From positions 2,545,501 through 2,609,500 of the forward strand of contig NZ_CP042435.1 in the NCBI RefSeq assembly GCF_007971225.1: 64,000 nucleotides of DNA. Reading direction: 5' to 3'. Each line of letters begins with the position of its first letter. Positions within the stretch are counted from its first letter, which is position 1. The stretch comes from Panacibacter ginsenosidivorans (GTDB lineage: Bacteria; Bacteroidota; Bacteroidia; Chitinophagales; Chitinophagaceae). Below, piece after piece: positions 1 to 64,000 of this stretch. The notes beneath the pieces were generated by a model, which did not search any database, had not been told where the DNA came from, and saw nothing but the letters and a program-made list of their open reading frames with translations. The position numbers were made by a program, and so were the translations under genes.

Positions 1-100
1 CAATAATCTCATCAACCAGTTCCGTTTGCTTAAAGTTTTTAAATGCTAACCTTTCCTTTGCCCAATCAGGTTTCTGGCGCAATACATTTACCTGTAACAT
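1..100 (-). CDS. serS: Seryl-tRNA synthetase, N-terminal fragment (cut by window edge)
   Basis: Only the first 33 codons are in the window, reading leftward from the ATG at 98-100. The translation begins MLQVNVLRQKPDWAKERLAF and continues KNFKQTELVDEII, which is the conserved start of the bacterial SerRS coiled-coil arm that binds tRNA-Ser. The enzyme charges tRNA-Ser with serine in the cytoplasm. A TATCTTTG box lies 17 nt upstream of the ATG, so the gene is divergently transcribed from the small gene at 225. The catalytic domain lies outside the window, so integrity cannot be judged. Confidence 0.85.
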   Translation of the reverse strand, partial: MLQVNVLRQKPDWAKERLAFKNFKQTELVDEII

Positions 101-117
101 GCAAGAATATTTTGCCG

Positions 118-125
118 CAAAGATA
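118..125 (-). promoter_or_regulatory. -7 promoter box of serS (TATCTTTG)
   Basis: TATCTTTG on the minus strand matches the Bacteroidota -7 consensus TAnnTTTG exactly. Its 3' end is 17 nt from the serS ATG, the same distance as for the box at 33827. Confidence 0.5.
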
Positions 126-210
126 AGGCCGACAAGAAACAAGGGACAAGAAAACAACAAATGGGTTCAGTCTTGGCTCTCGTATTTTAAAACTTATTCT
201 TTTACTCACT

Positions 211-218
211 TACCTTTG
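211..218 (+). promoter_or_regulatory. -7 promoter box (TACCTTTG) that decides the start at 225
   Basis: TACCTTTG is an exact match to TAnnTTTG and ends 6 nt before the ATG at 225. Any longer reading from the ATG at 99 would run through this promoter and into the serS start, so 225 is preferred. The spacing predicts a nearly leaderless transcript. Confidence 0.5.
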
Positions 219-224
219 CGCACT

Positions 225-572
225 ATGCAAAATGTGAACGATGATCTGCAGCAACGCTGGTGGAACCTGGAAGCTAAACTGGCAGAGCGTTTTGGAAAGA
301 AACCCGACCTGGAAGCTATACTCTTCCTGATAGGTATGCAGGAAACCAGTTTCATGAAAGAAAAAATTACCAAAGAACAGAAACAAGACCTGATGCATGT
401 GGCTGTTTGTACCGTACTTTCCCAAAGTGGCTTGTATGCACTGGAAGGGCACGATGAAGATGGCTGGCCACATTTCAAACAACTAAAAGATATGCCCGTT
501 AATGGTCTGATAGAACAGGAAAATTTTTTAAAAGACCATATTTTGCTTTACTTCGACCAGCAAGGATTTTAA
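225..572 (+). CDS. Conserved hypothetical protein, 115 aa
   Basis: I do not recognise a named family. The protein is small, soluble and mostly helical, with no signal peptide or membrane segment. It has a basic/acidic helical start (WWNLEAKLAERFGKKPDLEA) and acidic, aromatic patches further on. A same-frame ATG exists at 99, but it overlaps serS and the promoter box at 211-218, so ATG 225 is chosen. It ends 15 nt before the cyclophilin gene and is probably co-transcribed with it. The family looks like a lineage-specific Bacteroidota housekeeping-neighbourhood protein; that is inference. Confidence 0.7.
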   Translation: MQNVNDDLQQRWWNLEAKLAERFGKKPDLEAILFLIGMQETSFMKEKITKEQKQDLMHVAVCTVLSQSGLYALEGHDEDGWPHFKQLKDMPVNGLIEQENFLKDHILLYFDQQGF

Positions 573-587
573 AATCACTATTACAGC

Positions 588-1298
588 ATGAAAAAAGCAG
601 CATTTATTTTACTGGTGCTTATAGCAGCACAAAACTCGTTTGCCCAAAACGCAAAACCTAAATCAACTACAGCAAAACCTGCTGCAACAGTTTCAAAAGG
701 CAGGCTGGTACAACTCACCACAGATTATGGCGTAATGGTACTTCGTCTTTACGACTCAACGCCGCTACACCGCGATAATTTTATCAAACTGGTTAAAGAA
801 GGATTTTACGATAGCCTGATGTTTCACCGCATTATTCAAAATTTTATGATACAAGGCGGAGACCCGGATAGTAAAAATGCAGAAGCCGGCCAACAGCTTG
901 GGGCAGGAAGTGCCCCGGGCGCAGAACGCATACCTGCAGAGTTTGCGCCTAACCTTATCCATAAAAAAGGTGCGCTTGCGGCAGCAAGAGATAATAATCC
1001 GGACAAAGCCAGCAGTAATTGCCAGTTTTATATTGTGCAGGGACAAACTTATAACGATACTGCATTGAACATGATGGAATGTAATGTGCGCCAGGAAAAT
1101 CCCGGTTTCCGTTTTACAGAGGCACAGCGTAAAGTGTATAAAACAATTGGGGGCACACCTTTCCTCGATCAGAACTATACTGTTTTTGGCGAAGTAATAA
1201 AAGGGCTTGAGGTGTTAGATAAAATTGCAGCGGCAGAAAAAGATGGTAACGACAGGCCGCTGAAAGATATACGCATGAAAATGAAAATGCTTAATTAA
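588..1298 (+). CDS. Cyclophilin-type peptidyl-prolyl cis-trans isomerase, exported
   Basis: 236 aa with an N-terminal signal peptide (MKKAAFILLVLIAAQNSFAQ), so it probably acts in the periplasm on folding of exported proteins. After a short Lys/Ala/Thr linker, the cyclophilin fold starts near residue 38. The active-site signature FHRIIQNFMIQGGDP lies near residues 79-93, and SNCQFYIVQG near 143-152 corresponds to the conserved FFI strand. The C-terminal part contains an insertion relative to minimal cyclophilins (around residues 155-190) before the final YTVFGEVIKGLEVLDKIA block. It follows the 115-aa gene by 15 nt. Confidence 0.9.
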   Translation: MKKAAFILLVLIAAQNSFAQNAKPKSTTAKPAATVSKGRLVQLTTDYGVMVLRLYDSTPLHRDNFIKLVKEGFYDSLMFHRIIQNFMIQGGDPDSKNAEAGQQLGAGSAPGAERIPAEFAPNLIHKKGALAAARDNNPDKASSNCQFYIVQGQTYNDTALNMMECNVRQENPGFRFTEAQRKVYKTIGGTPFLDQNYTVFGEVIKGLEVLDKIAAAEKDGNDRPLKDIRMKMKMLN

Positions 1299-1390
1299 AC
1301 CCAGGCTGCCAGTTGTAAAATGTGTACGATTAAAAAGCATCGCGTTTTAAAATTTTTTATTCAATATTTGTACTCCAAAAAAATACAATT

Positions 1391-1771
1391 ATGAATTTTC
1401 CTTCCGGATTGAAATACACCAAAGATCATGAATGGATAAAACTGGTTGATGGTAATATCGCATTGATTGGCATTACAGATTTTGCGCAACATGAGCTTGG
1501 TGACATTGTATATGTAGATGTTGCCAGCATTGGTAAGGCAATGCAGGCACAAGAAGTTTTTGGTACGGTAGAAGCAGTAAAAACGGTAAGCGATCTTTTT
1601 CTTCCTGTTTCAGGAACAGTGTTGGAACTTAATGCAGCCCTGGAGAAACAGCCCGAATTGGTAAACACGGATCCTTATGGTGAAGGCTGGATGGTAAAGC
1701 TGGAAGTTGCCAATGTTGCCGATATTGATGCGCTGATGGATGCTGCGGCTTATGAAGCATTGGTAGGATAA
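1391..1771 (+). CDS. gcvH: Glycine cleavage system H protein
   Basis: 126 aa, the usual H-protein length. It carries the lipoyl group that shuttles the aminomethyl intermediate between the P, T and L proteins of the glycine cleavage complex. The lipoylated lysine is K64 within [18 protein letters not shown]. The N-terminal YTKDHEWI and the [10 protein letters not shown] strand are also diagnostic. No gcvP or gcvT lies nearby, as is common in Bacteroidota. Downstream is the first repeat pair rather than another cleavage-system gene. Confidence 0.97.
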
Positions 1772-1854
1772 TCTTAAACTGAACATCCGTACTGTTTATT
1801 TGTTTCATGTAGTTTTAGTGCAGGAATTTTTATGAGCCAAACTGAATGCAGCAG

Positions 1855-2035
1855 TTAAGCTTTTATTGCGTCGCACTCTTGTACTCCAGTCCGGAAGTCA
1901 GCAAGGCCAAAAGTCCGAAAGAAGTTAATTTCAAGTAATAGTCTTTGCTGACTTTCCGACTCCTGACTTTGCTGACTTGTATTCTACAGTACAAGTGAGT
2001 GACACAACAGGCGATGCTATAAAAAGCTGCAGTTT
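1855..2035. repeat. REP-like inverted pair 1 (arm A left, arm B right)
   Basis: This fills most of the 308-bp gap between gcvH and the sigma factor gene. The left arm (core 1866-1884, TTGCGTCGCACTCTTGTAC) is preceded by the A tail TTAAGCTTT. The right arm (core 1989-2008, GTACAAGTGAGTGACACAAC) is followed by the B tail GGCGATGCTATAAAA. The 104 bp between them contain their own dyads (GTCAGCAAGG... against TTGCTGACTT). Confidence 0.75.
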
Positions 2036-2079
2036 GTTTAAAAATATATTTTAAAAGATATTTAAGGGATGTAATTATA

Positions 2080-2622
2080 ATGCCGGAAATTGTGAAATAC
2101 ACTGAAGAAGAACTGGTGACGCTTTTAAAAGAGCGCCAGCAAAATGCATTCAGTTATTTGTATGATCATTACTCCGGTGCGCTCTACAATGTAATATTGG
2201 CAATAGTTCCGGAGCATGAGCAGGCAAGCGATGTGTTGCAGGAAGTGTTTGTAAAGATCTGGCGTATGAGTGAATCTTACGATGCAACAAGGGGCCGTTT
2301 GTTTACTTGGATGATGAATATAGCACGGAATGCTTCTATTGATGTGATACGCAGCAAAAGCTACCAGAACAATCAGCAAAACCGTGAGTTAACAGAAACC
2401 GTATATGAGAGCGGTGGCAGTACAGCGACCAACATCGATAAAATTGGCCTCCGCAAACTGGTTCATACCTTAAAGGATGACTACAAAGTACTTGTAGAGC
2501 TTTCTTACTTCGAAGGATTTACGCAGGATGAAATTTCCAAAATGCTGAATATTCCTTTAGGGACGGTGAAAACCAGGCTTAGGGCTGCATTATTACAATT
2601 ACGTGAATTAGTTAAAAATTAA
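2080..2622 (+). CDS. ECF-type RNA polymerase sigma factor (SigK-like)
   Basis: 180 aa. Region 2 spans about residues 22-90, with the core-binding YDHYSGALYNVILAIV and DVLQEVFVKIW motifs and the -10-binding MMNIARNASIDVIRS. Region 4 spans about residues 125-178 and has the helix-turn-helix FTQDEISKMLNIPLGTVKTR. There is no region 1.1 or 3, as expected for ECF sigmas. The stop codon is immediately followed by the GTG start of an RskA-like anti-sigma gene, so the pair is translationally coupled and the neighbour is probably its membrane regulator. The regulon is not visible from the sequence. Confidence 0.92.
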   Translation: MPEIVKYTEEELVTLLKERQQNAFSYLYDHYSGALYNVILAIVPEHEQASDVLQEVFVKIWRMSESYDATRGRLFTWMMNIARNASIDVIRSKSYQNNQQNRELTETVYESGGSTATNIDKIGLRKLVHTLKDDYKVLVELSYFEGFTQDEISKMLNIPLGTVKTRLRAALLQLRELVKN

Positions 2623-3459
2623 GTGGACACAAAAGCATACATAGAAAGTGGGGTTATTGAAAGCTACGTGCTTGGTCTTGCCAGCGCCGATGAAGCGGCT
2701 GAGCTGGAATTGCTCTGCATGCAACATGCCGATATCAAGAATGCTGTGGATGAATTTGCAGCATTGATAGAAGCAAATGCTTTTAATAACGCGGTTACAC
2801 CTCCCCCAACGGTGAAGGATAAAGTGATGCTTGCACTTAGTGAAGAGTTTGAGAAAGAAAAAAATAAAATTGTTCCTGTTATTCCTTTGCATACCGGTAA
2901 TACAGATGCTGAAACAGTGACGGTTGCACCAAAACCAACATGGCGTTATCTTGCTGCTGCATCAATTATTTTATTGGTTGTTAGTACAGCGCTGAATTTT
3001 TATTTCTACAGCAATTACAAAACAAGTAATGAGAAATATGTAGCCTTATTAGAAGAGCGCAATAGTCTGCAGGCAAAGAATGATGTGAACCTGACCAGGC
3101 TTAATGATTATGAAGAAAGCATGCACATTATTCAAAACCCTGATGTACAGAAAATAGATCTGCCAGGTATAAAAGGTCATGAGAATACTTTTGCTGCAGT
3201 TTATTGGGACAGTAAAACAAAGGATGTTTATTTACTGCCCGCAAAAATGGATGCTCTTCCTTCTGATAAACAATACCAGCTTTGGGCAATTGTTGATGGT
3301 AAACCCGTAAGTGCCGGACTGGTAGAAGATTGTAATGGTTTGTGCAAAATGAGCAATGTGCCCAAAGCATCCATGTTCGCTATTACAGTGGAGCCGAAAG
3401 GTGGTAGCCAATCACCCCACCTTGATGCAATGGTTGTTGCAGGTGCTGTTAAAATATAA
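2623..3459 (+). CDS. RskA-family membrane anti-sigma factor
   Basis: 278 aa starting with GTG directly after the sigma factor's TAA (no intervening base). The N-terminal ~100 residues form the cytoplasmic sigma-binding part with a helical anti-sigma-like segment (VLGLASADEAAELELLCMQ). One transmembrane helix lies near residues 107-130 (YLAAASIILLVVSTALNFYF). A periplasmic RskA domain follows, with KQYQLWAIVDGKPVSAGLVE near residues 217-236. By analogy with SigK/RskA it sequesters the sigma factor and releases it after regulated proteolysis. It lacks the Cys/His zinc motif of ZAS anti-sigmas. Confidence 0.88.
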   Translation: MDTKAYIESGVIESYVLGLASADEAAELELLCMQHADIKNAVDEFAALIEANAFNNAVTPPPTVKDKVMLALSEEFEKEKNKIVPVIPLHTGNTDAETVTVAPKPTWRYLAAASIILLVVSTALNFYFYSNYKTSNEKYVALLEERNSLQAKNDVNLTRLNDYEESMHIIQNPDVQKIDLPGIKGHENTFAAVYWDSKTKDVYLLPAKMDALPSDKQYQLWAIVDGKPVSAGLVEDCNGLCKMSNVPKASMFAITVEPKGGSQSPHLDAMVVAGAVKI

Positions 3460-3619
3460 AGCTATCTCCTTTTGTTTAAATCCCCCTCTGTTATTATGTT
3501 TAGCCTGTAGAAATAACTGGTAATAACTTCCACATTTTAACTTACACTAAACATGAGGTTCAATAGATATTTTCATTTGGCATGTTTTTGGAAAAATTAT
3601 GTTTCAAAAATTGAAACTT

Positions 3620-4342
3620 ATGAAAAAGAAAGCATTGTCATTACTTATGATCGGCGTAGTTATTTCGGGAGCTTTAATTGCGCAGCAGACTGAACCCAAA
3701 GTCAATCCGGGAGGCATTTATATAAAAGGAGGCTATAACGCCGCTAATATTTCTGTAAATAAAGACGGGTCTACCAATGACGCAAAAACATTAAGCACAT
3801 TCCATATTGGAGCAATTGCAGATATTCCATTGGCACCTGTACTGTCTTTTCAAACGGGATTGCTATTAACTGGTAAGGGTGCTAAATCAACTTTCTATGC
3901 AGATGCCAGCGATCATTCTGATAACTATGTAAAATCTACATTCAACCCGTTATATCTGGAGTTACCAGCAAATCTTGTAGTTAAATTTCCTTTAGGTAGC
4001 GATGTACGTTTATATGCCGGTGCAGGCCCTTATGCAGCGATGGGTATTGGCGGTAATTCAAAAACAGAATCGTCATTACTGGGTGTAAAATCATCAACAA
4101 GCGAAGCTATTAAATTCAACAACGATAATCCATTAACTGACCAGCAGGAAGGCGCACGTTATGACAGGCTAAAAAGATTTGATGTTGGTATCAATGCACT
4201 GGCAGGCATGGAGATCAGCAGATTTGCACTTGGGGTTAATTATGGATGGGGTTTAACGAAAATAAATTCTACACAAACAAATAATAGCACAGATAATAAC
4301 AAGTACAGAACATTTAGTGTAGGTATTGGTGTAAGATTATAA
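3620..4342 (+). CDS. Outer-membrane beta-barrel protein (PorT-like)
   Basis: 240 aa from ATG 3620, which gives a clean signal peptide (MKKKALSLLMIGVVISGALIAQ). An alternative ATG at 3599 would add seven residues. The mature part alternates polar and hydrophobic residues, with glycine- and aromatic-rich strands (GIYIKGGYNAANIS, VRLYAGAGPYAAMGIG, FALGVNYGWGLTKI) and ends in a strand with terminal leucine, typical of small 8-strand outer-membrane barrels of Bacteroidota. Function unknown. It is monocistronic and ends at a strong bidirectional terminator. Confidence 0.82.
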   Translation: MKKKALSLLMIGVVISGALIAQQTEPKVNPGGIYIKGGYNAANISVNKDGSTNDAKTLSTFHIGAIADIPLAPVLSFQTGLLLTGKGAKSTFYADASDHSDNYVKSTFNPLYLELPANLVVKFPLGSDVRLYAGAGPYAAMGIGGNSKTESSLLGVKSSTSEAIKFNNDNPLTDQQEGARYDRLKRFDVGINALAGMEISRFALGVNYGWGLTKINSTQTNNSTDNNKYRTFSVGIGVRL

Positions 4343-4367
4343 TATATTAAGCAAATCAATTTAAAAC

Positions 4368-4401
4368 AAAAAGGCTGATCAAAAAATTGATCAGCCTTTT
4401 T
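4368..4401. terminator. Bidirectional rho-independent terminator
   Basis: A perfect 15-bp stem, AAAAAGGCTGATCAA (4368-4382) against TTGATCAGCCTTTTT (4387-4401), with a 4-nt loop. It has A and T tracts on both sides and lies between the convergent barrel gene and DUF1501 gene. Confidence 0.92.
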
Positions 4402-4421
4402 GTTTTATAGAAATAAGTTTT

Positions 4422-5867
4422 TTAAGTGATAATTCCCTGCACCACTTTTCCTGAAACATCCGTTAACCGGTACCTTCTTCCCAAATGTTTAAAGGTTAAT
4501 TTCTCATGGTCTAAACCAAGTTGATTTAGGATGGTAGCATGAAAGTCGTGCACATGCACAGGATCTTTTGCAATATTGTATCCAAACTCATCTGTTTCTC
4601 CATAAACACCTGGCTTTATTCCCCCACCAGCCATCCAAACTGTAAAGCATCTTGGATGATGATCTCTTCCATAATTATCTTTCGTTAATTCTCCCTGGCA
4701 ATAATTTGTTCTGCCAAATTCACCACCCCATATTACCAATGTTTCATCAAGCAAACCGCGTTGTTTAAGATCGGTGATTAATGCAGCACTTGCCTGGTCA
4801 ACATCTTTACACTGACCAACAATTTCTCCAGGCAAATTATTATGACCATCCCAACCCTGGTGATACAATTGCACAAAGCGTACACCATTTTCTGAAAGTT
4901 TTCTTGCAAGCAAACAATTGGCCGCATATGTGCCGGGCACTAAACATTCCGGTCCATACATTTTTACAATTGATTCCGGTTCTTTAGTCAGGTCTGTAAT
5001 TTCAGGTACTGCGGTTTGCATTCTGTATGCAAGCTCATACTGTTGGATCTTTGCAGCAATTTCAGGATCGCCAAATTCTTTATAACTTTCTTCATTCAAC
5101 TCGCCTAATTTATCCAGCATCTTTCTGCGATCTTCTCTTGTTATACCATCGGCATCATTCAGGTAAAGCACGGGATGCTCACCACTACTGAATTGTACAC
5201 CCTGGTATGTTGAATCTAGAAACCCATTCGTCCAAAGCTTTGAATAAACACCTTGTCCATTTCCTTTTCCTTTCGAGAGCAACACACAAAACGACGGCAG
5301 ATTTTTATTCTCTGTTCCCAAACCATAACTCACCCATGCGCCCATGCTTGGTCTGTTACCAACCTGAGCGCCTGTTTGAAAAAATGTAAGTGCAGGATCA
5401 TGATTAATTGCTTCTGTAAAAATGGTTTTTACAATACAAAGATCATCTGCAATTTTTGCTGTGTGCGGAAGCAATTCACTAATGTATGCGCCTGCCTGTC
5501 CATACCTGTCGAATTTAAAAACAGTTCCTGCTAACGGAAATTTTTTCTGATCAGCAGTCATACCTGTTAAGCGCTGTCCCATACGGATGGATGCAGGCAG
5601 ATCCTGTCCATGCATTTGTTGGAGCAAAGGTTTGTAATCAAAAAGATCAAGTTGCGATGGTGCGCCATTCTGAAACAGATAAATTACTCTTTTTGCTTTC
5701 GGTGCAAAATGTGGAAGCCCCGCCATCACTGCATCTTCTTCTTTGCCGCTAAACAGATCAGGTATCAACAATGAACCCAACGCAACACTTCCCACGCCAA
5801 GACTTAATCTTGATAAGAATCTCCTTCGATTCATGTTCAACCTGTGTTCTATAAATTCTTTTGACAT
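4422..5867 (-). CDS. DUF1501 family exported protein
   Basis: 481 aa. The N-terminus carries a twin-arginine-type signal (NRRRFLSRLSLGVGS then hydrophobic), suggesting export of a folded protein. The body is a sulfatase/alkaline-phosphatase-like DUF1501 domain with the family blocks RVIYLFQNGAPSQLDLFDYK, FVQLYHQGWDGHNN, VIWGGEFGRT and DHHPRCFTVWMAGGGIKPG. DUF1501 genes are characteristically paired with DUF1549/DUF1553 cytochrome genes, and that partner lies upstream here (6237-8564). The biochemical role of the pair is not established. The 369-bp gap between the two genes is filled by a repeat pair. Confidence 0.9.
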   Translation of the reverse strand: MSKEFIEHRLNMNRRRFLSRLSLGVGSVALGSLLIPDLFSGKEEDAVMAGLPHFAPKAKRVIYLFQNGAPSQLDLFDYKPLLQQMHGQDLPASIRMGQRLTGMTADQKKFPLAGTVFKFDRYGQAGAYISELLPHTAKIADDLCIVKTIFTEAINHDPALTFFQTGAQVGNRPSMGAWVSYGLGTENKNLPSFCVLLSKGKGNGQGVYSKLWTNGFLDSTYQGVQFSSGEHPVLYLNDADGITREDRRKMLDKLGELNEESYKEFGDPEIAAKIQQYELAYRMQTAVPEITDLTKEPESIVKMYGPECLVPGTYAANCLLARKLSENGVRFVQLYHQGWDGHNNLPGEIVGQCKDVDQASAALITDLKQRGLLDETLVIWGGEFGRTNYCQGELTKDNYGRDHHPRCFTVWMAGGGIKPGVYGETDEFGYNIAKDPVHVHDFHATILNQLGLDHEKLTFKHLGRRYRLTDVSGKVVQGIIT

Positions 5868-5941
5868 AGTGTATAAGTAAAAAGTCAGAAAATCATGGAG
5901 AATATTTTTGTTGCCAGCTTTTATTCTTCATGTGATCGTCT

Positions 5942-6152
5942 GTTGTGTCACTCACTTGTACGTTCTATACTTTAATCGTCATTACGAGCCACATGAATAG
6001 CTTTTGAGCTTTAGCTATGTGGCGTGTGGTAATCTCGTGCAAAAAGTAAGAACATAATTCCAACAGATAGCCACATCGCCCTACACACATTATCTACGCT
6101 TCGCTCCCCGCTATGACGATTCTTATTCAACAGTACAAGAGTGCGACGCAAC
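5942..6152. repeat. REP-like inverted pair 2 (arm B left, arm A right) with a nested repeat
   Basis: Left core 5942-5961 is GTTGTGTCACTCACTTGTAC and right core 6133-6152 is GTACAAGAGTGCGACGCAAC. Between them sits a 148-bp segment bounded by AATCGTCAT (5974-5982) and its reverse complement ATGACGATT (6113-6121). The pair separates the DUF1553 and DUF1501 genes, which would otherwise look like an operon. The rest of the 5868-6236 gap shows nothing else. Confidence 0.75.
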
Positions 6153-6236
6153 AAAAGCTAAATATTTATTCTGTCGCCTTGGGGCAAAAAATAAATCTTC
6201 ATACTCTTTATAATCTCACCCAAATCCAGGTTCAGA

Positions 6237-8564
6237 CTACGTTTTAGTAATGCTCTCTTCTAAATTGTAGATCATCTCTATCACTTTCATCAATGCTGCT
6301 GATTCTGTTTTATCTGCTTTATCATTCATTGGATATTCGCCAACTTTCAGTGTAGTGTCTGCACTTAATTTCTTTTGCTGAAATGCTACAAGCTGTTCCG
6401 TATAATATTCGTTCAAAATTTTATTTTCATTTTCCGAAGGACGCCTGCACACAATTAACCGGAATGCTTTTGTGATCTTATCTTGTGCAGATGATTGCTG
6501 CAGCGCTAAATTTTGTGCAAGCACTCTCGATGCTTCCAGCATGGTTGGATCATTTTCCATGATGAGTGCCTGCAATGGCGTATTTGTTTTGGGTCGGTAT
6601 ACCTGACATTGATCGCGGTTGCTAGCATCGAACATGATCATTGATGGCGGTGGTACGGTAAGCTTAATGAATGTGTACATACCGCGGCGATACAAATCTT
6701 CTTTATGATCTTGTTTGTATGTTGCCAAGACGCCACGACCGGATGTTGCGCCTTCCCATAAACCTTTTGGCTGATAGGGTTTCACGCTTGGACCCCCTAT
6801 TGATTTATTAAGCAACCCACTGCTCGCAAGGATCATATCACGAATAGATTCCGCAGGCAAACGATTACGGGGACCACGTGCATAATACTTATTCTCGGGA
6901 TCTTTTTCTAATTGTTCTTTATTTGCAACATCACTCTGACGATAAGTTGCAGACATTACCATTTGTTTTACCAAACGTTTAATATCCCAGTTATGTTCCA
7001 TGAAATCAACAGCAAGCCAGTCGAGCAATTCAGGATGCGATGGCAATTCTCCCTGCATGCCAAAATCCCCCGAAGTTTTTACAAGACCTCTTCCAAAAAT
7101 TTCCTGCCATAATTGATTTACAAAAACACGCGCAGTAAGAGGATTGTTTTTATCAACCGTCCATGCTGCAAGACCAAGGCGGTTGCGTGGATACTTTGTT
7201 GTATCGTATGGAAGTATTGCTGTTGGTGCATGCGGCTTTACTTCATCTGTTGGCGAGCCATATTGCCCACGATTAAGCACATAAGTTTTGCGAACGCTAT
7301 CTTTCAATTCACCCATTACGGATACAGTCAGCTTACCTGTATCTTTTTTATTGATGAACTGCATTGTTCTTACAATGTCTGTATCATTTAAAGTAAGTAT
7401 AGGATGCTTTGCAGGCTGCGATACACTTACATCGCCTTCGTATCCAACTTCCTGCGTGTTGTTGAAAAATGCAAGCAACGAGTAATAATCTTTTTGTGGA
7501 AATGGATCGTACTTGTGATCGTGGCATTGTGCGCATTCGATGGTAATACCAAGAATGCCTTTACCGTAAGTTTTTGTTTTATCAATCAAATATTCAACAC
7601 GGTACTCTTCGGGAACAACACCACCTTCTTCTGTGTATTTATGATTGCGCAAAAAACCTGTTGCGAGTATTTCTTCTTTTGTGGCGTTGGGTAACATATC
7701 GCCGGCAATCTGCCATGTAATAAATTTATCGTAAGGAAGATTTTCGTTGAATGCATGTATCACCCAATCTCTCCATGGCCATTGCGTACGTATATTATCA
7801 TCCTGGTAGCCGTAAGAATCGGCATAACGCGCTATGTCTAACCAATGCACTGCCATATGTTCTCCATATTGCGGAGATGCAATTAGTTTGTCAACAATTT
7901 TTTCATAAGCAGTTGGAGAATTGTCTGCATTAAATGCATCCATCATTTCGATGGTTGGTGGCAACCCTGTAAGATCGAATGAAACACGTTTTAATAATCT
8001 TTCTTTATCTGCTTCTTCATTTGGTTTGAGTCCAATTTTCTCAAGCTTACTTAAAACGAAATAATCTATTTCATTCTTTGCCCATTTTTCATCACTTACT
8101 TTTGGCAATGCAACCTTTTTAGGTGCAGTGAAAGCCCAATGTTTCTCATACTTGGCACCTTGCTCAATCCATTTTTTTATTAACTGAACTTCGAAAGGTG
8201 ATAAGGATGCCAAATGCGAAATTGGTGGCGGCATCATGTATGATGTATCTGTTGAAGAAACTCTTTTATATAATTCAGATTCGTTTGGTTTAAAGGGTAC
8301 TAAAGCATATGCACCTTTTGTTTCCTTTAACGCTTTGAAAGCACTGTCGGCTATATCTAATCTTAACTGGGCTTTTCGTTTGTTTGCATCAGGTCCGTGA
8401 CATGCAAAACACTTGTCTGATAAGATTGGTCTTATATTAAAGTTGTAGCTAATGCTATCGGGCATAGTTGTTCCGTCTGCGGCAACTTCATTTGTGTTGC
8501 ATGCATTCATGAAAAAAACAGCAGCTGACGAAAGCAATAAAATTGTAATGAATATTTTCTTCAT
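6237..8564 (-). CDS. DUF1549/DUF1553 cytochrome-c-type (PSD1) protein
   Basis: 775 aa from ATG 8564. The in-frame start at 8627 would add a 21-residue hydrophobic leader and is less likely. The signal sequence ends in a cysteine (FFMNACN), possibly lipidated. A heme-binding CFACH lies near residue 49 (planctomycete cytochrome C domain) and a second CxxCH, CAQCHDHKYDPF, is the hallmark of DUF1549. DUF1553 fills the C-terminal third (NRLGLAAWTVDKNNPLTARV, GRGLVKTSGDFGMQGELPSHPELLDWLA). It probably acts in the periplasm or at the outer membrane with the DUF1501 partner. Substrate unknown. Confidence 0.9.
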   Translation of the reverse strand: MKKIFITILLLSSAAVFFMNACNTNEVAADGTTMPDSISYNFNIRPILSDKCFACHGPDANKRKAQLRLDIADSAFKALKETKGAYALVPFKPNESELYKRVSSTDTSYMMPPPISHLASLSPFEVQLIKKWIEQGAKYEKHWAFTAPKKVALPKVSDEKWAKNEIDYFVLSKLEKIGLKPNEEADKERLLKRVSFDLTGLPPTIEMMDAFNADNSPTAYEKIVDKLIASPQYGEHMAVHWLDIARYADSYGYQDDNIRTQWPWRDWVIHAFNENLPYDKFITWQIAGDMLPNATKEEILATGFLRNHKYTEEGGVVPEEYRVEYLIDKTKTYGKGILGITIECAQCHDHKYDPFPQKDYYSLLAFFNNTQEVGYEGDVSVSQPAKHPILTLNDTDIVRTMQFINKKDTGKLTVSVMGELKDSVRKTYVLNRGQYGSPTDEVKPHAPTAILPYDTTKYPRNRLGLAAWTVDKNNPLTARVFVNQLWQEIFGRGLVKTSGDFGMQGELPSHPELLDWLAVDFMEHNWDIKRLVKQMVMSATYRQSDVANKEQLEKDPENKYYARGPRNRLPAESIRDMILASSGLLNKSIGGPSVKPYQPKGLWEGATSGRGVLATYKQDHKEDLYRRGMYTFIKLTVPPPSMIMFDASNRDQCQVYRPKTNTPLQALIMENDPTMLEASRVLAQNLALQQSSAQDKITKAFRLIVCRRPSENENKILNEYYTEQLVAFQQKKLSADTTLKVGEYPMNDKADKTESAALMKVIEMIYNLEESITKT

Positions 8565-8655
8565 ATTGAACAAGCGCAGGAAGTATAAAGCTAACGAAAA
8601 AATTATCAGCATCGGCTCAATGCTCATTTATTGCTCAATATTGATAAGAATGTTG

Positions 8656-8680
8656 AAGTGAGTGACACAACGAAGCTTAA
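8656..8680 (-). repeat. REP-like single copy (B core, A tail)
   Basis: AAGTGAGTGACACAAC followed by GAAGCTTAA. It lacks the inner GTAC end and has no partner arm nearby. It lies between the DUF1553 gene and the CHU_C gene. Confidence 0.6.
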
Positions 8681-8711
8681 TAGTAGCAATATAGCTAAGT
8701 ACAACAGAAAA

Positions 8712-11324
8712 TTATCTTATTAATGTTACGGTGCCTTTATTGAAATAGGGAACGCCATTGTAGTCAACGGCTTTTACCATCCATACATAAGTGCCTGTAT
8801 TTTGTGGTATACCGTCTATTGTTCCATCCCATCCCCGGCCTTCTGTGCTTGTTGAAAAAATAAGTTGCCCCAAACGGTTATATACATTAAACATCTGTAT
8901 GCGTTGTATGCCTGCAAGAATTGGTTTGAGTATATCATTTTTACCATCACGGTTTGGCGTAAACCCAGTTGGTACAAAAACTGATGGAAGTGTTTTATAC
9001 ACTTTGATGGTAATAAAAGCTGAGTCTGCGCAACCTGCCTCGTTATTTACTATCAGCTTGTACCGGTTACCATCTGAGGGATAATAAAATTGGGCAACAG
9101 GACTGGCAATAAAGGGAGAAGATAAATTATTTGGTGGCGACCAAGTATAAGTTGACCCTCCACTTCCATTTAATTGTAACGGCTGATTGATGACGATGGC
9201 TGTATCGTGCCCCGCATATACATTAATTTTAGGTAGTACAGTAACAGTTACAGAATCGATACCAGGTTTTGGACAACCTTTGATATCATAAGTGGTAAGT
9301 ATATAAGTGGTAGTTGTTGTTGGATTTGCAATCGTATGCAAAGAAGTATAATTGAATAAACCAACAGACGGCGACCATTCGAACCTGTTGCCATCTGTAA
9401 CACCGTTCAATGAAACATTTGTACCAAAACAAATAATTGTATCGTTACCCGCAAGTGAAACAGGATAAGGTACCGTAACAACATTTATTTCATCTGAAGC
9501 AGTGCAACTGCCAATATTGGCCGTAACGGTATATTTTGTATTGCTGCTTGTTGTTGCAAAGGGCTGCTGAATAGTGGCATCATTCAACTGGTTTGCCGGT
9601 TGCCAGGTATAATGCAGTGCATCAGAAATATTATGCAATTGAATAGCATCCCCTTTACAAATGGTGGTATCTTTCATTGCCTGCATTGTTACATGATCCA
9701 CAACATTTACTGTTACTGAATCCCGGTTGGTGCATCCATCCCGGTCAAGGTCCACATAGTATTTGGTTGTATGTGTTGGTATAATAGTGGGGTTTGAAGT
9801 ATTCGCATTTAAAATTTCATTTGCAGGAGTCCAATTATAGATACCTACGGCGTTTGCTATTAGTTGTAATGTATCAGGTTTACAAATCAGGGTATCAGTA
9901 AACGCCAGCTGAATGGGCGGCTTTTCGAATATCTCAATGTTTTTATACACCGTATCAATACAGCCTTTGCTGTCTGTTACTATAAGGCTAACGCTTTTAT
10001 TTCCAAGAGAGGTGTAATTATATACCGGATTTTGAGTATTTGATACAGCATCTGAAAGTATATCTCCTGTGAAGTTCCATTGCCATGAATTGATCGTTCC
10101 ATAAACAGATGATGTAGCATCTGTAAATTGCGTTGCTTTATCTAAACATACTCCTTTATAATTGAAATCAGGTTTAAAGCCCGGGTACACTTTTATTTGA
10201 CTGTCTGTAGAATCGGCACATTTAGCATTCTCATTGATCTTGAGATTTACGTTGTATACACCTGTATCTGCAAAGGTATAATTTACGGTGGGGCTGGCAG
10301 AACTGAAAATGGTTTCACCCACATTATTTGTTATACTCCACTTATATGTTTGAATAAGTTCGCTTACAGAAAGATTTTCAAGGTTTACGGTATTTGTATT
10401 TCCACACAAAAGATAGGTATCGGCAAGAGATGCTGAAGTAAAAGAGCAGGAAGCAACATTTATCTGCAGATCTTTTCGTTGTGTAGCTATGTATTGCCCG
10501 TTTCTTCGCTCCTCTACAGATACTGCAATTACATAAGTACCGGGCGAAGGAGCAATACCACTAATCATACCTGTGTGTTCATCTATTTTTACATTATTGC
10601 CAAGAGGCTTGCCCCCACTATATTCAGGGCCATACGGCACAGAGCCATATGGTGGCGGAGCAGCTGGCGTAAGGTCGATACCAAACATAAAATTGTCAGA
10701 CCTGTACGCATAGGTCATGGAATAAGCAAGAGCATCTCCATCATTATCTTCTGCAGCAAAACTGTAATTAAATTCATGTCCTGCACAAACAATAACCAGG
10801 TCGCTATCAGCAAATTTTGCACTATTGTTTTTTGGTCCGGTGGTAATATTAAAAGTACCGGGTATTTCAGCAGTATAAGTAGCACCGATGTTTTGATAAC
10901 CGGGCATAAGATTGCTCATATTATTCACACGAAAAAATACTTCCGTTGTAAGCAAATAACCATCTGGAGATGCAGGTAGTGTAACATCAAAAATATAATA
11001 ACCTATACGGTTACAAACCTGCGGCGGGTTAGTTATACAATCATCATTATCTGTAAGACTGGTTACTTCAATTTTTGTGATCGGCACCGACAGATCACGA
11101 ACCCGAATACCTGTTTTCCTGTTAAAAACAGAGACAAAGGTTGGATTATAAAATTCCCTGTAGGAATTACATTCCATATACATTTTTACAGTTACTGTGT
11201 AAGTATAATCTGAGCCAGCAACGGATTTAAGTATATAAGAAATTTCACCGCCTTTTATATGGTCAGCCCTGGCATTATTTGCCAGGCTGGTAAGGATAAT
11301 ATAGAAGTAAATAATTTTTTTCAC
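8712..11324 (-). CDS. Surface protein with PKD-like repeats and gliding-motility C-terminal (CHU_C) domain
   Basis: 870 aa with a signal peptide (MKKIIYFYIILTSLANNARA). Residues ~20-280 form a conserved N-terminal module (HIKGGEISYILKS, FRVNNMSNLMPGYQNIG) often found in Bacteroidota surface proteins. The middle consists of PKD/Ig-like repeats (for example NSWQWNFTGDI, YTWQPANQLNDATIQQ, FEWSPSVGLFNY). The last ~90 residues are a type B T9SS sorting domain with the hallmark FTPNRDGKNDI and NRLGQLIF. The protein is therefore expected to be secreted by T9SS and placed on the cell surface. Adhesion is plausible but not shown. Confidence 0.9.
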   Translation of the reverse strand: MKKIIYFYIILTSLANNARADHIKGGEISYILKSVAGSDYTYTVTVKMYMECNSYREFYNPTFVSVFNRKTGIRVRDLSVPITKIEVTSLTDNDDCITNPPQVCNRIGYYIFDVTLPASPDGYLLTTEVFFRVNNMSNLMPGYQNIGATYTAEIPGTFNITTGPKNNSAKFADSDLVIVCAGHEFNYSFAAEDNDGDALAYSMTYAYRSDNFMFGIDLTPAAPPPYGSVPYGPEYSGGKPLGNNVKIDEHTGMISGIAPSPGTYVIAVSVEERRNGQYIATQRKDLQINVASCSFTSASLADTYLLCGNTNTVNLENLSVSELIQTYKWSITNNVGETIFSSASPTVNYTFADTGVYNVNLKINENAKCADSTDSQIKVYPGFKPDFNYKGVCLDKATQFTDATSSVYGTINSWQWNFTGDILSDAVSNTQNPVYNYTSLGNKSVSLIVTDSKGCIDTVYKNIEIFEKPPIQLAFTDTLICKPDTLQLIANAVGIYNWTPANEILNANTSNPTIIPTHTTKYYVDLDRDGCTNRDSVTVNVVDHVTMQAMKDTTICKGDAIQLHNISDALHYTWQPANQLNDATIQQPFATTSSNTKYTVTANIGSCTASDEINVVTVPYPVSLAGNDTIICFGTNVSLNGVTDGNRFEWSPSVGLFNYTSLHTIANPTTTTTYILTTYDIKGCPKPGIDSVTVTVLPKINVYAGHDTAIVINQPLQLNGSGGSTYTWSPPNNLSSPFIASPVAQFYYPSDGNRYKLIVNNEAGCADSAFITIKVYKTLPSVFVPTGFTPNRDGKNDILKPILAGIQRIQMFNVYNRLGQLIFSTSTEGRGWDGTIDGIPQNTGTYVWMVKAVDYNGVPYFNKGTVTLIR

Positions 11325-11504
11325 TATGCAGTTTATACTTGGGTATATGACAAAAGCTTAGTGCATTTTGTTGAGATACGGTAAAATGTAATTTAAGATT
11401 TTCAATAGAAATGATACACATTTTTGTAGCCAACCGGGTATTAGAAACTCCTGAAATGTAGTTTCTTTAAAGAATATTTATTTTGGGGTCCGGCTTTTAG
11501 AAAT

Positions 11505-11538
11505 GTTGCTGAGCTTTACTTGCGTCGCACACTTGTAC
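11505..11538 (+). repeat. REP-like single copy (A type)
   Basis: Core CTTGCGTCGCACACTTGTAC (11519-11538) with an ACACTTG variant, preceded by the A tail GAGCTTTA. It lies between two leftward genes. Confidence 0.65.
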
Positions 11539-11573
11539 GCCTTATTATAATTTGAGCAGTAAAATCCCGTGAA

Positions 11574-12161
11574 TTAATAAACAATATTTTCAATATCAGC
11601 ATTATTGCTGTTAACCCAGCTTAACCGCAGTAAGTAAATGCCATAACCTTTATCTGGCCTGGTGTTTATATATTGAAGTGCAATTTTATCTGAAATAGTT
11701 ATTGATTGTTTTGGTTTAGTAAAATCGAAACCGGTACTTATCAAATCTGTTGAAGAAAATTTTATTTCCTTTTCCTTTTCCCAATGCAGCCTGAGAAAAT
11801 TACGAAGTGCATTAAAATTGTCAAGCATCTGGTAATAATCTGTCCTTGCAAATTCAGTTTGCATATAAGCTTTTACAAGTTTATTATTCAAAAATTCAAA
11901 CCTTAGCCTTATGTTATTGCCATTAAAACATTCACTATTTCTAATGTGATAAATAAGTAGTTCTTTTGGTGCAGAATTACCAGCAGTATTAATATTTAAA
12001 GCCTCTGCCCCATAAATATTTTTTACAGAATCTGCAATAGCCTCTTTTGACAGATTTTTGTTTAAAGCAAATAATCTTTCCAGTCCACAATAACCATCTT
12101 GCTGCGCAGATGCATTTATACCAAGAAATGCTGTAATAAATAAGATGAGTATCGTTTTCAT
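11574..12161 (-). CDS. Secreted hypothetical protein, 195 aa
   Basis: I do not recognise the family. A clear signal peptide (MKTILILFITAFLGINASAQ) predicts export. The mature part is charged and soluble, with two cysteines (in YCGLERLF and SECFNGNN) that could form a disulfide. A central segment is rich in Asn, Phe and Arg (NNIRLRFEFLNNKLVKAYMQ). The C-terminus is not a T9SS sorting domain, so it probably stays periplasmic or is peripherally attached. It is transcribed alone, 250 bp from the divergent ileS gene. Confidence 0.7.
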   Translation of the reverse strand: MKTILILFITAFLGINASAQQDGYCGLERLFALNKNLSKEAIADSVKNIYGAEALNINTAGNSAPKELLIYHIRNSECFNGNNIRLRFEFLNNKLVKAYMQTEFARTDYYQMLDNFNALRNFLRLHWEKEKEIKFSSTDLISTGFDFTKPKQSITISDKIALQYINTRPDKGYGIYLLRLSWVNSNNADIENIVY

Positions 12162-12282
12162 TTTGGTATTATTTGAAAATCAAGATGTAAGATAAATAAA
12201 AACTTTTTGCGGCTTACATATAGTCTGTCAACTAACAGTAAACAGGTAAATGTGCTTTCCTGCTGCTTATTGACCGGAACGA

Positions 12283-12314
12283 TAAAGTGCTTGCGACGCA
12301 ACAGGTGATGCTAT
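12283..12314 (-). repeat. REP-like single copy, inner-class II
   Basis: GATAAAGTGCTTGCGACGCAAC (12281-12302) followed by the B tail AGGTGATGCTAT. Those 22 bases are the exact reverse complement of the copy at 57886-57907, although the inner half differs from the common ACTCTTGTAC form. Confidence 0.65.
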
Positions 12315-12365
12315 TTGTATAAAAGCTGGAATCATAAACCCTCTTCTTTCCATCTGTATATTTCC

Positions 12366-12373
12366 TAACTTCG
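12366..12373 (+). promoter_or_regulatory. -7 promoter box of ileS (TAACTTCG)
   Basis: TAACTTCG matches TAnnTTTG at 7 of 8 positions and lies 39 nt before the ileS ATG. The same variant occurs upstream of the PaiB gene. Confidence 0.4.
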
Positions 12374-12412
12374 CAGCCTTTAAATTTCAGGAAATACAAG
12401 GTATTAAAGGGT

Positions 12413-15400
12413 ATGAGCGCAAAATATAAAGAATTTTCGGGTTTGAATCTGCCTGCCATAGAACAGGAAATATTGGCAAAATGGAACGAAAGTCAGGCTT
12501 TTGAAAAAAGCGTGGAGCTGCGTGAAGGCGCAGTGCCTTTTGTATTTTATGAAGGCCCGCCCAGTGCTAATGGTATGCCAGGAATTCACCATGTAATTTC
12601 ACGTACGCTCAAAGACCTGGTTTGCCGATATAAAACGATGCGTGGATTTCAGGTAAAACGCAAAGGCGGCTGGGATACGCACGGACTGCCAATTGAATTG
12701 GGTGTAGAAAAAGAATTGGGAATTACAAAAGAAGATATAGGTAAAAAAATTTCAGTTGAAGAGTATAACCAGAAATGTCGTGAGGCCGTGCTTCGCTACA
12801 AAGACAAATGGGATGAATTAACCATGAAAATGGGTTATTGGGTTGACTTGAATAATCCTTATATAACCTTCGATAATAAATACATTGAGACATTGTGGTG
12901 GATGCTGAGCGAACTTTATAAAAAAGGTTTGCTGTATGAAAGTGTAAGCATTCAGCCATATTCACCTGCTGCGGGCACTGGTTTAAGTTCCCATGAATTG
13001 AACCAGCCGGGCACTTATAAAGATGTAAAGGATACGAGTGCGGTGGCGATGTTCAAAGCTGTTAAGAATGAGAAAAGTAAATTCTTGTTTGATGCTGCAA
13101 AAGATGAAGATGTTTTCTTTCTTGCATGGACGACTACTCCATGGACATTACCGTCAAATTTAGGGTTGACTGTTGGGGCAAACATTGATTATGTTTTGGT
13201 GAAGACATTCAATCCGTATCTGCATAATTCAGTTAATGTAATTCTTGCAAAACCTTTGCTGGGAAAGTATTTTAAAGAAGAGGGGGAAAACGGAGATTTT
13301 GACAATTATAATGAGAAGACAAAAATTCTTCCATGGAAAATTCTTACTTCATTTAAAGGCAAAGAAATTGAAGGTTGTTCTTATGAACAACTCTTAGCTT
13401 TTGAAGCAAACAAGATAGATAACCCAAATTCATTTAAAGTTTTACTAGGAGATTTTGTAACAACAGAAGATGGTACCGGCATTGTACATACTGCACCTGC
13501 TTTTGGTGCAGATGATTTCAGAGTAGGGAAGAAATATGATATTGGTATTCTAACAATGGTTGACCGCCAGGGGAAATTTGTAGATGGGCTTGGAGAATTC
13601 AGCAACCGTTATGTAAAAGATTATAAAGATGAACCCAATTACCAGGATGTAAATGTTGATATTGCTGTAAAGCTGAAAAAAGAGAACCGCGCATTTAAGG
13701 TTGAAAAGTACGAGCATAGTTACCCTCATTGCTGGCGCACCGACAAACCGGTTTTGTATTATCCATTAGATGCCTGGTTTATAAAAACAACAGCTTTAAA
13801 AGACCGGATGATAGAACTGAATAAAACTATTAACTGGAAACCAAAATCAACAGGAGAAGGAAGATTCGGGAACTGGTTAGAGAATATGGTGGATTGGAAT
13901 TTAAGCCGTAGCCGTTTCTGGGGAACACCCTTGCCCGTTTGGAGAACAGAAGATGGGCAAGAAGAAGTTTGTGTTGGATCTATCCAGGAATTAAATGATG
14001 GTATCAAAAAGGCCAGTGAAATTTTAGGTGGAAATGTAAATAAGGGTTATTTGCATGAAGGGATTCTTGACTTGCACAAACCATATGTGGATGAAATAAT
14101 ATTAGTATCTGCTTCCGGCAAACCAATGAAACGTGTTCCAGATCTTATCGATGTATGGTTCGATAGTGGTGCTATGCCTTACGCGCAATGGCATTTCCCT
14201 TTTGAGAACATAGATATTTTTGAAAATAGCTATCCCGCAGATTTTATTGCAGAAGGTGTAGACCAGACAAGAGGCTGGTTCTATACGCTACATGCATTAG
14301 GTTCTTTGATGAAAGAATCTGTACATGAGCAATTGAGTGAAACCGGTCTTCAAGCAGATGAATTGGAAAAACGATATCCGGGTGTTGCTTATAAAACAGT
14401 TGTTTCCAATGGACTTGTGTTGGATAAGAACGGCGTTAAAATGAGTAAACGCCTGGGTAATTTGGTAAACCCTTTTGAAACGATTGAAAAATATGGAGCA
14501 GATGCAACACGCTGGTATCTTATCACCAATGCTTCGCCATGGGACAACCTGAAATTTGATTTAGCAGGTATACAGGAAGTGCAGCGTAAGTTCTTCGGAA
14601 CACTATATAATACGTATCAATTCTTTGCGCTCTATGCAAATGTAGATGGCTTTGCCTTTAAAGAAGCATATATACCAATTGAAGAAAGACCAGAGATTGA
14701 TCGCTGGATACTTTCTTCTTTGAATACGCTTATCAAAAAAGTTACGGTGGCCATGGATGATTATGAACCAACTATTGCCGGCCGGTCTATAGAAGTTTTT
14801 GTTGACGAACATTTAAGTAACTGGTATGTGCGTCTTTGCCGGCGTCGTTTCTGGAAAGGCGAGTATGAACATGACAAGATCTGCGCTTATCAAACGTTAT
14901 ATGAATGTTTAGAAACGCTGGTGCGATTAATTGCACCGGTTTCCCCATTTTTCAGCGATGCCGTTTTTCAAAATCTTGAAGCAGTTACAGGCAGGCTTCA
15001 GGCAGCATCTGTACATCATGCAAATTTTCCTGTTGCCAATGAAAAAGTGATCGATACTGATCTTGAAGAAAGAATGCAACTGGCTCAGGATGCATCTTCT
15101 TTGGTTTTATCACTTCGCAAGAAGGTGAACATAAAGGTCCGCCAGCCTTTGCAAAAAGTATTGATACCAGTCCTTGATGTAAAAATGAAGCACCAGCTTG
15201 AAAAAGTTGAAGATCTTTTAAAAGCGGAAGTGAATGTAAAAGCAATAGAATACATTACTGAAACAGAAGGCTTTATCAATAAAAAGATAAAGCCCAATTT
15301 CAAATCACTGGGTAGTAAGCTTGGTCCTAAAATGAAAGCGGTTAATGCAGCCCTTTCCCAATTCAGCCAGCAGCAGATTATACAATTTGAAAAAGACGGT

Positions 15401-15802
15401 AATTATACTTTGACTATCGATGGGGGGCTCATAGAACTTTCTCTTTCAGATGTGGAAATAGCTGCGGAAGATATACCGGGTTGGAGCGTGGCATCTAAAG
15501 GTAGCCTTACCGTAGCTCTTGATATAATTATTACGGAAGACCTGAAACAGGAAGGGGAGGCCCGTGAACTAGTGAATCGCATACAAAATATTCGAAAAGA
15601 GAATGGTTTTGAACTTACAGACCGTATATTCGTGGAATTGCTTGAAAACGATTTGCTCAAACTATCTATTAATAAATTTAAAAACTATATTTGCGCGGAA
15701 ATTCTGGCAGAAAATTTAACTTGGGTGCCCGAAATGCAGGATGGTACTGAGATAGAGATAAATGATATTCTGTTGAAAGTGCGTGTAAATAAAAAAGGTT
15801 AA
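12413..15802 (+). CDS. ileS: Isoleucyl-tRNA synthetase
   Basis: 1129 aa, the length of the long (eukaryote-like) bacterial IleRS form. It charges tRNA-Ile with isoleucine in the cytoplasm. The class I HIGH-type motif is PGIHH at residues 56-60 and the KMSKR loop is at 676-680. The tryptophan-rich W(W/M)LSELYKKGLLYESVSI block, the editing (CP1) domain with AWTTTPWTLPSNLGLTVGAN, and a C-terminal anticodon-binding domain are all present. No frameshift is seen. It is followed after 4 nt by the TraR/DksA-like gene, so the two are probably co-transcribed. Confidence 0.97.
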   Translation: MSAKYKEFSGLNLPAIEQEILAKWNESQAFEKSVELREGAVPFVFYEGPPSANGMPGIHHVISRTLKDLVCRYKTMRGFQVKRKGGWDTHGLPIELGVEKELGITKEDIGKKISVEEYNQKCREAVLRYKDKWDELTMKMGYWVDLNNPYITFDNKYIETLWWMLSELYKKGLLYESVSIQPYSPAAGTGLSSHELNQPGTYKDVKDTSAVAMFKAVKNEKSKFLFDAAKDEDVFFLAWTTTPWTLPSNLGLTVGANIDYVLVKTFNPYLHNSVNVILAKPLLGKYFKEEGENGDFDNYNEKTKILPWKILTSFKGKEIEGCSYEQLLAFEANKIDNPNSFKVLLGDFVTTEDGTGIVHTAPAFGADDFRVGKKYDIGILTMVDRQGKFVDGLGEFSNRYVKDYKDEPNYQDVNVDIAVKLKKENRAFKVEKYEHSYPHCWRTDKPVLYYPLDAWFIKTTALKDRMIELNKTINWKPKSTGEGRFGNWLENMVDWNLSRSRFWGTPLPVWRTEDGQEEVCVGSIQELNDGIKKASEILGGNVNKGYLHEGILDLHKPYVDEIILVSASGKPMKRVPDLIDVWFDSGAMPYAQWHFPFENIDIFENSYPADFIAEGVDQTRGWFYTLHALGSLMKESVHEQLSETGLQADELEKRYPGVAYKTVVSNGLVLDKNGVKMSKRLGNLVNPFETIEKYGADATRWYLITNASPWDNLKFDLAGIQEVQRKFFGTLYNTYQFFALYANVDGFAFKEAYIPIEERPEIDRWILSSLNTLIKKVTVAMDDYEPTIAGRSIEVFVDEHLSNWYVRLCRRRFWKGEYEHDKICAYQTLYECLETLVRLIAPVSPFFSDAVFQNLEAVTGRLQAASVHHANFPVANEKVIDTDLEERMQLAQDASSLVLSLRKKVNIKVRQPLQKVLIPVLDVKMKHQLEKVEDLLKAEVNVKAIEYITETEGFINKKIKPNFKSLGSKLGPKMKAVNAALSQFSQQQIIQFEKDGNYTLTIDGGLIELSLSDVEIAAEDIPGWSVASKGSLTVALDIIITEDLKQEGEARELVNRIQNIRKENGFELTDRIFVELLENDLLKLSINKFKNYICAEILAENLTWVPEMQDGTEIEINDILLKVRVNKKG

Positions 15803-15806
15803 CGGT

Positions 15807-16691
15807 ATGGCTACAAAAAAACCGGCAGCTAAAAAAGCTGCACCGGCAAAGAAGATTGCAAAACCAGTCGCCAAAGCGGCTCCCAAAAAAGCTGCACCTA
15901 AGAAAGCAGCAGCTAAGCCCGTAGCAAAACCTGCCCATAAGCCCGTTGCAAAAGCAGCGACGCCAAAGAAAGCAGTTAAAGCAGCTCCTAAACCAGCTGC
16001 AAAACCTGCCCATAAGCCTGTGTCAAAGCCAGCGCCAAAACCCGCAGCTAAAACAGCACCTGTTAAACAAACGGCAGTGGTTAAAAAAGAGGCAGAAAAA
16101 AAACATGTTGTTGAGGCCAAACCACTGGTTGCAGAAGTTAAAAGGGCTCCTGTAGTAAAGGTTACACCAGCACCTACCAGGCCGGCAAAAATTGAGCCTC
16201 CAAAAGAGGTGAAAGTGCCCAAAACAACTGTAAAGACAAGTGTTCCCTATCAACCGGGATACACACCGTTGGAAAAAAGAACAGATTCACCAAAAACTAA
16301 TGAACCATTGGTACGATATAGTGATAGTGACCTCGGAGAGTTTAGAGACCTGATAAACAAAAAGCTGGAAGCAGCAAAAAAAGAGCTGGCTTACCTGCAG
16401 GGTCTTATAACGAGAAAAGATGATATGGGCGGCGATGAAACTGATAACCGCTACATGACCATGGAAGATGGCAGTATGAGTATGGAACGTGAACAACTGA
16501 GCCAAATGGCCAGCCGCCAGATAACTTATATAGATCATCTTGAAAAAGCGTTGATTCGTATTGAAAACAAGACGTACGGAATTTGCCGGGTTACCGGTAA
16601 ATTGATTGACAAGGCCCGTTTACGTGCCGTTCCCCATGCTACATTAAGTCTTGAAGCTAAATTGGGTTTAGTAAAGCCGGGTACAGAGTAA
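15807..16691 (+). CDS. TraR/DksA-family protein with a histone-H1-like Lys/Ala/Pro N-terminal tail
   Basis: 294 aa in two parts. Residues ~1-130 are almost only Lys, Ala and Pro, with repeated PAAK, KKAAP and KPAHKPV units, similar to the tails of eukaryotic H1 or bacterial Hc1-type proteins; this part should bind DNA or RNA non-specifically. Residues ~165-294 are the DksA coiled-coil hairpin plus C-terminal region (LINKKLEAAKKELAYLQGLI, RQITYIDHLEKALIRIENKTYGIC). The C4 zinc finger is degenerate: only C260 remains in GICRVTGKLIDKARLRAVPH. It starts 4 nt after ileS. The role is inferred as RNA-polymerase- or nucleoid-associated. Confidence 0.88.
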   Translation: MATKKPAAKKAAPAKKIAKPVAKAAPKKAAPKKAAAKPVAKPAHKPVAKAATPKKAVKAAPKPAAKPAHKPVSKPAPKPAAKTAPVKQTAVVKKEAEKKHVVEAKPLVAEVKRAPVVKVTPAPTRPAKIEPPKEVKVPKTTVKTSVPYQPGYTPLEKRTDSPKTNEPLVRYSDSDLGEFRDLINKKLEAAKKELAYLQGLITRKDDMGGDETDNRYMTMEDGSMSMEREQLSQMASRQITYIDHLEKALIRIENKTYGICRVTGKLIDKARLRAVPHATLSLEAKLGLVKPGTE

Positions 16692-16714
16692 TTGTTTCTC
16701 TACTTAAAAAATTG

Positions 16715-16745
16715 AAGACTGCCTACTCCTGGCGGTCTTTTTTTG
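16715..16745 (+). terminator. Rho-independent terminator of ileS-traR/dksA
   Basis: Stem AAGACTGCC (16715-16723) with GGCGGTCTT (16731-16739), one G-T wobble and a 7-nt loop, followed by a T run. Confidence 0.88.
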
Positions 16746-16796
16746 TTTTCCTTAATAAATATTCCCATGAAATTATTTTTGATACCAGCTGCAGTA

Positions 16797-16920
16797 TTTT
16801 ATAGCATCTTCGTTGCGTCGCAATTCCTTCACCTTTCAGCTATAAGATAAGCTTAAGTTGGTGTTTGAAAGCATAATAACAGCACAGGCGATGAAAGGAT
16901 TGCGACGCAACGAAGCTAAA
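16797..16920. repeat. REP-like inverted pair 3 (inner-class II)
   Basis: This lies in the 331-bp gap between convergent genes. The left arm GTTGCGTCGCAATTCCTT (from 16812) carries the B tail TATAGCATCTTC. The right arm AAGGATTGCGACGCAAC (16895-16911) carries the A tail GAAGCTAAA. The inner ends extend the pairing (CCTTCACCTTTC against GATGAAAGG). Both arms have GCAA after the core instead of GCACTC. Confidence 0.7.
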
Positions 16921-16974
16921 CCGGAGTTACAAAAGATGGTATTCATCAAATAATTTTTATGCACTGCATCAACT

Positions 16975-17002
16975 AAAAAGGCCACCTTTTCAGGCAGCCT
17001 TT
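16975..17002 (-). terminator. Rho-independent terminator of the TonB receptor gene
   Basis: Read on the minus strand: AAAGGCTGCC, 6-nt loop, GGTGGCCTTT and then a T run. The 10-bp stem has two wobbles and lies 21 bp after the stop codon. Confidence 0.8.
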
Positions 17003-17022
17003 GTGTATAATGGTTTTTCGTT

Positions 17023-20000
17023 CTAATTGAAAAGGTAACGGATACCGAACTGCATTTGCCAACGTGAAAGAATGCTTGTATTATCAATATAACTGTTTAC
17101 AACTGGTATTTGATTTGCAGGATCAAGATATGGGAAAGAGAATCTTGGTCTCCCTGCATTATCAACATCTGTTGATGGTACCAGGCCTTCATATTTCAGG
17201 AATGACGTGCTGGTAAAGTTTTTTACGACGCCCCAGTTCTTATTGAAAAGATTGCCTGCATTGATAATGTCTAAGCTTAAACGCAGGGTGTGCTTCGTAT
17301 CTTTTTTACTGCCTGTAAAGAAATAAATGTCTTGTGTAATATTTATATCAAGGCGGTGGAAGTTTGGCAATACCGCTGCATTGCGTTGTGCAACTTCGCC
17401 ACGATGTTTGCTTAAATAAGGATCCTGATTTATAAAGTTGTTCAACTGGGCCCATATTTGAGCGGCAGTTCTTGTGTCTGTAATAGTTCCACCACCAGTA
17501 TTTACCGGAACAAGCACAATATCTGTCTGATCTTTTGGAATATAAATAAGATCATTGTTGCCACCTGTACCATCATTATTGGCATCGCCACTGTAAGTAT
17601 AAGAACCTACCCCTGCTGGCGCAGCCTCGAATATAATACCAACAGATGTTGCAAAATGTTTTGCATATTCTTTGCGATAAGATGCAGAACCAATAAAGCG
17701 GTGCGGCTGATAGAAATTAGCATACCCGAGTTCTTCTGCATTAGGATCTCCCATGACAGGCCTGTCTCTCCACATACTTGCAGCTATAGAACCACCATCA
17801 TTCAATGTTTTTGATTTGTTCAAAGTATATGCGGCGCTAAAATAGAAATTACGCAGGGTTTTCTGCAACTGTAATGTTACATTATAAGCATATCCTTTAT
17901 TTGAATTAGTCATAAGGATAGCATTGGAAATATTGGGATTTGTAACGGTAGCTGTAGGTTTACCTCCGTATAGCTTAGTACTGTCGTACCGGAGACGCGG
18001 ATCAGAGCCATTAAAGGCAACCCCTGTAGAAGGAAGGTTTACATTTTGGAAATAAACGCCATTGATATCTTTTGAATAAGTTGCTTCCAAAGTAGCCACT
18101 ATATTTCCAGGCAGTTTTCTATCCACAGCAAGGCTTGCTTTCAAAGCTTGCGGGTATTTAAAATCTTTATCAGTAAATACTAAATTATAAGCCACGTTTT
18201 CTGCAGTTGCATTTGGCCTGTAAGCATTAATATCATTATTGAAAGCTACACCTGTAGTAGAAAAAGAACCGAACTGTACACCATTATTACTTGCCTGGTT
18301 ACTGATCCAAACAAAAGGTGGCGGACCTGAGAATAAACCTATTCCACCGCGCAATTGCGTCTTTTGATCACCGGTTACGTCCCAGTTAAAACCAGCTCTT
18401 GGTGATATCAGCGGATTAGTGGCTGGCTTTTGGCCTACATCATATTTTTTTCCGTCGCGGAATACAAGATCTTTGGCATAAGGATTCGATTCAAATTTAT
18501 CCTGGAAGATTGGCACATCAACGCGTAACCCATAAGTAAAGGTGAAGTGAGTACCGATTCTCCACTTGTCCTGTGCAAATAATCCCAACTCTGTAGAACC
18601 AATTTCAGCGAAAGGGAAAGATCCGTCTTTTGTAACAGCATACTGCAAATTATAGCTAACAGCATTAGCTAAACCATTATTAGCACTGTTGTAAAAATCT
18701 GTAAGTGTATTAAAGCGGTAAACACCTTCATAATTAGGAGCAAAACCATTTTTAAATTTCTTAAAATAATTCTGCGTACCAATGGTTATTTCGTGTGAAC
18801 CTTTATACATTGTAAAAATATCACTCAACTGGTAGATATCTGTATTCAACAAATTATTATAAGTAAAGGGTTCATACCCAAAAGAAGTATAGGTTTGTCC
18901 CTGACCGTTCATAATATCAACCAATGGAAAATCTCCACCTGCAAGACTTGCTCTGAAATCTCTTAGAGCAGTATACCCAAATTGCAATTTATTTGATGAC
19001 CTATTACCAAAGCGAGTGTTCAATTCTGCGATGAGGATATTGAAGTTATTATTAATCCTGTAACCGCTGCCACTAAAAGGAAGACTTGTAGATCCGGGCT
19101 GACGGTTGCCTCCCGGCGCACCACTATTGCTGGCTGCAATATCCCGATAAGATTTTAAGTAATTGTATTTAATTGTGAAAGTGTTATTCCTGTTAATATT
19201 CCAGTCAATTTTTGCTGTGATCTTATCGCTATATGTATCATAGCTATAGCCCTGAAAAGAGCCGGGATCATAACCATATTTATCAATCAGAAATTGTTTA
19301 AGCTGATTCAATGTGTCTGCATTCGCCAGAGACACAGAGGAAGCATTTGGGGCGTGGGCTGCATCTGAAGCAATATAACTTGTTGCAGGTGCTGTGACCC
19401 TCTCCTGTTCGCCACTTATAAAAAAGAACAATTTATTTTTAATTACAGGTCCGCCAAAAGAGAAACCTCTTAGATTATAGCTAAAATCCTGATTAGGAAC
19501 TTTAACCGTTCCAACTCTGTAGCCTTGTGTATTAGGTCCTTTAAGATAAGTATATACAGACCCCTTAAATACATTTGTACCGCTTCTTGTTACAGAGTTA
19601 ATGCCTGCGCCGGAAAAACCTCCTTGTCTTACATCATAAGGCGAAATATTTACCTGTATTTGCTCAATTGCGTCGAGACTGATTGGTTGAGAATTTGTTT
19701 GGCCACCTAATGTACCCGAAAGACCAAAAGCATTATTAAAGTTAGCACCATCCACAGTAAGATTATTAAATGAGCCATTTCGTCCGCCAAAGCTTAACCC
19801 ATTTGCGGAAGGAGTAAGTTTGGTAAAATCCTGAAGAGAGCGGTTTATCGTTGGTAGTCTTTCCAACTGACTGCGGCTAATAATTTCCTGACTACCTGTA
19901 CGACTGTTGTTAAAAATTTTATTCTGGCTGATTGATGACACAACAACTTCTGTTAGTGTATTAGCTGAAGATACAAGTACAAAATCAGCTTTATATTCCT

Positions 20001-20301
20001 GCCCAAGTAGTAAAGAAATATTTTCCTGTTTTTCTTCTTTATACCCTATAAAAGTCACTGTTATGGTATAAGGTCCTCCTATCTTGAGGTTTGGCAAATT
20101 ATAACGACCGTCAGCCCGTGTGGTGGTGGCATACACTGTTCCCGTTGGGACGTGTAAGGCAGTCACAGTTGCTCCGACAACCGGCTTTTGGTCTGATATT
20201 ATAGTACCAATAATATCGGAGGTCGTTTCCTGAGCTGTTAATATCGTAGAAATACTTAATAAAAAGATAATACTGCAAAAAGAAATAAGGTATTTACTCA
20301 T
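17023..20301 (-). CDS. TonB-dependent outer-membrane receptor with carboxypeptidase regulatory-like N-terminal domain
   Basis: 1092 aa from ATG 20301; the in-frame codon at 20319 is TTG. Signal peptide to about residue 24 (SIIFLLSISTILTAQ). Residues ~28-110 form a CarboxypepD_reg-like beta-sandwich (GATVTALHVPTGTVYATTTR). The TonB plug (GGRNGSFNNLTVDGANFNNA) spans about 120-240 and the rest is a 22-strand-type barrel. It is related to Oar-like receptors rather than SusC: there is no SusD partner nearby. The substrate is unknown. It is divergent from the T9SS glycosidase-like gene at 20713 across a 411-bp gap. Confidence 0.92.
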   Translation of the reverse strand: MSKYLISFCSIIFLLSISTILTAQETTSDIIGTIISDQKPVVGATVTALHVPTGTVYATTTRADGRYNLPNLKIGGPYTITVTFIGYKEEKQENISLLLGQEYKADFVLVSSANTLTEVVVSSISQNKIFNNSRTGSQEIISRSQLERLPTINRSLQDFTKLTPSANGLSFGGRNGSFNNLTVDGANFNNAFGLSGTLGGQTNSQPISLDAIEQIQVNISPYDVRQGGFSGAGINSVTRSGTNVFKGSVYTYLKGPNTQGYRVGTVKVPNQDFSYNLRGFSFGGPVIKNKLFFFISGEQERVTAPATSYIASDAAHAPNASSVSLANADTLNQLKQFLIDKYGYDPGSFQGYSYDTYSDKITAKIDWNINRNNTFTIKYNYLKSYRDIAASNSGAPGGNRQPGSTSLPFSGSGYRINNNFNILIAELNTRFGNRSSNKLQFGYTALRDFRASLAGGDFPLVDIMNGQGQTYTSFGYEPFTYNNLLNTDIYQLSDIFTMYKGSHEITIGTQNYFKKFKNGFAPNYEGVYRFNTLTDFYNSANNGLANAVSYNLQYAVTKDGSFPFAEIGSTELGLFAQDKWRIGTHFTFTYGLRVDVPIFQDKFESNPYAKDLVFRDGKKYDVGQKPATNPLISPRAGFNWDVTGDQKTQLRGGIGLFSGPPPFVWISNQASNNGVQFGSFSTTGVAFNNDINAYRPNATAENVAYNLVFTDKDFKYPQALKASLAVDRKLPGNIVATLEATYSKDINGVYFQNVNLPSTGVAFNGSDPRLRYDSTKLYGGKPTATVTNPNISNAILMTNSNKGYAYNVTLQLQKTLRNFYFSAAYTLNKSKTLNDGGSIAASMWRDRPVMGDPNAEELGYANFYQPHRFIGSASYRKEYAKHFATSVGIIFEAAPAGVGSYTYSGDANNDGTGGNNDLIYIPKDQTDIVLVPVNTGGGTITDTRTAAQIWAQLNNFINQDPYLSKHRGEVAQRNAAVLPNFHRLDINITQDIYFFTGSKKDTKHTLRLSLDIINAGNLFNKNWGVVKNFTSTSFLKYEGLVPSTDVDNAGRPRFSFPYLDPANQIPVVNSYIDNTSILSRWQMQFGIRYLFN

Positions 20302-20712
20302 AACTGTCAATTTTTGCAAATTTGAGTACTGTGTATCAATTACATATTAATTGTATGTTATGGAATTATTAACTGATTTTTTTAAAAATTTTAATACTCT
20401 TCTTTAGATAAAAGTTTAAAGAATTATAAAAAAATTGCTCAGCAGCAAGAAAAAACGAGGTTATGTAAGATGTTTCATTAAATATATTATTTACTTAATA
20501 TATAATTCATTGCTTTTAAAAATTCTATAAGATTTAAAATTATACACTAAAAGGCTTGGTCATTTGAAAAAACGAAGACTGAATATTATAAAGCAAATCA
20601 ATGTCTTTGTGGGGCAAGACTTTGACATATTTCCCTCAGCAACAAGTTTAAGTGGTATTGTATTTGCTCCATTCACTTAGCCATTCATTTTATAACCCCA
20701 AAATTTAATCCA
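20302..20712. other. AT-rich divergent intergenic region, no gene seen
   Basis: This 411-bp gap separates the TonB receptor from the first T9SS protein and is the longest one in the window without a REP-like arm. On the minus strand CAAATTTG at 20317-20324 is a 7/8 match to the -7 box, 15 nt from the receptor ATG. On the plus strand TGTATTTG at 20659-20666 is a 7/8 match 46 nt before ATG 20713. The remainder is A/T tracts with short dyads such as CAATTACATATTAATTG. Confidence 0.4.
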
Positions 20713-22755
20713 ATGTCGAAGTTTTACAAGTTCTTCGGTATTAGCGCAGCTCTTATTTTATACACTCTTTTTTCGAATGCACAAACATCTAGCTATCAAA
20801 AAGCTACGCCAGGCATGTGGCAAACATTTGGAAATCCTGTCGACAGATCGCAATTCTCATTTGTAAACGGCCGGCTTTGTAATTTTTTATGGAAAGATAT
20901 TGAGCCTTCTAACAATGTATGGGATTTCACAACTTTTGACAAAGACCTTACAGATAGAACAAAAGATGGACTACCAGTGATTTTTATGGTTTATACAAAA
21001 GAGGATGCTCCGGATTGGATATATAGTGCGGGAGTGCCGAAAGTAACGGAGACAGATAATAACGGTAAGATAGTGGGGTACTCACCTTATTTCGCAGACA
21101 CAGACTATAAATATTTTTTTAAACGCATGATCCAAAAAGTACATAGTCATATTGAATCCTTGCCTACAACAGTACGAAACGGAATAGTTGGTGTACAAGG
21201 ATGCTATGGCAGTACCGGTGATTATATAAGTTATAAAGGAAATGTACCCTCTCAGTATGACTTGGATTCAAAACAGTTTCTTGACCTCTTCAAAGAATTC
21301 AGCCAATATTACTACAATGAGTACAAAAACACTAGCCCTAAAATTTACTTAATGAGCAATCCCCGCAACCAGGGCAATGATGCAGCAATATGGGTTCAAG
21401 ATAACTGTCCAGGGTGGCAAAAAACAGGCACTCTTGGAAAAGGTTTTCAGCTTAATGATGAGGCAGATAAATTAACCTGGTTATATGACATGATAAATAT
21501 TCCTCAAAACTCCGGGGAATATATGAGAACAAGATCTGAAATGACTCATGGGAATGTTGCTACCGGTTGGTGGAAAAGGGCTCCTTATAAGAATATGTTT
21601 GCGGTTATGTGTTATGGCATCTCCTGGGGCTTAGATTGGAGCAATCAGGATTATGCACAACTAAATGATAACAATTACGATTCTTCTTTCTTATTTTTTT
21701 CAAAATATGCCGGTCAAAAAAACCCTGCTTCCAGCACAAATGCAATGTGCGCACTTAAAGATGCGTTGGACGCTGCCGATGCAAAGCGCTTTCCTGCATC
21801 CACTTATGGTACTGTGTCAAGAACAAATCAACAGCGCTATATAAATATTGCTAATAAATATTCTTCCAAAGGAGCTCTGCTGGAAGATGTAAAGTCTGCT
21901 ACATTAGCCGAAATGGATAATATTCGGGCAAGTGGTACAAACGACGTTGGCTGGAATTTGATGCCAGGCAATTATGACCGTTTTCTACATCAGTTAATTC
22001 CAAACAAAACCAGTATTGGCTACTGGAATATTCAATCAAAAGATAGCAATAGTATGTATGGCAGGTTTGGTCGTGCCTTTGACGTAGCACATAATAAAAT
22101 GGGCTTATACTTTGATGTTGACAATGCATTTTTTTCCAACAAACCTTTAAAAGGACAATACACTATAACTATTGAAGTAACTTATCTTGATAAAGGTACT
22201 GGAGGCTGGCAATTATATTATGATGCACAAACCGGCCCAGATAAAGCTTCTGGCATTATTAGCTGCACCAATACCAATAAATGGAAAAAAGCAACCATTA
22301 CAATACCCGATGCATATTTTGGCAATAAAGGGCCAAATGCTTCTGACTTTAGTATAAGAAGTACCAGCAAAAAGCAGGACGTTATTTTTTCTGTGGTAGA
22401 ATTATCAAGGCCTTCAAATTTTGCATTTAGTACTAAATCTGCCATTTCAATGCTATCATCTAATACCAATAGCCAGGCAACAAGTATTACAAATGATACA
22501 AATGTAAAAGATCAATTGCTGATCAATCCCAACCCTGCAACGGATCATTTTTATATTCAAACAAAAGATAGCCAACTTATAAGGCAGGTTATTATTTATA
22601 ATCAATCCGGGCAAATAATACTTCAGAAACAAGTATCGGCAGGATTAGTAGTTGTAGTAAACAGAAATGAGATGGCCGCTGCTACACCCGGCATTTATTT
22701 CATAAAAGTGAGCACGGCAACTGCCCTATATACAGGGAAACTCATGGTGTTATAA
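20713..22755 (+). CDS. T9SS-secreted glycoside-hydrolase-like protein, copy 1
   Basis: 680 aa with a signal peptide (FFGISAALILYTLFSNAQ). Residues ~30-400 look like a TIM-barrel glycosidase of the beta-galactosidase/GH42-like type: GRLCNFLWKDIEPSNNVWDF, FMVYTKEDAPDWIY and GVQGCYGSTGDYISYKG. A beta-sandwich region follows (residues ~440-590). The last ~75 residues are a type A T9SS sorting domain (NPNPATDHFYI, TPGIYFIKV). The next gene is a longer paralogue. I cannot assign a GH family or a catalytic pair by eye, so the enzymatic role is inferred from fold-like motifs only. Confidence 0.78.
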   Translation: MSKFYKFFGISAALILYTLFSNAQTSSYQKATPGMWQTFGNPVDRSQFSFVNGRLCNFLWKDIEPSNNVWDFTTFDKDLTDRTKDGLPVIFMVYTKEDAPDWIYSAGVPKVTETDNNGKIVGYSPYFADTDYKYFFKRMIQKVHSHIESLPTTVRNGIVGVQGCYGSTGDYISYKGNVPSQYDLDSKQFLDLFKEFSQYYYNEYKNTSPKIYLMSNPRNQGNDAAIWVQDNCPGWQKTGTLGKGFQLNDEADKLTWLYDMINIPQNSGEYMRTRSEMTHGNVATGWWKRAPYKNMFAVMCYGISWGLDWSNQDYAQLNDNNYDSSFLFFSKYAGQKNPASSTNAMCALKDALDAADAKRFPASTYGTVSRTNQQRYINIANKYSSKGALLEDVKSATLAEMDNIRASGTNDVGWNLMPGNYDRFLHQLIPNKTSIGYWNIQSKDSNSMYGRFGRAFDVAHNKMGLYFDVDNAFFSNKPLKGQYTITIEVTYLDKGTGGWQLYYDAQTGPDKASGIISCTNTNKWKKATITIPDAYFGNKGPNASDFSIRSTSKKQDVIFSVVELSRPSNFAFSTKSAISMLSSNTNSQATSITNDTNVKDQLLINPNPATDHFYIQTKDSQLIRQVIIYNQSGQIILQKQVSAGLVVVVNRNEMAAATPGIYFIKVSTATALYTGKLMVL

Positions 22756-22787
22756 ATCAAGCGGCACAAAGATTTATGGATGAACGT

Positions 22788-22960
22788 AATGCGACGCAAC
22801 GATGATGCTATGAAAAATTACAGCCTGCTCCATAAAATATTATTATAGCAATATTGTTAAACATGCATAATATAAAATGGCCTGAGTCAGGAGTTTTAAA
22901 GAAAAGATTTTTAATTCCGGTCCTTGGCAATGCTATTGTGCATCGTTGCGTCGCACTCTT
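22788..22960. repeat. REP-like divergent pair (outward-facing inner ends)
   Basis: Left arm AATGCGACGCAAC (22788-22800) with the B tail GATGATGCTATGAAAA, and right arm GTTGCGTCGCACTCTT (22945-22960). Compared with other pairs the arms face the opposite way, tails inward. The pair lies in the 332-bp gap between the two T9SS paralogues; the rest of the gap is AT-rich with no gene. Confidence 0.6.
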
Positions 22961-23087
22961 CAAAGTTTTTCTATAATTGAGCAAAAATTTATTCTGTTTC
23001 ACATCAAATGCTTTTAACGAAATTCATTTAAGCTGTTTAAAAGCTAAATATCAAAAAAAAGTTTAATTTTTGTGGTTATTCCCCCTA

Positions 23088-26000
23088 ATGAAAAGAAAGA
23101 CGTTTATTATCTTATTATCCAGTCTTTGTGGTTTTGTCGCACCCCAATCAATATTTGCTCAAAACCCCGGCTCCATGTTTAATTATGGCGTATGGCAAAC
23201 CTTTGGGGATCCTATTAATGTTGTACAATACCCCGAAATAAAAGGCCGGCTCTGCAATTTTAACTGGAAAGACATTGAGGTTGCAAACAATGTCTGGGCC
23301 TGGGATTCATTTGATATTGAGCTTACCAGAAGGGCACAGGATTCATTACCTATTATATTTCTTGTTTATACAGAAGAAGGAGCGCCAGATTGGATATATG
23401 ATCTTGGCGTGCCCAAAGTAGCGCAAAATGAAAACGGCACAATTACTTATGCCCCATACTACGCAAATAACAGGTATAAAAACCTTTTTAAAAGAATGAT
23501 CACTACAGTGCATCAGCACATTGAAACTTTGCCTTATCCTGTTAGAAAATTTATCATTGGTGTACAAGGCTGTTTCGGTAGCACCGGAGATTATATCGGT
23601 TATAAAGGAACTGTAGATTCTCAATATGCATTAACTGATGAACAATTTTTTGGTCTATTCACTGAGTTTAGTCAGTATTATTATAACGAATACGTTAATA
23701 CAGATCCCAAAATATATCTCCTAAGTAACCCACAGAATAATGGGCAAGATCAAATGAACTGGCTTATTCAGAATTGCCCCAATGGTTGGATTAAATGTGG
23801 CTCTATTGGCAAAGGTTTTCAGCTTAATGATGAAGTGTATAAGTCTGGTTGGTTGTATAATCTCTTAAACTATCCTCAAAACGGAGATTACATAAGATCA
23901 AGATCTGAATTACAGTTTAATCCGGATGAAAGTGGCTGGTGGAGCGAGTATAAATACAAGAATATGTTTGCATTAATTACTTATGATATTTTCTGGGGTC
24001 TTGATTGGAGTAATCAAGCCCCGGGTCAAATATTCGATCAACAATATGATTATGCCTTTAATTTTTACAATAAATACGCCGGTCAAAAAAAACCATCAAC
24101 AGCAACAAACGCTATGTGCGCATTAAGAGATGGTCTTAATGCTGCTGATACAATTCGTTTCCCTGTAAGCGTATATGGCAAAGCTGACAGAGCAGATACT
24201 ACGAGGTATAAAAATATCGCAACCAGGTTTGCAAAATTTGGCGCCCGGCAAGAGGATCCGCTAACAGCAACGCTTGGTGAACTTAATAACCTTGCTGCAA
24301 ATGGTATTAATGATGTAGGGTGGGATGTTTTTCCAGGTAATTATGAACGCTATCTGCATCAATTAAAAGCAAATGAAACAAGTGTGGGGTACTGGAACGT
24401 GAGAGCTCTTGCAGATTCTAATACTATGTACGGCAAATATGCAAGAGGTATTAATGCTACAAATTCAAAGAATGCGCTGTATTTTGACGTCGATAGTCTT
24501 TTTTTAAATAATGCGCCAGTCAACGGCAAATACCCCATCATTGTTGATATTACATATCTTGATAGTGGTTTTGGTGGTTTCAGGATGTTTTATGATGCAA
24601 AGACATCTACAAATAAATCATCACTTGCTGTACAGTTAACCAATACAAATGTTTGGAAAAAAGCATCAGTTACACTTTACGATGCTTATTTTGGAAACCG
24701 GGCCTTCAATGCATCTGATTTTTACATCCAGGCTATTAATAATCAAAATGTACTTTTTAGTGTAGTGGAATTAAGCAGACCGGATTCTGCCAACCCGAGA
24801 CTTGGGCTTTTTACACAAGAATCATTACTTTTTGATACAATTTGTACAAAATCTACAGGCAGCATTAAGTCTTTTATATTGAATGGCTATTTCTTAAATG
24901 GTTCAAATATCTTAATAAGTCCTTTGCCGGGGTACAGTTTTTCTACTGCTATAAATGGAACATTTACAGACTCGCTTATTATCAGTAGTTATGGTACCGG
25001 AATAAATAAATCTATCTATGTAAAATTCTCTCCGCTAAAAACAAATGTTTATAGTGGCAATGTTTTCATCTCAGGTGGTGGGTATAAAGCAATATCAATG
25101 GCGCTAAAAGGTGCAGGTATAAACAGCAGACCTGTATTAACCGCAAATATTTCAAATGCAAGTTGCAATAACACAAAAAATGGGGCAATTGATCTTGTGG
25201 TAACGGGTGGTGCAGGCCCTTTCTCATATAGCTGGACAACTGATTCATTTCCCTTTAAATCAACAACTGAAGATATAAACGGATTATCACCTGCAAATTA
25301 TTCTGTTACCGTTAATTCATTTGGTGGTTGTACTGTAACTGCTGAATACATTATAACGCAACCGAGCATCTTATCTGCCTCTATAAAAAAAGACAGCGAT
25401 ATTGTTTGTAAAGGAAGTACTACTACAGTAACAGTTTCAGCAGTTGGTGGAACAACACCTTATGCTGGTACAGGAATATTTACAGTAAGTTCAGGTAATG
25501 TATCGTTCGTAGTTACAGATGCAAATGGCTGTGCTTCCGAAACGGATAAAATAACTATTTTACCGGGAGCTTTGGTTGTACCACCGAAACCAGATGAAAT
25601 AAAAGGTAATGATGGAGGAGGGCTCTGTGACGGTGGTACTTTTTATTATGCTGCATCACCTGTGAGTTCCGCCACCTCTTACACATGGACTTTACCTGCA
25701 GGTACCGTAATTAAGAAAACCAGTGCAAAAAAAGACAGCATTTCTCTTACTGTACAAGCGGAATTTGCAGAAGGTACACTTTTAGTAACCGCAAACAATG
25801 TATGTGGCAGCAGCCTGCCTGCTTCAAAAACTATAACTGCAATTCCTGAAAAACCTGTTGGTATATCAGGACCTGTAAGTGTTTTTGCAAACCAGGCAGG
25901 CCTCATCTACAGTGTTATAAATCCAAAATCAGTTTTAACTTACACATGGTCATCCAGTAGCGGAACAAGAATAACAACAGGCCAGAATACCTGGCAGGCA

Positions 26001-26405
26001 ACTATAAACTGGGGTCCTGTTGATGGAAAAGTAAATGTAAAAGCAAACAATAATTGTGGCTCATCTGGCCCTGCAAGTATTGATGTTACGGTTTTATCTC
26101 CCGCATTGCAAAACACATTAAAAACTAAAGTCAAAAACAAAAGCAATATAAAAAGCCTTTCGGCAATTGTTATGCCTAACCCCGCTAATACACTTGCCAT
26201 AGTTGGTTTTATTGCAGAAAAAACGGATGTTTATGAGATGGAGTTAACTGATCTGACGGGTAAAACATTACTACGAAAAAAACTTACATCAATAATTGGT
26301 GCAAATACAGAGAAAATAAACATGCAGCCGTATTCCAATGGACTTTATTTCATTACACTTACAAATAATACGGGTAGGGTGACTTTAAAAGTCATCAGGA
26401 ATTGA
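23088..26405 (+). CDS. T9SS-secreted glycoside-hydrolase-like protein, copy 2, with SprB and PKD-like repeats
   Basis: 1105 aa from ATG 23088; an in-frame TTG at 23070 would add six residues. Residues ~25-570 are collinear with the preceding protein (GRLCNFNWKDIEVANNVW, EGAPDWIYDLGVPKV, VQGCFGSTGDYIGYKG, QYYYNEY, FQLNDE, WGLDWSNQ). Copy 2 then adds an HYDIN/ASPM-like sandwich, an SprB repeat near 688-760 (SCNNTKNGAIDLVVTGGAGP), two PKD-like modules and a type A T9SS sorting domain (MPNPANTLAIVGF, NGLYFITL). The two genes look like a tandem duplication in which copy 2 gained surface-anchoring repeats. Catalytic activity is unproven. Confidence 0.8.
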   Translation: MKRKTFIILLSSLCGFVAPQSIFAQNPGSMFNYGVWQTFGDPINVVQYPEIKGRLCNFNWKDIEVANNVWAWDSFDIELTRRAQDSLPIIFLVYTEEGAPDWIYDLGVPKVAQNENGTITYAPYYANNRYKNLFKRMITTVHQHIETLPYPVRKFIIGVQGCFGSTGDYIGYKGTVDSQYALTDEQFFGLFTEFSQYYYNEYVNTDPKIYLLSNPQNNGQDQMNWLIQNCPNGWIKCGSIGKGFQLNDEVYKSGWLYNLLNYPQNGDYIRSRSELQFNPDESGWWSEYKYKNMFALITYDIFWGLDWSNQAPGQIFDQQYDYAFNFYNKYAGQKKPSTATNAMCALRDGLNAADTIRFPVSVYGKADRADTTRYKNIATRFAKFGARQEDPLTATLGELNNLAANGINDVGWDVFPGNYERYLHQLKANETSVGYWNVRALADSNTMYGKYARGINATNSKNALYFDVDSLFLNNAPVNGKYPIIVDITYLDSGFGGFRMFYDAKTSTNKSSLAVQLTNTNVWKKASVTLYDAYFGNRAFNASDFYIQAINNQNVLFSVVELSRPDSANPRLGLFTQESLLFDTICTKSTGSIKSFILNGYFLNGSNILISPLPGYSFSTAINGTFTDSLIISSYGTGINKSIYVKFSPLKTNVYSGNVFISGGGYKAISMALKGAGINSRPVLTANISNASCNNTKNGAIDLVVTGGAGPFSYSWTTDSFPFKSTTEDINGLSPANYSVTVNSFGGCTVTAEYIITQPSILSASIKKDSDIVCKGSTTTVTVSAVGGTTPYAGTGIFTVSSGNVSFVVTDANGCASETDKITILPGALVVPPKPDEIKGNDGGGLCDGGTFYYAASPVSSATSYTWTLPAGTVIKKTSAKKDSISLTVQAEFAEGTLLVTANNVCGSSLPASKTITAIPEKPVGISGPVSVFANQAGLIYSVINPKSVLTYTWSSSSGTRITTGQNTWQATINWGPVDGKVNVKANNNCGSSGPASIDVTVLSPALQNTLKTKVKNKSNIKSLSAIVMPNPANTLAIVGFIAEKTDVYEMELTDLTGKTLLRKKLTSIIGANTEKINMQPYSNGLYFITLTNNTGRVTLKVIRN

Positions 26406-26566
26406 ATGCTATTGAGAAATTCATGTTTGCTGGTAAATGATATGCAGATGAACGGATTGTTCATGAATTTTTTATTTTATTGTTCGCGAACCTCCTACGT
26501 CGATTTGTGGCACAATGTAGCTATGAAGTACTACAACCAGTATCAAAAAATATTTAATCAAGACTT

Positions 26567-28342
26567 CTACTCCTGTTCTTTTTTCTTTTTCTTCCTATAT
26601 GGTTCGTAAATAATTTTTGCTTTTCCGACCAGGGCAACAAATTCCTTTTGAGAAAAATCATTTTCCATCGCAGAGTTGCGGGCTATTTTTATAATATCTT
26701 CCCAGTTCAGGTTTTCCCACAGCTCAGATTGCTTGAGTAACCCACCAAACATTATAACAGAAGTTGCAAAACGTATAGAGCTATCACAGGTATTGAAATC
26801 TTCAAAATTGTTGGGTACAGAAAAGTTTTTAACCACCTGTTGATCACTTTGTGGCACTTTATAATGCAGTTGCAGCTGAGCTATATTTACATCAGGGTTA
26901 TTACGCATAATGCTATCATACATTGCATCTACTGGCTCAATTTCAAAAACTGCCATAAGCGAATGTCCACTTCCTACTTCGCCACCTTCGAGCTCTGCTA
27001 CACTATTTTCAAGTAATTCTTTTCTATTGTCAAAACCTATAAGCCTGTATCTTTTTACATAGTAAGGATTGAAGTAAACATTTACAGATGCATCATTGGC
27101 AACGGCATACATTGTTTTTGAAAATTCTGAGATCAACACTTTTTCTGCTTCGTAAATATTATCAATATACGCAAAATTGCCATTCCCCTTTTTGGCAAGT
27201 ATTTCTAATTTACTGTCTTTGTAATTACCCATGCCAACACCAAGACAGGTAAGATATATTCCGGAATTACGATGTGTTACTACCAGGTCTTCCAATTCTT
27301 TATCTGTTGTTTGCCCAACATTAAAATCTCCATCAGTTGCTAATATGATCCTGTTATTAGCTTCTTTTTTATACATTCTTTCGGCAAGTGCATAAGCCGT
27401 ACGAATGGCTGCCTCACCGGGAGTTTCACCGCTTGCTTCCAGTTTGTCTATACTACGATTAATACTGTCTTTGTATTTACAGGAAATAGGTTGCAGATAT
27501 GTGCCTACAATGCCACCATATATTACCATGGCAATGGTATCCTTATCCCGAAGGTTATTGACAAGCATTTTAAAAGCATCTTTCAATAAGGGAAGCCGGT
27601 TAGGGTTTTCCATAGACCCTGATACATCAACCAGGAAAACGAGATTGGTTGGCGGGGCCGTGTCAACATTTATATAGGGTGCTTTAAATTTTATAAACAA
27701 CAATCGTTTGCCTACATCCCATGGCGATTGTGTTAGTTGGGTTGCGCAGGAGAAATTGTCACGGTCTGTATTTGCCTTATCAGCAAAATCAAAATAGTTC
27801 AGCATCTCCTCAATACGCACTGCGTCAGGTGGCACGGTCATGTTGTTATTAAGAAAGCGCCTGATATTACTGTACGATGCCCTGTTAATGTTTAATGCAA
27901 AACCAGTTTCGGGATATTTCTCCGCGAAAGTAAAATCGTTTTCTATAAGATTGGTGTAGGTCTCTCCCTGGTTATAATAGGTTTCGGTTACATCATCTGC
28001 ATTTTGCGGAACCAGCGAATACAATTTATGTTTTGCCACCAATGCATTTGCCGAGGCAAATTTCAAAGTATAAGTGTTGTATTTCCTGGCATCAGTAAGC
28101 GTTTTGATAGTTTCATAGCCATCTGCCATAAAAATTATGCTGTCTGTTGGTGTTGAAAGTGGAATGCCAAATGCACCTGAACTGCCCGTATAAAAAGGAA
28201 TCGTGCCTTTTGAAGATAAGAAGATCTTTGCATTGTAGATACCCTGTCCATTCTCATCTTTTACCTCTCCACGGAGGTAGTATTGCGAATGGCTTTGCAT
28301 GGCAATAATACTTGCAAATATCAATAGCAATGCAGGTCTCAA
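26567..28342 (-). CDS. VWA-domain protein with YfbK-type (DUF3520) C-terminus
   Basis: 591 aa. The start is a TTG at 28342: the next ATG would delete the signal peptide (LLLIFASIIAMQSHSQ), and an in-frame stop lies upstream. Residues ~22-85 are a CarboxypepD_reg-like domain, ~100-165 the VWA N-terminal helical region (GFALNINRASYSNIRRFLNN), and ~220-400 the VWA domain with the MIDAS motif DVSGSM. DUF3520 follows. Homologues are periplasmic or surface proteins of unknown task. It is convergent with the T9SS gene. Confidence 0.88.
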   Translation of the reverse strand: MRPALLLIFASIIAMQSHSQYYLRGEVKDENGQGIYNAKIFLSSKGTIPFYTGSSGAFGIPLSTPTDSIIFMADGYETIKTLTDARKYNTYTLKFASANALVAKHKLYSLVPQNADDVTETYYNQGETYTNLIENDFTFAEKYPETGFALNINRASYSNIRRFLNNNMTVPPDAVRIEEMLNYFDFADKANTDRDNFSCATQLTQSPWDVGKRLLFIKFKAPYINVDTAPPTNLVFLVDVSGSMENPNRLPLLKDAFKMLVNNLRDKDTIAMVIYGGIVGTYLQPISCKYKDSINRSIDKLEASGETPGEAAIRTAYALAERMYKKEANNRIILATDGDFNVGQTTDKELEDLVVTHRNSGIYLTCLGVGMGNYKDSKLEILAKKGNGNFAYIDNIYEAEKVLISEFSKTMYAVANDASVNVYFNPYYVKRYRLIGFDNRKELLENSVAELEGGEVGSGHSLMAVFEIEPVDAMYDSIMRNNPDVNIAQLQLHYKVPQSDQQVVKNFSVPNNFEDFNTCDSSIRFATSVIMFGGLLKQSELWENLNWEDIIKIARNSAMENDFSQKEFVALVGKAKIIYEPYRKKKKKEQE

Positions 28343-28380
28343 TTGGTTAATGCTGTTTAGTTATGTTTAAAAGCCTTTAG

Positions 28381-28388
28381 CAAAGCTA
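28381..28388 (-). promoter_or_regulatory. -7 promoter box of the VWA gene (TAGCTTTG)
   Basis: An exact TAnnTTTG match on the minus strand, 38 nt upstream of the TTG start at 28342. Confidence 0.45.
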
Positions 28389-28496
28389 CTCTCACTTATT
28401 ACTATAACGTTAGAAATGACAAGTGCCACATGCTCTTAAGCTTTTATTAAGCACACTAAAGTTTTCTTTTATTCTTTTGAGCCAGGCTATATTTAA

Positions 28497-28599
28497 GCAT
28501 TAAGCTTTGTTGCGTCGCACTCTTCTACGCTCTGTTCATTTATCATCTGAACGATGAAGAGAGTGACACAACCGGCGATGCCATGAAAACCAAAAGCCT
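28497..28599. repeat. REP-like inverted pair 4 (arm A left, arm B right)
   Basis: The left core GTTGCGTCGCACTCTTCTAC (28509-28528) has the A tail ATTAAGCTTT. The right core AGAGTGACACAAC (28560-28572) has the B tail CGGCGATGCCATGAAAACCA. This is the tightest pair, with arms only about 30 bp apart, between two leftward genes. Confidence 0.72.
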
Positions 28600-28611
28600 G
28601 CAATCGAAAAA

Positions 28612-29148
28612 TCACTCTTTTACCTGGTAGAGAGACGAAATATTTCGGCCAAGACCATTATAATCAAGGCCATAGCCCACCACGAATTTGTTGGGGATGG
28701 AAAAACAACAATAATCAATATGGATTGGATGTACCATTGCTTCCGGCTTGTGTAGTAGTACAGCGATCTTTAACGAGGCTGGCTGCTGGTTGCGTATTTG
28801 CGGAAGAAATTCTGTGAGTGTTTTGCCGGTATCAATAATGTCTTCCACTATGATGATGTCGCGGCCGGTAAGATCCATATCGAGACCAATGGCCGTGATG
28901 ACCTGCCCGGTAGATTTGGTGCCTTTGTAAGAAGCCAATTTGATGAAAGATATTTCTGCCTCAATATGAATATTTTTAAACAGGTCTGATGCAAACATAA
29001 AAGCCCCGTTAAGCACGCCAATAAACAATGGCTTTTTGCCGGCATAATCTGTATTTATTTCGGTTGCTATTTCTTTTACGCGCTGCTGAATTATTTCTTC
29101 TGAAAGCCAGGGTACAAAATATTTATCGTGAACCTTTATCTCGGCCAT
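28612..29148 (-). CDS. hpt: Hypoxanthine phosphoribosyltransferase
   Basis: 178 aa, the usual length. It converts hypoxanthine (and often guanine) plus PRPP to the nucleotide in purine salvage. The PRPP-binding loop IIIVEDIIDTGKTL lies near residues 95-108, and the N-terminal KPLFIGVLNGAFMFASDL and C-terminal FVVGYGLDYNGLGRN blocks are typical. It is the last gene of a four-gene leftward operon (symporter, methyltransferase, glucosaminidase, hpt), 24 nt after the glucosaminidase gene. Confidence 0.94.
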   Translation of the reverse strand: MAEIKVHDKYFVPWLSEEIIQQRVKEIATEINTDYAGKKPLFIGVLNGAFMFASDLFKNIHIEAEISFIKLASYKGTKSTGQVITAIGLDMDLTGRDIIIVEDIIDTGKTLTEFLPQIRNQQPASLKIAVLLHKPEAMVHPIHIDYCCFSIPNKFVVGYGLDYNGLGRNISSLYQVKE

Positions 29149-29172
29149 GCAGTTTGTATTTGATATGAAGGG

Positions 29173-30255
29173 TTAACCAATCTTTGCATTATTCTTTGGA
29201 AGAAGCTTTGGATAGTATGTTTGTCTGCCTGGTTTTAAATAAACTTTTTCGCCTGGTGCAGGTTCCAAACCTTTTTGCATTTTGTTGTACTCAAATAAAC
29301 TTTCCAGTTGTATGCCTTCTCTTTGCGCGATTGTTTCTATGGTTTCATTGGGCGCTACAATATGAAAATCTTTAGTGTTACTTTTCTTTGACTTTTTCTC
29401 CAGATAGATTAACTGACCCTGTGCAAGAATATCATCACTGTTATCGATCTCATTAAACTCAAGTAATTTTTCCAGCGCTATGTTATTGTTACTTGCCAAC
29501 GCAAACAGCGAAGTACCGGCTGCGGCATAAATAGTTTTGGTTTGATTAATAGTAAACATGCCTATTGGATAATTTCCTTCGCCGTTATATTCAGCCAATA
29601 CTGTTTCCTGTGCTGACGGCTTTTCTGCAGATTGTATCGCTATAGCAGAAACATCTGGTAAAGCGGCAACCACTGTGTTCATTACGGGTTTATCGGGTGT
29701 ATTATTTACTGCAACGTCAGGCTGCACACCACTACCGCGCTGCATAGCAATTAAAGTATATTGCTGCAGATCATTGTCTTCAATTTTTTTTATAATTGCC
29801 TGTGCATATACAGGATTGGTAGCATAGCCGGCCTTCTTTAAACCGTAAGCCCATGCCTTATAGTCGGAGGGATCGATTGTAAAAAGAAAAGTGTAGTTAG
29901 GCCTTGACTTAAGAAAATCAGAATGGTCGCGGTAAGATTCTTCTACGGTAGTATAACTTCTGAAACACTCGCCACGTGAATCATCATCATGGTACACTTT
30001 TTTGCCGGTCCAGTTCTCTTTGCATTTAATGCCAAAATGGTTATTGGATGCCAGGGCAAGATCACTCTGCCCTGCCATCGATTCAAAGATACCCTGTGCC
30101 AGTGTTATAGCAGCAGGCACGCCGGTGCGGATTTCTTCATTAATAGCGATCTCTTTATATTTTTCAATATACTGTTGCACCGCATCATTAGTTTGAGCAG
30201 ATACATATGTCATCAAAAAAAACAGCGGGAAAATTAAGAGGGAAAATCGCTTCAT
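29173..30255 (-). CDS. Exported glucosaminidase with two LysM domains
   Basis: 360 aa. ATG 30255 overlaps the preceding stop (TGATG); the codon at 30258 is GTG. Signal peptide SLLIFPLFFLMTYVSAQ. Residues ~28-170 form an FlgJ/Bax-like N-acetylglucosaminidase domain (PAAITLAQGIFESMAGQSDL, NNHFGIKCKENW, FRSYTTVEESYRDHSDFL), cutting peptidoglycan glycan chains. Two C-terminal LysM modules (about residues 235-285 and 298-347) should bind peptidoglycan. It sits in an operon with a symporter, methyltransferase and hpt. Confidence 0.92.
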   Translation of the reverse strand: MKRFSLLIFPLFFLMTYVSAQTNDAVQQYIEKYKEIAINEEIRTGVPAAITLAQGIFESMAGQSDLALASNNHFGIKCKENWTGKKVYHDDDSRGECFRSYTTVEESYRDHSDFLKSRPNYTFLFTIDPSDYKAWAYGLKKAGYATNPVYAQAIIKKIEDNDLQQYTLIAMQRGSGVQPDVAVNNTPDKPVMNTVVAALPDVSAIAIQSAEKPSAQETVLAEYNGEGNYPIGMFTINQTKTIYAAAGTSLFALASNNNIALEKLLEFNEIDNSDDILAQGQLIYLEKKSKKSNTKDFHIVAPNETIETIAQREGIQLESLFEYNKMQKGLEPAPGEKVYLKPGRQTYYPKLLPKNNAKIG

Positions 30256-30896
30256 CACTTTTTCTTTTTTATAAACAACAAGCCATCTCTTACCGTAAGC
30301 ATTACCTGCTCAGTTCTTTCATCTTCGGCAACATGTCTGTTGAAAGCATCTACGGCTCTTGCACTTTTGCCGGAGATGTTATCTTCAAGCACCTTGCCAT
30401 GAAACAGCACGTTGTCAGCAATAATCAGTCCGTTATCATTTAAACGGGATAACAGCATTTCATAGTATGCAATATACCCTGTTTTATCTGCGTCTATGAA
30501 TACCAGGTCCCACTTATAAGGCAAATTGGGAATGATATCCAATGCATTGCCAACGTGCAAATGTATTTTTTTATGTAATGCAGATTGACTGAAATTTTTT
30601 GCACATAGCTGCGCATCTTCTTCTCTTAATTCAATGGCGTGTAGTTCTCCATCATTTTGTAATCCTTTAGCGAGGCATAAAGCACTATAACCGGTAAATG
30701 TGCCTATTTCTAAAATATATTTTGGCTGCATGATGCAACTGATAAATTCCAATACTTTCCCCTGTACGTGACCACTAAGCATGTGCGGTTGTGTGTGATT
30801 GGCATAAGTATCTTCATTGATTTGTTTTAGCACTGCATCTTCCGGAGAAGTGTACTTTTCTGCATAAGCTTCTGCAAGTATGTTTACCAGTTCCAT
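30255..30896 (-). CDS. SAM-dependent O-methyltransferase (class I, COMT-like)
   Basis: 213 aa. It belongs to the bacterial catechol/caffeoyl-CoA O-methyltransferase-like family. The SAM-binding motif LEIGTFTGYSALCLAKGL is near residues 61-78, the metal/substrate motif DLVFIDADKTGYIAYYE near 130-146, and ADNVLFHGKV near 159-168. Start and stop overlap both neighbours by one base (TAATG with the symporter, TGATG with the glucosaminidase), so it is translationally coupled in the operon. The natural substrate is unknown. Confidence 0.92.
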   Translation of the reverse strand: MELVNILAEAYAEKYTSPEDAVLKQINEDTYANHTQPHMLSGHVQGKVLEFISCIMQPKYILEIGTFTGYSALCLAKGLQNDGELHAIELREEDAQLCAKNFSQSALHKKIHLHVGNALDIIPNLPYKWDLVFIDADKTGYIAYYEMLLSRLNDNGLIIADNVLFHGKVLEDNISGKSARAVDAFNRHVAEDERTEQVMLTVRDGLLFIKKKK

Positions 30897-32356
30897 TACG
30901 CAGCAATTTTATCAGCAGGTTGTGAAATAAAGTACAGGCCTGCAATAGTCACCAGTGCATTGATCAATAAAAGTTCAACACCAATATGGTAACCATTAAA
31001 CCATGTTACAGCATTATTGCTAAGGAAATAGCAAAACAATGGTGCAGCAAGGCAAACAAATATTACTGCAAAATTATCGGGCAGCTTTCTCTTTGTAAAA
31101 ATGCCGAATGCAAATAAAGCAAGTAGTGGTCCGTAAGTATAACCGGCAACAGTTAGTATAATGTTGATAATTGATTTATCATTAATCCATTTAAACATCA
31201 TTACACACAGAAAGAAAATTATTGCCATTGTAAGATGTACTTTCAACCGAATTGTTCTGCGTTGTTTTTCGTCCAGATCATCTCTTTTTTTTAACCCCAA
31301 AATATCAATACAGAAAGAGGATGTTAATGCTGTTAACGCCCCATCTGCGCTTGGGAACAAAGCAGAAATAAGCCCAATAATAAAAATAATAGAAACAAAG
31401 GATGGTAAATATTGCAATGCAACTGTTGGAAAAAGATCATCGCCTTTAATGGCAATATTATTGGTTGATGCAAAAAGATAAAGCAGGCCGCCTAATAAGA
31501 GGAAAAGAAAATTTACTACTACCAGTACAAAACTGAAAGTGACCATATTTTTTTGTGAACCACCCAATGTTTTTACACTGATATTTTTTTGCATCATCTC
31601 CTGGTCAAGCCCCGTCATACCAATGGTAATAAATGCACCACCTATAATCTGTTTTAAAAAGAAACCGGCACTGTTAACATCTGTATTAATGATTTTTGTG
31701 TAGCCTTGAGCAGAGAGCAATTTTAAAGTACTCACGAAAGAAAGATCCAGCGAATACATAATATAAAACACACACACAATTAGACCAAGCAGCATAAATG
31801 TTGTCTGCAATGTATCTGTAAACACAATTGTTTTTACACCACCTTCAAACGTGTACAACAAAATCATCAGCAGTATAACAAAAGTGGTCAAAGGAAAAGG
31901 TATATGCAGGTTGTCAAGAATAAAAAGCTGTAATACATTTATTACAAGATATAATCTGGCGGTAGCGCCAAGCACTCTTGACAATATGAAAAACATAGCG
32001 CCTGTTTTGTATGCAGTGTTTCCAAAACGTTGTAATAAATAATTATAAATAGAAGTAAGGTTAAGCCTGTAATACAGCGGTAATAAAACATAGGCCACCA
32101 CAAAATAGCCAATGAAATAACCAATCACCACCTGGAAATAACCAAAAGCATTTGCACCAACTGTACCTGGCACACTTACAAACGTAACGCCACTCAGTGA
32201 TGTTCCGATCATACCGAAAGAAACAAGCATCCAGTTGCTGCTGCGGTTGCCAATAAAAAATGAATCGTTGTTACTGTTGCGGCTGGTGTACCATGCCACA
32301 CCAAGCAATAAAAGAAAATATGCAATTACAAAAGAGAACAAAAAAGTTGCAGACAT
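30896..32356 (-). CDS. Sodium:solute symporter family transporter
   Basis: 486 aa with about 13 hydrophobic segments, the SSS (LeuT-fold) topology. The first helix ends before SRNSNNDSFFIGNRSSNWM, and the sodium-site helix SFGMIGTSLSGVTFVSVPG and FIIGLISALFPSADGALTAL are family hallmarks. It imports a solute with sodium across the inner membrane; the substrate cannot be read from the sequence. It is the first gene of the operon and its stop overlaps the methyltransferase start. The promoter probably lies within the 318-bp divergent gap. Confidence 0.92.
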   Translation of the reverse strand: MSATFLFSFVIAYFLLLLGVAWYTSRNSNNDSFFIGNRSSNWMLVSFGMIGTSLSGVTFVSVPGTVGANAFGYFQVVIGYFIGYFVVAYVLLPLYYRLNLTSIYNYLLQRFGNTAYKTGAMFFILSRVLGATARLYLVINVLQLFILDNLHIPFPLTTFVILLMILLYTFEGGVKTIVFTDTLQTTFMLLGLIVCVFYIMYSLDLSFVSTLKLLSAQGYTKIINTDVNSAGFFLKQIIGGAFITIGMTGLDQEMMQKNISVKTLGGSQKNMVTFSFVLVVVNFLFLLLGGLLYLFASTNNIAIKGDDLFPTVALQYLPSFVSIIFIIGLISALFPSADGALTALTSSFCIDILGLKKRDDLDEKQRRTIRLKVHLTMAIIFFLCVMMFKWINDKSIINIILTVAGYTYGPLLALFAFGIFTKRKLPDNFAVIFVCLAAPLFCYFLSNNAVTWFNGYHIGVELLLINALVTIAGLYFISQPADKIAA

Positions 32357-32399
32357 GTATGTTTATTTATTGGATATATTTTCCCCGGCTTCAGATTTT

Positions 32400-32560
32400 T
32401 ATGGCATCGCTTGTTGTGTCACTCACTTGTGCGTTCAGAAATTTTTTGATCAGTGAAAAGTGAGATGTGAAAAACTCAAAATCAGCTTTCACTTTTGAAA
32501 TTTGCTTTTTCACTTGCTGATTCTTTTTCAACAGTACAAGAGTGCGACGCAACGATGCTT
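32400..32560. repeat. REP-like inverted pair 5 (arm B left, arm A right)
   Basis: The left core GTTGTGTCACTCACTTGTGC (32413-32432) is preceded by the B tail TATGGCATCGCTT. The right core GTACAAGAGTGCGACGCAAC (32534-32553) is followed by GATGCTTAA. The insert has its own dyad (ATCAGTGAAAAGTGAG against TTTTTCACTTGCTGAT). It occupies the 318-bp divergent gap 32357-32674. Confidence 0.75.
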
Positions 32561-32674
32561 AATGTTTGCACTTAAGCCCGGCCCATAAAGATCATATAAC
32601 AAACAAATATCAGTTATATAATGCTAAAATCATGAAAGGCTGTTAATATTGCTTTTTAAATTTCGTTAATTCAT

Positions 32675-33211
32675 ATGTATAAATCTATAGCTGTATTCTG
32701 TGGCTCAAACAGTGGTAACGATCCTATTTACGAACAGCATGCAAAAGACATAGGTACACTGCTTGCCGAAAAAAATATTATGCTGGTATATGGCGGTGGA
32801 AACACTGGCCTGATGGGCATTGTGGCCAACACTGTGCTGCAGGAAGGGGGAAAAGTAATTGGCGTAATTCCCGAATTACTGAAAAATATTGAGCGTCATC
32901 ACAAGGGCTTAACAGAGCTGCATATCGTAGCTGATATGCATACACGAAAAAAAATGATGTATGAATTATCAGACGCTGCTATTGTACTGCCTGGTGGCAA
33001 TGGTACATTAGATGAGATGTTCGAAATGATCACCTGGAACGCATTGACCATACACAATAAAAAAATAATCCTGCTGAACACAGCAGGATTTTATAATGCA
33101 TTGATCGGCCATATAAACCAAATGCAGGTGCAGGGTTTCTTACACACAGACCTGCGGGATACTTTCGAAATTTACGATACACCTGATGCTGTTATCGCTT
33201 CGATGGTTTAA
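32675..33211 (+). CDS. LOG-family protein (cytokinin riboside 5'-monophosphate phosphoribohydrolase-like)
   Basis: 178 aa Rossmann-fold protein of the LOG family, which removes ribose 5-phosphate from nucleoside monophosphates. The glycine motif VYGGGNTGLMG is near residues 39-49 and the active-site motif LPGGNGTLDEMFE near 106-118, with Asn where Phe, Tyr or Val is common in PGGxGTxxE. In a bacterium this is probably nucleotide turnover rather than hormone production. Its last 20 bases overlap the convergent barrel gene. Confidence 0.92.
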   Translation: MYKSIAVFCGSNSGNDPIYEQHAKDIGTLLAEKNIMLVYGGGNTGLMGIVANTVLQEGGKVIGVIPELLKNIERHHKGLTELHIVADMHTRKKMMYELSDAAIVLPGGNGTLDEMFEMITWNALTIHNKKIILLNTAGFYNALIGHINQMQVQGFLHTDLRDTFEIYDTPDAVIASMV

Positions 33212-33809
33212 GATAAAAATTAAAACCGGCGCGTATAATTGGATAAGCACTTCCGTTATAATCTCTGTAAGGAGAATTTTTATCCGTCAGCAGATCTAAA
33301 CCAATCATGGTATAGAAACTGCTTTGCCCTACGATGCGTTGTGTATAACCGATACCCGCAATAAAACTATTTGACCCGTATGTCGCTTTATATTCATAAC
33401 CTGTATTCATGTCCTTTGCATTTTGCTTTAGCCAGTTGTGTTCAAATTGGGTTTGTACAAAAAGGAAACGAATCGGATATATTCTTACAAAAGGGCCGCC
33501 ACCATAATTGAAATTGCGGTAACGCACGTTGCCGTTGTAATAATAATCAGCACGCTCAGAAGAATAATTGAGGTTAATACCAAGGCCCGCATCCAGCCAG
33601 TCTGTAATGCTGTAGCCTATTTCAGGTACAGCACCTGCCTGGAAACTATAAGAACTAAAACCAAGATTTATAGAACCGCCAACAAATATCCTGTTGGTTG
33701 AAAAACCACTTTGTTTACTTTCCTCTGCATCATAAGTAGCAGGGCGCTGGGCCTGCACAAGCGTGGTGATCATTATTCCAAATGCCAGTAACAAATGTTT
33801 ATTATTCAT
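33192..33809 (-). CDS. Outer-membrane beta-barrel protein
   Basis: 205 aa from ATG 33809, which yields a signal peptide (HLLLAFGIMITTLVQAQ). The frame is open upstream to 33905, but that would run through the promoter box at 33827-33834. Gly- and Tyr-rich amphipathic strands (RIFVGGSINLGFSSYSFQ, DAGLGINLNYSSERADYY, FIAGIGYTQRIVG) end in an aromatic strand, typical of small outer-membrane barrels. Function unknown. Its 3' end overlaps the 3' end of the LOG gene on the opposite strand by 20 bp. Confidence 0.82.
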   Translation of the reverse strand: MNNKHLLLAFGIMITTLVQAQRPATYDAEESKQSGFSTNRIFVGGSINLGFSSYSFQAGAVPEIGYSITDWLDAGLGINLNYSSERADYYYNGNVRYRNFNYGGGPFVRIYPIRFLFVQTQFEHNWLKQNAKDMNTGYEYKATYGSNSFIAGIGYTQRIVGQSSFYTMIGLDLLTDKNSPYRDYNGSAYPIIRAGFNFYLKPSKR

Positions 33810-33826
33810 CTTCAGCTTATTTATTA

Positions 33827-33834
33827 CAAACGTA
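33827..33834 (-). promoter_or_regulatory. -7 promoter box (TACGTTTG) that decides the start at 33809
   Basis: An exact TAnnTTTG match on the minus strand, 17 nt before the ATG, as for serS. Confidence 0.5.
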
Positions 33835-33952
33835 GCTGAATAATCCACATCAACAATTTTACCCGCATTTAAAATATTGTTAGTATCAATTTTATGTTGA
33901 GTCAAATGAAAGAATTTTTTTGAACCAACTTTAATTTTTCAATTAAAATTTT

Positions 33953-33972
33953 CTTGCGTCGCACTCTTGTAC
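33953..33972 (+). repeat. REP-like single copy (A core)
   Basis: CTTGCGTCGCACTCTTGTAC in the divergent gap between the barrel protein and YccF genes. There is no partner arm nearby. Confidence 0.68.
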
Positions 33973-34051
33973 TGCATAATAAAAAGGAGCTGAGAATAAA
34001 GCAGTGTTACCACTTATACAAAATTCAGTTTTCAAATAAAATGTTGCCCGT

Positions 34052-34059
34052 TATATTTA
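34052..34059 (+). promoter_or_regulatory. Possible -7 box of yccF (TATATTTA)
   Basis: A 7/8 match to TAnnTTTG, ending 4 nt before the ATG at 34064. This spacing recurs at 35240, 39625 and 58944. Confidence 0.35.
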
Positions 34060-34063
34060 CTGT

Positions 34064-34432
34064 ATGAATTTTATAGGTAATCTTATCTGGCTCATCTTCG
34101 GCGGACTCGCTGCTGCACTTGGGTACGTATTTGGTGGATTTATTTTATGCCTAACCATTATTGGCATTCCATTCGGCATGCAATGTTTTAAAATTGCAGG
34201 ATTAGTGTTATGGCCTTTTGGAAAAAAAGTAGTTAGTAATAGTAATAGTGGTGGTTGTCTTTCATTACTGTTTAATATCATCTGGATTCTTACCGGCGGA
34301 CTTTACACTGCTGCAGTGCATATTATTTTTGGAGTATTATTGTTTATAACGATCATTGGAATTCCATTTGCAAAGCAACATTTTAAACTTGCTGAAATTT
34401 CTCTAACACCTTTTGGTAAATCGGTGGTTTAA
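34064..34432 (+). CDS. YccF-domain inner-membrane protein
   Basis: 122 aa with two tandem copies of the short YccF (DUF307) module: [20 protein letters not shown] ... [22 protein letters not shown] and [20 protein letters not shown] ... [22 protein letters not shown]. Each has two hydrophobic helices, giving about four membrane spans. Function unknown. The stop overlaps the convergent pyrF stop by 4 nt. Confidence 0.9.
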
Positions 34433-35235
34433 AAATTCAGATACCCGTTCATTTCTTGCTGGTATTGTTGCGCAATGATCTTTGCTTCATCAGCAAAACT
34501 TTCATCTTCAGAAGCATAGATAATGGCGCGGCTTGCATTTACCAGTAAGCCACAATCTTTATTCAAACCATGTTCACTTACTTCTTTCAAGCTGCCTCCC
34601 TGGAAACCTACACCAGGAACAAGTAAAAAATGATCAGGAACAAGCTTTCGGATATTACTTAATTCACTTGACTGTGTTGCGCCAACAACAAACATCAGGT
34701 TTTCAGGAGTTCCCCATTCAGCAACTTTTGAAATAACTTTTTCATATAAAAATTCATCACCCATTTTTTGTAGTTCAAAATCTTTTGCGCCTTTGTTGGA
34801 AGTTAACCCAAGAACAATTACAAATTTGTTTTCGTATTCCATGAAAGGTCTTATACTGTCTTCACCCATATATGGCGCAACAGTTATAGAATCAAAATTG
34901 AGTGTTTCAAAAAATGCTTTGGCGTATTGAGAAGAGGTGTTGCCAATATCTCCACGTTTTGCATCTGCAATAGTAAAGTGTGTTTTAGGAATATAGTCAA
35001 CTGTTTGCTCCATTGCTTCCCAGCCTTTTACTCCAAGTGCTTCATAAAAAGCTGTGTTGATCTTGTACGCCACACAATGATCTTTTGTTGCATCAATGAT
35101 GGATTTGTTGAATTCAAAGATTGCATTTGCATGAGATTGTAAATGCTTTGGGATTTTTGTGATGTCTGTATCTAAGCCAACACATAGAAAGGAACGTTTA
35201 CCTTTTATCTGTTGTACAAGTTGAAAGCGATTCAT
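34429..35235 (-). CDS. pyrF: Orotidine-5'-phosphate decarboxylase (type 2)
   Basis: 268 aa. It catalyses the last step of UMP synthesis, OMP to UMP plus CO2. The catalytic motif [14 protein letters not shown] is near residues 91-104, and the N-terminal [17 protein letters not shown] and the phosphate-binding VPGVGFQGG are characteristic of the longer type 2 enzymes. It has its own -7 box 4 nt before the ATG, although a membrane-protein gene ends 28 bp upstream in the same direction. Confidence 0.96.
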
Positions 35236-35239
35236 GGCG

Positions 35240-35247
35240 CGAAGGTA
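35240..35247 (-). promoter_or_regulatory. -7 promoter box of pyrF (TACCTTCG)
   Basis: TACCTTCG is a 7/8 match to TAnnTTTG, ending 4 nt before the pyrF ATG. It predicts a leaderless mRNA. Confidence 0.45.
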
Positions 35248-35263
35248 AAAGAGAAAAAATAAT

Positions 35264-35734
35264 TCAGGATTTTTTGATCAGTTGCTTGATAAAAGCAATA
35301 ATTGCATAAAAAAAATAAAAAAGCTGGCTCACAATAAAATATAAGGTAGCAACGACCTTGATTTTATTTGAAAATATTATTGTCCTCAAATAGGTGTAAG
35401 TACTGTCATAATAATAACGTGGTGCCCCTGCAAGATTTGCTTGATTTATATAAAAAAGCTGAATTATACTAAAAAGAAATAACCCTGATATTTGAATAAA
35501 AACAACTAAACCAGAAATATGCCAATTCTTCCTTCTAAAGTAATAATAAATAGCATATACAAGAAGGGTGTATATAAAAAGAACTTCGGAAAACTGACGA
35601 ATTGAGACTATAAAATAAGTATACTGGAAATTAAAATGAAGTAGTGATTGATTATTAATAAGCAAAGCAAGCGCAATGCAAACTCCAAGAAGCAGTATTA
35701 TTATATTTTCCTTTTTTAATAAATATTTCTTCAT
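35264..35734 (-). CDS. Hypothetical four-helix membrane protein
   Basis: 156 aa and unrecognised. Four hydrophobic segments can be read: near residues 12-27 ([16 protein letters not shown]), 40-66 ([20 protein letters not shown]), 73-95 ([20 protein letters not shown]) and 130-150 ([19 protein letters not shown]). The ends are strongly basic (KKYLLKKE at the start, KQLIKKS at the end), suggesting both termini are cytoplasmic. No charged residues suggest transport or catalysis. Base composition is more AT-rich than neighbouring pyrF. Confidence 0.68.
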
Positions 35735-35822
35735 TCGCTTTGCTCAATATTTACTCTATAATTGAAAAATTTGCTCACTTCTCTTTTATTTTATTTTAGC
35801 GTTTGCAACGCTCCTTAATCGG

Positions 35823-35852
35823 ATTGCGACGCAACGAAGATGCCATGAAATA
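35823..35852 (-). repeat. REP-like single copy (inner-class II, B tail)
   Basis: ATTGCGACGCAACGAAGATG followed by CCATGAAATAC. It lies between two leftward genes, just 3' of the kynureninase stop. Confidence 0.65.
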
Positions 35853-35854
35853 CT

Positions 35855-37120
35855 TTAGTTAGTATTCAAAACTTCACTTATAATTTTTACGCATTTATAA
35901 ACATCTTCAAACGAACAATACAAAGGTGCAGGCGCTACACGAATTACGCCGGGTTCACGGTAATCAACGATGATGCCGTTTTGCATAAGCTGCTCATGAA
36001 TGGCTTTGCCTTTTTCTTTAAAAAACAAACAGAGTTGTGCACCGCGCTGATGTTCATTTGCAGGCGTAATTATTTCAAATGCATCATACCTTAATTGCTG
36101 CAATAAAAATTCAAGAAAGTTGGTAAGCAAAATACTTTTTGCACGAAGATTCTGTATGCCCGCTTCATCAAATAATTCAAGTGATGCTTTCAAAGCAACC
36201 ATATTAAAAACCTGCGTAGTACTCAGGTTCCAGCCGCTTGCATCAGACTTTGCAATAAATCCTTTTTCCATTTTAAATCTTATTTTTTCATCATTACCCC
36301 ACCAACCTGCAAGCCTTTCTGTGGAAGGATTTGCGTGGCGCTCATGTACAAACACGCCACCCACCGCACCAGGCCCGGCATTCAAGTATTTATAACTGCA
36401 CCACACTGCAAAATCAACATTCCAGTTATGCAATTGCGTAGGCACATTGCCCGTAACATGCGCCAGGTCCCAACCTGCAATAGCGCCAATTTTTTGTGCT
36501 GCATTTGTTACCAAAGGAATATCATACAACTGACCAGTATAATAATTGATGCCCCCAAAAATGGTTAACGCAAGTGTGTCTTTATTATCGTCAATTGCTT
36601 TTACAATATCTTCATTGCGTAAGATCTTTTCTCCGGCACGTGGCGAAATTTCAACGATCGCATCAGTAGGATCAAAACCATAATGTTTAACCTGCGTTTC
36701 CACTGCATATTGATCAGACGGAAATGCTCCTGCTTCCATCATTATTTTATACCGTTGTTTTGTTGGCCTATAAAAACTCAACATCATAAAATGAAGGTTC
36801 ACAGTAAGCGCATTCATCACCGTTATTTCATCCTCTTTTGCGCCAACAATTTTTGCCAGCGAGCCACGCAAATATTCGTGATAATACAACCATGGATTTG
36901 TTCCTTTAAAATATCCTTCTACTGCTAACTCACGCCAGGTCTGCAACTCAACGTGTATAGCATCTTCAACTTTCTTTGGCTGCAACCCCAAAGAATTACC
37001 ACAGAAATAAATTGCGTCACTTCCATTATGCCGGGGGAAATAAAATTGTTCGCGAAAATGTTTCAATGTGTCGTTAGCATCTAATTGTTGCGCGAATGAT
37101 AATGTGTTTTCAAAAGTCAT
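35855..37120 (-). CDS. kynU: Kynureninase
   Basis: 421 aa, the typical length. This PLP enzyme cleaves kynurenine or 3-hydroxykynurenine to anthranilate (or 3-hydroxyanthranilate) plus alanine. The N-terminal AIYFCGNSLGLQPK, the cofactor region GWDLAHVTGN and the PLP-lysine motif VWCSYKYLNAGPGAVGG are all present, followed by HERHANPSTERLAGWWGN. No other kynurenine-pathway gene is recognised nearby. It is separated from the upstream SDR gene by 173 bp containing a REP-like arm, so it is probably transcribed independently. Confidence 0.95.
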   Translation of the reverse strand: MTFENTLSFAQQLDANDTLKHFREQFYFPRHNGSDAIYFCGNSLGLQPKKVEDAIHVELQTWRELAVEGYFKGTNPWLYYHEYLRGSLAKIVGAKEDEITVMNALTVNLHFMMLSFYRPTKQRYKIMMEAGAFPSDQYAVETQVKHYGFDPTDAIVEISPRAGEKILRNEDIVKAIDDNKDTLALTIFGGINYYTGQLYDIPLVTNAAQKIGAIAGWDLAHVTGNVPTQLHNWNVDFAVWCSYKYLNAGPGAVGGVFVHERHANPSTERLAGWWGNDEKIRFKMEKGFIAKSDASGWNLSTTQVFNMVALKASLELFDEAGIQNLRAKSILLTNFLEFLLQQLRYDAFEIITPANEHQRGAQLCLFFKEKGKAIHEQLMQNGIIVDYREPGVIRVAPAPLYCSFEDVYKCVKIISEVLNTN

Positions 37121-37235
37121 CGTTAATTGTTATAGTTTTTTGAGCCGAACAATTGCATTTATTCCGGTATTAGTTATTTTTATTTTAGTCTCAATGAACG
37201 CTGCAATTTTATGTTACCAGCTGCAGCGTTTCAAT

Positions 37236-37264
37236 TAAGCTTTTCTTGCGTCGCACTCTTGTAC
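37236..37264 (+). repeat. REP-like single copy (A type with A tail)
   Basis: ATTAAGCTTTT followed by CTTGCGTCGCACTCTTGTAC (core 37245-37264), in the kynU upstream gap. Confidence 0.7.
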
Positions 37265-37293
37265 AATTATATCTTTACTCTGCATCATAACCA

Positions 37294-38079
37294 TTAGATG
37301 CTTCCCGTTCTTCCGCCATCCACAGGAAGGCTTGCTCCATTTACATAGGAAGCTGCGGGTGATGCAAGAAATGCAATAACATTTGCTATCTCTGTGGCTT
37401 CACCAAATCGTTTCATAGGAATTTCCTGCTGCATATTTTCTCTTACCGTTTCTGCCGTAATTTTTTTTATTGCAGCCGTATTTAATATCAGGCTTTCAAG
37501 GCGATTTGTTTTTGTCATGCCCGGTAAAATATTATTCACAGTAATATTAAATTGTCCTAACTCATTCGCCATAGTTTTTGCCCATGATGCAACTGCGCCA
37601 CGTATTGTATTCGATACGCCAAGATTACTCAACGGGATTTTTACTGAGGTTGAAATGATATTAATAATGCGACCGTACCCTTCTCTTTTCATACAGGGAA
37701 TGACAGTCTTTGCTATAATTTGATTGCAAACAACATGCTGGTTAAATGCAATACGGAAAGCTTCCTCGTCAGCATCAACGATTGGCCCTGCTTTTGGTCC
37801 ACCGGTGTTGTTGATAACAATATGAATTATATGCAGTTTTGTAAATGCTTCAATTGCTTCTTTTACTTCATGTGGTTTACTAAAATCCGCAACAAGATAA
37901 GTGTGTTGCTGACCAACTGAAGTATCTAATTGTGCTATAGCTTCCTGTAACGCTTTTTCATTTCTTGCCATCAGTACGCAATTTGCGCCAAGTGCAGAAA
38001 GCTCTATAGCTGTTGCCAGGCCAATGCCTTGTGTGCTCCCGCAAACCAATGCTGTTTTACCTTGTAACGATAGGTCCAT
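37294..38079 (-). CDS. SDR-family oxidoreductase lacking the usual Tyr-x-x-x-Lys
   Basis: 261 aa from ATG 38079; the codon at 38085 is TTG. It has a Rossmann fold with the cofactor motif CGSTQGIGLATA near residues 13-24 and NNTGG (NAG-like) near 90-94. The catalytic serine is present (S143 in IINIISTSV), but thirteen residues later, where the catalytic Tyr should be, the sequence is SNTIRGAV, so Tyr is replaced by Ser156 and Lys by Arg160. The C-terminus GASLPVDGGRTGS is normal. It is probably the third gene of the PaiB-GDPD-SDR operon. Activity as a dehydrogenase is uncertain. Confidence 0.88.
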   Translation of the reverse strand: MDLSLQGKTALVCGSTQGIGLATAIELSALGANCVLMARNEKALQEAIAQLDTSVGQQHTYLVADFSKPHEVKEAIEAFTKLHIIHIVINNTGGPKAGPIVDADEEAFRIAFNQHVVCNQIIAKTVIPCMKREGYGRIINIISTSVKIPLSNLGVSNTIRGAVASWAKTMANELGQFNITVNNILPGMTKTNRLESLILNTAAIKKITAETVRENMQQEIPMKRFGEATEIANVIAFLASPAASYVNGASLPVDGGRTGSI

Positions 38080-38091
38080 ATTCAAAATAAT

Positions 38092-38991
38092 TTAAAGTTC
38101 ACCATATAAGTTCGGGTAGTCAGTAATAATGCCATCAACACCAAGTGTTTTCAGTTTTTTCATTTCTTCTTTGTCATTCACTGTCCATGGAATAATTTGT
38201 ATGCCTGCATCATGACATTGTTTTACCAGCAATGGTGTCACCAATGTATAATCAGGACTATAAATAGTTGGGATAAAGCCAAGGCTTTTTAATTGCAGGG
38301 CAAATGATTTTTTATCTTCTACCAGCAAAGAAGTTTTCATTTCCGGGTAATGCTGATGTAAATATTGCAATGTTCTGATATCAAATGACTGTATCGTTGT
38401 ATAATCAGTAATGCCTTTTTCTTTAATAACAGACATCAGCAATTCAACAAATTCAGCAGGTTTTGGGTGATAAATATCATCACCTTCAGGCGTACATTTT
38501 GTTTCAATATTATAGCGTATCGGCGGGCGTTTCATTGTCATCATTTCCTGCACGATACTATCTACGACATCTGAAAGCAAAGGCTTATAAGCCGCCATCT
38601 TTTGCTGCTGCGGAAAACGGGGATGTGGTTTTAAACCAACATCATATTTCTTTACTTCATCATAGGTCATTTGATAAATGTTCAAAGATTTTTCTTCTGC
38701 TTCCGTAACTGTGTCTCCACCTGGTTTTGTCGTTATTTCATGGCTGAAATAATTATCATGCGACACAACAACTTTTTTATCCTTGGTTATTACAACATCC
38801 ATCTCCAGTGTTGTAATCGCCATGCTTACTGAATTTATAAAAGCAGGAATTGTATTTTCGGGAAATAATCCACGGCAGCCCCGATGACCCTCTAAGTCAA
38901 AAGAAGCTGCACCTTGTAATGGCGTATATGACGGATTTATTTTTGGCGAGCAACTCATAAGTGCAATAGCAATGGCGAATATTCTTTTCAT
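38092..38991 (-). CDS. Glycerophosphodiester phosphodiesterase, lipoprotein
   Basis: 299 aa. The signal ends in a lipobox (AIALMSC), so it is probably anchored in a membrane facing the periplasm. The GDPD domain shows the catalytic GHRGCRGLFPENTIPAF near residues 35-51, the metal ligands in LEMDVVITKDKKVVVSHD, and the barrel end IIPWTVNDKEEMKKLKTLGVDGIITDYP. It hydrolyses glycerophosphodiesters to glycerol 3-phosphate and an alcohol. The start overlaps the PaiB stop by 4 nt. Confidence 0.93.
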   Translation of the reverse strand: MKRIFAIAIALMSCSPKINPSYTPLQGAASFDLEGHRGCRGLFPENTIPAFINSVSMAITTLEMDVVITKDKKVVVSHDNYFSHEITTKPGGDTVTEAEEKSLNIYQMTYDEVKKYDVGLKPHPRFPQQQKMAAYKPLLSDVVDSIVQEMMTMKRPPIRYNIETKCTPEGDDIYHPKPAEFVELLMSVIKEKGITDYTTIQSFDIRTLQYLHQHYPEMKTSLLVEDKKSFALQLKSLGFIPTIYSPDYTLVTPLLVKQCHDAGIQIIPWTVNDKEEMKKLKTLGVDGIITDYPNLYGEL

Positions 38992-39620
38992 GAAGGATAT
39001 ACTTTTGATTTTCTTTTACGCATTATCTCTGCAATTTCTTTTGCTTCAGAATCTTTACTGCCAAGCTGTTCTATAATATTCTCATAACTCTTTTCATCAC
39101 GGTTCTGACTCAGTTTGAAAACATGTTGCAGGTCTGTTACTTCAATTTCAAATGCCACAATTGCTTTCATCATACTGCTTACATAAGCTTCCTCCATTTT
39201 ATGAACCAGCGAAGGCGAAGCCGGATTTTGCTCAAATGTTTCGGTGAGTTTGGTAATAATATTAAGTAACCCATCATCATCTAAAAATTTTAGAATACCT
39301 CTTGCATGCACTGTTTGATAATTCCATGTGCTGGCAGATTGTTTATTCCCGTACCAGCTTGCACTTATATAAGTATGCGCACCAGAGAAAACTGCTAATA
39401 CATTTGGGTTTGCCTCAAATGCTTTTGTATGATCCTGCTTGCGCATTACATGTGCCAGCAAATAAATTTTATCGCCTCTTTGTTCTATTAAAACAGGGAC
39501 ATGCGTTACAACAGGTGTATTATTTTCTGATACGCCACAAAGCATAATAAATGGATGCGCATGCATAAATGCGATCACTTCATCGCTGTCTGAAGTTTTA
39601 AAATGTGGAACGTTATACAT
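38988..39620 (-). CDS. PaiB-family FMN-binding protein
   Basis: 210 aa. The start MYNVPHFKTSDSDEVIAFMH, the core THVPVLIEQ and LLAHVMRKQDH and the block GAHTYISASWY match the PaiB / FMN-binding negative regulator family (split-barrel flavin fold). B. subtilis PaiB is linked to regulation of sporulation and protease genes, but in Bacteroidota a flavin-dependent or heme-related role is as likely. It is the first gene of a three-gene operon with GDPD (4-nt overlap) and SDR. A -7 box lies 4 nt upstream. Confidence 0.9.
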   Translation of the reverse strand: MYNVPHFKTSDSDEVIAFMHAHPFIMLCGVSENNTPVVTHVPVLIEQRGDKIYLLAHVMRKQDHTKAFEANPNVLAVFSGAHTYISASWYGNKQSASTWNYQTVHARGILKFLDDDGLLNIITKLTETFEQNPASPSLVHKMEEAYVSSMMKAIVAFEIEVTDLQHVFKLSQNRDEKSYENIIEQLGSKDSEAKEIAEIMRKRKSKVYPS

Positions 39621-39624
39621 AAAC

Positions 39625-39632
39625 CGAAGTTA
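39625..39632 (-). promoter_or_regulatory. -7 promoter box of the PaiB operon (TAACTTCG)
   Basis: A 7/8 match to TAnnTTTG on the minus strand, ending 4 nt before the ATG. It predicts a leaderless transcript. Confidence 0.42.
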
Positions 39633-39708
39633 AGAATAAGGAGCCCTAAATCCCTAAAGGGACTTCTTAATCTGATATGATTTTAATATGATGCAATAGA
39701 AAACCAAC

Positions 39709-39746
39709 GTACAAGAGTGCGACGCAACAGGCGTTGCCATAAATAC
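39709..39746 (-). repeat. REP-like single copy (A core, B tail)
   Basis: GTACAAGAGTGCGACGCAAC (39709-39728) followed by AGGCGTTGCCATAAATACC. It lies in the divergent gap between the PaiB operon and the DUF4836 gene. Confidence 0.7.
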
Positions 39747-39848
39747 CAGCAGCCGGGTACATAAATCTTTTACCGCTTATTGCATTTTTGCTGTTATTTA
39801 CTGGTGAAAACATACATTCGCAAATACAATACAAAATAATTGCACATT

Positions 39849-41561
39849 ATGAAACATATGCTTCGCTACACCCTGCTCTTTACTGCAATAGTTTTAGTAG
39901 CAACTTCCTGTAAAAAATCGCTTCCGGAACAAACAAAATATATTCCTAAGGATGCTGTGTTTGTTTTTGATCTAAACTGGAAAAGCCTGTCAGACAAGGC
40001 TTCCAAAGGAAACATCAACTGGGATTCTTTGTACAAATCAGTTGCTGATGAAGAAGCCGATTCTGCCATAAGAGAAGGAAGGAAAGTGATGCAGGAATTT
40101 ATGCGTTCAGGCATAGATACTACCAAAGATATTTTCTTCTTTGCTAAAATGGGTGGCTCTATAATGGGTGGCCAGCAGGTTTCAGGTGGTGTTGTGGGTG
40201 CCATGAAAGATGCGGTTGCATTTGAAGCATATATAAAAGGCCAGCCCCGTGCAGGTGAAATAAGAAAAGGAAATAATTACAGTTATATAAAACTGGAAAA
40301 TGAATTGTTTGTAGGCTGGAATAAAGATGTGGTGATCTTAACCGGTGTTCAAAATCAAAGTGTTCGTTATAACGACAGTACCGGTCCGGGTGTATCTGCT
40401 GATAACAGTGGTGGCGCTGCGGCACTGGCTGCACTCTTTGCACAAAAAGAAGAAGAATCTGTTGCTTCTATAACCGAGTTCCAGGAGTTGATGAAAGAAA
40501 AAGGCGATATGCTTTTCTGGAGCAATTCAAGCAGCGCATTCAGCTCTGTACCATTTCTAGGCATGACAAAGATCGCAGACCTGTTTAAAGATTCTTATGG
40601 CGCAGGTGTTATCAATTTTGAAGATGGAAAAGTAACTGCCAGTTTTAAATCATACAGTGGCAAAGACCTTGCCGCTATCTGGGATAAATACAAAGGCCCG
40701 CAGGCCGATATGGGAATGGTTAACCAGTTTCCTTCACCGGTGGAAGGTTATGCAGCTTTCTCCTTCAACCCTCAGATCATTGCAGAGATCGTTAAATATG
40801 GTGGCTTTGAAAGCACGGTGAAACAATTCATGGAAAAAGCTGGTTTTACAATGGATGATGTATTGAAAATATTCAAAGGGGATTTCGCCATAGTATTTGG
40901 TGATATTGCTTACGAAGAAACTTCTTACACATTTGATGACCAGGTATACAAAACAAAAAGACCTGTTGCAAAACTTGTTTTCAATGCAGCCATTGGTGAT
41001 AAAGCCGCTTATGATAAAGTTGCCGCAAAGCTTGCAGAAATGGGCGAGATGGAAATGAAGAATGGTCAGTATGTACCCAAACAACTTGGAGAAATGGCAT
41101 GGAGCATGGATGGCAAGAATCTTATTATTGCAACAGACAGCACATTGCTGCAGCAATATCTTGCAGGCAAAGGCAATGCTGCAGTGCCTTCGAACATTGC
41201 AGACCAGTCAAAAGGAAAAGCTTTTGCGTTTTATGTTGACATCAATAAAATATTGGGTGCATTTGCAAAAGATTCTGCGGGTGCTGAAACAATAAAAGCG
41301 GCACAATCAACTTTCAATAGTGCAATAGCCACAAGTGAGAATTATAATGGCAAGTACGTAGCCAGCAACATGGAATTGAAAATGGCAAATGATAAAGAGA
41401 ACAGCCTTGTGTCGCTGGTTAAATTTTTTGCAGCAGTTTCAAAAGAAGCGGTGAGCATGGAAAACAGGATGAACCATGGCGGCATGAGTGATATGGAAAT
41501 GGAAGATATGCCACATGCTGATTCTGACGCAATTCCGCCGCCACCACCGCCAAAACAATAA
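39849..41561 (+). CDS. DUF4836 family lipoprotein
   Basis: 570 aa from ATG 39849; an in-frame TTG at 39840 is less likely. The lipobox is LVATSC, giving a lipid-anchored protein. The start of the mature protein, TKYIPKDAVFVFDLNWKSLSDKA, and the body with repeated FSFNPQIIAEIVKYGG-type blocks are typical of the DUF4836 family of Bacteroidota. The tail is rich in Met, Asp, His and Pro (MEDMPHADSDAIPPPPPPKQ) and may bind metal. Function unknown. It is monocistronic, ending at a terminator. Confidence 0.88.
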   Translation: MKHMLRYTLLFTAIVLVATSCKKSLPEQTKYIPKDAVFVFDLNWKSLSDKASKGNINWDSLYKSVADEEADSAIREGRKVMQEFMRSGIDTTKDIFFFAKMGGSIMGGQQVSGGVVGAMKDAVAFEAYIKGQPRAGEIRKGNNYSYIKLENELFVGWNKDVVILTGVQNQSVRYNDSTGPGVSADNSGGAAALAALFAQKEEESVASITEFQELMKEKGDMLFWSNSSSAFSSVPFLGMTKIADLFKDSYGAGVINFEDGKVTASFKSYSGKDLAAIWDKYKGPQADMGMVNQFPSPVEGYAAFSFNPQIIAEIVKYGGFESTVKQFMEKAGFTMDDVLKIFKGDFAIVFGDIAYEETSYTFDDQVYKTKRPVAKLVFNAAIGDKAAYDKVAAKLAEMGEMEMKNGQYVPKQLGEMAWSMDGKNLIIATDSTLLQQYLAGKGNAAVPSNIADQSKGKAFAFYVDINKILGAFAKDSAGAETIKAAQSTFNSAIATSENYNGKYVASNMELKMANDKENSLVSLVKFFAAVSKEAVSMENRMNHGGMSDMEMEDMPHADSDAIPPPPPPKQ

Positions 41562-41572
41562 TAAAATATCCA

Positions 41573-41595
41573 GGCTGCGTAAGCAGCCTTTTTTT
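41573..41595 (+). terminator. Rho-independent terminator of the DUF4836 gene
   Basis: GGCTGC (41573-41578), loop GTAA, GCAGCC (41583-41588), then seven Ts. Confidence 0.9.
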
Positions 41596-41633
41596 GTTAG
41601 AGTATAATATTTGGGGAGCCCCGCTGTAGTAAT

Positions 41634-41667
41634 GCTATTAAGCTTTACTTGCGTCGCACTCTTATAC
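41634..41667 (+). repeat. REP-like single copy (A type with A tail)
   Basis: TATTAAGCTTTA followed by CTTGCGTCGCACTCTTATAC (core 41648-41667). It lies between the DUF4836 terminator and the ABC gene. Confidence 0.68.
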
Positions 41668-41722
41668 AGTTGTACATGAATCGGCAATGCATTCAGGTTT
41701 CACTTTTCACAATTAGAATAAC

Positions 41723-42370
41723 ATGCAGCTTGAATTAAAACAAATTGTTCCTATACCATTAAAGGATAAATTTTCCAAACGCGGTTCCGATATATGGAAC
41801 AACAATCTGCATTTTTCAAAAGGCGAATGGATAAAAATAAAAGCGCCCAGTGGTACAGGCAAAACAACTTTTATTCACATTATTTATAAACTGCGTCATG
41901 ATTATGAAGGCACTGTTTTATGGAGCAATAATGAACTTACAAAAATAGCAGGCGATGATCTTGCACAATTAAGGCAAAAAAATATCAGTGTTATTTTCCA
42001 GGACCTGCGCTTATTTCCCAATGTTACAGCAAGAGAAAACATAGAATTAAAACGGGTGTTGCAAACGCCGTTTTATGAAAAAAACATGATTGATGCGATG
42101 GCGGAAAGATTAGGTGTATCGCATATTTTAGACCAGCGTGCAGGTTTATGCAGTTATGGTGAGCAACAACGTATTGCTATCATCCGTGCACTAATACAGC
42201 CATTCGACTGGCTTATTATGGATGAACCATTCAGTCATCTTGACCAGGAAAACATTGGTAAAGCTGCGGCATTAATTGCAGAAGAATGCACAAAACGCAA
42301 GGCAGGTTTTATGCTTACAGATCTTGATGAGGATAGCCATTTTAAGTACACAAAAGTTTTGAATTTATAA
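41723..42370 (+). CDS. ABC transporter ATP-binding protein (LolD/MacB-like)
   Basis: 215 aa single ATPase domain. Walker A is APSGTGKTT at residues 41-49, the Q-loop lies in VIFQDLRLFPNVTARENI, and Walker B is LIMDEPFSHLD. The ABC signature is CSYGEQQRIAI instead of the usual LSGGQ. The next gene, 40 bp downstream, encodes an FtsX-like permease, so the two probably form one exporter-like or mechanotransmission complex of the MacB/LolCDE class in the inner membrane. The substrate is unknown. Confidence 0.9.
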   Translation: MQLELKQIVPIPLKDKFSKRGSDIWNNNLHFSKGEWIKIKAPSGTGKTTFIHIIYKLRHDYEGTVLWSNNELTKIAGDDLAQLRQKNISVIFQDLRLFPNVTARENIELKRVLQTPFYEKNMIDAMAERLGVSHILDQRAGLCSYGEQQRIAIIRALIQPFDWLIMDEPFSHLDQENIGKAAALIAEECTKRKAGFMLTDLDEDSHFKYTKVLNL

Positions 42371-42410
42371 TGAAATTATTTATTGATCATCCCCTATTCA
42401 CGATTGGCCA

Positions 42411-43595
42411 ATGTTGAACCTTCTTCTAAAAAAACTGATCAAAGCCAGCAGTGGACGCACAAAATTTGTGCTGGCAATTTTTGGTATGTCGGTAGCACTA
42501 TTGTTAATACTTTCTGCAGTCCAATTACAAACCAATTATAATGACCTGCTGCACAGCAAAACCAACCAGGATAGCATTGCCAATTTTTTGGTGATCAATA
42601 AAAAGGTCAGCGATAAAACAGTTGGCGCCACCAGCTTATCCAATGCTGAAATTGAAGATTTAAAAAAACAACCTTTTGTAGATGCCGTAGGAATACTTAC
42701 ACCCAGCCGTTTTAAAGTTGGTGCGCAAAGTGTAAGTGATAAAATTCCTTTTTATTCAGATATATTTTTCGAAAGCGTTCCGGATGAATTTATTGATGTA
42801 CAAAGTACCGACTGGAAATGGGATGGCACTTCCAATTTTATCCCGATGATCGTACCGAATATGTTTTTGGATATGTACAATTTCGGTTTTGCTACATCAC
42901 AGGACCTGCCACAACTTACACAGGACCTTGTAAAAAATTTGCCTATTGAGATAAGAATAAAATCTCCGCTGGGCCGCCAGATCTTTTATGGTAAAGTTGT
43001 TGGCTTTAGCGATCGTATTTCTTCTGTACTGGTTCCACAACCTTTTATGGACTGGGCAAACAAACAATTTGGCGAGAATGAAAACACAGCGCCATCAAGG
43101 GTTGTTATCAGAACAAAAGATCCTGGCAACCCCGCACTCGTAAGTTATTTAAATGAGCACGCTCTTGCAACGGATGCAGACAAAACACGTTTCAGCAAAT
43201 ACAGGCAGGTGGTAGATATAGTGGTAAATATTTCATGGATTACCGGCGCAACTATGTTATTGTTTGCGTTACTCATTTTTACATTATTCATCCAGTTAAC
43301 AATTGCTTCCTGCAAAGAAGAAATAACATTACTTATTACACTTGGGGCAGCGCCAAAGCAATTGCAACAATTTCTGATGAAACAATTTTTCCCCGCCAAT
43401 ATTATTATCGTTACTATAGTATTGATCGTGCTTGCGATATTGCAATTCTCCCTAAAAAGTTTTTTACAAACACAGCATATCTATCTTAACCCTGTAATTT
43501 CTTATACAACTATTATCGCCGGATTTTTAATATTAATAGTTTTATGGCTGGTAAACAGGATGAGCATTAAGAAGTACATTAACCTTACGCAGTAA
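42411..43595 (+). CDS. FtsX-like ABC transporter permease
   Basis: 394 aa with four hydrophobic segments: one near residues 18-40 (KFVLAIFGMSVALLLILSAV) and three C-terminal ones near 275-300 (TGATMLLFALLIFTLFIQLT), 325-350 (IIIVTIVLIVLAILQFSL) and 362-385 (TTIIAGFLILIVLWLV). The ~230-residue segment between helices 1 and 2 is periplasmic. This is the topology of MacB/LolC/FtsX permeases. It partners the ATPase encoded 40 bp upstream. No third component (membrane fusion protein) is nearby. Confidence 0.88.
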   Translation: MLNLLLKKLIKASSGRTKFVLAIFGMSVALLLILSAVQLQTNYNDLLHSKTNQDSIANFLVINKKVSDKTVGATSLSNAEIEDLKKQPFVDAVGILTPSRFKVGAQSVSDKIPFYSDIFFESVPDEFIDVQSTDWKWDGTSNFIPMIVPNMFLDMYNFGFATSQDLPQLTQDLVKNLPIEIRIKSPLGRQIFYGKVVGFSDRISSVLVPQPFMDWANKQFGENENTAPSRVVIRTKDPGNPALVSYLNEHALATDADKTRFSKYRQVVDIVVNISWITGATMLLFALLIFTLFIQLTIASCKEEITLLITLGAAPKQLQQFLMKQFFPANIIIVTIVLIVLAILQFSLKSFLQTQHIYLNPVISYTTIIAGFLILIVLWLVNRMSIKKYINLTQ

Positions 43596-43618
43596 ATTGT
43601 AATACCAACTCCTGTATT

Positions 43619-43855
43619 TCATAGCATCACCTGTTGCGTCGCAAATCGACGAAGGAGATTCGCGAACACCAAAATAAAATAACTGATGCGTGAGCAATCA
43701 CTTCATGGTTCTGTTTTATAGCAACAGAAAGATGCGTAAAATTGTTACTGGCTGTGCAAAGTTTTTTGTAATGCAACTCCTTTAGACAACTGATTAATAA
43801 CACCAATTGAATTTGCTCAATTCAGCTATTCAGTTGAAGAGTGCGACGCAAGTAA
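43619..43855. repeat. REP-like inverted pair 6
   Basis: The left arm GTTGCGTCGCAAA (43633-43645, inner-class II) has the B tail CATAGCATCACCT. The right arm GAAGAGTGCGACGCAAG (43836-43852) has the A tail TAAAGTTCAATA. The pair sits in the 295-bp convergent gap between the permease and MBL genes, with about 190 bp between arms. Confidence 0.65.
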
Positions 43856-43890
43856 AGTTCAATATTTTTTCAAAAGCCGGGTACAAAAAA

Positions 43891-44538
43891 TTATGCGATC
43901 TCTCTTAAGAAAGGATTGAATTTTTTTTCATTGCCAATGGTTGTGTGTGGCCCATGACCGGGATAAACAATCGTTTCATCTGGTAAAACAAATAATTGCT
44001 CTTTTATACTTTGCAATAATTGCTGGTGATTGCTTCCGGGAAAATCTGTACGGCCAATACTTTGCAAAAACAATACATCGCCATCAATAACAAAATTTTG
44101 TTTTTCGCAATAAAAGCAAATACTGCCGGGTGAGTGGCCGGGAGTGTACAGTACTTTTAATTTATCGTTGCCAAGTTCAATAGTATCTCCATGATTTAAG
44201 TAATGAAAAGGACCCGCATAATTGGCAATGCCAAAGCCCCATTGAATGGCAGAAGTAGCTGCAAATTGCAACTCTTTTTCAGCTATTGGGTGCAGAAAAA
44301 CCTGAAGCTCAAAAGTCTTAGCGGCCCATTTTAACCCGAACACATGATCAAAATGGCAATGAGTATTAATGAGCTTAACAGGTTTCAATTCATTCTCTCG
44401 TATAAAGGTTTGTAAAGTCTCTTCTTCTGCTGTAAAATAGCATCCGGGGTCGATAATAATCGCATCCTTTTTTTCGTTCCACAGCACATAAGTGTTCTCC
44501 TGTACCGGGTTAAACGTAAACATTTTGAGTTGCATCAT
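43891..44538 (-). CDS. MBL-fold metallo-hydrolase (glyoxalase II-like)
   Basis: 215 aa with a metallo-beta-lactamase fold and a complete set of zinc ligands: NTHCHFDHVFG near residues 58-68, the PGHSPGSICFY motif near 135-145, and the Asp in FVIDGDVLF. The C-terminal block VYPGHGPHTTIGNE is typical of glyoxalase II-like thioesterases acting on acylglutathione-type or similar substrates. No signal peptide, so cytoplasmic. It is divergent from the large outer-membrane gene at 44594. Confidence 0.92.
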   Translation of the reverse strand: MMQLKMFTFNPVQENTYVLWNEKKDAIIIDPGCYFTAEEETLQTFIRENELKPVKLINTHCHFDHVFGLKWAAKTFELQVFLHPIAEKELQFAATSAIQWGFGIANYAGPFHYLNHGDTIELGNDKLKVLYTPGHSPGSICFYCEKQNFVIDGDVLFLQSIGRTDFPGSNHQQLLQSIKEQLFVLPDETIVYPGHGPHTTIGNEKKFNPFLREIA

Positions 44539-44593
44539 AACACTATTTTTACAATCCGTTATCCTTAAATACCTAATTTTAGTACTTTAATGA

Positions 44594-47500
44594 ATGGATA
44601 TGCAAGTTAACCGCCTTAGCTTAGTTTTCGCTGCTTTAATTGTTGTTGCCTTATTGCCTTTTTTCTCTCTTGCACAGGTTAATACTGTGGATTATGGAAA
44701 GAACCGGATCCAATATAAAAAGTTTGACTGGAAGTTTTACCAAAGCCCCAATTTCAATACCTACTTTAACCAGGGTGGCCTTGAGCTTGCCAAGTTTGTG
44801 GCACAGGTGGCGGAAGAAGAATTACCATCAATACAATCTGCCGTTGAATATTCTTTGCAACGCAGTGCCAATATTGTAGTGTATAATAATTACGATGATT
44901 ATAAAACCAGCAATATTGGTTTAGGTATAGACTGGCAAAATTCGGGAGGTATAACTAAACTGGTAAACAATAAACTGGTCATCTATTTTGATGGCAACAA
45001 AAATACCCTGCGCCTGAAAATCCGTGAAGGCATTGCCAAAATACTTACAGACAATATTCTTTTTGGAGACGATATTGGTGAGTTTGCCAGTAACCAGGCT
45101 TTGCTTGATCTTCCCCAATGGTTAACGGATGGGTATGTGCAATATATAGCAGAACCATGGAGCACTTCCAGCGATGATGCATTACGTAATGCGATATTAA
45201 GCGGTGAGTATAATAACTTTTACCAGTTTGCTTTTGACAAACCCACATTGGCCGGTCATAGCTTCTGGTATTATATAGCTGAAAAGTATAAACCCGAAAA
45301 TGTTACCTATTTTCTTTACCTGGCAAGGTTGTATAAAAATCTTAATTCGGCATCTGAGCGTATTTGCAAAAAGAAATTCAAGGACGTGCTTGCAGATTTT
45401 ATGGTATACGAACAGGATCGTTATGTGCAGGATATTAAGCAGCGTCGCAATGCGCCGCGTGGTAAATTAAGTGTAATAGAAGAACTGAAAAAAGGAGAAG
45501 ATTTTTATCGCTTTGCAGCCAACCCAAATGCAAAGAATAATTCTTATGCGGTAGTACAGTTCAGGAAAGGTGTGTACAGCGTTAAGTATGTAGACAATTT
45601 ATACGAGACAAAAACAATACTTAAATACGGCACCAAAACAATTATTGGCGATATAAATCCAAACTATCCCATTCTTGCATGGGATGGAAAAGGAAGCCGA
45701 CTGTTGGTAATTTATTCAAAAGATGGGAAAATATACATGTTTGTGTACGATGTCATTGCTAACATAAAACGCTTTCAGCAGGAGATAGAAGGCTTCGAAC
45801 AAATAGTTGATGCAGGTTTTATGTTTGATGCAAACACGCTGCTTTTTAGTGCAGTTAAAAAGGGGCAAACAGATATTTTCACATACAGGATAGACAACAG
45901 TAAGAGCAAGCAAATAACCAATGATGTGTTTGATGATCTTGACCCCACTGCTGTTGCTTTTCCAAACCGCAACGGTATTGTATTTGCTTCTAACAGGCCG
46001 GGTGTAAATGTTGTCAGTTCAGATACGGTGCTACCAAGCCGTAATCATTTTAATATTTTTCTTGTTGACCTGCTTAATAATAGTGACTATAAACAAATAT
46101 CACAGCTCACAAATGTAAAATATGGCAATGCACGTTATCCCACACAATATAACACTAACCACTTTACGTATGTAAGCGATGAGAATGGTGTGGGTAATCG
46201 TTGGGCCGGTTTCTTCTCTACACAAAGAGATGGATTGGATACGCTTTATTATGTAGGGGAAGATATAATCAGAAATCCTACTGATAAAGAGCTTGATTCT
46301 ACATTAAATGCCTGGCAAAAACAGGAGCCTGATAGCGTAAGCTATCTTTCTGTTTATAAAGATTCTACTTATACTTTTCCAATTACGAATTACCAAAGCA
46401 GTTTATTGGAAAGCAGGATAGCAGGCAATAACGGCCAGGTTAGTGAGGTAAGACGTGAAGGTGATCTGAAGTTCCTGTACAAATTGCAGGTTGATTCCGT
46501 TGCACTGCGTAAACGCAATGTAAATGCAAGACCAACAGATTATATAAAATCTCTTTTGCGGCAGGAGCGTATAGAAGCAGGTAAAGCAGTTGAAATACCA
46601 AAAGATACTGCTGCAGAAAGTTCACCGGATAACGGTTTTCAAAATGAGTTTGAAGATGATAGAAAAAAAGATTCATCGGGTGCAGCCAATTCAAATATTA
46701 GTTCAGTACCGGCAGGAGAGAGTGTTTTAGCAAGATCATCACTTCATAATTACCGGCTTAAATTTAATGCTGATTATATTTTGGCAGGAATCACCAATAA
46801 TATCCTCGTAAACAGGTACCAGCCATATCAGCAAAGAGATCCAGGTGATGACAGCCCGATACAATTGAACAATTCCACCAACCTTAATTTCTCATTCAGA
46901 GTGGGCGTTAGCGATCTTATGGAAGATATTAAGTTCATTGGCGGTATTCGTTTTGGTACCACTTTATCGGATAAAGATATCCTGCTTTCTTTTCAGAATT
47001 ACCGTAAGCGTGTTGACTGGGGCTTAACTTATTACCGCAGCAACGTAACCAATTATCAGGGCTTTTTCCCGCAAAAGCCAATTGATACACTTGGTATTTA
47101 TTATTCAGATCTTGATAATGTAGTTATTACCAGTTTATACCAGGTAAATGTAGCGTACCCGTTCAGTGAAATAAACAGTCTTCGCCTTACTACCGGCATC
47201 CGCAGAGATAAAGGCATACTTAGGCCAATACATTATGCATTAGGGCCGCTTGCTTCTGCACTTGGTATACCCGATTCATCTTCTTACACGGCAGTATCAA
47301 GGCTTGAGTTTGTGCATGACAATACAATAAATCCGGCTACCAATATTTGGGTGGGCACAAGATGGAAAGTATATTTTGATTATAATGTTCCCGTGGGTAA
47401 AAATTCATCTAAGGGGGGTAATACTTTTAATCTTGGTTTTGATGCAAGACATTATATAAAGATCCAGCGCAATTTTATATGGGCATTGCGTGGGGCAGGC

Positions 47501-48025
47501 GATTTTTCTTTTGGAGATTCCAAATTGCTTTATTATCTCGGTGGTGTTGACGGATGGTTTACACCCAAATTCACTACCAATAATTTACCCAGGAATAACA
47601 ACTACGCTTTCCAGTCTCTTACGGTTAACATGAGAGGCTTTAACCAGAATATTGCCAATGGCAATAATGCCTTCGTGTTAAATAGTGAATTAAGATTGCC
47701 GGTATTCAGCACATTTTTCAACAAGCCTGTTAATGCCGCATTCCTGCGTAATTTTCAACTGGTGCAATTTATAGATTTAGGAACTGCATGGGAAGGAAGC
47801 CTGAAGAATATTGAAAGGCCCACACTTGTATATAGTGGCGACGCCGGTAACCCTGTTTCTGTAAGACAGATAGCGGGTGGTATTGGCCCACTTGCTGGTG
47901 GTTATGGTTTTGGTGCACGCAGCACTTTGCTTGGCTATTTTCTTAAGATAGATGCGGCCTGGCAAATGCAGGGCATTTTCCGTGGTAGCCCAAGGTGGTA
48001 TTTTGCCATGGGCTTTGATTTTTAA
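44594..48025 (+). CDS. Large outer-membrane protein: peptidase-MA-like domain, TolB-like propeller and C-terminal barrel
   Basis: 1143 aa with a signal peptide (SLVFAALIVVALLPFFSLAQ). Residues ~35-290 resemble gluzincin 'peptidase MA-like' modules: a conserved LPQWLTDGYVQYIAE follows the helix where HExxH is expected, but that helix reads REGIA, so the metal site is lost. Residues ~310-560 show beta-propeller blades of the TolB/PD40 type (LLFSAVKKGQTDIFTYRIDN, GIVFASNRPGVNVV). After a low-complexity linker (~640-710), a BamA/Omp85-like barrel runs to the end (IKFIGGIRFGTTLS, WYFAMGFDF). It is probably a surface or assembly protein; function unknown. Confidence 0.82.
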   Translation: MDMQVNRLSLVFAALIVVALLPFFSLAQVNTVDYGKNRIQYKKFDWKFYQSPNFNTYFNQGGLELAKFVAQVAEEELPSIQSAVEYSLQRSANIVVYNNYDDYKTSNIGLGIDWQNSGGITKLVNNKLVIYFDGNKNTLRLKIREGIAKILTDNILFGDDIGEFASNQALLDLPQWLTDGYVQYIAEPWSTSSDDALRNAILSGEYNNFYQFAFDKPTLAGHSFWYYIAEKYKPENVTYFLYLARLYKNLNSASERICKKKFKDVLADFMVYEQDRYVQDIKQRRNAPRGKLSVIEELKKGEDFYRFAANPNAKNNSYAVVQFRKGVYSVKYVDNLYETKTILKYGTKTIIGDINPNYPILAWDGKGSRLLVIYSKDGKIYMFVYDVIANIKRFQQEIEGFEQIVDAGFMFDANTLLFSAVKKGQTDIFTYRIDNSKSKQITNDVFDDLDPTAVAFPNRNGIVFASNRPGVNVVSSDTVLPSRNHFNIFLVDLLNNSDYKQISQLTNVKYGNARYPTQYNTNHFTYVSDENGVGNRWAGFFSTQRDGLDTLYYVGEDIIRNPTDKELDSTLNAWQKQEPDSVSYLSVYKDSTYTFPITNYQSSLLESRIAGNNGQVSEVRREGDLKFLYKLQVDSVALRKRNVNARPTDYIKSLLRQERIEAGKAVEIPKDTAAESSPDNGFQNEFEDDRKKDSSGAANSNISSVPAGESVLARSSLHNYRLKFNADYILAGITNNILVNRYQPYQQRDPGDDSPIQLNNSTNLNFSFRVGVSDLMEDIKFIGGIRFGTTLSDKDILLSFQNYRKRVDWGLTYYRSNVTNYQGFFPQKPIDTLGIYYSDLDNVVITSLYQVNVAYPFSEINSLRLTTGIRRDKGILRPIHYALGPLASALGIPDSSSYTAVSRLEFVHDNTINPATNIWVGTRWKVYFDYNVPVGKNSSKGGNTFNLGFDARHYIKIQRNFIWALRGAGDFSFGDSKLLYYLGGVDGWFTPKFTTNNLPRNNNYAFQSLTVNMRGFNQNIANGNNAFVLNSELRLPVFSTFFNKPVNAAFLRNFQLVQFIDLGTAWEGSLKNIERPTLVYSGDAGNPVSVRQIAGGIGPLAGGYGFGARSTLLGYFLKIDAAWQMQGIFRGSPRWYFAMGFDF

Positions 48026-48045
48026 TATTATTTAGTTTTATACAT

Positions 48046-48082
48046 AAAGCCGGTAATTATTGGTTGCCGGCTTTGGTTTTTT
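48046..48082 (+). terminator. Rho-independent terminator of the 1143-aa gene
   Basis: AAAGCCGG (48046-48053) pairs with CCGGCTTT (48067-48074) across a 13-nt loop, followed by a T run. Confidence 0.8.
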
Positions 48083-48230
48083 ATAGCATCGCCGGTTGTG
48101 TCACTCACTTGTACGTTCCAACAGGCATCAGCTTTCTGGTATGAGTTTTCATTAAGCAAACATTTTTACCTGAAACCTGGGTGCTGATTGCTGATACCTA
48201 ACATTAAGCACAAGAGTGCGACGCAACAGT
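48083..48230. repeat. REP-like inverted pair 7 (arm B left, arm A right)
   Basis: The left core GTTGTGTCACTCACTTGTAC (48095-48114) has the B tail TATAGCATCGCCG. The right core GCACAAGAGTGCGACGCAAC (48208-48227) is followed by AGTTGATGACC. The insert holds its own GCATCAGC / GCTGAT dyad. It directly follows the terminator in the gap 48026-48428; the last ~165 bp of that gap are AT-rich with no other feature. Confidence 0.75.
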
Positions 48231-48428
48231 TGATGACCAAAGCGCGGCTGCCCGATACCCAAAAAAATGTTTTGAATAAGATAGGTTGTAATGCTGATCA
48301 AAACTTATTATGGCATATCAAGTATTACTAATGAATTTTATAGCGTGTTTAATTAGCAATACAATGAAAATTAATTTACTTTTCGTTTTTGATTTATGTG
48401 TGGCATTATAAAAATGAAACCCGGAATA

Positions 48429-51400
48429 ATGAGATTTGTCCATATGCGTAATGCCTGGCTATACCTTTTTTTTATTGGCCTTCTTTTTGGCTGCAATACA
48501 GATAAAGCGAAAGACTCTGTTTTTACTATACTGGAAAGCAAAACAACCGGCTTGGATTTTAGCAATACCCTTAAACCCACCAATGGCTTCAATGTTTTTC
48601 ATTACATGTATTATTACAATGGCGCAGGAGTAGCAGCCGGTGATTTTAACAACGATGGCTTGACCGATCTTTTTTTTGCAGCCAACCAAAGTGATGATAA
48701 AATGTATCTTAATGAAGGAAAGCTTCATTTTAAAGATGTAACAAAAGAAGCAAAAATTCCTAATGATGGTGGCTGGAGCACCGGCGTTTCTGTTGTAGAT
48801 ATTAACAACGATGGCTTATTGGATATTTATATTTGCCGCGTAGGAAAATATGAAATACTCAACAGCCATAACCAGTTTCTTATTTGTAAAGGCATAGACA
48901 AAAACGGCGTGCCATATTATGAGGATGAAGCAAAAAATTATGGCCTTGATTTTTCAGGATTCAGTACCCAGGCGGCTTTTTTTGATTATGATATGGATGG
49001 TGATCTTGATATTTATTTACTCAATCACTCAATACACCAGAACGGCACATTTGGAAAAAGAGCGGATCTGTTGAATAAGAAAAATGCATTTTCAGGGGAC
49101 CGTTTTTATCGCAACGATAGCTATAATGATTCTTCTGCAAATGGTCTGTTGCATATGAAGTTTACCGATGTTACCAATGAAGTAGGCATACACAGTTCTG
49201 TCCTTGGTTATGGCCTCGGCGTTGCTGTAGCAGATATAAACACTGATGGTTTTCCTGATATTTATACCGGCAATGACTTCCATGAAAATGATTATCTCTA
49301 CATCAACCAGCACAATGGCACTTTTAAAGATGATGGCAGTAATGAGCTAAAACATACCAGCCAGTACACAATGGGTACAGATGTTGCCGATCTTACCAAT
49401 GACGGGCTTCCTGAGATTATTTCAATGGATATGTTGCCCGATGATCCGTACATATTGAAACGTTCAGAAGGTGAAGACCAATATGATGTATTTAATACCA
49501 AAATCGAGAACGGATACAGTTATCAATACTCACGCAATAATCTTCAATACAACAGGGGTAATGGAAAGTTTAGTGAAACAGGTCTCTATTCGGGTATAGC
49601 TGCAACAGACTGGAGTTGGGGTACTTTATTATTCGATTTTGATAACGATGGTTCCAAAGATATTTTTATTTCGAACGGTATTCCGAAACGTTTGAATGAT
49701 GTTGATTATATCAACTATGTTTCCAACGAAGAGATACAGGCCAAGATACATTCCAATACAATGGGTGAAAAAGATATGTCGCTGATTGATAAATTTCCCC
49801 AGATAAAAATACCCAACAGGCTTTTCCGCAATACAGGCCAGATGAAGTTTACAGATATGGCCACCAGTATCGAAAATAATAAATCCACTTATTCAAATGG
49901 CGCTATCTATGCAGACCTCGATAACGATGGCGATCTTGATATGGTAGTAAATAATATTGATGAACCGGTATTGCTGTATGAAAATACCACTAACGATAAA
50001 AAGGATAAACCTGCGATTGAAGTAAAACTAAAAGGCCCGCCGAAAAATATCAATGCACTTGGCGCTAAGCTTCTTGTATTTGCAGGAGACAGTATGAGAA
50101 CCTATGAAAAATATCCGGTACATGGTTTCCTTTCTTCTATGGAAATACCTTTACACATAGGTACGTATAAATCATCTGTTGATTCTGTACTGCTCATTTG
50201 GCCCGATAACAGTTATCAACAACTATCTACTTTCAAAGATTCTTCCTATACAATAAGTGTAACTTATAAAAAAGGATTGCCACAATTTAATTACAATTTA
50301 TTTCAGCGCGACAAGCGTGCTTATACAAAATCCTTGCACGATATAACACAAGCTGTTAATCTGCTGCACAAACATGAAGAAAACAGTTTTAATGAATTTG
50401 ACCGCGAACCGCTTATTCCACATATGCTTTCCACAGAAGGCCCGGCAATTACCATTGCAGATATTAATGGCGATGGATTGGATGATGTTTTTATTGGCGC
50501 ATCAAAAAGAAAACAGCCTGTTGTATTCCTGCAAAATAAGGAAGGCCGTTTTCAGCAAATAAAGCAACCTGCTTTAAATGAAGACAGTACTTATGAAGAT
50601 GCAGATGCCTGCTGGGTTGATGTAAACAATGACAACACCAAAGACCTCGTGATAGCAAGTGGAGGCAATGAATATTATAACAAGGAAATCCATTTGCAAC
50701 CACGTGTTTACCTTAACGATGGCAAAGGAGCCCTAACCCGTTTACCAAATGCTTTCGACAGCATATTTGTTACTGCTTCATGTGTAACGCCCTGCGATTT
50801 TAACCACGATGGATTCACAGATCTTTTCATTGGTGCAAGAACAGTAGCATATCGTTATGGGGAAATACCAAGATCATATCTCTTGCTAAATAATGGCAAA
50901 GGAATTTTCAAAGATGTAACTACTACTTACGCCAAAGACCTGGAGCATGTTGGGTTTGTAACACAAGGGCTCTGGTACGATATTGATAAAGATGGCGATA
51001 GTGATCTCATAGTCTCTTTGGAATGGGATGGCATTTACGCTTTTATAAACAACAATGGAAAGTTTACCAAAAAACAACTTACCGATAAAAAAGGCTGGTG
51101 GAATTTTGTATTGCCCTGCGACATAGATAATGATGGAGATATAGATCTTGTAGCAGGTAATCTTGGTCTTAACAGCCGTTTAAAAGCAACAGAGGAAGAG
51201 CCGGTACAGTTGTACTATAACGATTTTGATAACAACGGTATCAAAGAGCCTGTGCTCACTTATTATTTGCAGGGCAGGCAGGTTCCCTTTGCCAGCAAAG
51301 ATGAATTGCAACGCCAGATACCGCTTATAAAAAGAACCTATCTCTATGCAGGAGATTTTGCCAAAGCCACACTCGAAGACATTTTTACGAAAGAAAAGCT

Positions 51401-51788
51401 TGACTATGCCCAGGTGCTTTCAGCAGATTATTTTGCCAACACTATTTTTATAAACCAGGGAAATCTTACCTATACAGCACAGCCCATGCCATGGCAGGCA
51501 CAGCTTACCACTTACCGCGATGCAATTATTACAGATGCCAACGGAGACAACCTGCCCGATATATTGCTTGCAGGTAATTACTACGAAAGCAATGTGCAAA
51601 TGGGCCGCTACGATGCAGACTACGGCACTGTTTTAATAAACAAAGGCAAAGCGCAATTCGTAGCCCAAACATTGAATGGCCTTACAATAAACGGCCAGGT
51701 GCGCCACATCAGGAAAATAAATATTGCTAATAAAGAAGCCTACATCCTCACCCGGAATAACGACAGCACTATGGTAATTAGTTATTGA
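48429..51788 (+). CDS. FG-GAP/VCBS-repeat lipoprotein with ASPIC/UnbV domain (CRTAC1-like)
   Basis: 1119 aa from ATG 48429; in-frame ATGs at 48396 and 48444 are also possible. The lipobox is IGLLFGC. At least ten FG-GAP calcium-type repeats can be read, each with DxNxDGxxD (DFNNDGLTDLFFAA, DINNDGLLDIYI, DLDNDGDLDMVVNN, DFNHDGFTDLFIG), forming integrin-like propellers. Between the two propeller sets, near residues 525-600, lies an ASPIC/UnbV-type segment (GAKLLVFAGDSMRTYEKYPV). It is a surface-exposed lipoprotein. Such proteins often accompany SusCD loci, but this one stands alone. Confidence 0.87.
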   Translation: MRFVHMRNAWLYLFFIGLLFGCNTDKAKDSVFTILESKTTGLDFSNTLKPTNGFNVFHYMYYYNGAGVAAGDFNNDGLTDLFFAANQSDDKMYLNEGKLHFKDVTKEAKIPNDGGWSTGVSVVDINNDGLLDIYICRVGKYEILNSHNQFLICKGIDKNGVPYYEDEAKNYGLDFSGFSTQAAFFDYDMDGDLDIYLLNHSIHQNGTFGKRADLLNKKNAFSGDRFYRNDSYNDSSANGLLHMKFTDVTNEVGIHSSVLGYGLGVAVADINTDGFPDIYTGNDFHENDYLYINQHNGTFKDDGSNELKHTSQYTMGTDVADLTNDGLPEIISMDMLPDDPYILKRSEGEDQYDVFNTKIENGYSYQYSRNNLQYNRGNGKFSETGLYSGIAATDWSWGTLLFDFDNDGSKDIFISNGIPKRLNDVDYINYVSNEEIQAKIHSNTMGEKDMSLIDKFPQIKIPNRLFRNTGQMKFTDMATSIENNKSTYSNGAIYADLDNDGDLDMVVNNIDEPVLLYENTTNDKKDKPAIEVKLKGPPKNINALGAKLLVFAGDSMRTYEKYPVHGFLSSMEIPLHIGTYKSSVDSVLLIWPDNSYQQLSTFKDSSYTISVTYKKGLPQFNYNLFQRDKRAYTKSLHDITQAVNLLHKHEENSFNEFDREPLIPHMLSTEGPAITIADINGDGLDDVFIGASKRKQPVVFLQNKEGRFQQIKQPALNEDSTYEDADACWVDVNNDNTKDLVIASGGNEYYNKEIHLQPRVYLNDGKGALTRLPNAFDSIFVTASCVTPCDFNHDGFTDLFIGARTVAYRYGEIPRSYLLLNNGKGIFKDVTTTYAKDLEHVGFVTQGLWYDIDKDGDSDLIVSLEWDGIYAFINNNGKFTKKQLTDKKGWWNFVLPCDIDNDGDIDLVAGNLGLNSRLKATEEEPVQLYYNDFDNNGIKEPVLTYYLQGRQVPFASKDELQRQIPLIKRTYLYAGDFAKATLEDIFTKEKLDYAQVLSADYFANTIFINQGNLTYTAQPMPWQAQLTTYRDAIITDANGDNLPDILLAGNYYESNVQMGRYDADYGTVLINKGKAQFVAQTLNGLTINGQVRHIRKINIANKEAYILTRNNDSTMVISY

Positions 51789-51816
51789 TTTTTTGGAGCC
51801 CAACATTTGTATTTCA

Positions 51817-51847
51817 ATTAAGCTTTCGTTGCGTCGCACTCTTGTAC
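51817..51847 (+). repeat. REP-like single copy (A type with A tail)
   Basis: ATTAAGCTTTC followed by GTTGCGTCGCACTCTTGTAC (core 51828-51847), the consensus core. It lies in the convergent gap before the small lipoprotein. Confidence 0.72.
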
Positions 51848-51962
51848 TTTTGGAAATTTATTGAGCTTTATCAAACCGAAGCAGTGGTGTTTAGGAACAC
51901 GAACCATGGCGAAGAAGATCCAGGTACAAACGTTGCAGGCAACTCCTTGGTTTTTGTAATAT

Positions 51963-52280
51963 TTATTTGTTTGGCTTGAATGTGTCAACACAAAGAAGTT
52001 CTGCCGTTTCAATATTTTCACCGCAGCTTCTCATACCCAGGAAAATTTCTTTATGCCCAAATCTAATAACATCACCTTCGGAGAACCCGTTTAAAAGATC
52101 GTGTGTAATTACCGGTTCAACAATTTTGTTATCGCTTCTTACAATAAACAAAGCATCTGGGCACGATAATCCCAATGTGCTACCCTTTTTTATTGTACCA
52201 ATTTCCGAACAATAGTTTGGCAAATCATGCTTTTTGCAGGAGATCAACCCGGTAATGATAAATATGATTACAAGTCTCAT
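51963..52280 (-). CDS. Small putative lipoprotein, 105 aa
   Basis: Unrecognised family. The N-terminus MRLVIIFIITGLISCKKHD is a lipoprotein signal with lipobox GLISC. The short mature part has four cysteines (YCSEIG, GLSCPDA, RSCGEN, LLCVDT), which could form two disulfides in the periplasm. There is a predicted beta-rich stretch (SEGDVIRFGHKEIFLGMRSC). It is transcribed alone, with no operon partner. Confidence 0.62.
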   Translation of the reverse strand: MRLVIIFIITGLISCKKHDLPNYCSEIGTIKKGSTLGLSCPDALFIVRSDNKIVEPVITHDLLNGFSEGDVIRFGHKEIFLGMRSCGENIETAELLCVDTFKPNK

Positions 52281-52396
52281 AAAAGTTTATTTGATGACAT
52301 CGCATTCAACCAGGCCGTTGGATATTGATGTTATGCTTAAGCATTAAAAAATCACGCTTTAGATACCAGGTTCCCGGTTTCACGACTTAAACTAAA

Positions 52397-52512
52397 CTCT
52401 ACAGCGTTCTTAAAGAAGCGTTGTGGGTTTTTGAGTAATATTTAAACTAGTGATCCACGATACCGCAACGTTCCCGGCAAACGACATATCTAGTGAGTGA
52501 ATGAGGAGACCA
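52397..52512. repeat. Dispersed repeat R2, copy 1
   Basis: About 115 bp closely similar to 53293-53410. Shared blocks include ACAGCGTT, GTGGGTTTT, GAGTAATA, AGTGATCC and CGATACC. The copy begins with an imperfect hairpin (ACAGCGTTC against GAAGCGTTGT). It lies 65 bp upstream of the cupin gene, in the gap 52281-52576 that otherwise shows nothing. Confidence 0.65.
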
Positions 52513-52576
52513 ACCTAATATAAAATCTGTATTCCCTGCCAAATAGATTATCTTACTGTGATTCAAAATTTAAATT

Positions 52577-53155
52577 ATGAGTCACATTCAACAACCACGC
52601 AGAAAATTTCTGCAGATAGGAACTACAGGCGTTGTAACTGCGCTTTTTGGAGGCCTGCCAAAAATCAGTTTTGCTCAACCAGCTGCTGATAATGATAAAG
52701 GACTTATAGTGCGTGAAGAGGAGGGAATACATATTTTATCCAGACGCAAAGTTCCAATCACCATAAAAATTTCCAAAACCAAAAATGGCATAAATGGTAT
52801 TTCATTTTGCACAGAAGATATGTCTCCAGGCCGCAAGATGCGTATTCACAAACATCTGAATAATGATGAACTTATTTTTATTCACAAAGGAGAAGGCACA
52901 CTTACTTTAGATGAAGAATCTATAGAAGTAAAAACCGGTGATGTTGTATTTGTTCCCAGGGGTATATGGCATGGACTGGACAATACCGGCACAGAAAACT
53001 TGCTAATGGTTTTTCAGTATTCGCCAGCCGGGTTTGAAGATTATTTCATAGAGAACGGCACACAGGTTGGAATGCTAACTAAAGTAAAAACCGATGAAGA
53101 ATATGCAATAACGGAGAAAAAGTATGGGATGGTTTATAGAGAACAGCAACCATAA
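52577..53155 (+). CDS. Exported cupin-domain protein
   Basis: 192 aa. The N-terminus PRRKFLQIGTTGVVTALFG is a Tat-like signal ending near SFAQP, so it probably acts in the periplasm. Both cupin metal motifs are complete: G-X5-HxH-X4-E-X6-G (HKHLNNDELIFIHKGEG, near residues 94-110) and G-X5-PxG-X2-H-X3-N (GDVVFVPRGIWHGLDN, near 122-137). The fold can hold iron or manganese for a dioxygenase or isomerase; the substrate is unknown. The gene is flanked on both sides by copies of repeat R2. Confidence 0.88.
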   Translation: MSHIQQPRRKFLQIGTTGVVTALFGGLPKISFAQPAADNDKGLIVREEEGIHILSRRKVPITIKISKTKNGINGISFCTEDMSPGRKMRIHKHLNNDELIFIHKGEGTLTLDEESIEVKTGDVVFVPRGIWHGLDNTGTENLLMVFQYSPAGFEDYFIENGTQVGMLTKVKTDEEYAITEKKYGMVYREQQP

Positions 53156-53224
53156 AGTCCTGCCGTGGTACGTGTCTCATGTACCACCAATTCGCTAAAA
53201 TAAAAGTTCAAGAAACATCCGAAC

Positions 53225-53269
53225 GCACAAGTGAGTGACACAACCGCCGATGCCATAAAATACAAAAGC
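53225..53269 (-). repeat. REP-like copy (B type), first of an identical direct pair
   Basis: Core GCACAAGTGAGTGACACAAC (53225-53244) with the full B tail CGCCGATGCCATAAAATAC. Positions 53229-53269 (41 nt) are identical to 53551-53591. It opens the 452-bp repeat-filled gap 53156-53607. Confidence 0.75.
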
Positions 53270-53292
53270 TGGTAAGCAAAAAAAATCTTCCG

Positions 53293-53410
53293 TCTCCACA
53301 GCGTTACCTGAAAGGAACGCTGTGGGTTTTGAGTAATACTTAAAATAGTGATCCGCGATACCACAGCGTCCTCTGCAAACACACATACCTGCGGAGTGAC
53401 ACTGCGGGGG
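53293..53410. repeat. Dispersed repeat R2, copy 2
   Basis: The second copy of the R2 repeat that also precedes the cupin gene. It begins with a perfect 10-bp hairpin, CCACAGCGTT (53296-53305) against AACGCTGTGG (53316-53325). A further CCACAGCGT follows near 53362. Confidence 0.65.
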
Positions 53411-53436
53411 CTACTAAAATTTTATCATCCATTTTC

Positions 53437-53507
53437 CTATCGGTTGGTGTCCGCACCAACCGAAAATGATTGCAGATGTTTCGGTATGTGAAGACACATA
53501 CCGATAG
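53437..53507. repeat. Twin perfect hairpins bounded by CTATCGG / CCGATAG
   Basis: Hairpin 1: TCGGTTGGTG (53440-53449), loop TCCG, CACCAACCGA (53454-53463). Hairpin 2: TCGGTATGTG (53481-53490), loop AAGA, CACATACCGA (53495-53504). The stems share the pattern TCGGTNNGTG and the outer ends CTATCGG and CCGATAG are inverted. Neither has a T run, so they are not ordinary terminators. Confidence 0.75.
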
Positions 53508-53545
53508 AAGAAGCTATTATTCGCTTTGTACGTCATATTTCCGAA

Positions 53546-53591
53546 CCCCGAAGTGAGTGACACAACCGCCGATGCCATAAAATACAAAAGC
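53546..53591 (-). repeat. REP-like copy (B type), second of an identical direct pair
   Basis: AAGTGAGTGACACAAC with the B tail; 53551-53591 is identical over 41 nt to 53229-53269. It ends the repeat mosaic just 3' of the MBL gene. Confidence 0.75.
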
Positions 53592-53607
53592 CTGTATCCA
53601 AAATATA

Positions 53608-54504
53608 TTAAGCAGTCAGCTCTTCATACGCTGCTGTTAACGGCCTGTCTATACCATCGCCTTTCCATTCTTCGGCACCGGGTATAGCTGTTGCTTTTAT
53701 GATCTCATCTTTTGTTTTGCCTGCTTTTATTTCGCCTTCTACAAACGTCAAAGTTTTTTCCAGGTAATTGCGGAAAGCTTTCAGGTCTTCGGAGGTGCCG
53801 GTAACATCGTAACCGTCAGCGGCATGGCCAAATATGTAGGTGGTGCGTTTATTGAATTTATCAAGTGTTTTGTCTAAAACGGTTATCCAGTTTTTCATGC
53901 TGGCACCGGCACTTCTGTCAACAAATGGATGGCGGCGGTTAAACAGCAGATCGCCCATGTGTACAATATTTGCTTTTTGCAATTGCACAAGACTATCACC
54001 ATTGGTATGACCGGCACCAAAATAATGCAGACAGAAATTTTCTTTACCAATATCCTCGCACCAGGTGCTGCCATAGGTTTGATCGGGGTATAATTGCTTG
54101 TCTTCTGTTTTATTTTTTTGTGCGGATACCTGCTGGTTGGTCTTGCTGTTTTCATGCGCTAAAACATGCGGCACAATTCCTTTGAAAGATATGTTTCCGC
54201 TGCTGTGGTCTCCGTGGTGGTGCGTATTAATAACAAGCCTGAATGGTTGGTCGCTTTGTTTCTTTAATTCATCTATCAGGTGCTGGGATTGTTCGGGAAA
54301 TTCTGTATCAATTACTACAATACCATCTTTGGTAAAACTAAACAATATGGTGCCACCTTTCTCGGTAAAGATGCCCGTTTCTTTGTTAAGCATTTTTATT
54401 TTAAATGCAGGCGTTTGAAAAAATGAGGCCAGTAAATTCTTTTGTGCAAGTAATAATCCTGCTGCGGTAAATGCGGAGTTGCGGATAAATATTTTTCGGT
54501 CCAT
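53608..54504 (-). CDS. Exported MBL-fold metallo-hydrolase
   Basis: 298 aa with a short hydrophobic leader (RNSAFTAAGLLLAQKNLLAS) suggesting export. Zinc-binding motifs are INTHHHGDHSSGN near residues 92-104, a conserved HTNGDS near 171-176, MGDLLFNRRHP near 187-197 and FGHAADG near 229-235. It resembles the secreted B-type beta-lactamase-like and quinoprotein relay hydrolase subgroups. Whether it degrades beta-lactams cannot be decided by eye. It is leftward, convergent with the cupin gene. Confidence 0.88.
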   Translation of the reverse strand: MDRKIFIRNSAFTAAGLLLAQKNLLASFFQTPAFKIKMLNKETGIFTEKGGTILFSFTKDGIVVIDTEFPEQSQHLIDELKKQSDQPFRLVINTHHHGDHSSGNISFKGIVPHVLAHENSKTNQQVSAQKNKTEDKQLYPDQTYGSTWCEDIGKENFCLHYFGAGHTNGDSLVQLQKANIVHMGDLLFNRRHPFVDRSAGASMKNWITVLDKTLDKFNKRTTYIFGHAADGYDVTGTSEDLKAFRNYLEKTLTFVEGEIKAGKTKDEIIKATAIPGAEEWKGDGIDRPLTAAYEELTA

Positions 54505-54610
54505 ACTTGATAAATTAAATGGTGCTGGTTGGAATAGTTGTAATTATTAAAGTTATGAAATGCAGTGATAACAAAAAGTTTCGAAGTGCACTTTGGTGGC
54601 TAATAGCTTT

Positions 54611-55084
54611 TTAAACGAGATGCTCTACCTCTTTCATAAGGTCATATTGCAGGTCTTCATGCATGGTGGCAATAGCTGCGTTTATTTTCTTTAATTGTTG
54701 TGTGTACATATTATAAAGCGCTGTGCTTTTACCTAAGGTTATACCTGATTGTTTTATAAGCTTGCAAAAATGTATCAGCAGTTCTGCTTCAGCCTGTTTA
54801 CTACCGGTGTATTTTATATGTTTAGAAACGGTACGTAATATTCTGCGCAGGTTTTTTTTGACGTAATAAAGATTGGTTTTATGCACTTCGGTAAACTCCT
54901 CATCCATCAAAGCTTTTACACTGTTGATATAGCTTTGTACATCATGCGCTTCAAATAAAAGAAAGGTTAGTAATTCTTTGTTTTCTTTTTTAAATTTTGC
55001 TAATCTTAAACATAATTCTGCCAGGTCTTTTTGCGGTATATTGAGCAGTTCCTGTTTTAGTTCATTTACCGAAGCGGTTTTCAT
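54611..55084 (-). CDS. Hypothetical helical protein, 157 aa
   Basis: Unrecognised family. ATG 55084 gives the start MKTASVNELKQELLNIPQKD; another ATG at 55102 would add six residues. The protein is almost entirely helical and rich in Lys, Leu and Glu, with no signal or membrane segment, and reads like a small cytoplasmic helical bundle. Segments such as LAELCLRLAKFKKENKELLT and YYVKKNLRRILRTVSKHIKY are strongly amphipathic and basic, so nucleic-acid or protein binding is possible. It is separated from the next leftward gene by a terminator, so it has its own promoter. Confidence 0.7.
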   Translation of the reverse strand: MKTASVNELKQELLNIPQKDLAELCLRLAKFKKENKELLTFLLFEAHDVQSYINSVKALMDEEFTEVHKTNLYYVKKNLRRILRTVSKHIKYTGSKQAEAELLIHFCKLIKQSGITLGKSTALYNMYTQQLKKINAAIATMHEDLQYDLMKEVEHLV

Positions 55085-55124
55085 AGAACTAAAATAAAAC
55101 ATTTACAGAATGACGAATATCATA

Positions 55125-55156
55125 AATAAAAAAGCCCGGCATATGCACGGGCTTTT
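55125..55156 (-). terminator. Rho-independent terminator of the 105-aa gene
   Basis: AAAAGCCCG (55130-55138) pairs with CGGGCTTTT (55148-55156), loop 9 nt. On the minus strand the stem is followed by a T-rich run, placing it 39 bp after the 55195 stop. Confidence 0.85.
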
Positions 55157-55194
55157 GTTTGCTGTGTCCCCCAAGTATAATAATATTTATTTTA

Positions 55195-55512
55195 TTATGC
55201 TGCTGCTTCTCTCCTTCTAAGCATCTCTACATTTCCTGTTGCTTCTATGGCTTTACCAATGGCACTGCTTAAAATACTGCTGCGCAAAGAATCGGCATGC
55301 AGCCATTCAATATGGTCTTCATTTATTACGGGTATTATTTTTATTTCGTTGTCAAAATTTTTTTGACCGGATGCATTGTTTACAACTTCCAGTTCACTAA
55401 CTGCGTAACAGGTATGCATATAATCGCAGACAATAAAGGCTTTCAGGTTTACGACAATTTTTTCTGACAGCGAATAATTAAAATTAATATGAAATGAATT
55501 TGTGTTTAACAT
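55195..55512 (-). CDS. Hypothetical protein, 105 aa
   Basis: Unrecognised. It is small and soluble with no signal peptide. The N-terminal half looks beta-rich (FHINFNYSLSEKIVVNLKAF, YAVSELEVVNNASG) and the C-terminal half helical (SLRSSILSSAIGKAIEATGN), ending in a basic-acidic tail (EMLRRREAAA). It ends at a good terminator, which supports it being a real transcribed gene. No operon partner. Confidence 0.65.
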   Translation of the reverse strand: MLNTNSFHINFNYSLSEKIVVNLKAFIVCDYMHTCYAVSELEVVNNASGQKNFDNEIKIIPVINEDHIEWLHADSLRSSILSSAIGKAIEATGNVEMLRRREAAA

Positions 55513-55817
55513 AACTGGTTTTCATGACTTAACATATTTTTTTAAGTATGTATGTAGTACAAAACAGGTGAGCCGGTTATGGTTCAGATGCTTTTCATGG
55601 TCACTTCTCTATACCCAAAGAAAGTGCCAGAAAATCTTCTGTATCTATAGCGTCTGCTTATAGTGTTCAAAAATTTTCTTTATTGCAGAACAGAGATTAA
55701 GCCGTATAAGTGAGTGACACAACCAAAGCTCAATGAATGGACTAATGGCTGGTAAACAAAAAGTTTTCTCTTTCCTTTACTGTAGTATATTAGCTTATTC
55801 TACTAAATATTGCCAGC
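55513..55817. other. Divergent intergenic region with one REP-like arm
   Basis: 305 bp between the 105-aa gene and the GH65 gene. It holds the single REP-like arm at 55704-55735 and presumably both promoters, but I see no convincing -7 box, riboswitch or small gene. Confidence 0.4.
55704..55735 (-). repeat. REP-like single copy (B core, A-like tail)
   Basis: GTATAAGTGAGTGACACAAC (55704-55723) followed by CAAAGCTCAATG. No partner arm within the gap. Confidence 0.65.
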
Positions 55818-57848
55818 ATGAAAAAGCTATTGCTACTTTTAAATTGTTCATTGTTCATTGTTTATTATTCATTTTCCCAGGATCCATGGATCATTAAAGC
55901 TTCTGCCATCGATCCGTCAAATTATTATGGTATTACCGTTGCCAATGGCATGGTGGGAATCGTGTCTTCGCCGGAACCATTTAAAGTAAAAGATGTAGTA
56001 CTGGCAGGTGCTTATGACCAATATGGACGTGGACGTGTAAGTAATTTTCTGCGCAGCTTTAATTTGCTGAACAGTTACCTGGAAGTGGATGGCAAAAGAA
56101 TTGATGCAAAGAACGTAAGCAATTTTCAACAACAGTTGGATATGCAGCATGGCGCTTTTACAACATCATTTGATAATGCTGATAAAGCTTCTGTAAAATA
56201 CACATACTATGCATTGCGCCACTTGCCATTTACTGTGCTGATGGATATAGAAATAACTGCAAAGAAAGATATTAATATTACCGCTGCCAGTGTAATGGAA
56301 GCACCTGATGCCTTACGCGATGTACAGAATTATTATAATGAAATTGACCGGCCGCATGTTGTGATCAGTTTATTAACGTCTTCTGCAAAAAGCCCCACCG
56401 GAAAATTATTGATGTGTGCATCTAACACATTTTTATTTAGTGAAGAGCATGGAAAAGAGCCACGTGTAATTCATGAAATGTGGGATAACAATATGCACCT
56501 GATGAAATTCTCCAGAACGATCAAAGCAGGAGAAACATATCGTTATTCTATTGCAGGTTCTTCTATTACATCAGCACAACATGAGGACCCGTTGAATGAA
56601 GCAGAACGCATGACCATCTTTGCTAAACTTGAAGGAAGAGATCGTTTAATAAATTTTCACAACAGGGCATGGGATAGTTTATGGACAAGCGATATTATTA
56701 TTGATGGAGATGCACAGGCTCAACAGGATGTGCATAGTATGATGTATCATCTATATTCATTCACCAGAGAAGGCACTGCGTATTCTTTATCACCAATGGG
56801 TTTAAGCGGACTTGGTTATAATGGTCATACATTTTGGGATACAGAATTGTGGATGTTCCCCGCTATTCTTGTATTGCATCCTGAAATGGCAAAGAGTTTA
56901 ATTGAATACCGTTATCAACGTTTGGAAGCGGCAAAACGAAATGCCTTCTCGCATGGATATAAAGGTGCAATGTTTCCCTGGGAGAGTGCAGAAACAGGCG
57001 TAGAAGAAACGCCGGTGTGGGCATTAAGCGGACCGTTTGAACATCATATCACTGCAGATGTTGGTATGGCTGCATGGAACTATTATTGCGTTACGCAGGA
57101 CAAAGCATGGCTTAAGGAAAAGGGCTGGCCATTGTTACAGGCTACAGCTGATTTCTGGGCAAGTCGCGTTGAAAGAAATGGCCCTGGTCATTATGATATA
57201 AAAAATGTAGTGGCAGCAGATGAGTGGGCGGAGAATGTAGACAACAATGCATTTACCAATGCAGCAGCAAAAGCGAATTTGTATGCAGCAACAGAAGCTG
57301 CAAAGTTGCTTGGTATTGCGCCCAATGCAGATTGGAAAAATGTTGCAGATAATATTCCTATCTTAAAAATGAGCGATGGTGTTACGCAGGAACATGCATC
57401 GTATCATGGTGAAGGCATCAAGCAGGGCGATGTGAATTTGCTGGCATATCCGCTAAAAGAAATTACTGATGCAGCACAAATAAAAAAAGATCTTGATTAT
57501 TATTCATTACGTGTGCCCAATGAAGGCACACCTGCAATGACACAGGCCATCTTTGCATTGCTGTACGCACGTCTTGGCGATGCAGATAAAGCCGCACATT
57601 TCTTTAAAGATTCTTATGTACCCAATCTTAATCCGCCGTTTCGTGTGATTGCAGAAACAAAGGGCGGCACCAATCCGTATTTTGGCACAGGGGCGGGTGG
57701 TATTCTGCAGGCTGTTATGATGGGCTTCGGTGGCCTTGATATTTCTGCAAAAGGTATAACACAAATTAAAACAACGTTGCCTGCAGGCTGGAAATCTTTA
57801 ACATTGAAAGGAATTGGCATTGTAAGAAAAACATATATCATGAAATAG
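55818..57848 (+). CDS. Secreted GH65-family glycoside hydrolase
   Basis: 676 aa with a signal peptide (LLLLLNCSLFIVYYSFSQ). The GH65 N-terminal super-sandwich covers residues ~20-270. The (alpha/alpha)6 catalytic barrel shows GHTFWDTELWMFPAIL near 335-350, AMFPWESAETGVEETPVW and the catalytic block AADEWAENVDNNAFTN with the likely general acid E469. GH65 contains both phosphorylases and hydrolases acting on alpha-glucosides such as trehalose and kojibiose. Export favours a hydrolase here, since a phosphorylase would need cytoplasmic phosphate. It stands alone, with no transporter gene beside it. Confidence 0.88.
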   Translation: MKKLLLLLNCSLFIVYYSFSQDPWIIKASAIDPSNYYGITVANGMVGIVSSPEPFKVKDVVLAGAYDQYGRGRVSNFLRSFNLLNSYLEVDGKRIDAKNVSNFQQQLDMQHGAFTTSFDNADKASVKYTYYALRHLPFTVLMDIEITAKKDINITAASVMEAPDALRDVQNYYNEIDRPHVVISLLTSSAKSPTGKLLMCASNTFLFSEEHGKEPRVIHEMWDNNMHLMKFSRTIKAGETYRYSIAGSSITSAQHEDPLNEAERMTIFAKLEGRDRLINFHNRAWDSLWTSDIIIDGDAQAQQDVHSMMYHLYSFTREGTAYSLSPMGLSGLGYNGHTFWDTELWMFPAILVLHPEMAKSLIEYRYQRLEAAKRNAFSHGYKGAMFPWESAETGVEETPVWALSGPFEHHITADVGMAAWNYYCVTQDKAWLKEKGWPLLQATADFWASRVERNGPGHYDIKNVVAADEWAENVDNNAFTNAAAKANLYAATEAAKLLGIAPNADWKNVADNIPILKMSDGVTQEHASYHGEGIKQGDVNLLAYPLKEITDAAQIKKDLDYYSLRVPNEGTPAMTQAIFALLYARLGDADKAAHFFKDSYVPNLNPPFRVIAETKGGTNPYFGTGAGGILQAVMMGFGGLDISAKGITQIKTTLPAGWKSLTLKGIGIVRKTYIMK

Positions 57849-57873
57849 GGTAGTGATACCAGCTTTTAGTTTT

Positions 57874-57907
57874 TATGGCATCTTCGTTGCGTCGCAAGCA
57901 CTTTATC
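57874..57907 (+). repeat. REP-like single copy (inner-class II, B tail)
   Basis: TATGGCATCTTC followed by GTTGCGTCGCAAGCACTTTA (from 57886). Positions 57886-57907 are the exact reverse complement of 12281-12302. Confidence 0.7.
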
Positions 57908-57946
57908 TTTCTGTTATAATGGCAACAAGGAAAATCATTGATCGCA

Positions 57947-58831
57947 ATGCTTAATCAATCTTATACTTTTAAAATTTTATGGTTATGCATCATATTTTCT
58001 TCTTGTCTTTCGTCTAATCCATACGAATCAGCACAACAAAAACTTGCACCGATCTACCCGTTTAAAAAACCAGCACAGAAAGGCGATTGGCTGTATACGA
58101 GAATTGACAAATATCAATCGCTTAATGATTATATCAAATCTAAACCAACAAGTACCGATAGCATAAGAAAGAAAATATACATTATGCTCATCGGAGATTT
58201 CGATAGTACGCAAAAAGAAATTGTAACCGGCACAGCTGAATATTTGCATGCATTTTATGGTTTGCAAATTGATTTCATTGAGATGAGAAAAGATGCTGAT
58301 ATTTTCGCTAATTCGCGCAAACATCCAACACAAGGCCAGTTACAATTATCTGCAAAACAAATCATGAATGTTGTATTAAAACCTCAACTCCCAAAAGATG
58401 CAGCAACTTTAATAGCATTAACTAATTATGATCTTTATCCTGAAAATAGCTGGAGTTATATTTTTGGTTTGGGTTCTACAAAAGAAAGAGTTGGCGTGTG
58501 GTCTATGTATCGCTTTGGCGATCCGCACAAAAAAGAGCAAAAAGAGCAATGCCTGATGTTTACTATCAAAACAGCTACACACGAAATTGGGCATATGTTT
58601 TCTTTGCCACATTGTGCTAAATATGAATGTTGTATGAATGGGAGTAACTCGTTAAGAGAACTGAACAGTCATCCAACCTATTTTTGTCCTGATTGCCTTG
58701 CAAAGATTTGCTGGAACTTAAACCAGGATGTACATGCAAACCTTGAGCGGACAGAAAATTTTTGGTTGAAAAGAAATAATGTTACAGCAAAAGAAGTCTA
58801 TCAAAAAAGCATAGAAAGGCTTTCAAAGTAG
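57947..58831 (+). CDS. Archaemetzincin-like zinc metalloprotease, putative lipoprotein
   Basis: 294 aa from ATG 57947; the codon at 57938 is TTG. The signal ends in LCIIFSSC, a plausible lipobox. The metzincin zinc motif is HEIGHMFSLPH (H212, E213, H216, H222), immediately followed by C, then CCM four residues later and CPDC, matching the archaemetzincin cysteine pattern HC-x4-C-x-M...C-x2-C. The Gly of HExxHxxGxxH is Ser219. Archaemetzincins are usually cytoplasmic, so a lipid anchor is unusual. The peptide substrate is unknown. Confidence 0.86.
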   Translation: MLNQSYTFKILWLCIIFSSCLSSNPYESAQQKLAPIYPFKKPAQKGDWLYTRIDKYQSLNDYIKSKPTSTDSIRKKIYIMLIGDFDSTQKEIVTGTAEYLHAFYGLQIDFIEMRKDADIFANSRKHPTQGQLQLSAKQIMNVVLKPQLPKDAATLIALTNYDLYPENSWSYIFGLGSTKERVGVWSMYRFGDPHKKEQKEQCLMFTIKTATHEIGHMFSLPHCAKYECCMNGSNSLRELNSHPTYFCPDCLAKICWNLNQDVHANLERTENFWLKRNNVTAKEVYQKSIERLSK

Positions 58832-58943
58832 CAATATGCTTATGTTCAGTCAGTTTAAATAGGATGTTTGCCCGTTCAGGAGAGACATTTCCGCCCTCAG
58901 CTTTTGTGTGACTTTTATCATGTTTTTGGCTATGGCCGTTTCT

Positions 58944-58951
58944 TAGCTTTA
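58944..58951 (+). promoter_or_regulatory. Possible -7 box (TAGCTTTA) before the GTG at 58956
   Basis: A 7/8 match to TAnnTTTG, ending 4 nt before the start codon. It supports the GTG start. Confidence 0.38.
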
Positions 58952-58955
58952 CCTC

Positions 58956-59342
58956 GTGAAAAAATATGTAGTCATATTTCTTTTTTCCCTGTACCTGTTT
59001 GGAGCAACAGATGCTTACCAGTTATTAAAGCTGCCATTGTTTGTGGAACATTACCTCGTGCACAAGCAACAAAACCCTGATCTTTCTATTGCAGGTTTTT
59101 TACAAATACATTACAACGACGGGCTGCTTGTGGTTGATGCTGACTTTGACCAGGATATGCAACTACCCTTTAAAACAACGCCTGTAGTGTTTAGTCAAAC
59201 TACAAATATTATAGTTCCATTTGCTGCTTCAATAGAACCCATAACTCCGCATAAAATAAAAGAAGTTTATATTATTTACAACCAGCAGGTAAATAATCTC
59301 AACCAGGGAAAATCTATTTTTCAGCCTCCGCGGCAATGCTAA
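58956..59342 (+). CDS. Small exported hypothetical protein, 128 aa
   Basis: Starts with GTG at 58956; no ATG is available without losing the signal (YVVIFLFSLYLFGATDAYQ). The mature part opens with QLLKLPLFVEHYLVHKQQNP and includes HYNDGLLVVDADFDQDMQLP, followed by a beta-rich end and a C-terminal Cys. I recognise this only as a recurring small Bacteroidota protein, in my recollection often found just before metal-efflux or TonB receptor genes; no such gene follows here. Function unknown. Confidence 0.68.
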   Translation: MKKYVVIFLFSLYLFGATDAYQLLKLPLFVEHYLVHKQQNPDLSIAGFLQIHYNDGLLVVDADFDQDMQLPFKTTPVVFSQTTNIIVPFAASIEPITPHKIKEVYIIYNQQVNNLNQGKSIFQPPRQC

Positions 59343-59534
59343 TATCCCTTTATTGTTACTTCATTTATTGTGAGTAAAAGCAAAATCATTTTCTACGCCT
59401 GCTTATTAGCGGTATGCAGTCAATTGCATTTTATTTAAAAAGGGATATAACTGCCAGAAAAAAATTATCAGGCTTATTGCAGTTAAGTAACTTTTAAAAT
59501 GATGTAGCCAGCTGCAAGTCACTGGTGATGCATT

Positions 59535-59554
59535 GTTGCGTCGCACACTTGTAC
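59535..59554 (+). repeat. REP-like single copy (A core, ACACTTG variant)
   Basis: GTTGCGTCGCACACTTGTAC, preceded by GTGATGCATT (B-like tail). It carries the same internal variant as the copy at 11519. Confidence 0.68.
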
Positions 59555-59599
59555 GCCTGGAAATAAATCAGCAAATATGGGTTACATTGACCATAATCA

Positions 59600-59896
59600 T
59601 TGCAAAATATAATTAACCGTGATAGCCTGCATTTACCTGTTAAAAAATATCAAGTGACACAGTTAGAAAAAGCAGAAATAGTTTTCCAGGCAAGACCCGT
59701 TTCTTTACTCATAAAAATACTTGGGTTGAAAGATGCTGATAAGGTTACACTCAGTAAAACACTCAATAAATATAAAGCTTTCCGGTATAAACATTATGAC
59801 GGTGGCTTCAGGACTTCTGTAGTGTATTTGCATGAAGGTGTTTATTACTGTAACCTGCATAAAGCACCCGGGCAAATGCCAAAGGAAAAAAAATAA
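59600..59896 (+). CDS. Hypothetical protein, 98 aa (start uncertain)
   Basis: The frame contains no early ATG. TTG 59600 is the longest start and GTG 59654 is the alternative. The protein is basic (many Lys), has no signal peptide and no recognised domain, and reads as a short helix (VTQLEKAEIVFQARPVSLLI) then a beta-rich region (FRYKHYDGGFRTSVVYLHEG). The lack of a normal start and its position beside a repeat leave it a weak call; it could be a remnant. Confidence 0.42.
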   Translation: MQNIINRDSLHLPVKKYQVTQLEKAEIVFQARPVSLLIKILGLKDADKVTLSKTLNKYKAFRYKHYDGGFRTSVVYLHEGVYYCNLHKAPGQMPKEKK

Positions 59897-59996
59897 TGTT
59901 GTCGCTATTGCTGCATCTCATTATTCTGAGTGATGATTGTCACCGTTATTCTTTTGATGTGATAATAGCTTTATGCTGTTTTAAAATATGCAAACT

Positions 59997-61481
59997 ATGA
60001 AAAAGACAATTTTAGTATATATAATGACGCTGGTTACTTTATCAGCGATTAGTCAATGGACGGTTGATTCACTTAATTCACCAAGAGCAAATATACCAGT
60101 AGCAGTGTTTGGCAATAAAATGGTATTCGGTGCAGGTACCGGAATCAATTGGGATGTATTTGATTTCTCAACCAATACGCACACATCAGGCTCATTATCC
60201 TTTAACAGAACCGATATAAAATTTGCACAGGCAGGCACAAATGCATATTACGCCGGAGGCAAATACGGTCCATACACAGACCCTCTTTATACAAAGAATG
60301 TAGACATTTATAACAGTGCTACAAATACATGGTCTGTTGCAAAACTTTCACTCGCAAGGTTGGTAGGTGGTGCAGGAAGTATTAGTAACAAAGTTTTTTT
60401 TGCTGGCGGGTTAGGCCGTGATTTTGGCGGTCCTGTTTATATCTATAACCGTGTTGATATTTTTAATGCATCAACAGGTTTACGAACAACTGCAAAACTT
60501 TCAAAAGCAAGATCAAATATTGCAGTAGGCAGCGCAGCTGATAAAATATTGTTTGCCGGCGGTTGGTACTGGGATATTATGTACAACCAGTTACAAACAA
60601 ATGTGGTAGACATTTACAACAATACAACAGGTATTTGGTCTAAAGCTTTACTATCCAAAAAAAGAGAAGAAATAGGTGTTGCTGTTGTAGGAAATAAAAT
60701 CCTTTTTGCAGGAGGCTACACTTCTACGGGAACATCATTTGCTTCAAAAAATGTAGATATATATGATGCGTTAACTAATACGTGGACTAATACTAATTTC
60801 TCTGTAGGCCGGTATGATATGGCAATTGCAGTTGTAGGAACCAAAGCTTATTTTGCCGGTGGTGGTGGCGCTGATAATTCTATTGAAGTATATGATGTAG
60901 CAATGGGTACATGGACAAATCTTACCATGCCTGTTTCTTTAAAAGGTTATACAGCGACAGTTGTTGGCGATAAAATTTATTATGCGGGGGGTTATGATGT
61001 GGTTAATAGAGCTTCGTCTATTGTACAGGTTTATAATACCACAACACAAACATGGTCCATCGATGCATTATCCCAGCCACGTTATGGCATTTCTGCTGTA
61101 AGCCTTGGTAATAAAGCTGTTTTTGCAGGTGGTTATAAAGACTTTGCGTATCCATTAGCAACTACAAGTAACAGGATTGATATCTATAGTCAGTCTTTGT
61201 TTGCAGCTAACGCTTCAAGTGAAATAATTAAGAATACTAATGTTGCAGGTGTTTATCCAAATCCTGCAAAAACTTATATAATCATAACAACTGGTAAAAC
61301 AATACCTGCACAAAGTGAAATCTCGATTATTGATTTAAATGGAAACATAAAATATAAACAGGTAATTAAAGATATAACTGAACCAATAAAATTATTTATT
61401 GCAAGTCTCGCAACTGGCATGTACTATTTTAAGATTAACAGCGAGAAGGAAATATTTACAGGGAGCTTTATAAAAGAATAA
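59997..61481 (+). CDS. Kelch-repeat protein with type A T9SS sorting domain
   Basis: 494 aa from ATG 59997, giving the signal peptide KKTILVYIMTLVTLSAIS; an in-frame ATG at 59988 adds three residues. Seven or so Kelch blades can be read, each with a FAGG-type turn and VDIYN-type strand (KILFAGGWYWD, KILFAGGYTSTG, KAYFAGGGGADN, KIYYAGGYDVVN, KAVFAGGYKDFA), making one beta-propeller. The last ~75 residues form a type A T9SS sorting domain (VYPNPAKTYIIIT, SLATGMYYFKI). It is a secreted surface propeller; ligand or enzyme activity unknown. Confidence 0.88.
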   Translation: MKKTILVYIMTLVTLSAISQWTVDSLNSPRANIPVAVFGNKMVFGAGTGINWDVFDFSTNTHTSGSLSFNRTDIKFAQAGTNAYYAGGKYGPYTDPLYTKNVDIYNSATNTWSVAKLSLARLVGGAGSISNKVFFAGGLGRDFGGPVYIYNRVDIFNASTGLRTTAKLSKARSNIAVGSAADKILFAGGWYWDIMYNQLQTNVVDIYNNTTGIWSKALLSKKREEIGVAVVGNKILFAGGYTSTGTSFASKNVDIYDALTNTWTNTNFSVGRYDMAIAVVGTKAYFAGGGGADNSIEVYDVAMGTWTNLTMPVSLKGYTATVVGDKIYYAGGYDVVNRASSIVQVYNTTTQTWSIDALSQPRYGISAVSLGNKAVFAGGYKDFAYPLATTSNRIDIYSQSLFAANASSEIIKNTNVAGVYPNPAKTYIIITTGKTIPAQSEISIIDLNGNIKYKQVIKDITEPIKLFIASLATGMYYFKINSEKEIFTGSFIKE

Positions 61482-61502
61482 GTATTAAATTTTTGGTCAG
61501 GG

Positions 61503-61548
61503 TTAAACGCCGGGTTGGTAGTTTTTTAACTACTGGCCCTTTTTGTTT
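61503..61548 (+). terminator. Likely rho-independent terminator of the Kelch gene
   Basis: GGGTTGGTAG and CTACTGGCCC form an interrupted stem (GTAG/CTAC plus GGG/CCC) around a T-rich loop, followed by TTTTTG. The stem is imperfect. Confidence 0.5.
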
Positions 61549-61648
61549 ACAATAAAGTTGTAGCGCATTGGAATAAAATTTATGGTGGCTCTTTTATTCG
61601 TTATTCAAATGACCCGGAGAATTTTTTATTGCAGAAATTTATTCTTCA

Positions 61649-61675
61649 GCACAAGTGTGCGACGCAACGGAAGCA
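61649..61675 (-). repeat. REP-like single copy (A core)
   Basis: GCACAAGTGTGCGACGCAAC (61649-61668) followed by GGAAGCAG. It lies in the convergent gap after the Kelch gene. Confidence 0.66.
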
Positions 61676-61715
61676 GAATAGAGGTGCTGTAGTTGGGCCC
61701 ATAAATAAAACCGGA

Positions 61716-61958
61716 TCAGCTGTTTGCTTCATCTTCTATTACTGCTTTCTCTCTTTGCCACCAGCGGTAACCGATAAAACCACCAATAGCAAGCGGTGCA
61801 AACATGAGATAAAGAATGCCGGAATTCAAGCCTTTTGCAGGTTTTTCACCAAGCTGGGAAGCAGTTTTGGTGCAGATAGAACATTGTGCAGTTGCTTTTT
61901 CTGCGGCAGCAAAGCAAAAAATACAAAGAATAATTATTATCGCAGACCACTTTTTCAT
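61716..61958 (-). CDS. Small membrane protein with CxxC, 80 aa
   Basis: 80 aa from ATG 61958. The longer reading from 61979 begins with TTG and overlaps the promoter box at 61977, so it is rejected. The signal SAIIIILCIFCFAAAEKATA is followed by AQCSICTKTASQLGEKPAKG, with a CxxC pair just after the predicted cleavage site. One transmembrane helix follows (ILYLMFAPLAIGGFIGYRWW) and then an acidic tail. This looks like a conserved small Bacteroidota protein; the CxxC suggests a redox or metal site in the periplasm. Function unknown. Confidence 0.78.
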   Translation of the reverse strand: MKKWSAIIIILCIFCFAAAEKATAQCSICTKTASQLGEKPAKGLNSGILYLMFAPLAIGGFIGYRWWQREKAVIEDEANS

Positions 61959-61976
61959 CGCATCATTATTTCGCTG

Positions 61977-61984
61977 CAAAGATA
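61977..61984 (-). promoter_or_regulatory. -7 promoter box (TATCTTTG) that decides the start at 61958
   Basis: An exact TAnnTTTG match on the minus strand, 18 nt before the ATG. Confidence 0.5.
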
Positions 61985-62007
61985 CGCACCGGAACCAGTA
62001 AAAGTTT

Positions 62008-62015
62008 TATCTTTC
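62008..62015 (+). promoter_or_regulatory. -7 promoter box (TATCTTTC) before the GTG at 62033
   Basis: A 7/8 match to TAnnTTTG, 17 nt upstream of the GTG start, the same spacing as serS. Confidence 0.42.
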
Positions 62016-62032
62016 TTATCTAAAAAAAATTT

Positions 62033-63331
62033 GTGGCAAACAGGAGAAAATTTTTACAGCAACTTACGGCAACTGCAGGAGCATTCTCTGCAGGCAGTTT
62101 ATTTAATAAATTGTATGCAAAAGATTTTGAAAGCGCAGCAAGGCAGGTTGAAGGCTTTTCAGCACAGCAACTTGCAGGCGATGAAGATTATTGGACTGTT
62201 ATTCAGCAGGCATATACTGTAAATCCCAATATTATTAATCTTAACAATGGCGGTGTAAGCCCTTCTCCGCGTGTTGTTCAGGAAGCGGTAGAACGTTACA
62301 ATAAATTGAGTAATGAGGGGCCTTCCTATTTTATGTGGCGCATACTTGACCAGGGCCGCGAACCTTTACGTAATAAACTGGCTGAACTTGCTGGTTGTGA
62401 CCCGGAAGAGATTGCCATCAACAGGAATGCAACAGAAGCATTGAATACGATTATTTATGGCCTCAATCTTAAGCCTGGTGATGAAGTGATCGGCACTAAA
62501 CAGGATTATCCCAATATGATGAATGCCTGGAAACAGCGTGGCATGCGTGATGGCATTGTTTATAACCAGCTTAGTTTTGATTTTCCTATCGAAAATGATG
62601 AAACGATTGTTACAGCTTATGAAAAAGCAATAACGCCTAAAACAAAAATCATTCATGTCACGCATATCATCAATTGGGTTGGACAAATAATGCCGGTAAA
62701 AAAGATCGCTCAAATGGCGCATGCACATGGCATAGAAGTTATATGCGATAGTGCGCATGCATTTGGTTTACTCGATTTTAAAATTCCTGATCTTGAGTGT
62801 GATTATTTTGGCACCAGCCTGCACAAGTTTTTAAGTGCACCCATTGGCAGTGGCATGTTATGGATAAAAAAAGATAAGATAGAAAAAATATGGCCACTGC
62901 TTTGCAATGATAAACCACACAGCACCGATATAAGAAAATTCGAAACGCTCGGTACCCGCAGCTTCCCGATTGAGCAGGGCATTGGTGAAGCGCTCAATTT
63001 CCATAATGCTATTGGCGCAAAAAGAAAGGAAGAGCGCATACGTTATCTTAAAAATTATTGGGCAGAGCGTGTTAAAGATGTGCCCGGTGTAAAACTGCAT
63101 ACTTCACTTAAAGCTGAACATTCATGCGCTATTTGCGGTGTAAGTATAAATAATATGGAAGCCGCCGATCTTGATGCTGAGTTGTTCAATAAATACAAAA
63201 TACATGTAGTGCCAATTAAATACGAGAATATAAATTGTGTTCGTGTTACGCCGCATGTATACACAACCTTGCAGGATCTTGATACCATGGTAAAAGCAAT
63301 TACAACGATCGCAGCAGAAAAAAATAAATAA
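62033..63331 (+). CDS. Exported class V aminotransferase (isopenicillin N epimerase-like)
   Basis: 432 aa starting with GTG 62033. The N-terminus NRRKFLQQLTATAGAFSAGS is a Tat-like signal with Arg-Arg, which would export the folded PLP enzyme. The body is a cysteine-desulfurase/isopenicillin-N-epimerase-type class V fold: NLNNGGVSPSPRVVQEAVER near residues 67-86, VICDSAHAFG, and the PLP lysine K265 in TSLHKFLSAPIGSGML. The substrate is unknown. It is divergent from the small CxxC membrane gene, with both promoters in the 74-bp gap. Confidence 0.9.
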   Translation: MANRRKFLQQLTATAGAFSAGSLFNKLYAKDFESAARQVEGFSAQQLAGDEDYWTVIQQAYTVNPNIINLNNGGVSPSPRVVQEAVERYNKLSNEGPSYFMWRILDQGREPLRNKLAELAGCDPEEIAINRNATEALNTIIYGLNLKPGDEVIGTKQDYPNMMNAWKQRGMRDGIVYNQLSFDFPIENDETIVTAYEKAITPKTKIIHVTHIINWVGQIMPVKKIAQMAHAHGIEVICDSAHAFGLLDFKIPDLECDYFGTSLHKFLSAPIGSGMLWIKKDKIEKIWPLLCNDKPHSTDIRKFETLGTRSFPIEQGIGEALNFHNAIGAKRKEERIRYLKNYWAERVKDVPGVKLHTSLKAEHSCAICGVSINNMEAADLDAELFNKYKIHVVPIKYENINCVRVTPHVYTTLQDLDTMVKAITTIAAEKNK

Positions 63332-63372
63332 AAGATTTTATGTACCGGGCTCAAACACTTTCTGCAGCTATT

Positions 63373-63392
63373 GTTGCGTCGCACTCTTGTAC
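63373..63392 (+). repeat. REP-like single copy (A consensus core)
   Basis: GTTGCGTCGCACTCTTGTAC, identical to the consensus, in the gap between the aminotransferase and TPR genes. It is preceded by TGCAGCTATT rather than a clean tail. Confidence 0.7.
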
Positions 63393-63586
63393 AACATAAT
63401 TTTATAGCAGCATTTAAAAACAAATATTAGCAAATAAAAATGCTTCATAAGGTTTTGTAGATGGCTGCAAGTGAAAAAATAAATTATTGTTTAAAAGATC
63501 AGCACCGTAAAATTGCGTTCTTTTTCGAACTATATTTTGTATTACGTGTTTATTTTTATCTAATTGCCTAACCTAAATTAAAACAC

Positions 63587-64000
63587 ATGAAAACCTATCC
63601 TCTTTTACTGATTATATCTGCAAGTTTATTTTTTGTACAGTGCAGAAGCGGCCTTGTAACCATGACGAATAGTTGTTACAATGCTATTCAACAGGGAGAG
63701 CAGGCAAATAAGTCCGGTAATTACAGTAATGCTCTTGATCAATTTAACCAGGTACTGGATCAATGTAAAGCCTATGATGCAAAAGAAAAAGCTTATGCGG
63801 GCAAAGCCGCTGCACTTAACGGTTTGCAACGATATAATGAAGCTTTGGATGCCGCAATACAAGGTCTTGTTATTAACAAAACAAGCGTAGATAATCTTTT
63901 CGAAAAAGCAACCGCAGAGCTTGGACTTAAAAAGACAACAGATGCAAAAGCAAGTTTCAGCACCATCATTGATCTTACACAAAAAAACCAGAATGTAAAA
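63587..64000 (+). CDS. TPR-repeat lipoprotein, N-terminal part (runs off window edge)
   Basis: 138 codons are open from ATG 63587 to the right edge with no stop. The signal (MKTYPLLLIISASLFFVQCR) ends in a plausible lipobox Cys. The mature part is helical, with TPR-like units (YNAIQQGEQANKSGNYSNAL, KAYAGKAAALNGLQRYNEAL and NLFEKATAELGLKKTTDAKA). This is probably a lipid-anchored tetratricopeptide scaffold protein. The C-terminal part and its domain content lie outside the window. Confidence 0.8.
   Translation, partial: MKTYPLLLIISASLFFVQCRSGLVTMTNSCYNAIQQGEQANKSGNYSNALDQFNQVLDQCKAYDAKEKAYAGKAAALNGLQRYNEALDAAIQGLVINKTSVDNLFEKATAELGLKKTTDAKASFSTIIDLTQKNQNVK

Follow-up and report, generated by a model that had tools for sequence, protein, structure and literature searches.

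In the window, that is, the whole stretch of 64,000 nucleotides of Panacibacter ginsenosidivorans that was analysed, two related genes lie in tandem on the forward strand. The upstream gene (20713..22755, +) encodes P0001, the short member, a protein of 680 amino acids with a signal-peptide-like start, a (beta/alpha)8 barrel domain (20806..21939, +; from the AF2 secondary structure and the fold search), an all-beta, jelly-roll-like C-terminal domain (21973..22407, +; residues 389-533 of alignment A2, from AF2) and a Por_Secre_tail / TIGR04183 sorting domain of T9SS type A (22522..22749, +). The downstream gene (23088..26405, +) encodes P0002, the long member, with 1105 amino acids counted from the ATG at 23088; this codon, and not the TTG at 23070 given in the list of open reading frames, is the likely start, as a signal-peptide-like stretch recognised by eye then follows. 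The core of P0002, again barrel plus all-beta domain (23166..24812, +), is succeeded by an SprB repeat (PF13573, the best of two stretches at 25140..25244, +), a PKD_6 module (PF19408, the best of two stretches at 25845..26087, +) and a Por_Secre_tail sorting domain (26172..26396, +).

Both reading frames stand where an earlier note, made from the letters alone, had placed them, and the identical blocks it pointed out (QYYYNEY, FQLNDE and WGLDWSNQ) occur once per protein at nearly equal residue numbers. The common core comprises about 545 residues with 56-57% identity, a likeness far above chance (a search with P0001 returns the P0002 locus at E 5e-210), and conserved columns are found within the region of the C-terminal all-beta domain in alignments A2 and A5. 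The sorting domains and the added modules of P0002, which the same note had read by eye, are recovered by profile searches: TIGR04183 (NCBIfam) scores 38.3 and 36.6 bits on P0001 and P0002 against a cut-off of 23, which assigns both to T9SS type A, and in P0002 SprB reaches 39.9 bits (cut-off 28) and PKD_6 96 bits (cut-off 25). Neither protein matches a PADLOC defence profile at E 0.1, and the window contains no Rfam RNA element at gathering scores. Between 20200 and 26700, promoter-like sites show no excess (23 found, shuffle mean 26.0); terminator-like sites number 10 against a shuffle mean of 4.4, all ten inside listed open reading frames.

Predicted fold and links to glycoside hydrolases

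The AF2 model of the P0001 core (pLDDT 92.6, pTM 0.91) consists of a (beta/alpha)8 barrel and an all-beta domain. In VIA-align the first 30 matches of this core are all GH14 beta-amylases, with Z 15.1-17.2 over 276-290 residues (1vep: 278 aligned residues at 3.2 A), and GH35, GH42 and GH5 structures come next at Z 14.3-14.9; the best Foldseek matches are GH35 at E 2e-9, with low TM-scores of about 0.3-0.5. When the barrel of a PVC member was modelled alone (pLDDT 80.6), two kinds of structure tied for the best match: 5gsm/5gsl, 'Glycoside hydrolase B/A' (Z 19.8), and beta-amylases (Z 18.0-19.6). The predicted barrel is of the beta-amylase type by these searches, with other GH barrels 1-3 Z units behind or tied.

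At the sequence level, no Pfam or NCBIfam family spans the core of P0001 or P0002. The Pfam GH42 profile (PF02449) matches P0001 with 22 bits against a cut-off of 21, covering only positions 28-119 of 376; it gives no match on P0002, and at E 0.001 it is found in three of the 24 members of the T9SS branch. Pfam GH14 (PF01373) is not listed for either protein at E up to 10 and is not found in their own genome, and a search for GH14 relatives on plasmids was discarded, all of its 18 matches having E 5 or more. Profile searches also give weak matches to GH42 and GH35 beta-galactosidases and GH10 xylanases, three families that belong to clan GH-A, and the listed PDB matches cover the N-terminal part of the profiles only (up to 172 of 534 and 186 of 571 positions). 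Hence the description in the earlier note, proteins that look like glycosidases and yet cannot be assigned to a GH family, holds, since the fold prediction and the weak sequence similarities alike lead to GH barrels; structure prediction and fold search of the shared region, which it had proposed, gave no non-enzymatic fold, and Pfam and NCBIfam gave no known GH family with standard catalytic residues, the two outcomes that it had named as refuting. To our knowledge, no member of the family has been assayed. The consulted parts of the open-access literature, including PMC11943901, PMC6923384 and PMC10880615, hold no description of it.

Regarding known families, GH14 beta-amylase is the best VIA-align match of the whole P0001 core (Z 17.2) and shares first place for the PVC barrel (Z 19.6), and its strand-4 motif IIDIEVGLGPAGE(186) aligns ungapped with IVGVQGCYGSTGD of the present family. 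It differs, however, in its identity of only 8-15%, in the missing Pfam GH14 match, in having Glu where the family has Asp, in its C-terminal domain and in its substrate, starch, whereas relatives of the present family occur in a sulfatase context. With the GH42 and GH35 beta-galactosidases the family shares the barrel fold and, on P0001, the partial GH42 match, but this match is confined to the N-terminal third of the profile and the Asn-Glu of strand 4 is absent. The GH167 exo-carrageenase is described, in the part of PMC6923384 consulted, as a GH42-related barrel acting with sulfatases on a sulfated galactan; BovGH167 there has four domains, among them an extra N-terminal helical domain and an alpha/beta domain B, with Glu295 and Glu472 177 residues apart. 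The GH42-related barrel and the partnership with sulfatases are common to both, while here the candidate residues Asp170 and Glu276 are 106 apart and accompanied by one all-beta domain; no GH167 chain was recognised among the fold and profile matches listed. Similarly, none of the solved GH168 fucanase chains, of which the consulted part of PMC11943901 names 8YA6 and others, was recognised among the matches listed at E up to 1.

Candidate catalytic residues

Two residues of alignment A2, Asp138 and Glu244, are invariant in 80 of 80 members, these being the distinct ones among 148 aligned stretches, each with at least 400 aligned residues. In P0001 they correspond to Asp170 (21220..21222, +) of the GSTGD motif after barrel strand 4 and Glu276 (21538..21540, +) of the RSE motif just after strand 7, and in P0002 to Asp168 (23589..23591, +) and Glu274 (23907..23909, +). 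We regard them as a candidate catalytic pair, the Asp as putative acid and the Glu as putative base or nucleophile. When IVGVQGCYGSTGD is aligned without gaps to soybean beta-amylase IIDIEVGLGPAGE(186), the Asp stands, by motif, at the position of beta-amylase Glu186; Glu244, after strand 7, is assumed to correspond to beta-amylase Glu380. Left out of the 80 are the distant relatives L035:3-1475 and L039:991-2553, nearly the same protein, which match outside the motif region only and have no GSTGD.

The region of position 133 in A2 coincides, within one residue, with the usual acid/base of clan GH-A, a Glu, according to a GH10 comparison (domain i-Evalue 0.02), in which the matched entry has Ala. 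Glu133 itself occurs in 25 of the 80 members (20 + 5), among them PVC and P0006-like ones, so a role as universal acid/base is ruled out, and it is retained as a competing candidate in some parts of the family only. All 24 T9SS-branch rows lack it and have Phe, Tyr or Leu instead; it is also missing in members from sulfatase clusters, where the VKTGCTGDE group carries Thr and L079:6396 and L081:4811 carry Phe. Phe is likewise the residue of L116 and L118, the nearest outgroups. An exchange of the catalytic residue between Glu133 and Glu218 was considered as well, as 49 of the first 54 rows have one only (four both, one neither). It was rejected: among 26 further members 20 have one only, one has both and five have neither (one of these five with Asp218), each residue changes only 3 times on the tree of 54 rows and 4 times on that of 80 rows, and sign tests give no support.

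An alternative is that the proteins are classical retaining enzymes of clan GH-A with an ordinary mechanism, belonging to a CAZy family outside Pfam and NCBIfam. The sequence matches in GH42, GH35 and GH10 speak for it, but the Asn-Glu acid/base motif at the end of strand 4, a feature of the clan, is absent from the listed motifs (the two genes of the window show Cys-Tyr and Cys-Phe at this point), and the PDB matches do not leave the N-terminal part of the profiles; we hold this alternative to be possible, if unlikely.

Genomic context of the relatives and a proposed function

Members of the family occur here and there in Chitinophagaceae, Verrucomicrobiota, Kiritimatiellota, Planctomycetota and Sumerlaeota. 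The present genome has six, the pair included; in the large genome surveys at most three candidates were scored per genome, and the copy numbers from these surveys are therefore minimum values. In the T9SS branch (n = 24), SprB is found in 20 members, PKD_6 in 19 and a sorting domain in 23, the remaining one presumably being L026, whose reading frame runs off its locus. SprA, of the T9SS translocon, is found in nine of nine genomes (2393 bits in G000). Several loci are not independent samples, namely L024/L032 (G070), L030/L033 (G063), L021 (G148) and L025 (G107).

Sulfatases lie in 9 of 13 non-Bacteroidota (PVC/Sumerlaeota) loci, the four without one being the stretches L034 (8.6 kb), L044 (5.4 kb), L045 (7.6 kb) and L046 (13.5 kb). 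In the Chitinophagaceae genomes G010, G134 and G135 all 13 members have a sulfatase within 15 kb. Where the T9SS branch is present (six genomes), none of 30 members does, the nearest miss being 17.4 kb, a count that is partly blind since 15 of the 30 are on contigs without a sulfatase match, in fragmented assemblies and some near contig ends; the best two assemblies, G000 and G058, give 0 of 11. Partners in some loci include, besides sulfatases, a formylglycine-generating-enzyme domain, SusC/SusD, melibiase-like proteins, GalK, GalT, aldose epimerase and GH109-like proteins, and the galactose link rests on few loci. SusC and SusD stand beside the enzyme in L082 and L087, and SusD also in L080. 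The T9SS branch is not wholly detached from SusCD loci, because one of its members, L025 (= L088), lies about 0.9 kb from a TonB receptor and 5.3 kb from a SusD.

On balance we lean towards a glycosidase family that has no name yet, whose substrates are probably sulfated galactose-containing glycans and one branch of which is displayed on the cell surface, apart from the sulfatase clusters. From the predicted fold, the architectures, the invariance of the two residues and the genomic contexts, all computed, we infer secretion, catalysis, acting residues, substrate and direction of evolution as follows. The ancestral setting would be a polysaccharide-utilisation cluster, in which members of the family and sulfatases probably cut sulfated galactose-containing glycans. 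In one Chitinophagaceae lineage a branch would have gained SprB/PKD stalks together with a T9SS sorting domain, moved out of the sulfatase clusters and multiplied, so that a genome has several copies at scattered sites; P0001 would be a secondarily shortened copy. The signal peptide would export the protein, T9SS would carry it across the outer membrane and anchor or release it, and in P0002 the SprB/PKD stalk may keep the barrel away from the cell. There the barrel would bind, and most likely hydrolyse, an environmental polysaccharide, with the strand-4 Asp as acid and the strand-7 Glu as base or nucleophile. In their SprB repeats, PKD-like modules and T9SS type A tail such proteins resemble the SprB-repeat T9SS surface proteins of Bacteroidota, but P0002-type proteins carry an enzyme-like N-terminal barrel in addition. 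If this is true, sulfated-glycan clusters would contain a further glycosidase family, one overlooked by Pfam and NCBIfam and with two testable catalytic residues, and it would exemplify an enzyme that departed from a utilisation cluster and came to be displayed on the cell surface.

The absence of Glu133 from the whole T9SS branch implies that its proteins could be dead enzymes. In that case the barrel, having lost its acid/base (Glu133 to Phe, Tyr or Leu), would be the lectin-like binding head, carried on an SprB/PKD stalk, of an adhesin serving attachment or gliding, which agrees with the presence of Glu133 in PVC and P0006-like members, with the GH10 comparison, with the stalks and with the distance from sulfatase clusters. 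However, Glu133 is also missing in sulfatase-cluster members and in the two outgroups, and Asp138 and Glu244 are still invariant; we consider such an adhesin unlikely. A broader and rather doubtful variant combines the two ideas, namely a new family with a beta-amylase-like Asp/Glu pair acting on sulfated galactose-containing glycans, in one lineage of which multi-copy stalked surface proteins, perhaps non-cutting, would recognise these same glycans and serve attachment.

History of the pair and its neighbours

The earlier note saw a duplicated surface enzyme whose second copy had gained SprB and PKD modules. A recent local tandem duplication of this kind is improbable, because both copies are matched by separate orthologues in a genome of the same genus (tree support 100/100), where the tandem locus is kept (L083). 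In the best tree P0002 groups with Limnovirga forms (97/87) and P0001 with UBA4407 (92/58). The genes are indeed adjacent and on the same strand, and a single clade uniting the pair with its congeners is not rejected by an AU test (p = 0.19), so P0001 and P0002 may have an older joint origin. The cores of the congeners are 69-71% identical, with dN 0.20-0.24 and dS too high to compute. The tree was built without L085, L086 and L088, which are duplicate loci, without L042:1- and L087:3-, which are fragments, and without L035:3- and L039:991-, the distant relatives mentioned above; L018 was taken as one span of open reading frame. Nor is the gain of modules by the second copy borne out: as 20 of the 24 T9SS-branch members are long SprB forms (19 with PKD_6), it is the short copy that probably lost its modules. 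Short P0001-type forms are nested among long ones, and the fewest architecture changes on the tree are two, most simply modules gained near the base and lost again in the P0001 group. For annotators, the SprB/PKD form would accordingly be the usual one in this branch and the short form the exception.

The earlier note was right that a TonB-type receptor without SusD lies beside the pair, SusD being found neither in the 10 other window proteins scanned nor in the window by two SusD queries; the gene (17023..20319, -; CarboxypepD_reg and an OMP_b-brl_4 barrel), however, is divergent, on the opposite strand, and we do not judge it part of the system. That it forms a non-canonical glycan-uptake locus with the pair is very improbable indeed, for although the adjacency is kept in L083 and the T9SS-branch member L025 lies near a TonB receptor and SusD, the divergent gene is only 38% identical to its syntenic counterpart (69-71% for the cores), and together with the missing SusD this neighbour gives no basis for such a locus here. 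The window neighbours of the pair are this OMP_b-brl_4 protein and a VWA/YfbK protein.

Fold of the shared core and candidate catalytic residues

The two genes, both on the + strand, encode proteins of 680 aa (P0001, 20713-22755) and of 1105 aa counted from the ATG at 23088 (P0002, 23088-26405), whose cores of ~545 residues are 56-57% identical; the three identical blocks pointed out in the earlier note were found again in both sequences. In the AlphaFold2 model of the core, built with a 30-sequence alignment (pLDDT 92.6, pTM 0.91), an all-beta domain comes after an alpha/beta barrel. In VIA-align the top matches of this model were GH14 beta-amylases (Z 15.1-17.2), followed by GH35, GH42 and GH5 (Z 14.3-14.9); Foldseek placed GH35 on top, yet at a TM of only ~0.39. 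For a PVC homologue modelled as the barrel alone (pLDDT 80.6), the fold search gave 5gsm/5gsl, titled 'Glycoside hydrolase B/A' and presumably of the exo-glucosaminidase type, at Z 19.8, tied with beta-amylases at Z 19.6. On GH42, GH35 and GH10 chains the sequence-profile matches were confined to the N-terminal portion, and the Pfam GH42 match is partial in P0001, one bit above the cut-off, and occurs in 3 of the 24 members of the T9SS branch, the clade to which the pair belongs. A glycoside hydrolase barrel is thus a well supported prediction for the core, and no named GH family is well supported.

Two acidic residues, D138 and E244 in alignment numbering (Asp170 and Glu276 of P0001), are invariant in the 59/59 and 60/60 rows of the first set that have a residue at these positions (gaps leave out 8 and 7 more), and in 80/80 of the widened set; these counts exclude two distant relatives which match outside the motifs only and lack GSTGD. 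D138 lies after strand 4, within GSTGD, and E244 after strand 7. The strand-4 segment aligns ungapped with IIDIEVGLGPAGE of soybean beta-amylase, a stretch ending in Glu186; this is a likeness of motif and not a structural superposition. A catalytic role of beta-amylase Glu186 and Glu380 is stated in a PDB entry title among the fold matches. A weak GH10 comparison places position 133 at most one residue from the classical acid/base. This position is variable: PVC and P0006-like members have Glu, another cluster-borne group has Thr, and the T9SS branch has Phe, Tyr or Leu. The last replacement would suit a barrel which has lost its acid/base and serves as a lectin-like head on the SprB/PKD stalk, binding instead of cutting; however, Glu133 is absent from cluster-borne members too, and we regard such a binding role as less likely. 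For the same reason D138 and E244 are preferred as the candidate catalytic pair.

Architecture of the pair and its history

Both proteins have what looks by eye like a signal peptide at the N-terminus, and profile search places a T9SS type A sorting domain at their C-terminus; P0002 additionally carries two stretches each of SprB and PKD_6 (Pfam). Judging from the sorting domain and from SprA, present in all nine genomes searched (9/9), the proteins would most likely be exported by Sec, pass through the T9SS and then be anchored at the surface or released; the barrel would then act on an outside polysaccharide, and the stalk of P0002 would give it reach. Two further T9SS cargo candidates in the window are a PKD/CHU_C protein (8712-11324) and a Kelch protein with Por_Secre_tail (59988-61481).

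In a 54-row tree the T9SS branch is a single clade of 24 with support 100/100, where the long form and SprB are each found in 20/24 and PKD_6 in 19/24. The architecture requires a minimum of two changes. The simplest course is a single gain followed by a single loss, which falls in the group that unites P0001 with its congener and the UBA4407 short form, so that the earlier proposal of a gain of SprB and PKD modules in the second copy probably has the direction reversed. P0001 and P0002 stand apart in the best tree, and the AU test does not reject the two together (p 0.19).

The window's own genome (one contig, 5.53 Mb) holds six members by protein search, namely the pair, P0003 (L017, 1098 aa, P0002-like architecture), P0004 (L018, 784 aa, sorting domain only), P0005 (L019, 1646 aa, nine SprB stretches) and the divergent P0006 (L020, 680 aa, without sorting domain). 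By eye, the last four stand among unrelated ORFs, often of housekeeping type, with a TonB-dependent receptor ~4.3 kb from the member in L020. Locus L083 of the same-genus genome G058 keeps the gene order of the window: a divergent TonB-type gene, the short member, the long member and counterparts of the next two genes. Between the counterparts the cores have a dN of 0.20-0.24 and a dS beyond the computable range, and the tails are less conserved than the cores. The TonB-type neighbour of the pair is divergently oriented, has a match to OMP_b-brl_4 and shares no more than 38% identity with the syntenic gene in G058, which leaves the suggested glycan-uptake locus without basis at the window.

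Elsewhere in the window, a GH65-like protein (55818-57848) marks a second glycosidase-type site, distant from the pair. A DUF1501 protein adjoins a PSCyt1/PSCyt2/PSD1 ('planctomycete cytochrome C') protein at 4422-8627 in this Bacteroidota genome, and a 1143-aa ORF (44594-48025) with no Pfam family match at E 1e-4 lies upstream of an FG-GAP repeat protein of 1130 aa that also has an ASPIC/UnbV domain (48396-51788).

Distribution and surroundings of the relatives

With the centre genome included in each count, members occur in 9/195 genomes of the own family, Chitinophagaceae, and in 2/395 of the phylum sample, both from that same family (E 1e-20), and in 7/387 and 2/392 genomes (E 1e-30) of the phyla of an Opitutaceae (G579) and a Planctomycetes genome (G587). 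In the Sumerlaeota MAG G576, source of locus L034, 13 stretches match the family (loci L090, L102, L113, L116, L118, L119), and seven of these are long; its members L116 and L118 branch beside the T9SS clade (SH-aLRT 89 and 98), and its lineage is a possible donor of that branch.

A named-genome scan gave 28 loci of relatives in Chitinophagaceae, other Bacteroidota, Verrucomicrobiota, Kiritimatiellota, Planctomycetota and Sumerlaeota. Sulfatase-like neighbours are present in 9/13 non-Bacteroidota loci, and the Pontiella locus combines two sulfatases with one esterase-like and one melibiase-like protein. Clusters of members with sulfatases also occur in three Chitinophagaceae genomes (G010, G134, G135), where 13/13 members have a sulfatase within 15 kb. 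Partners at loci of G010 are a formylglycine-generating-enzyme domain, melibiase-like proteins, galactokinase, galactose-1-phosphate uridylyltransferase, aldose epimerase and a SusD; those of G134 and G135 include SusC/SusD. Galactokinase recurs in one Verrucomicrobia locus (L039), the galactose link of the family being based on a handful of loci. In contrast, none of the 30 members in six genomes holding the T9SS branch, P0006-like and other divergent ones included, lies within 15 kb of a sulfatase despite 9-15 sulfatase matches per genome, a contrast drawn from few lineages and with 15/30 members on contigs without such a match in fragmented assemblies. The nearest sulfatase is 17.4 kb away, and the two best assemblies give 0/11. 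The T9SS branch thus stands away from sulfatase clusters; the substrate does not follow from position. One member of this branch, L025 (the same gene in L088), has a TonB receptor and SusD nearby.

Among the other relatives, a sub-branch with Thr133 and Ser218 (L041:252-4163, L108, L109, L117, L128; open frames of 708-1409 aa) keeps D138 and E244. L035:3-1475, with no Pfam match, and L039:991-2553 are distant relatives beside PVC members and lack GSTGD; they may represent a sister family that shares these clusters. The ORF of an Opitutaceae member (L037:5794-8175) extends into an alpha/beta-hydrolase/esterase-like C-terminus, and in Pontiella the esterase-like protein (L041:7482-8285) is encoded separately, by the gene following the family member.
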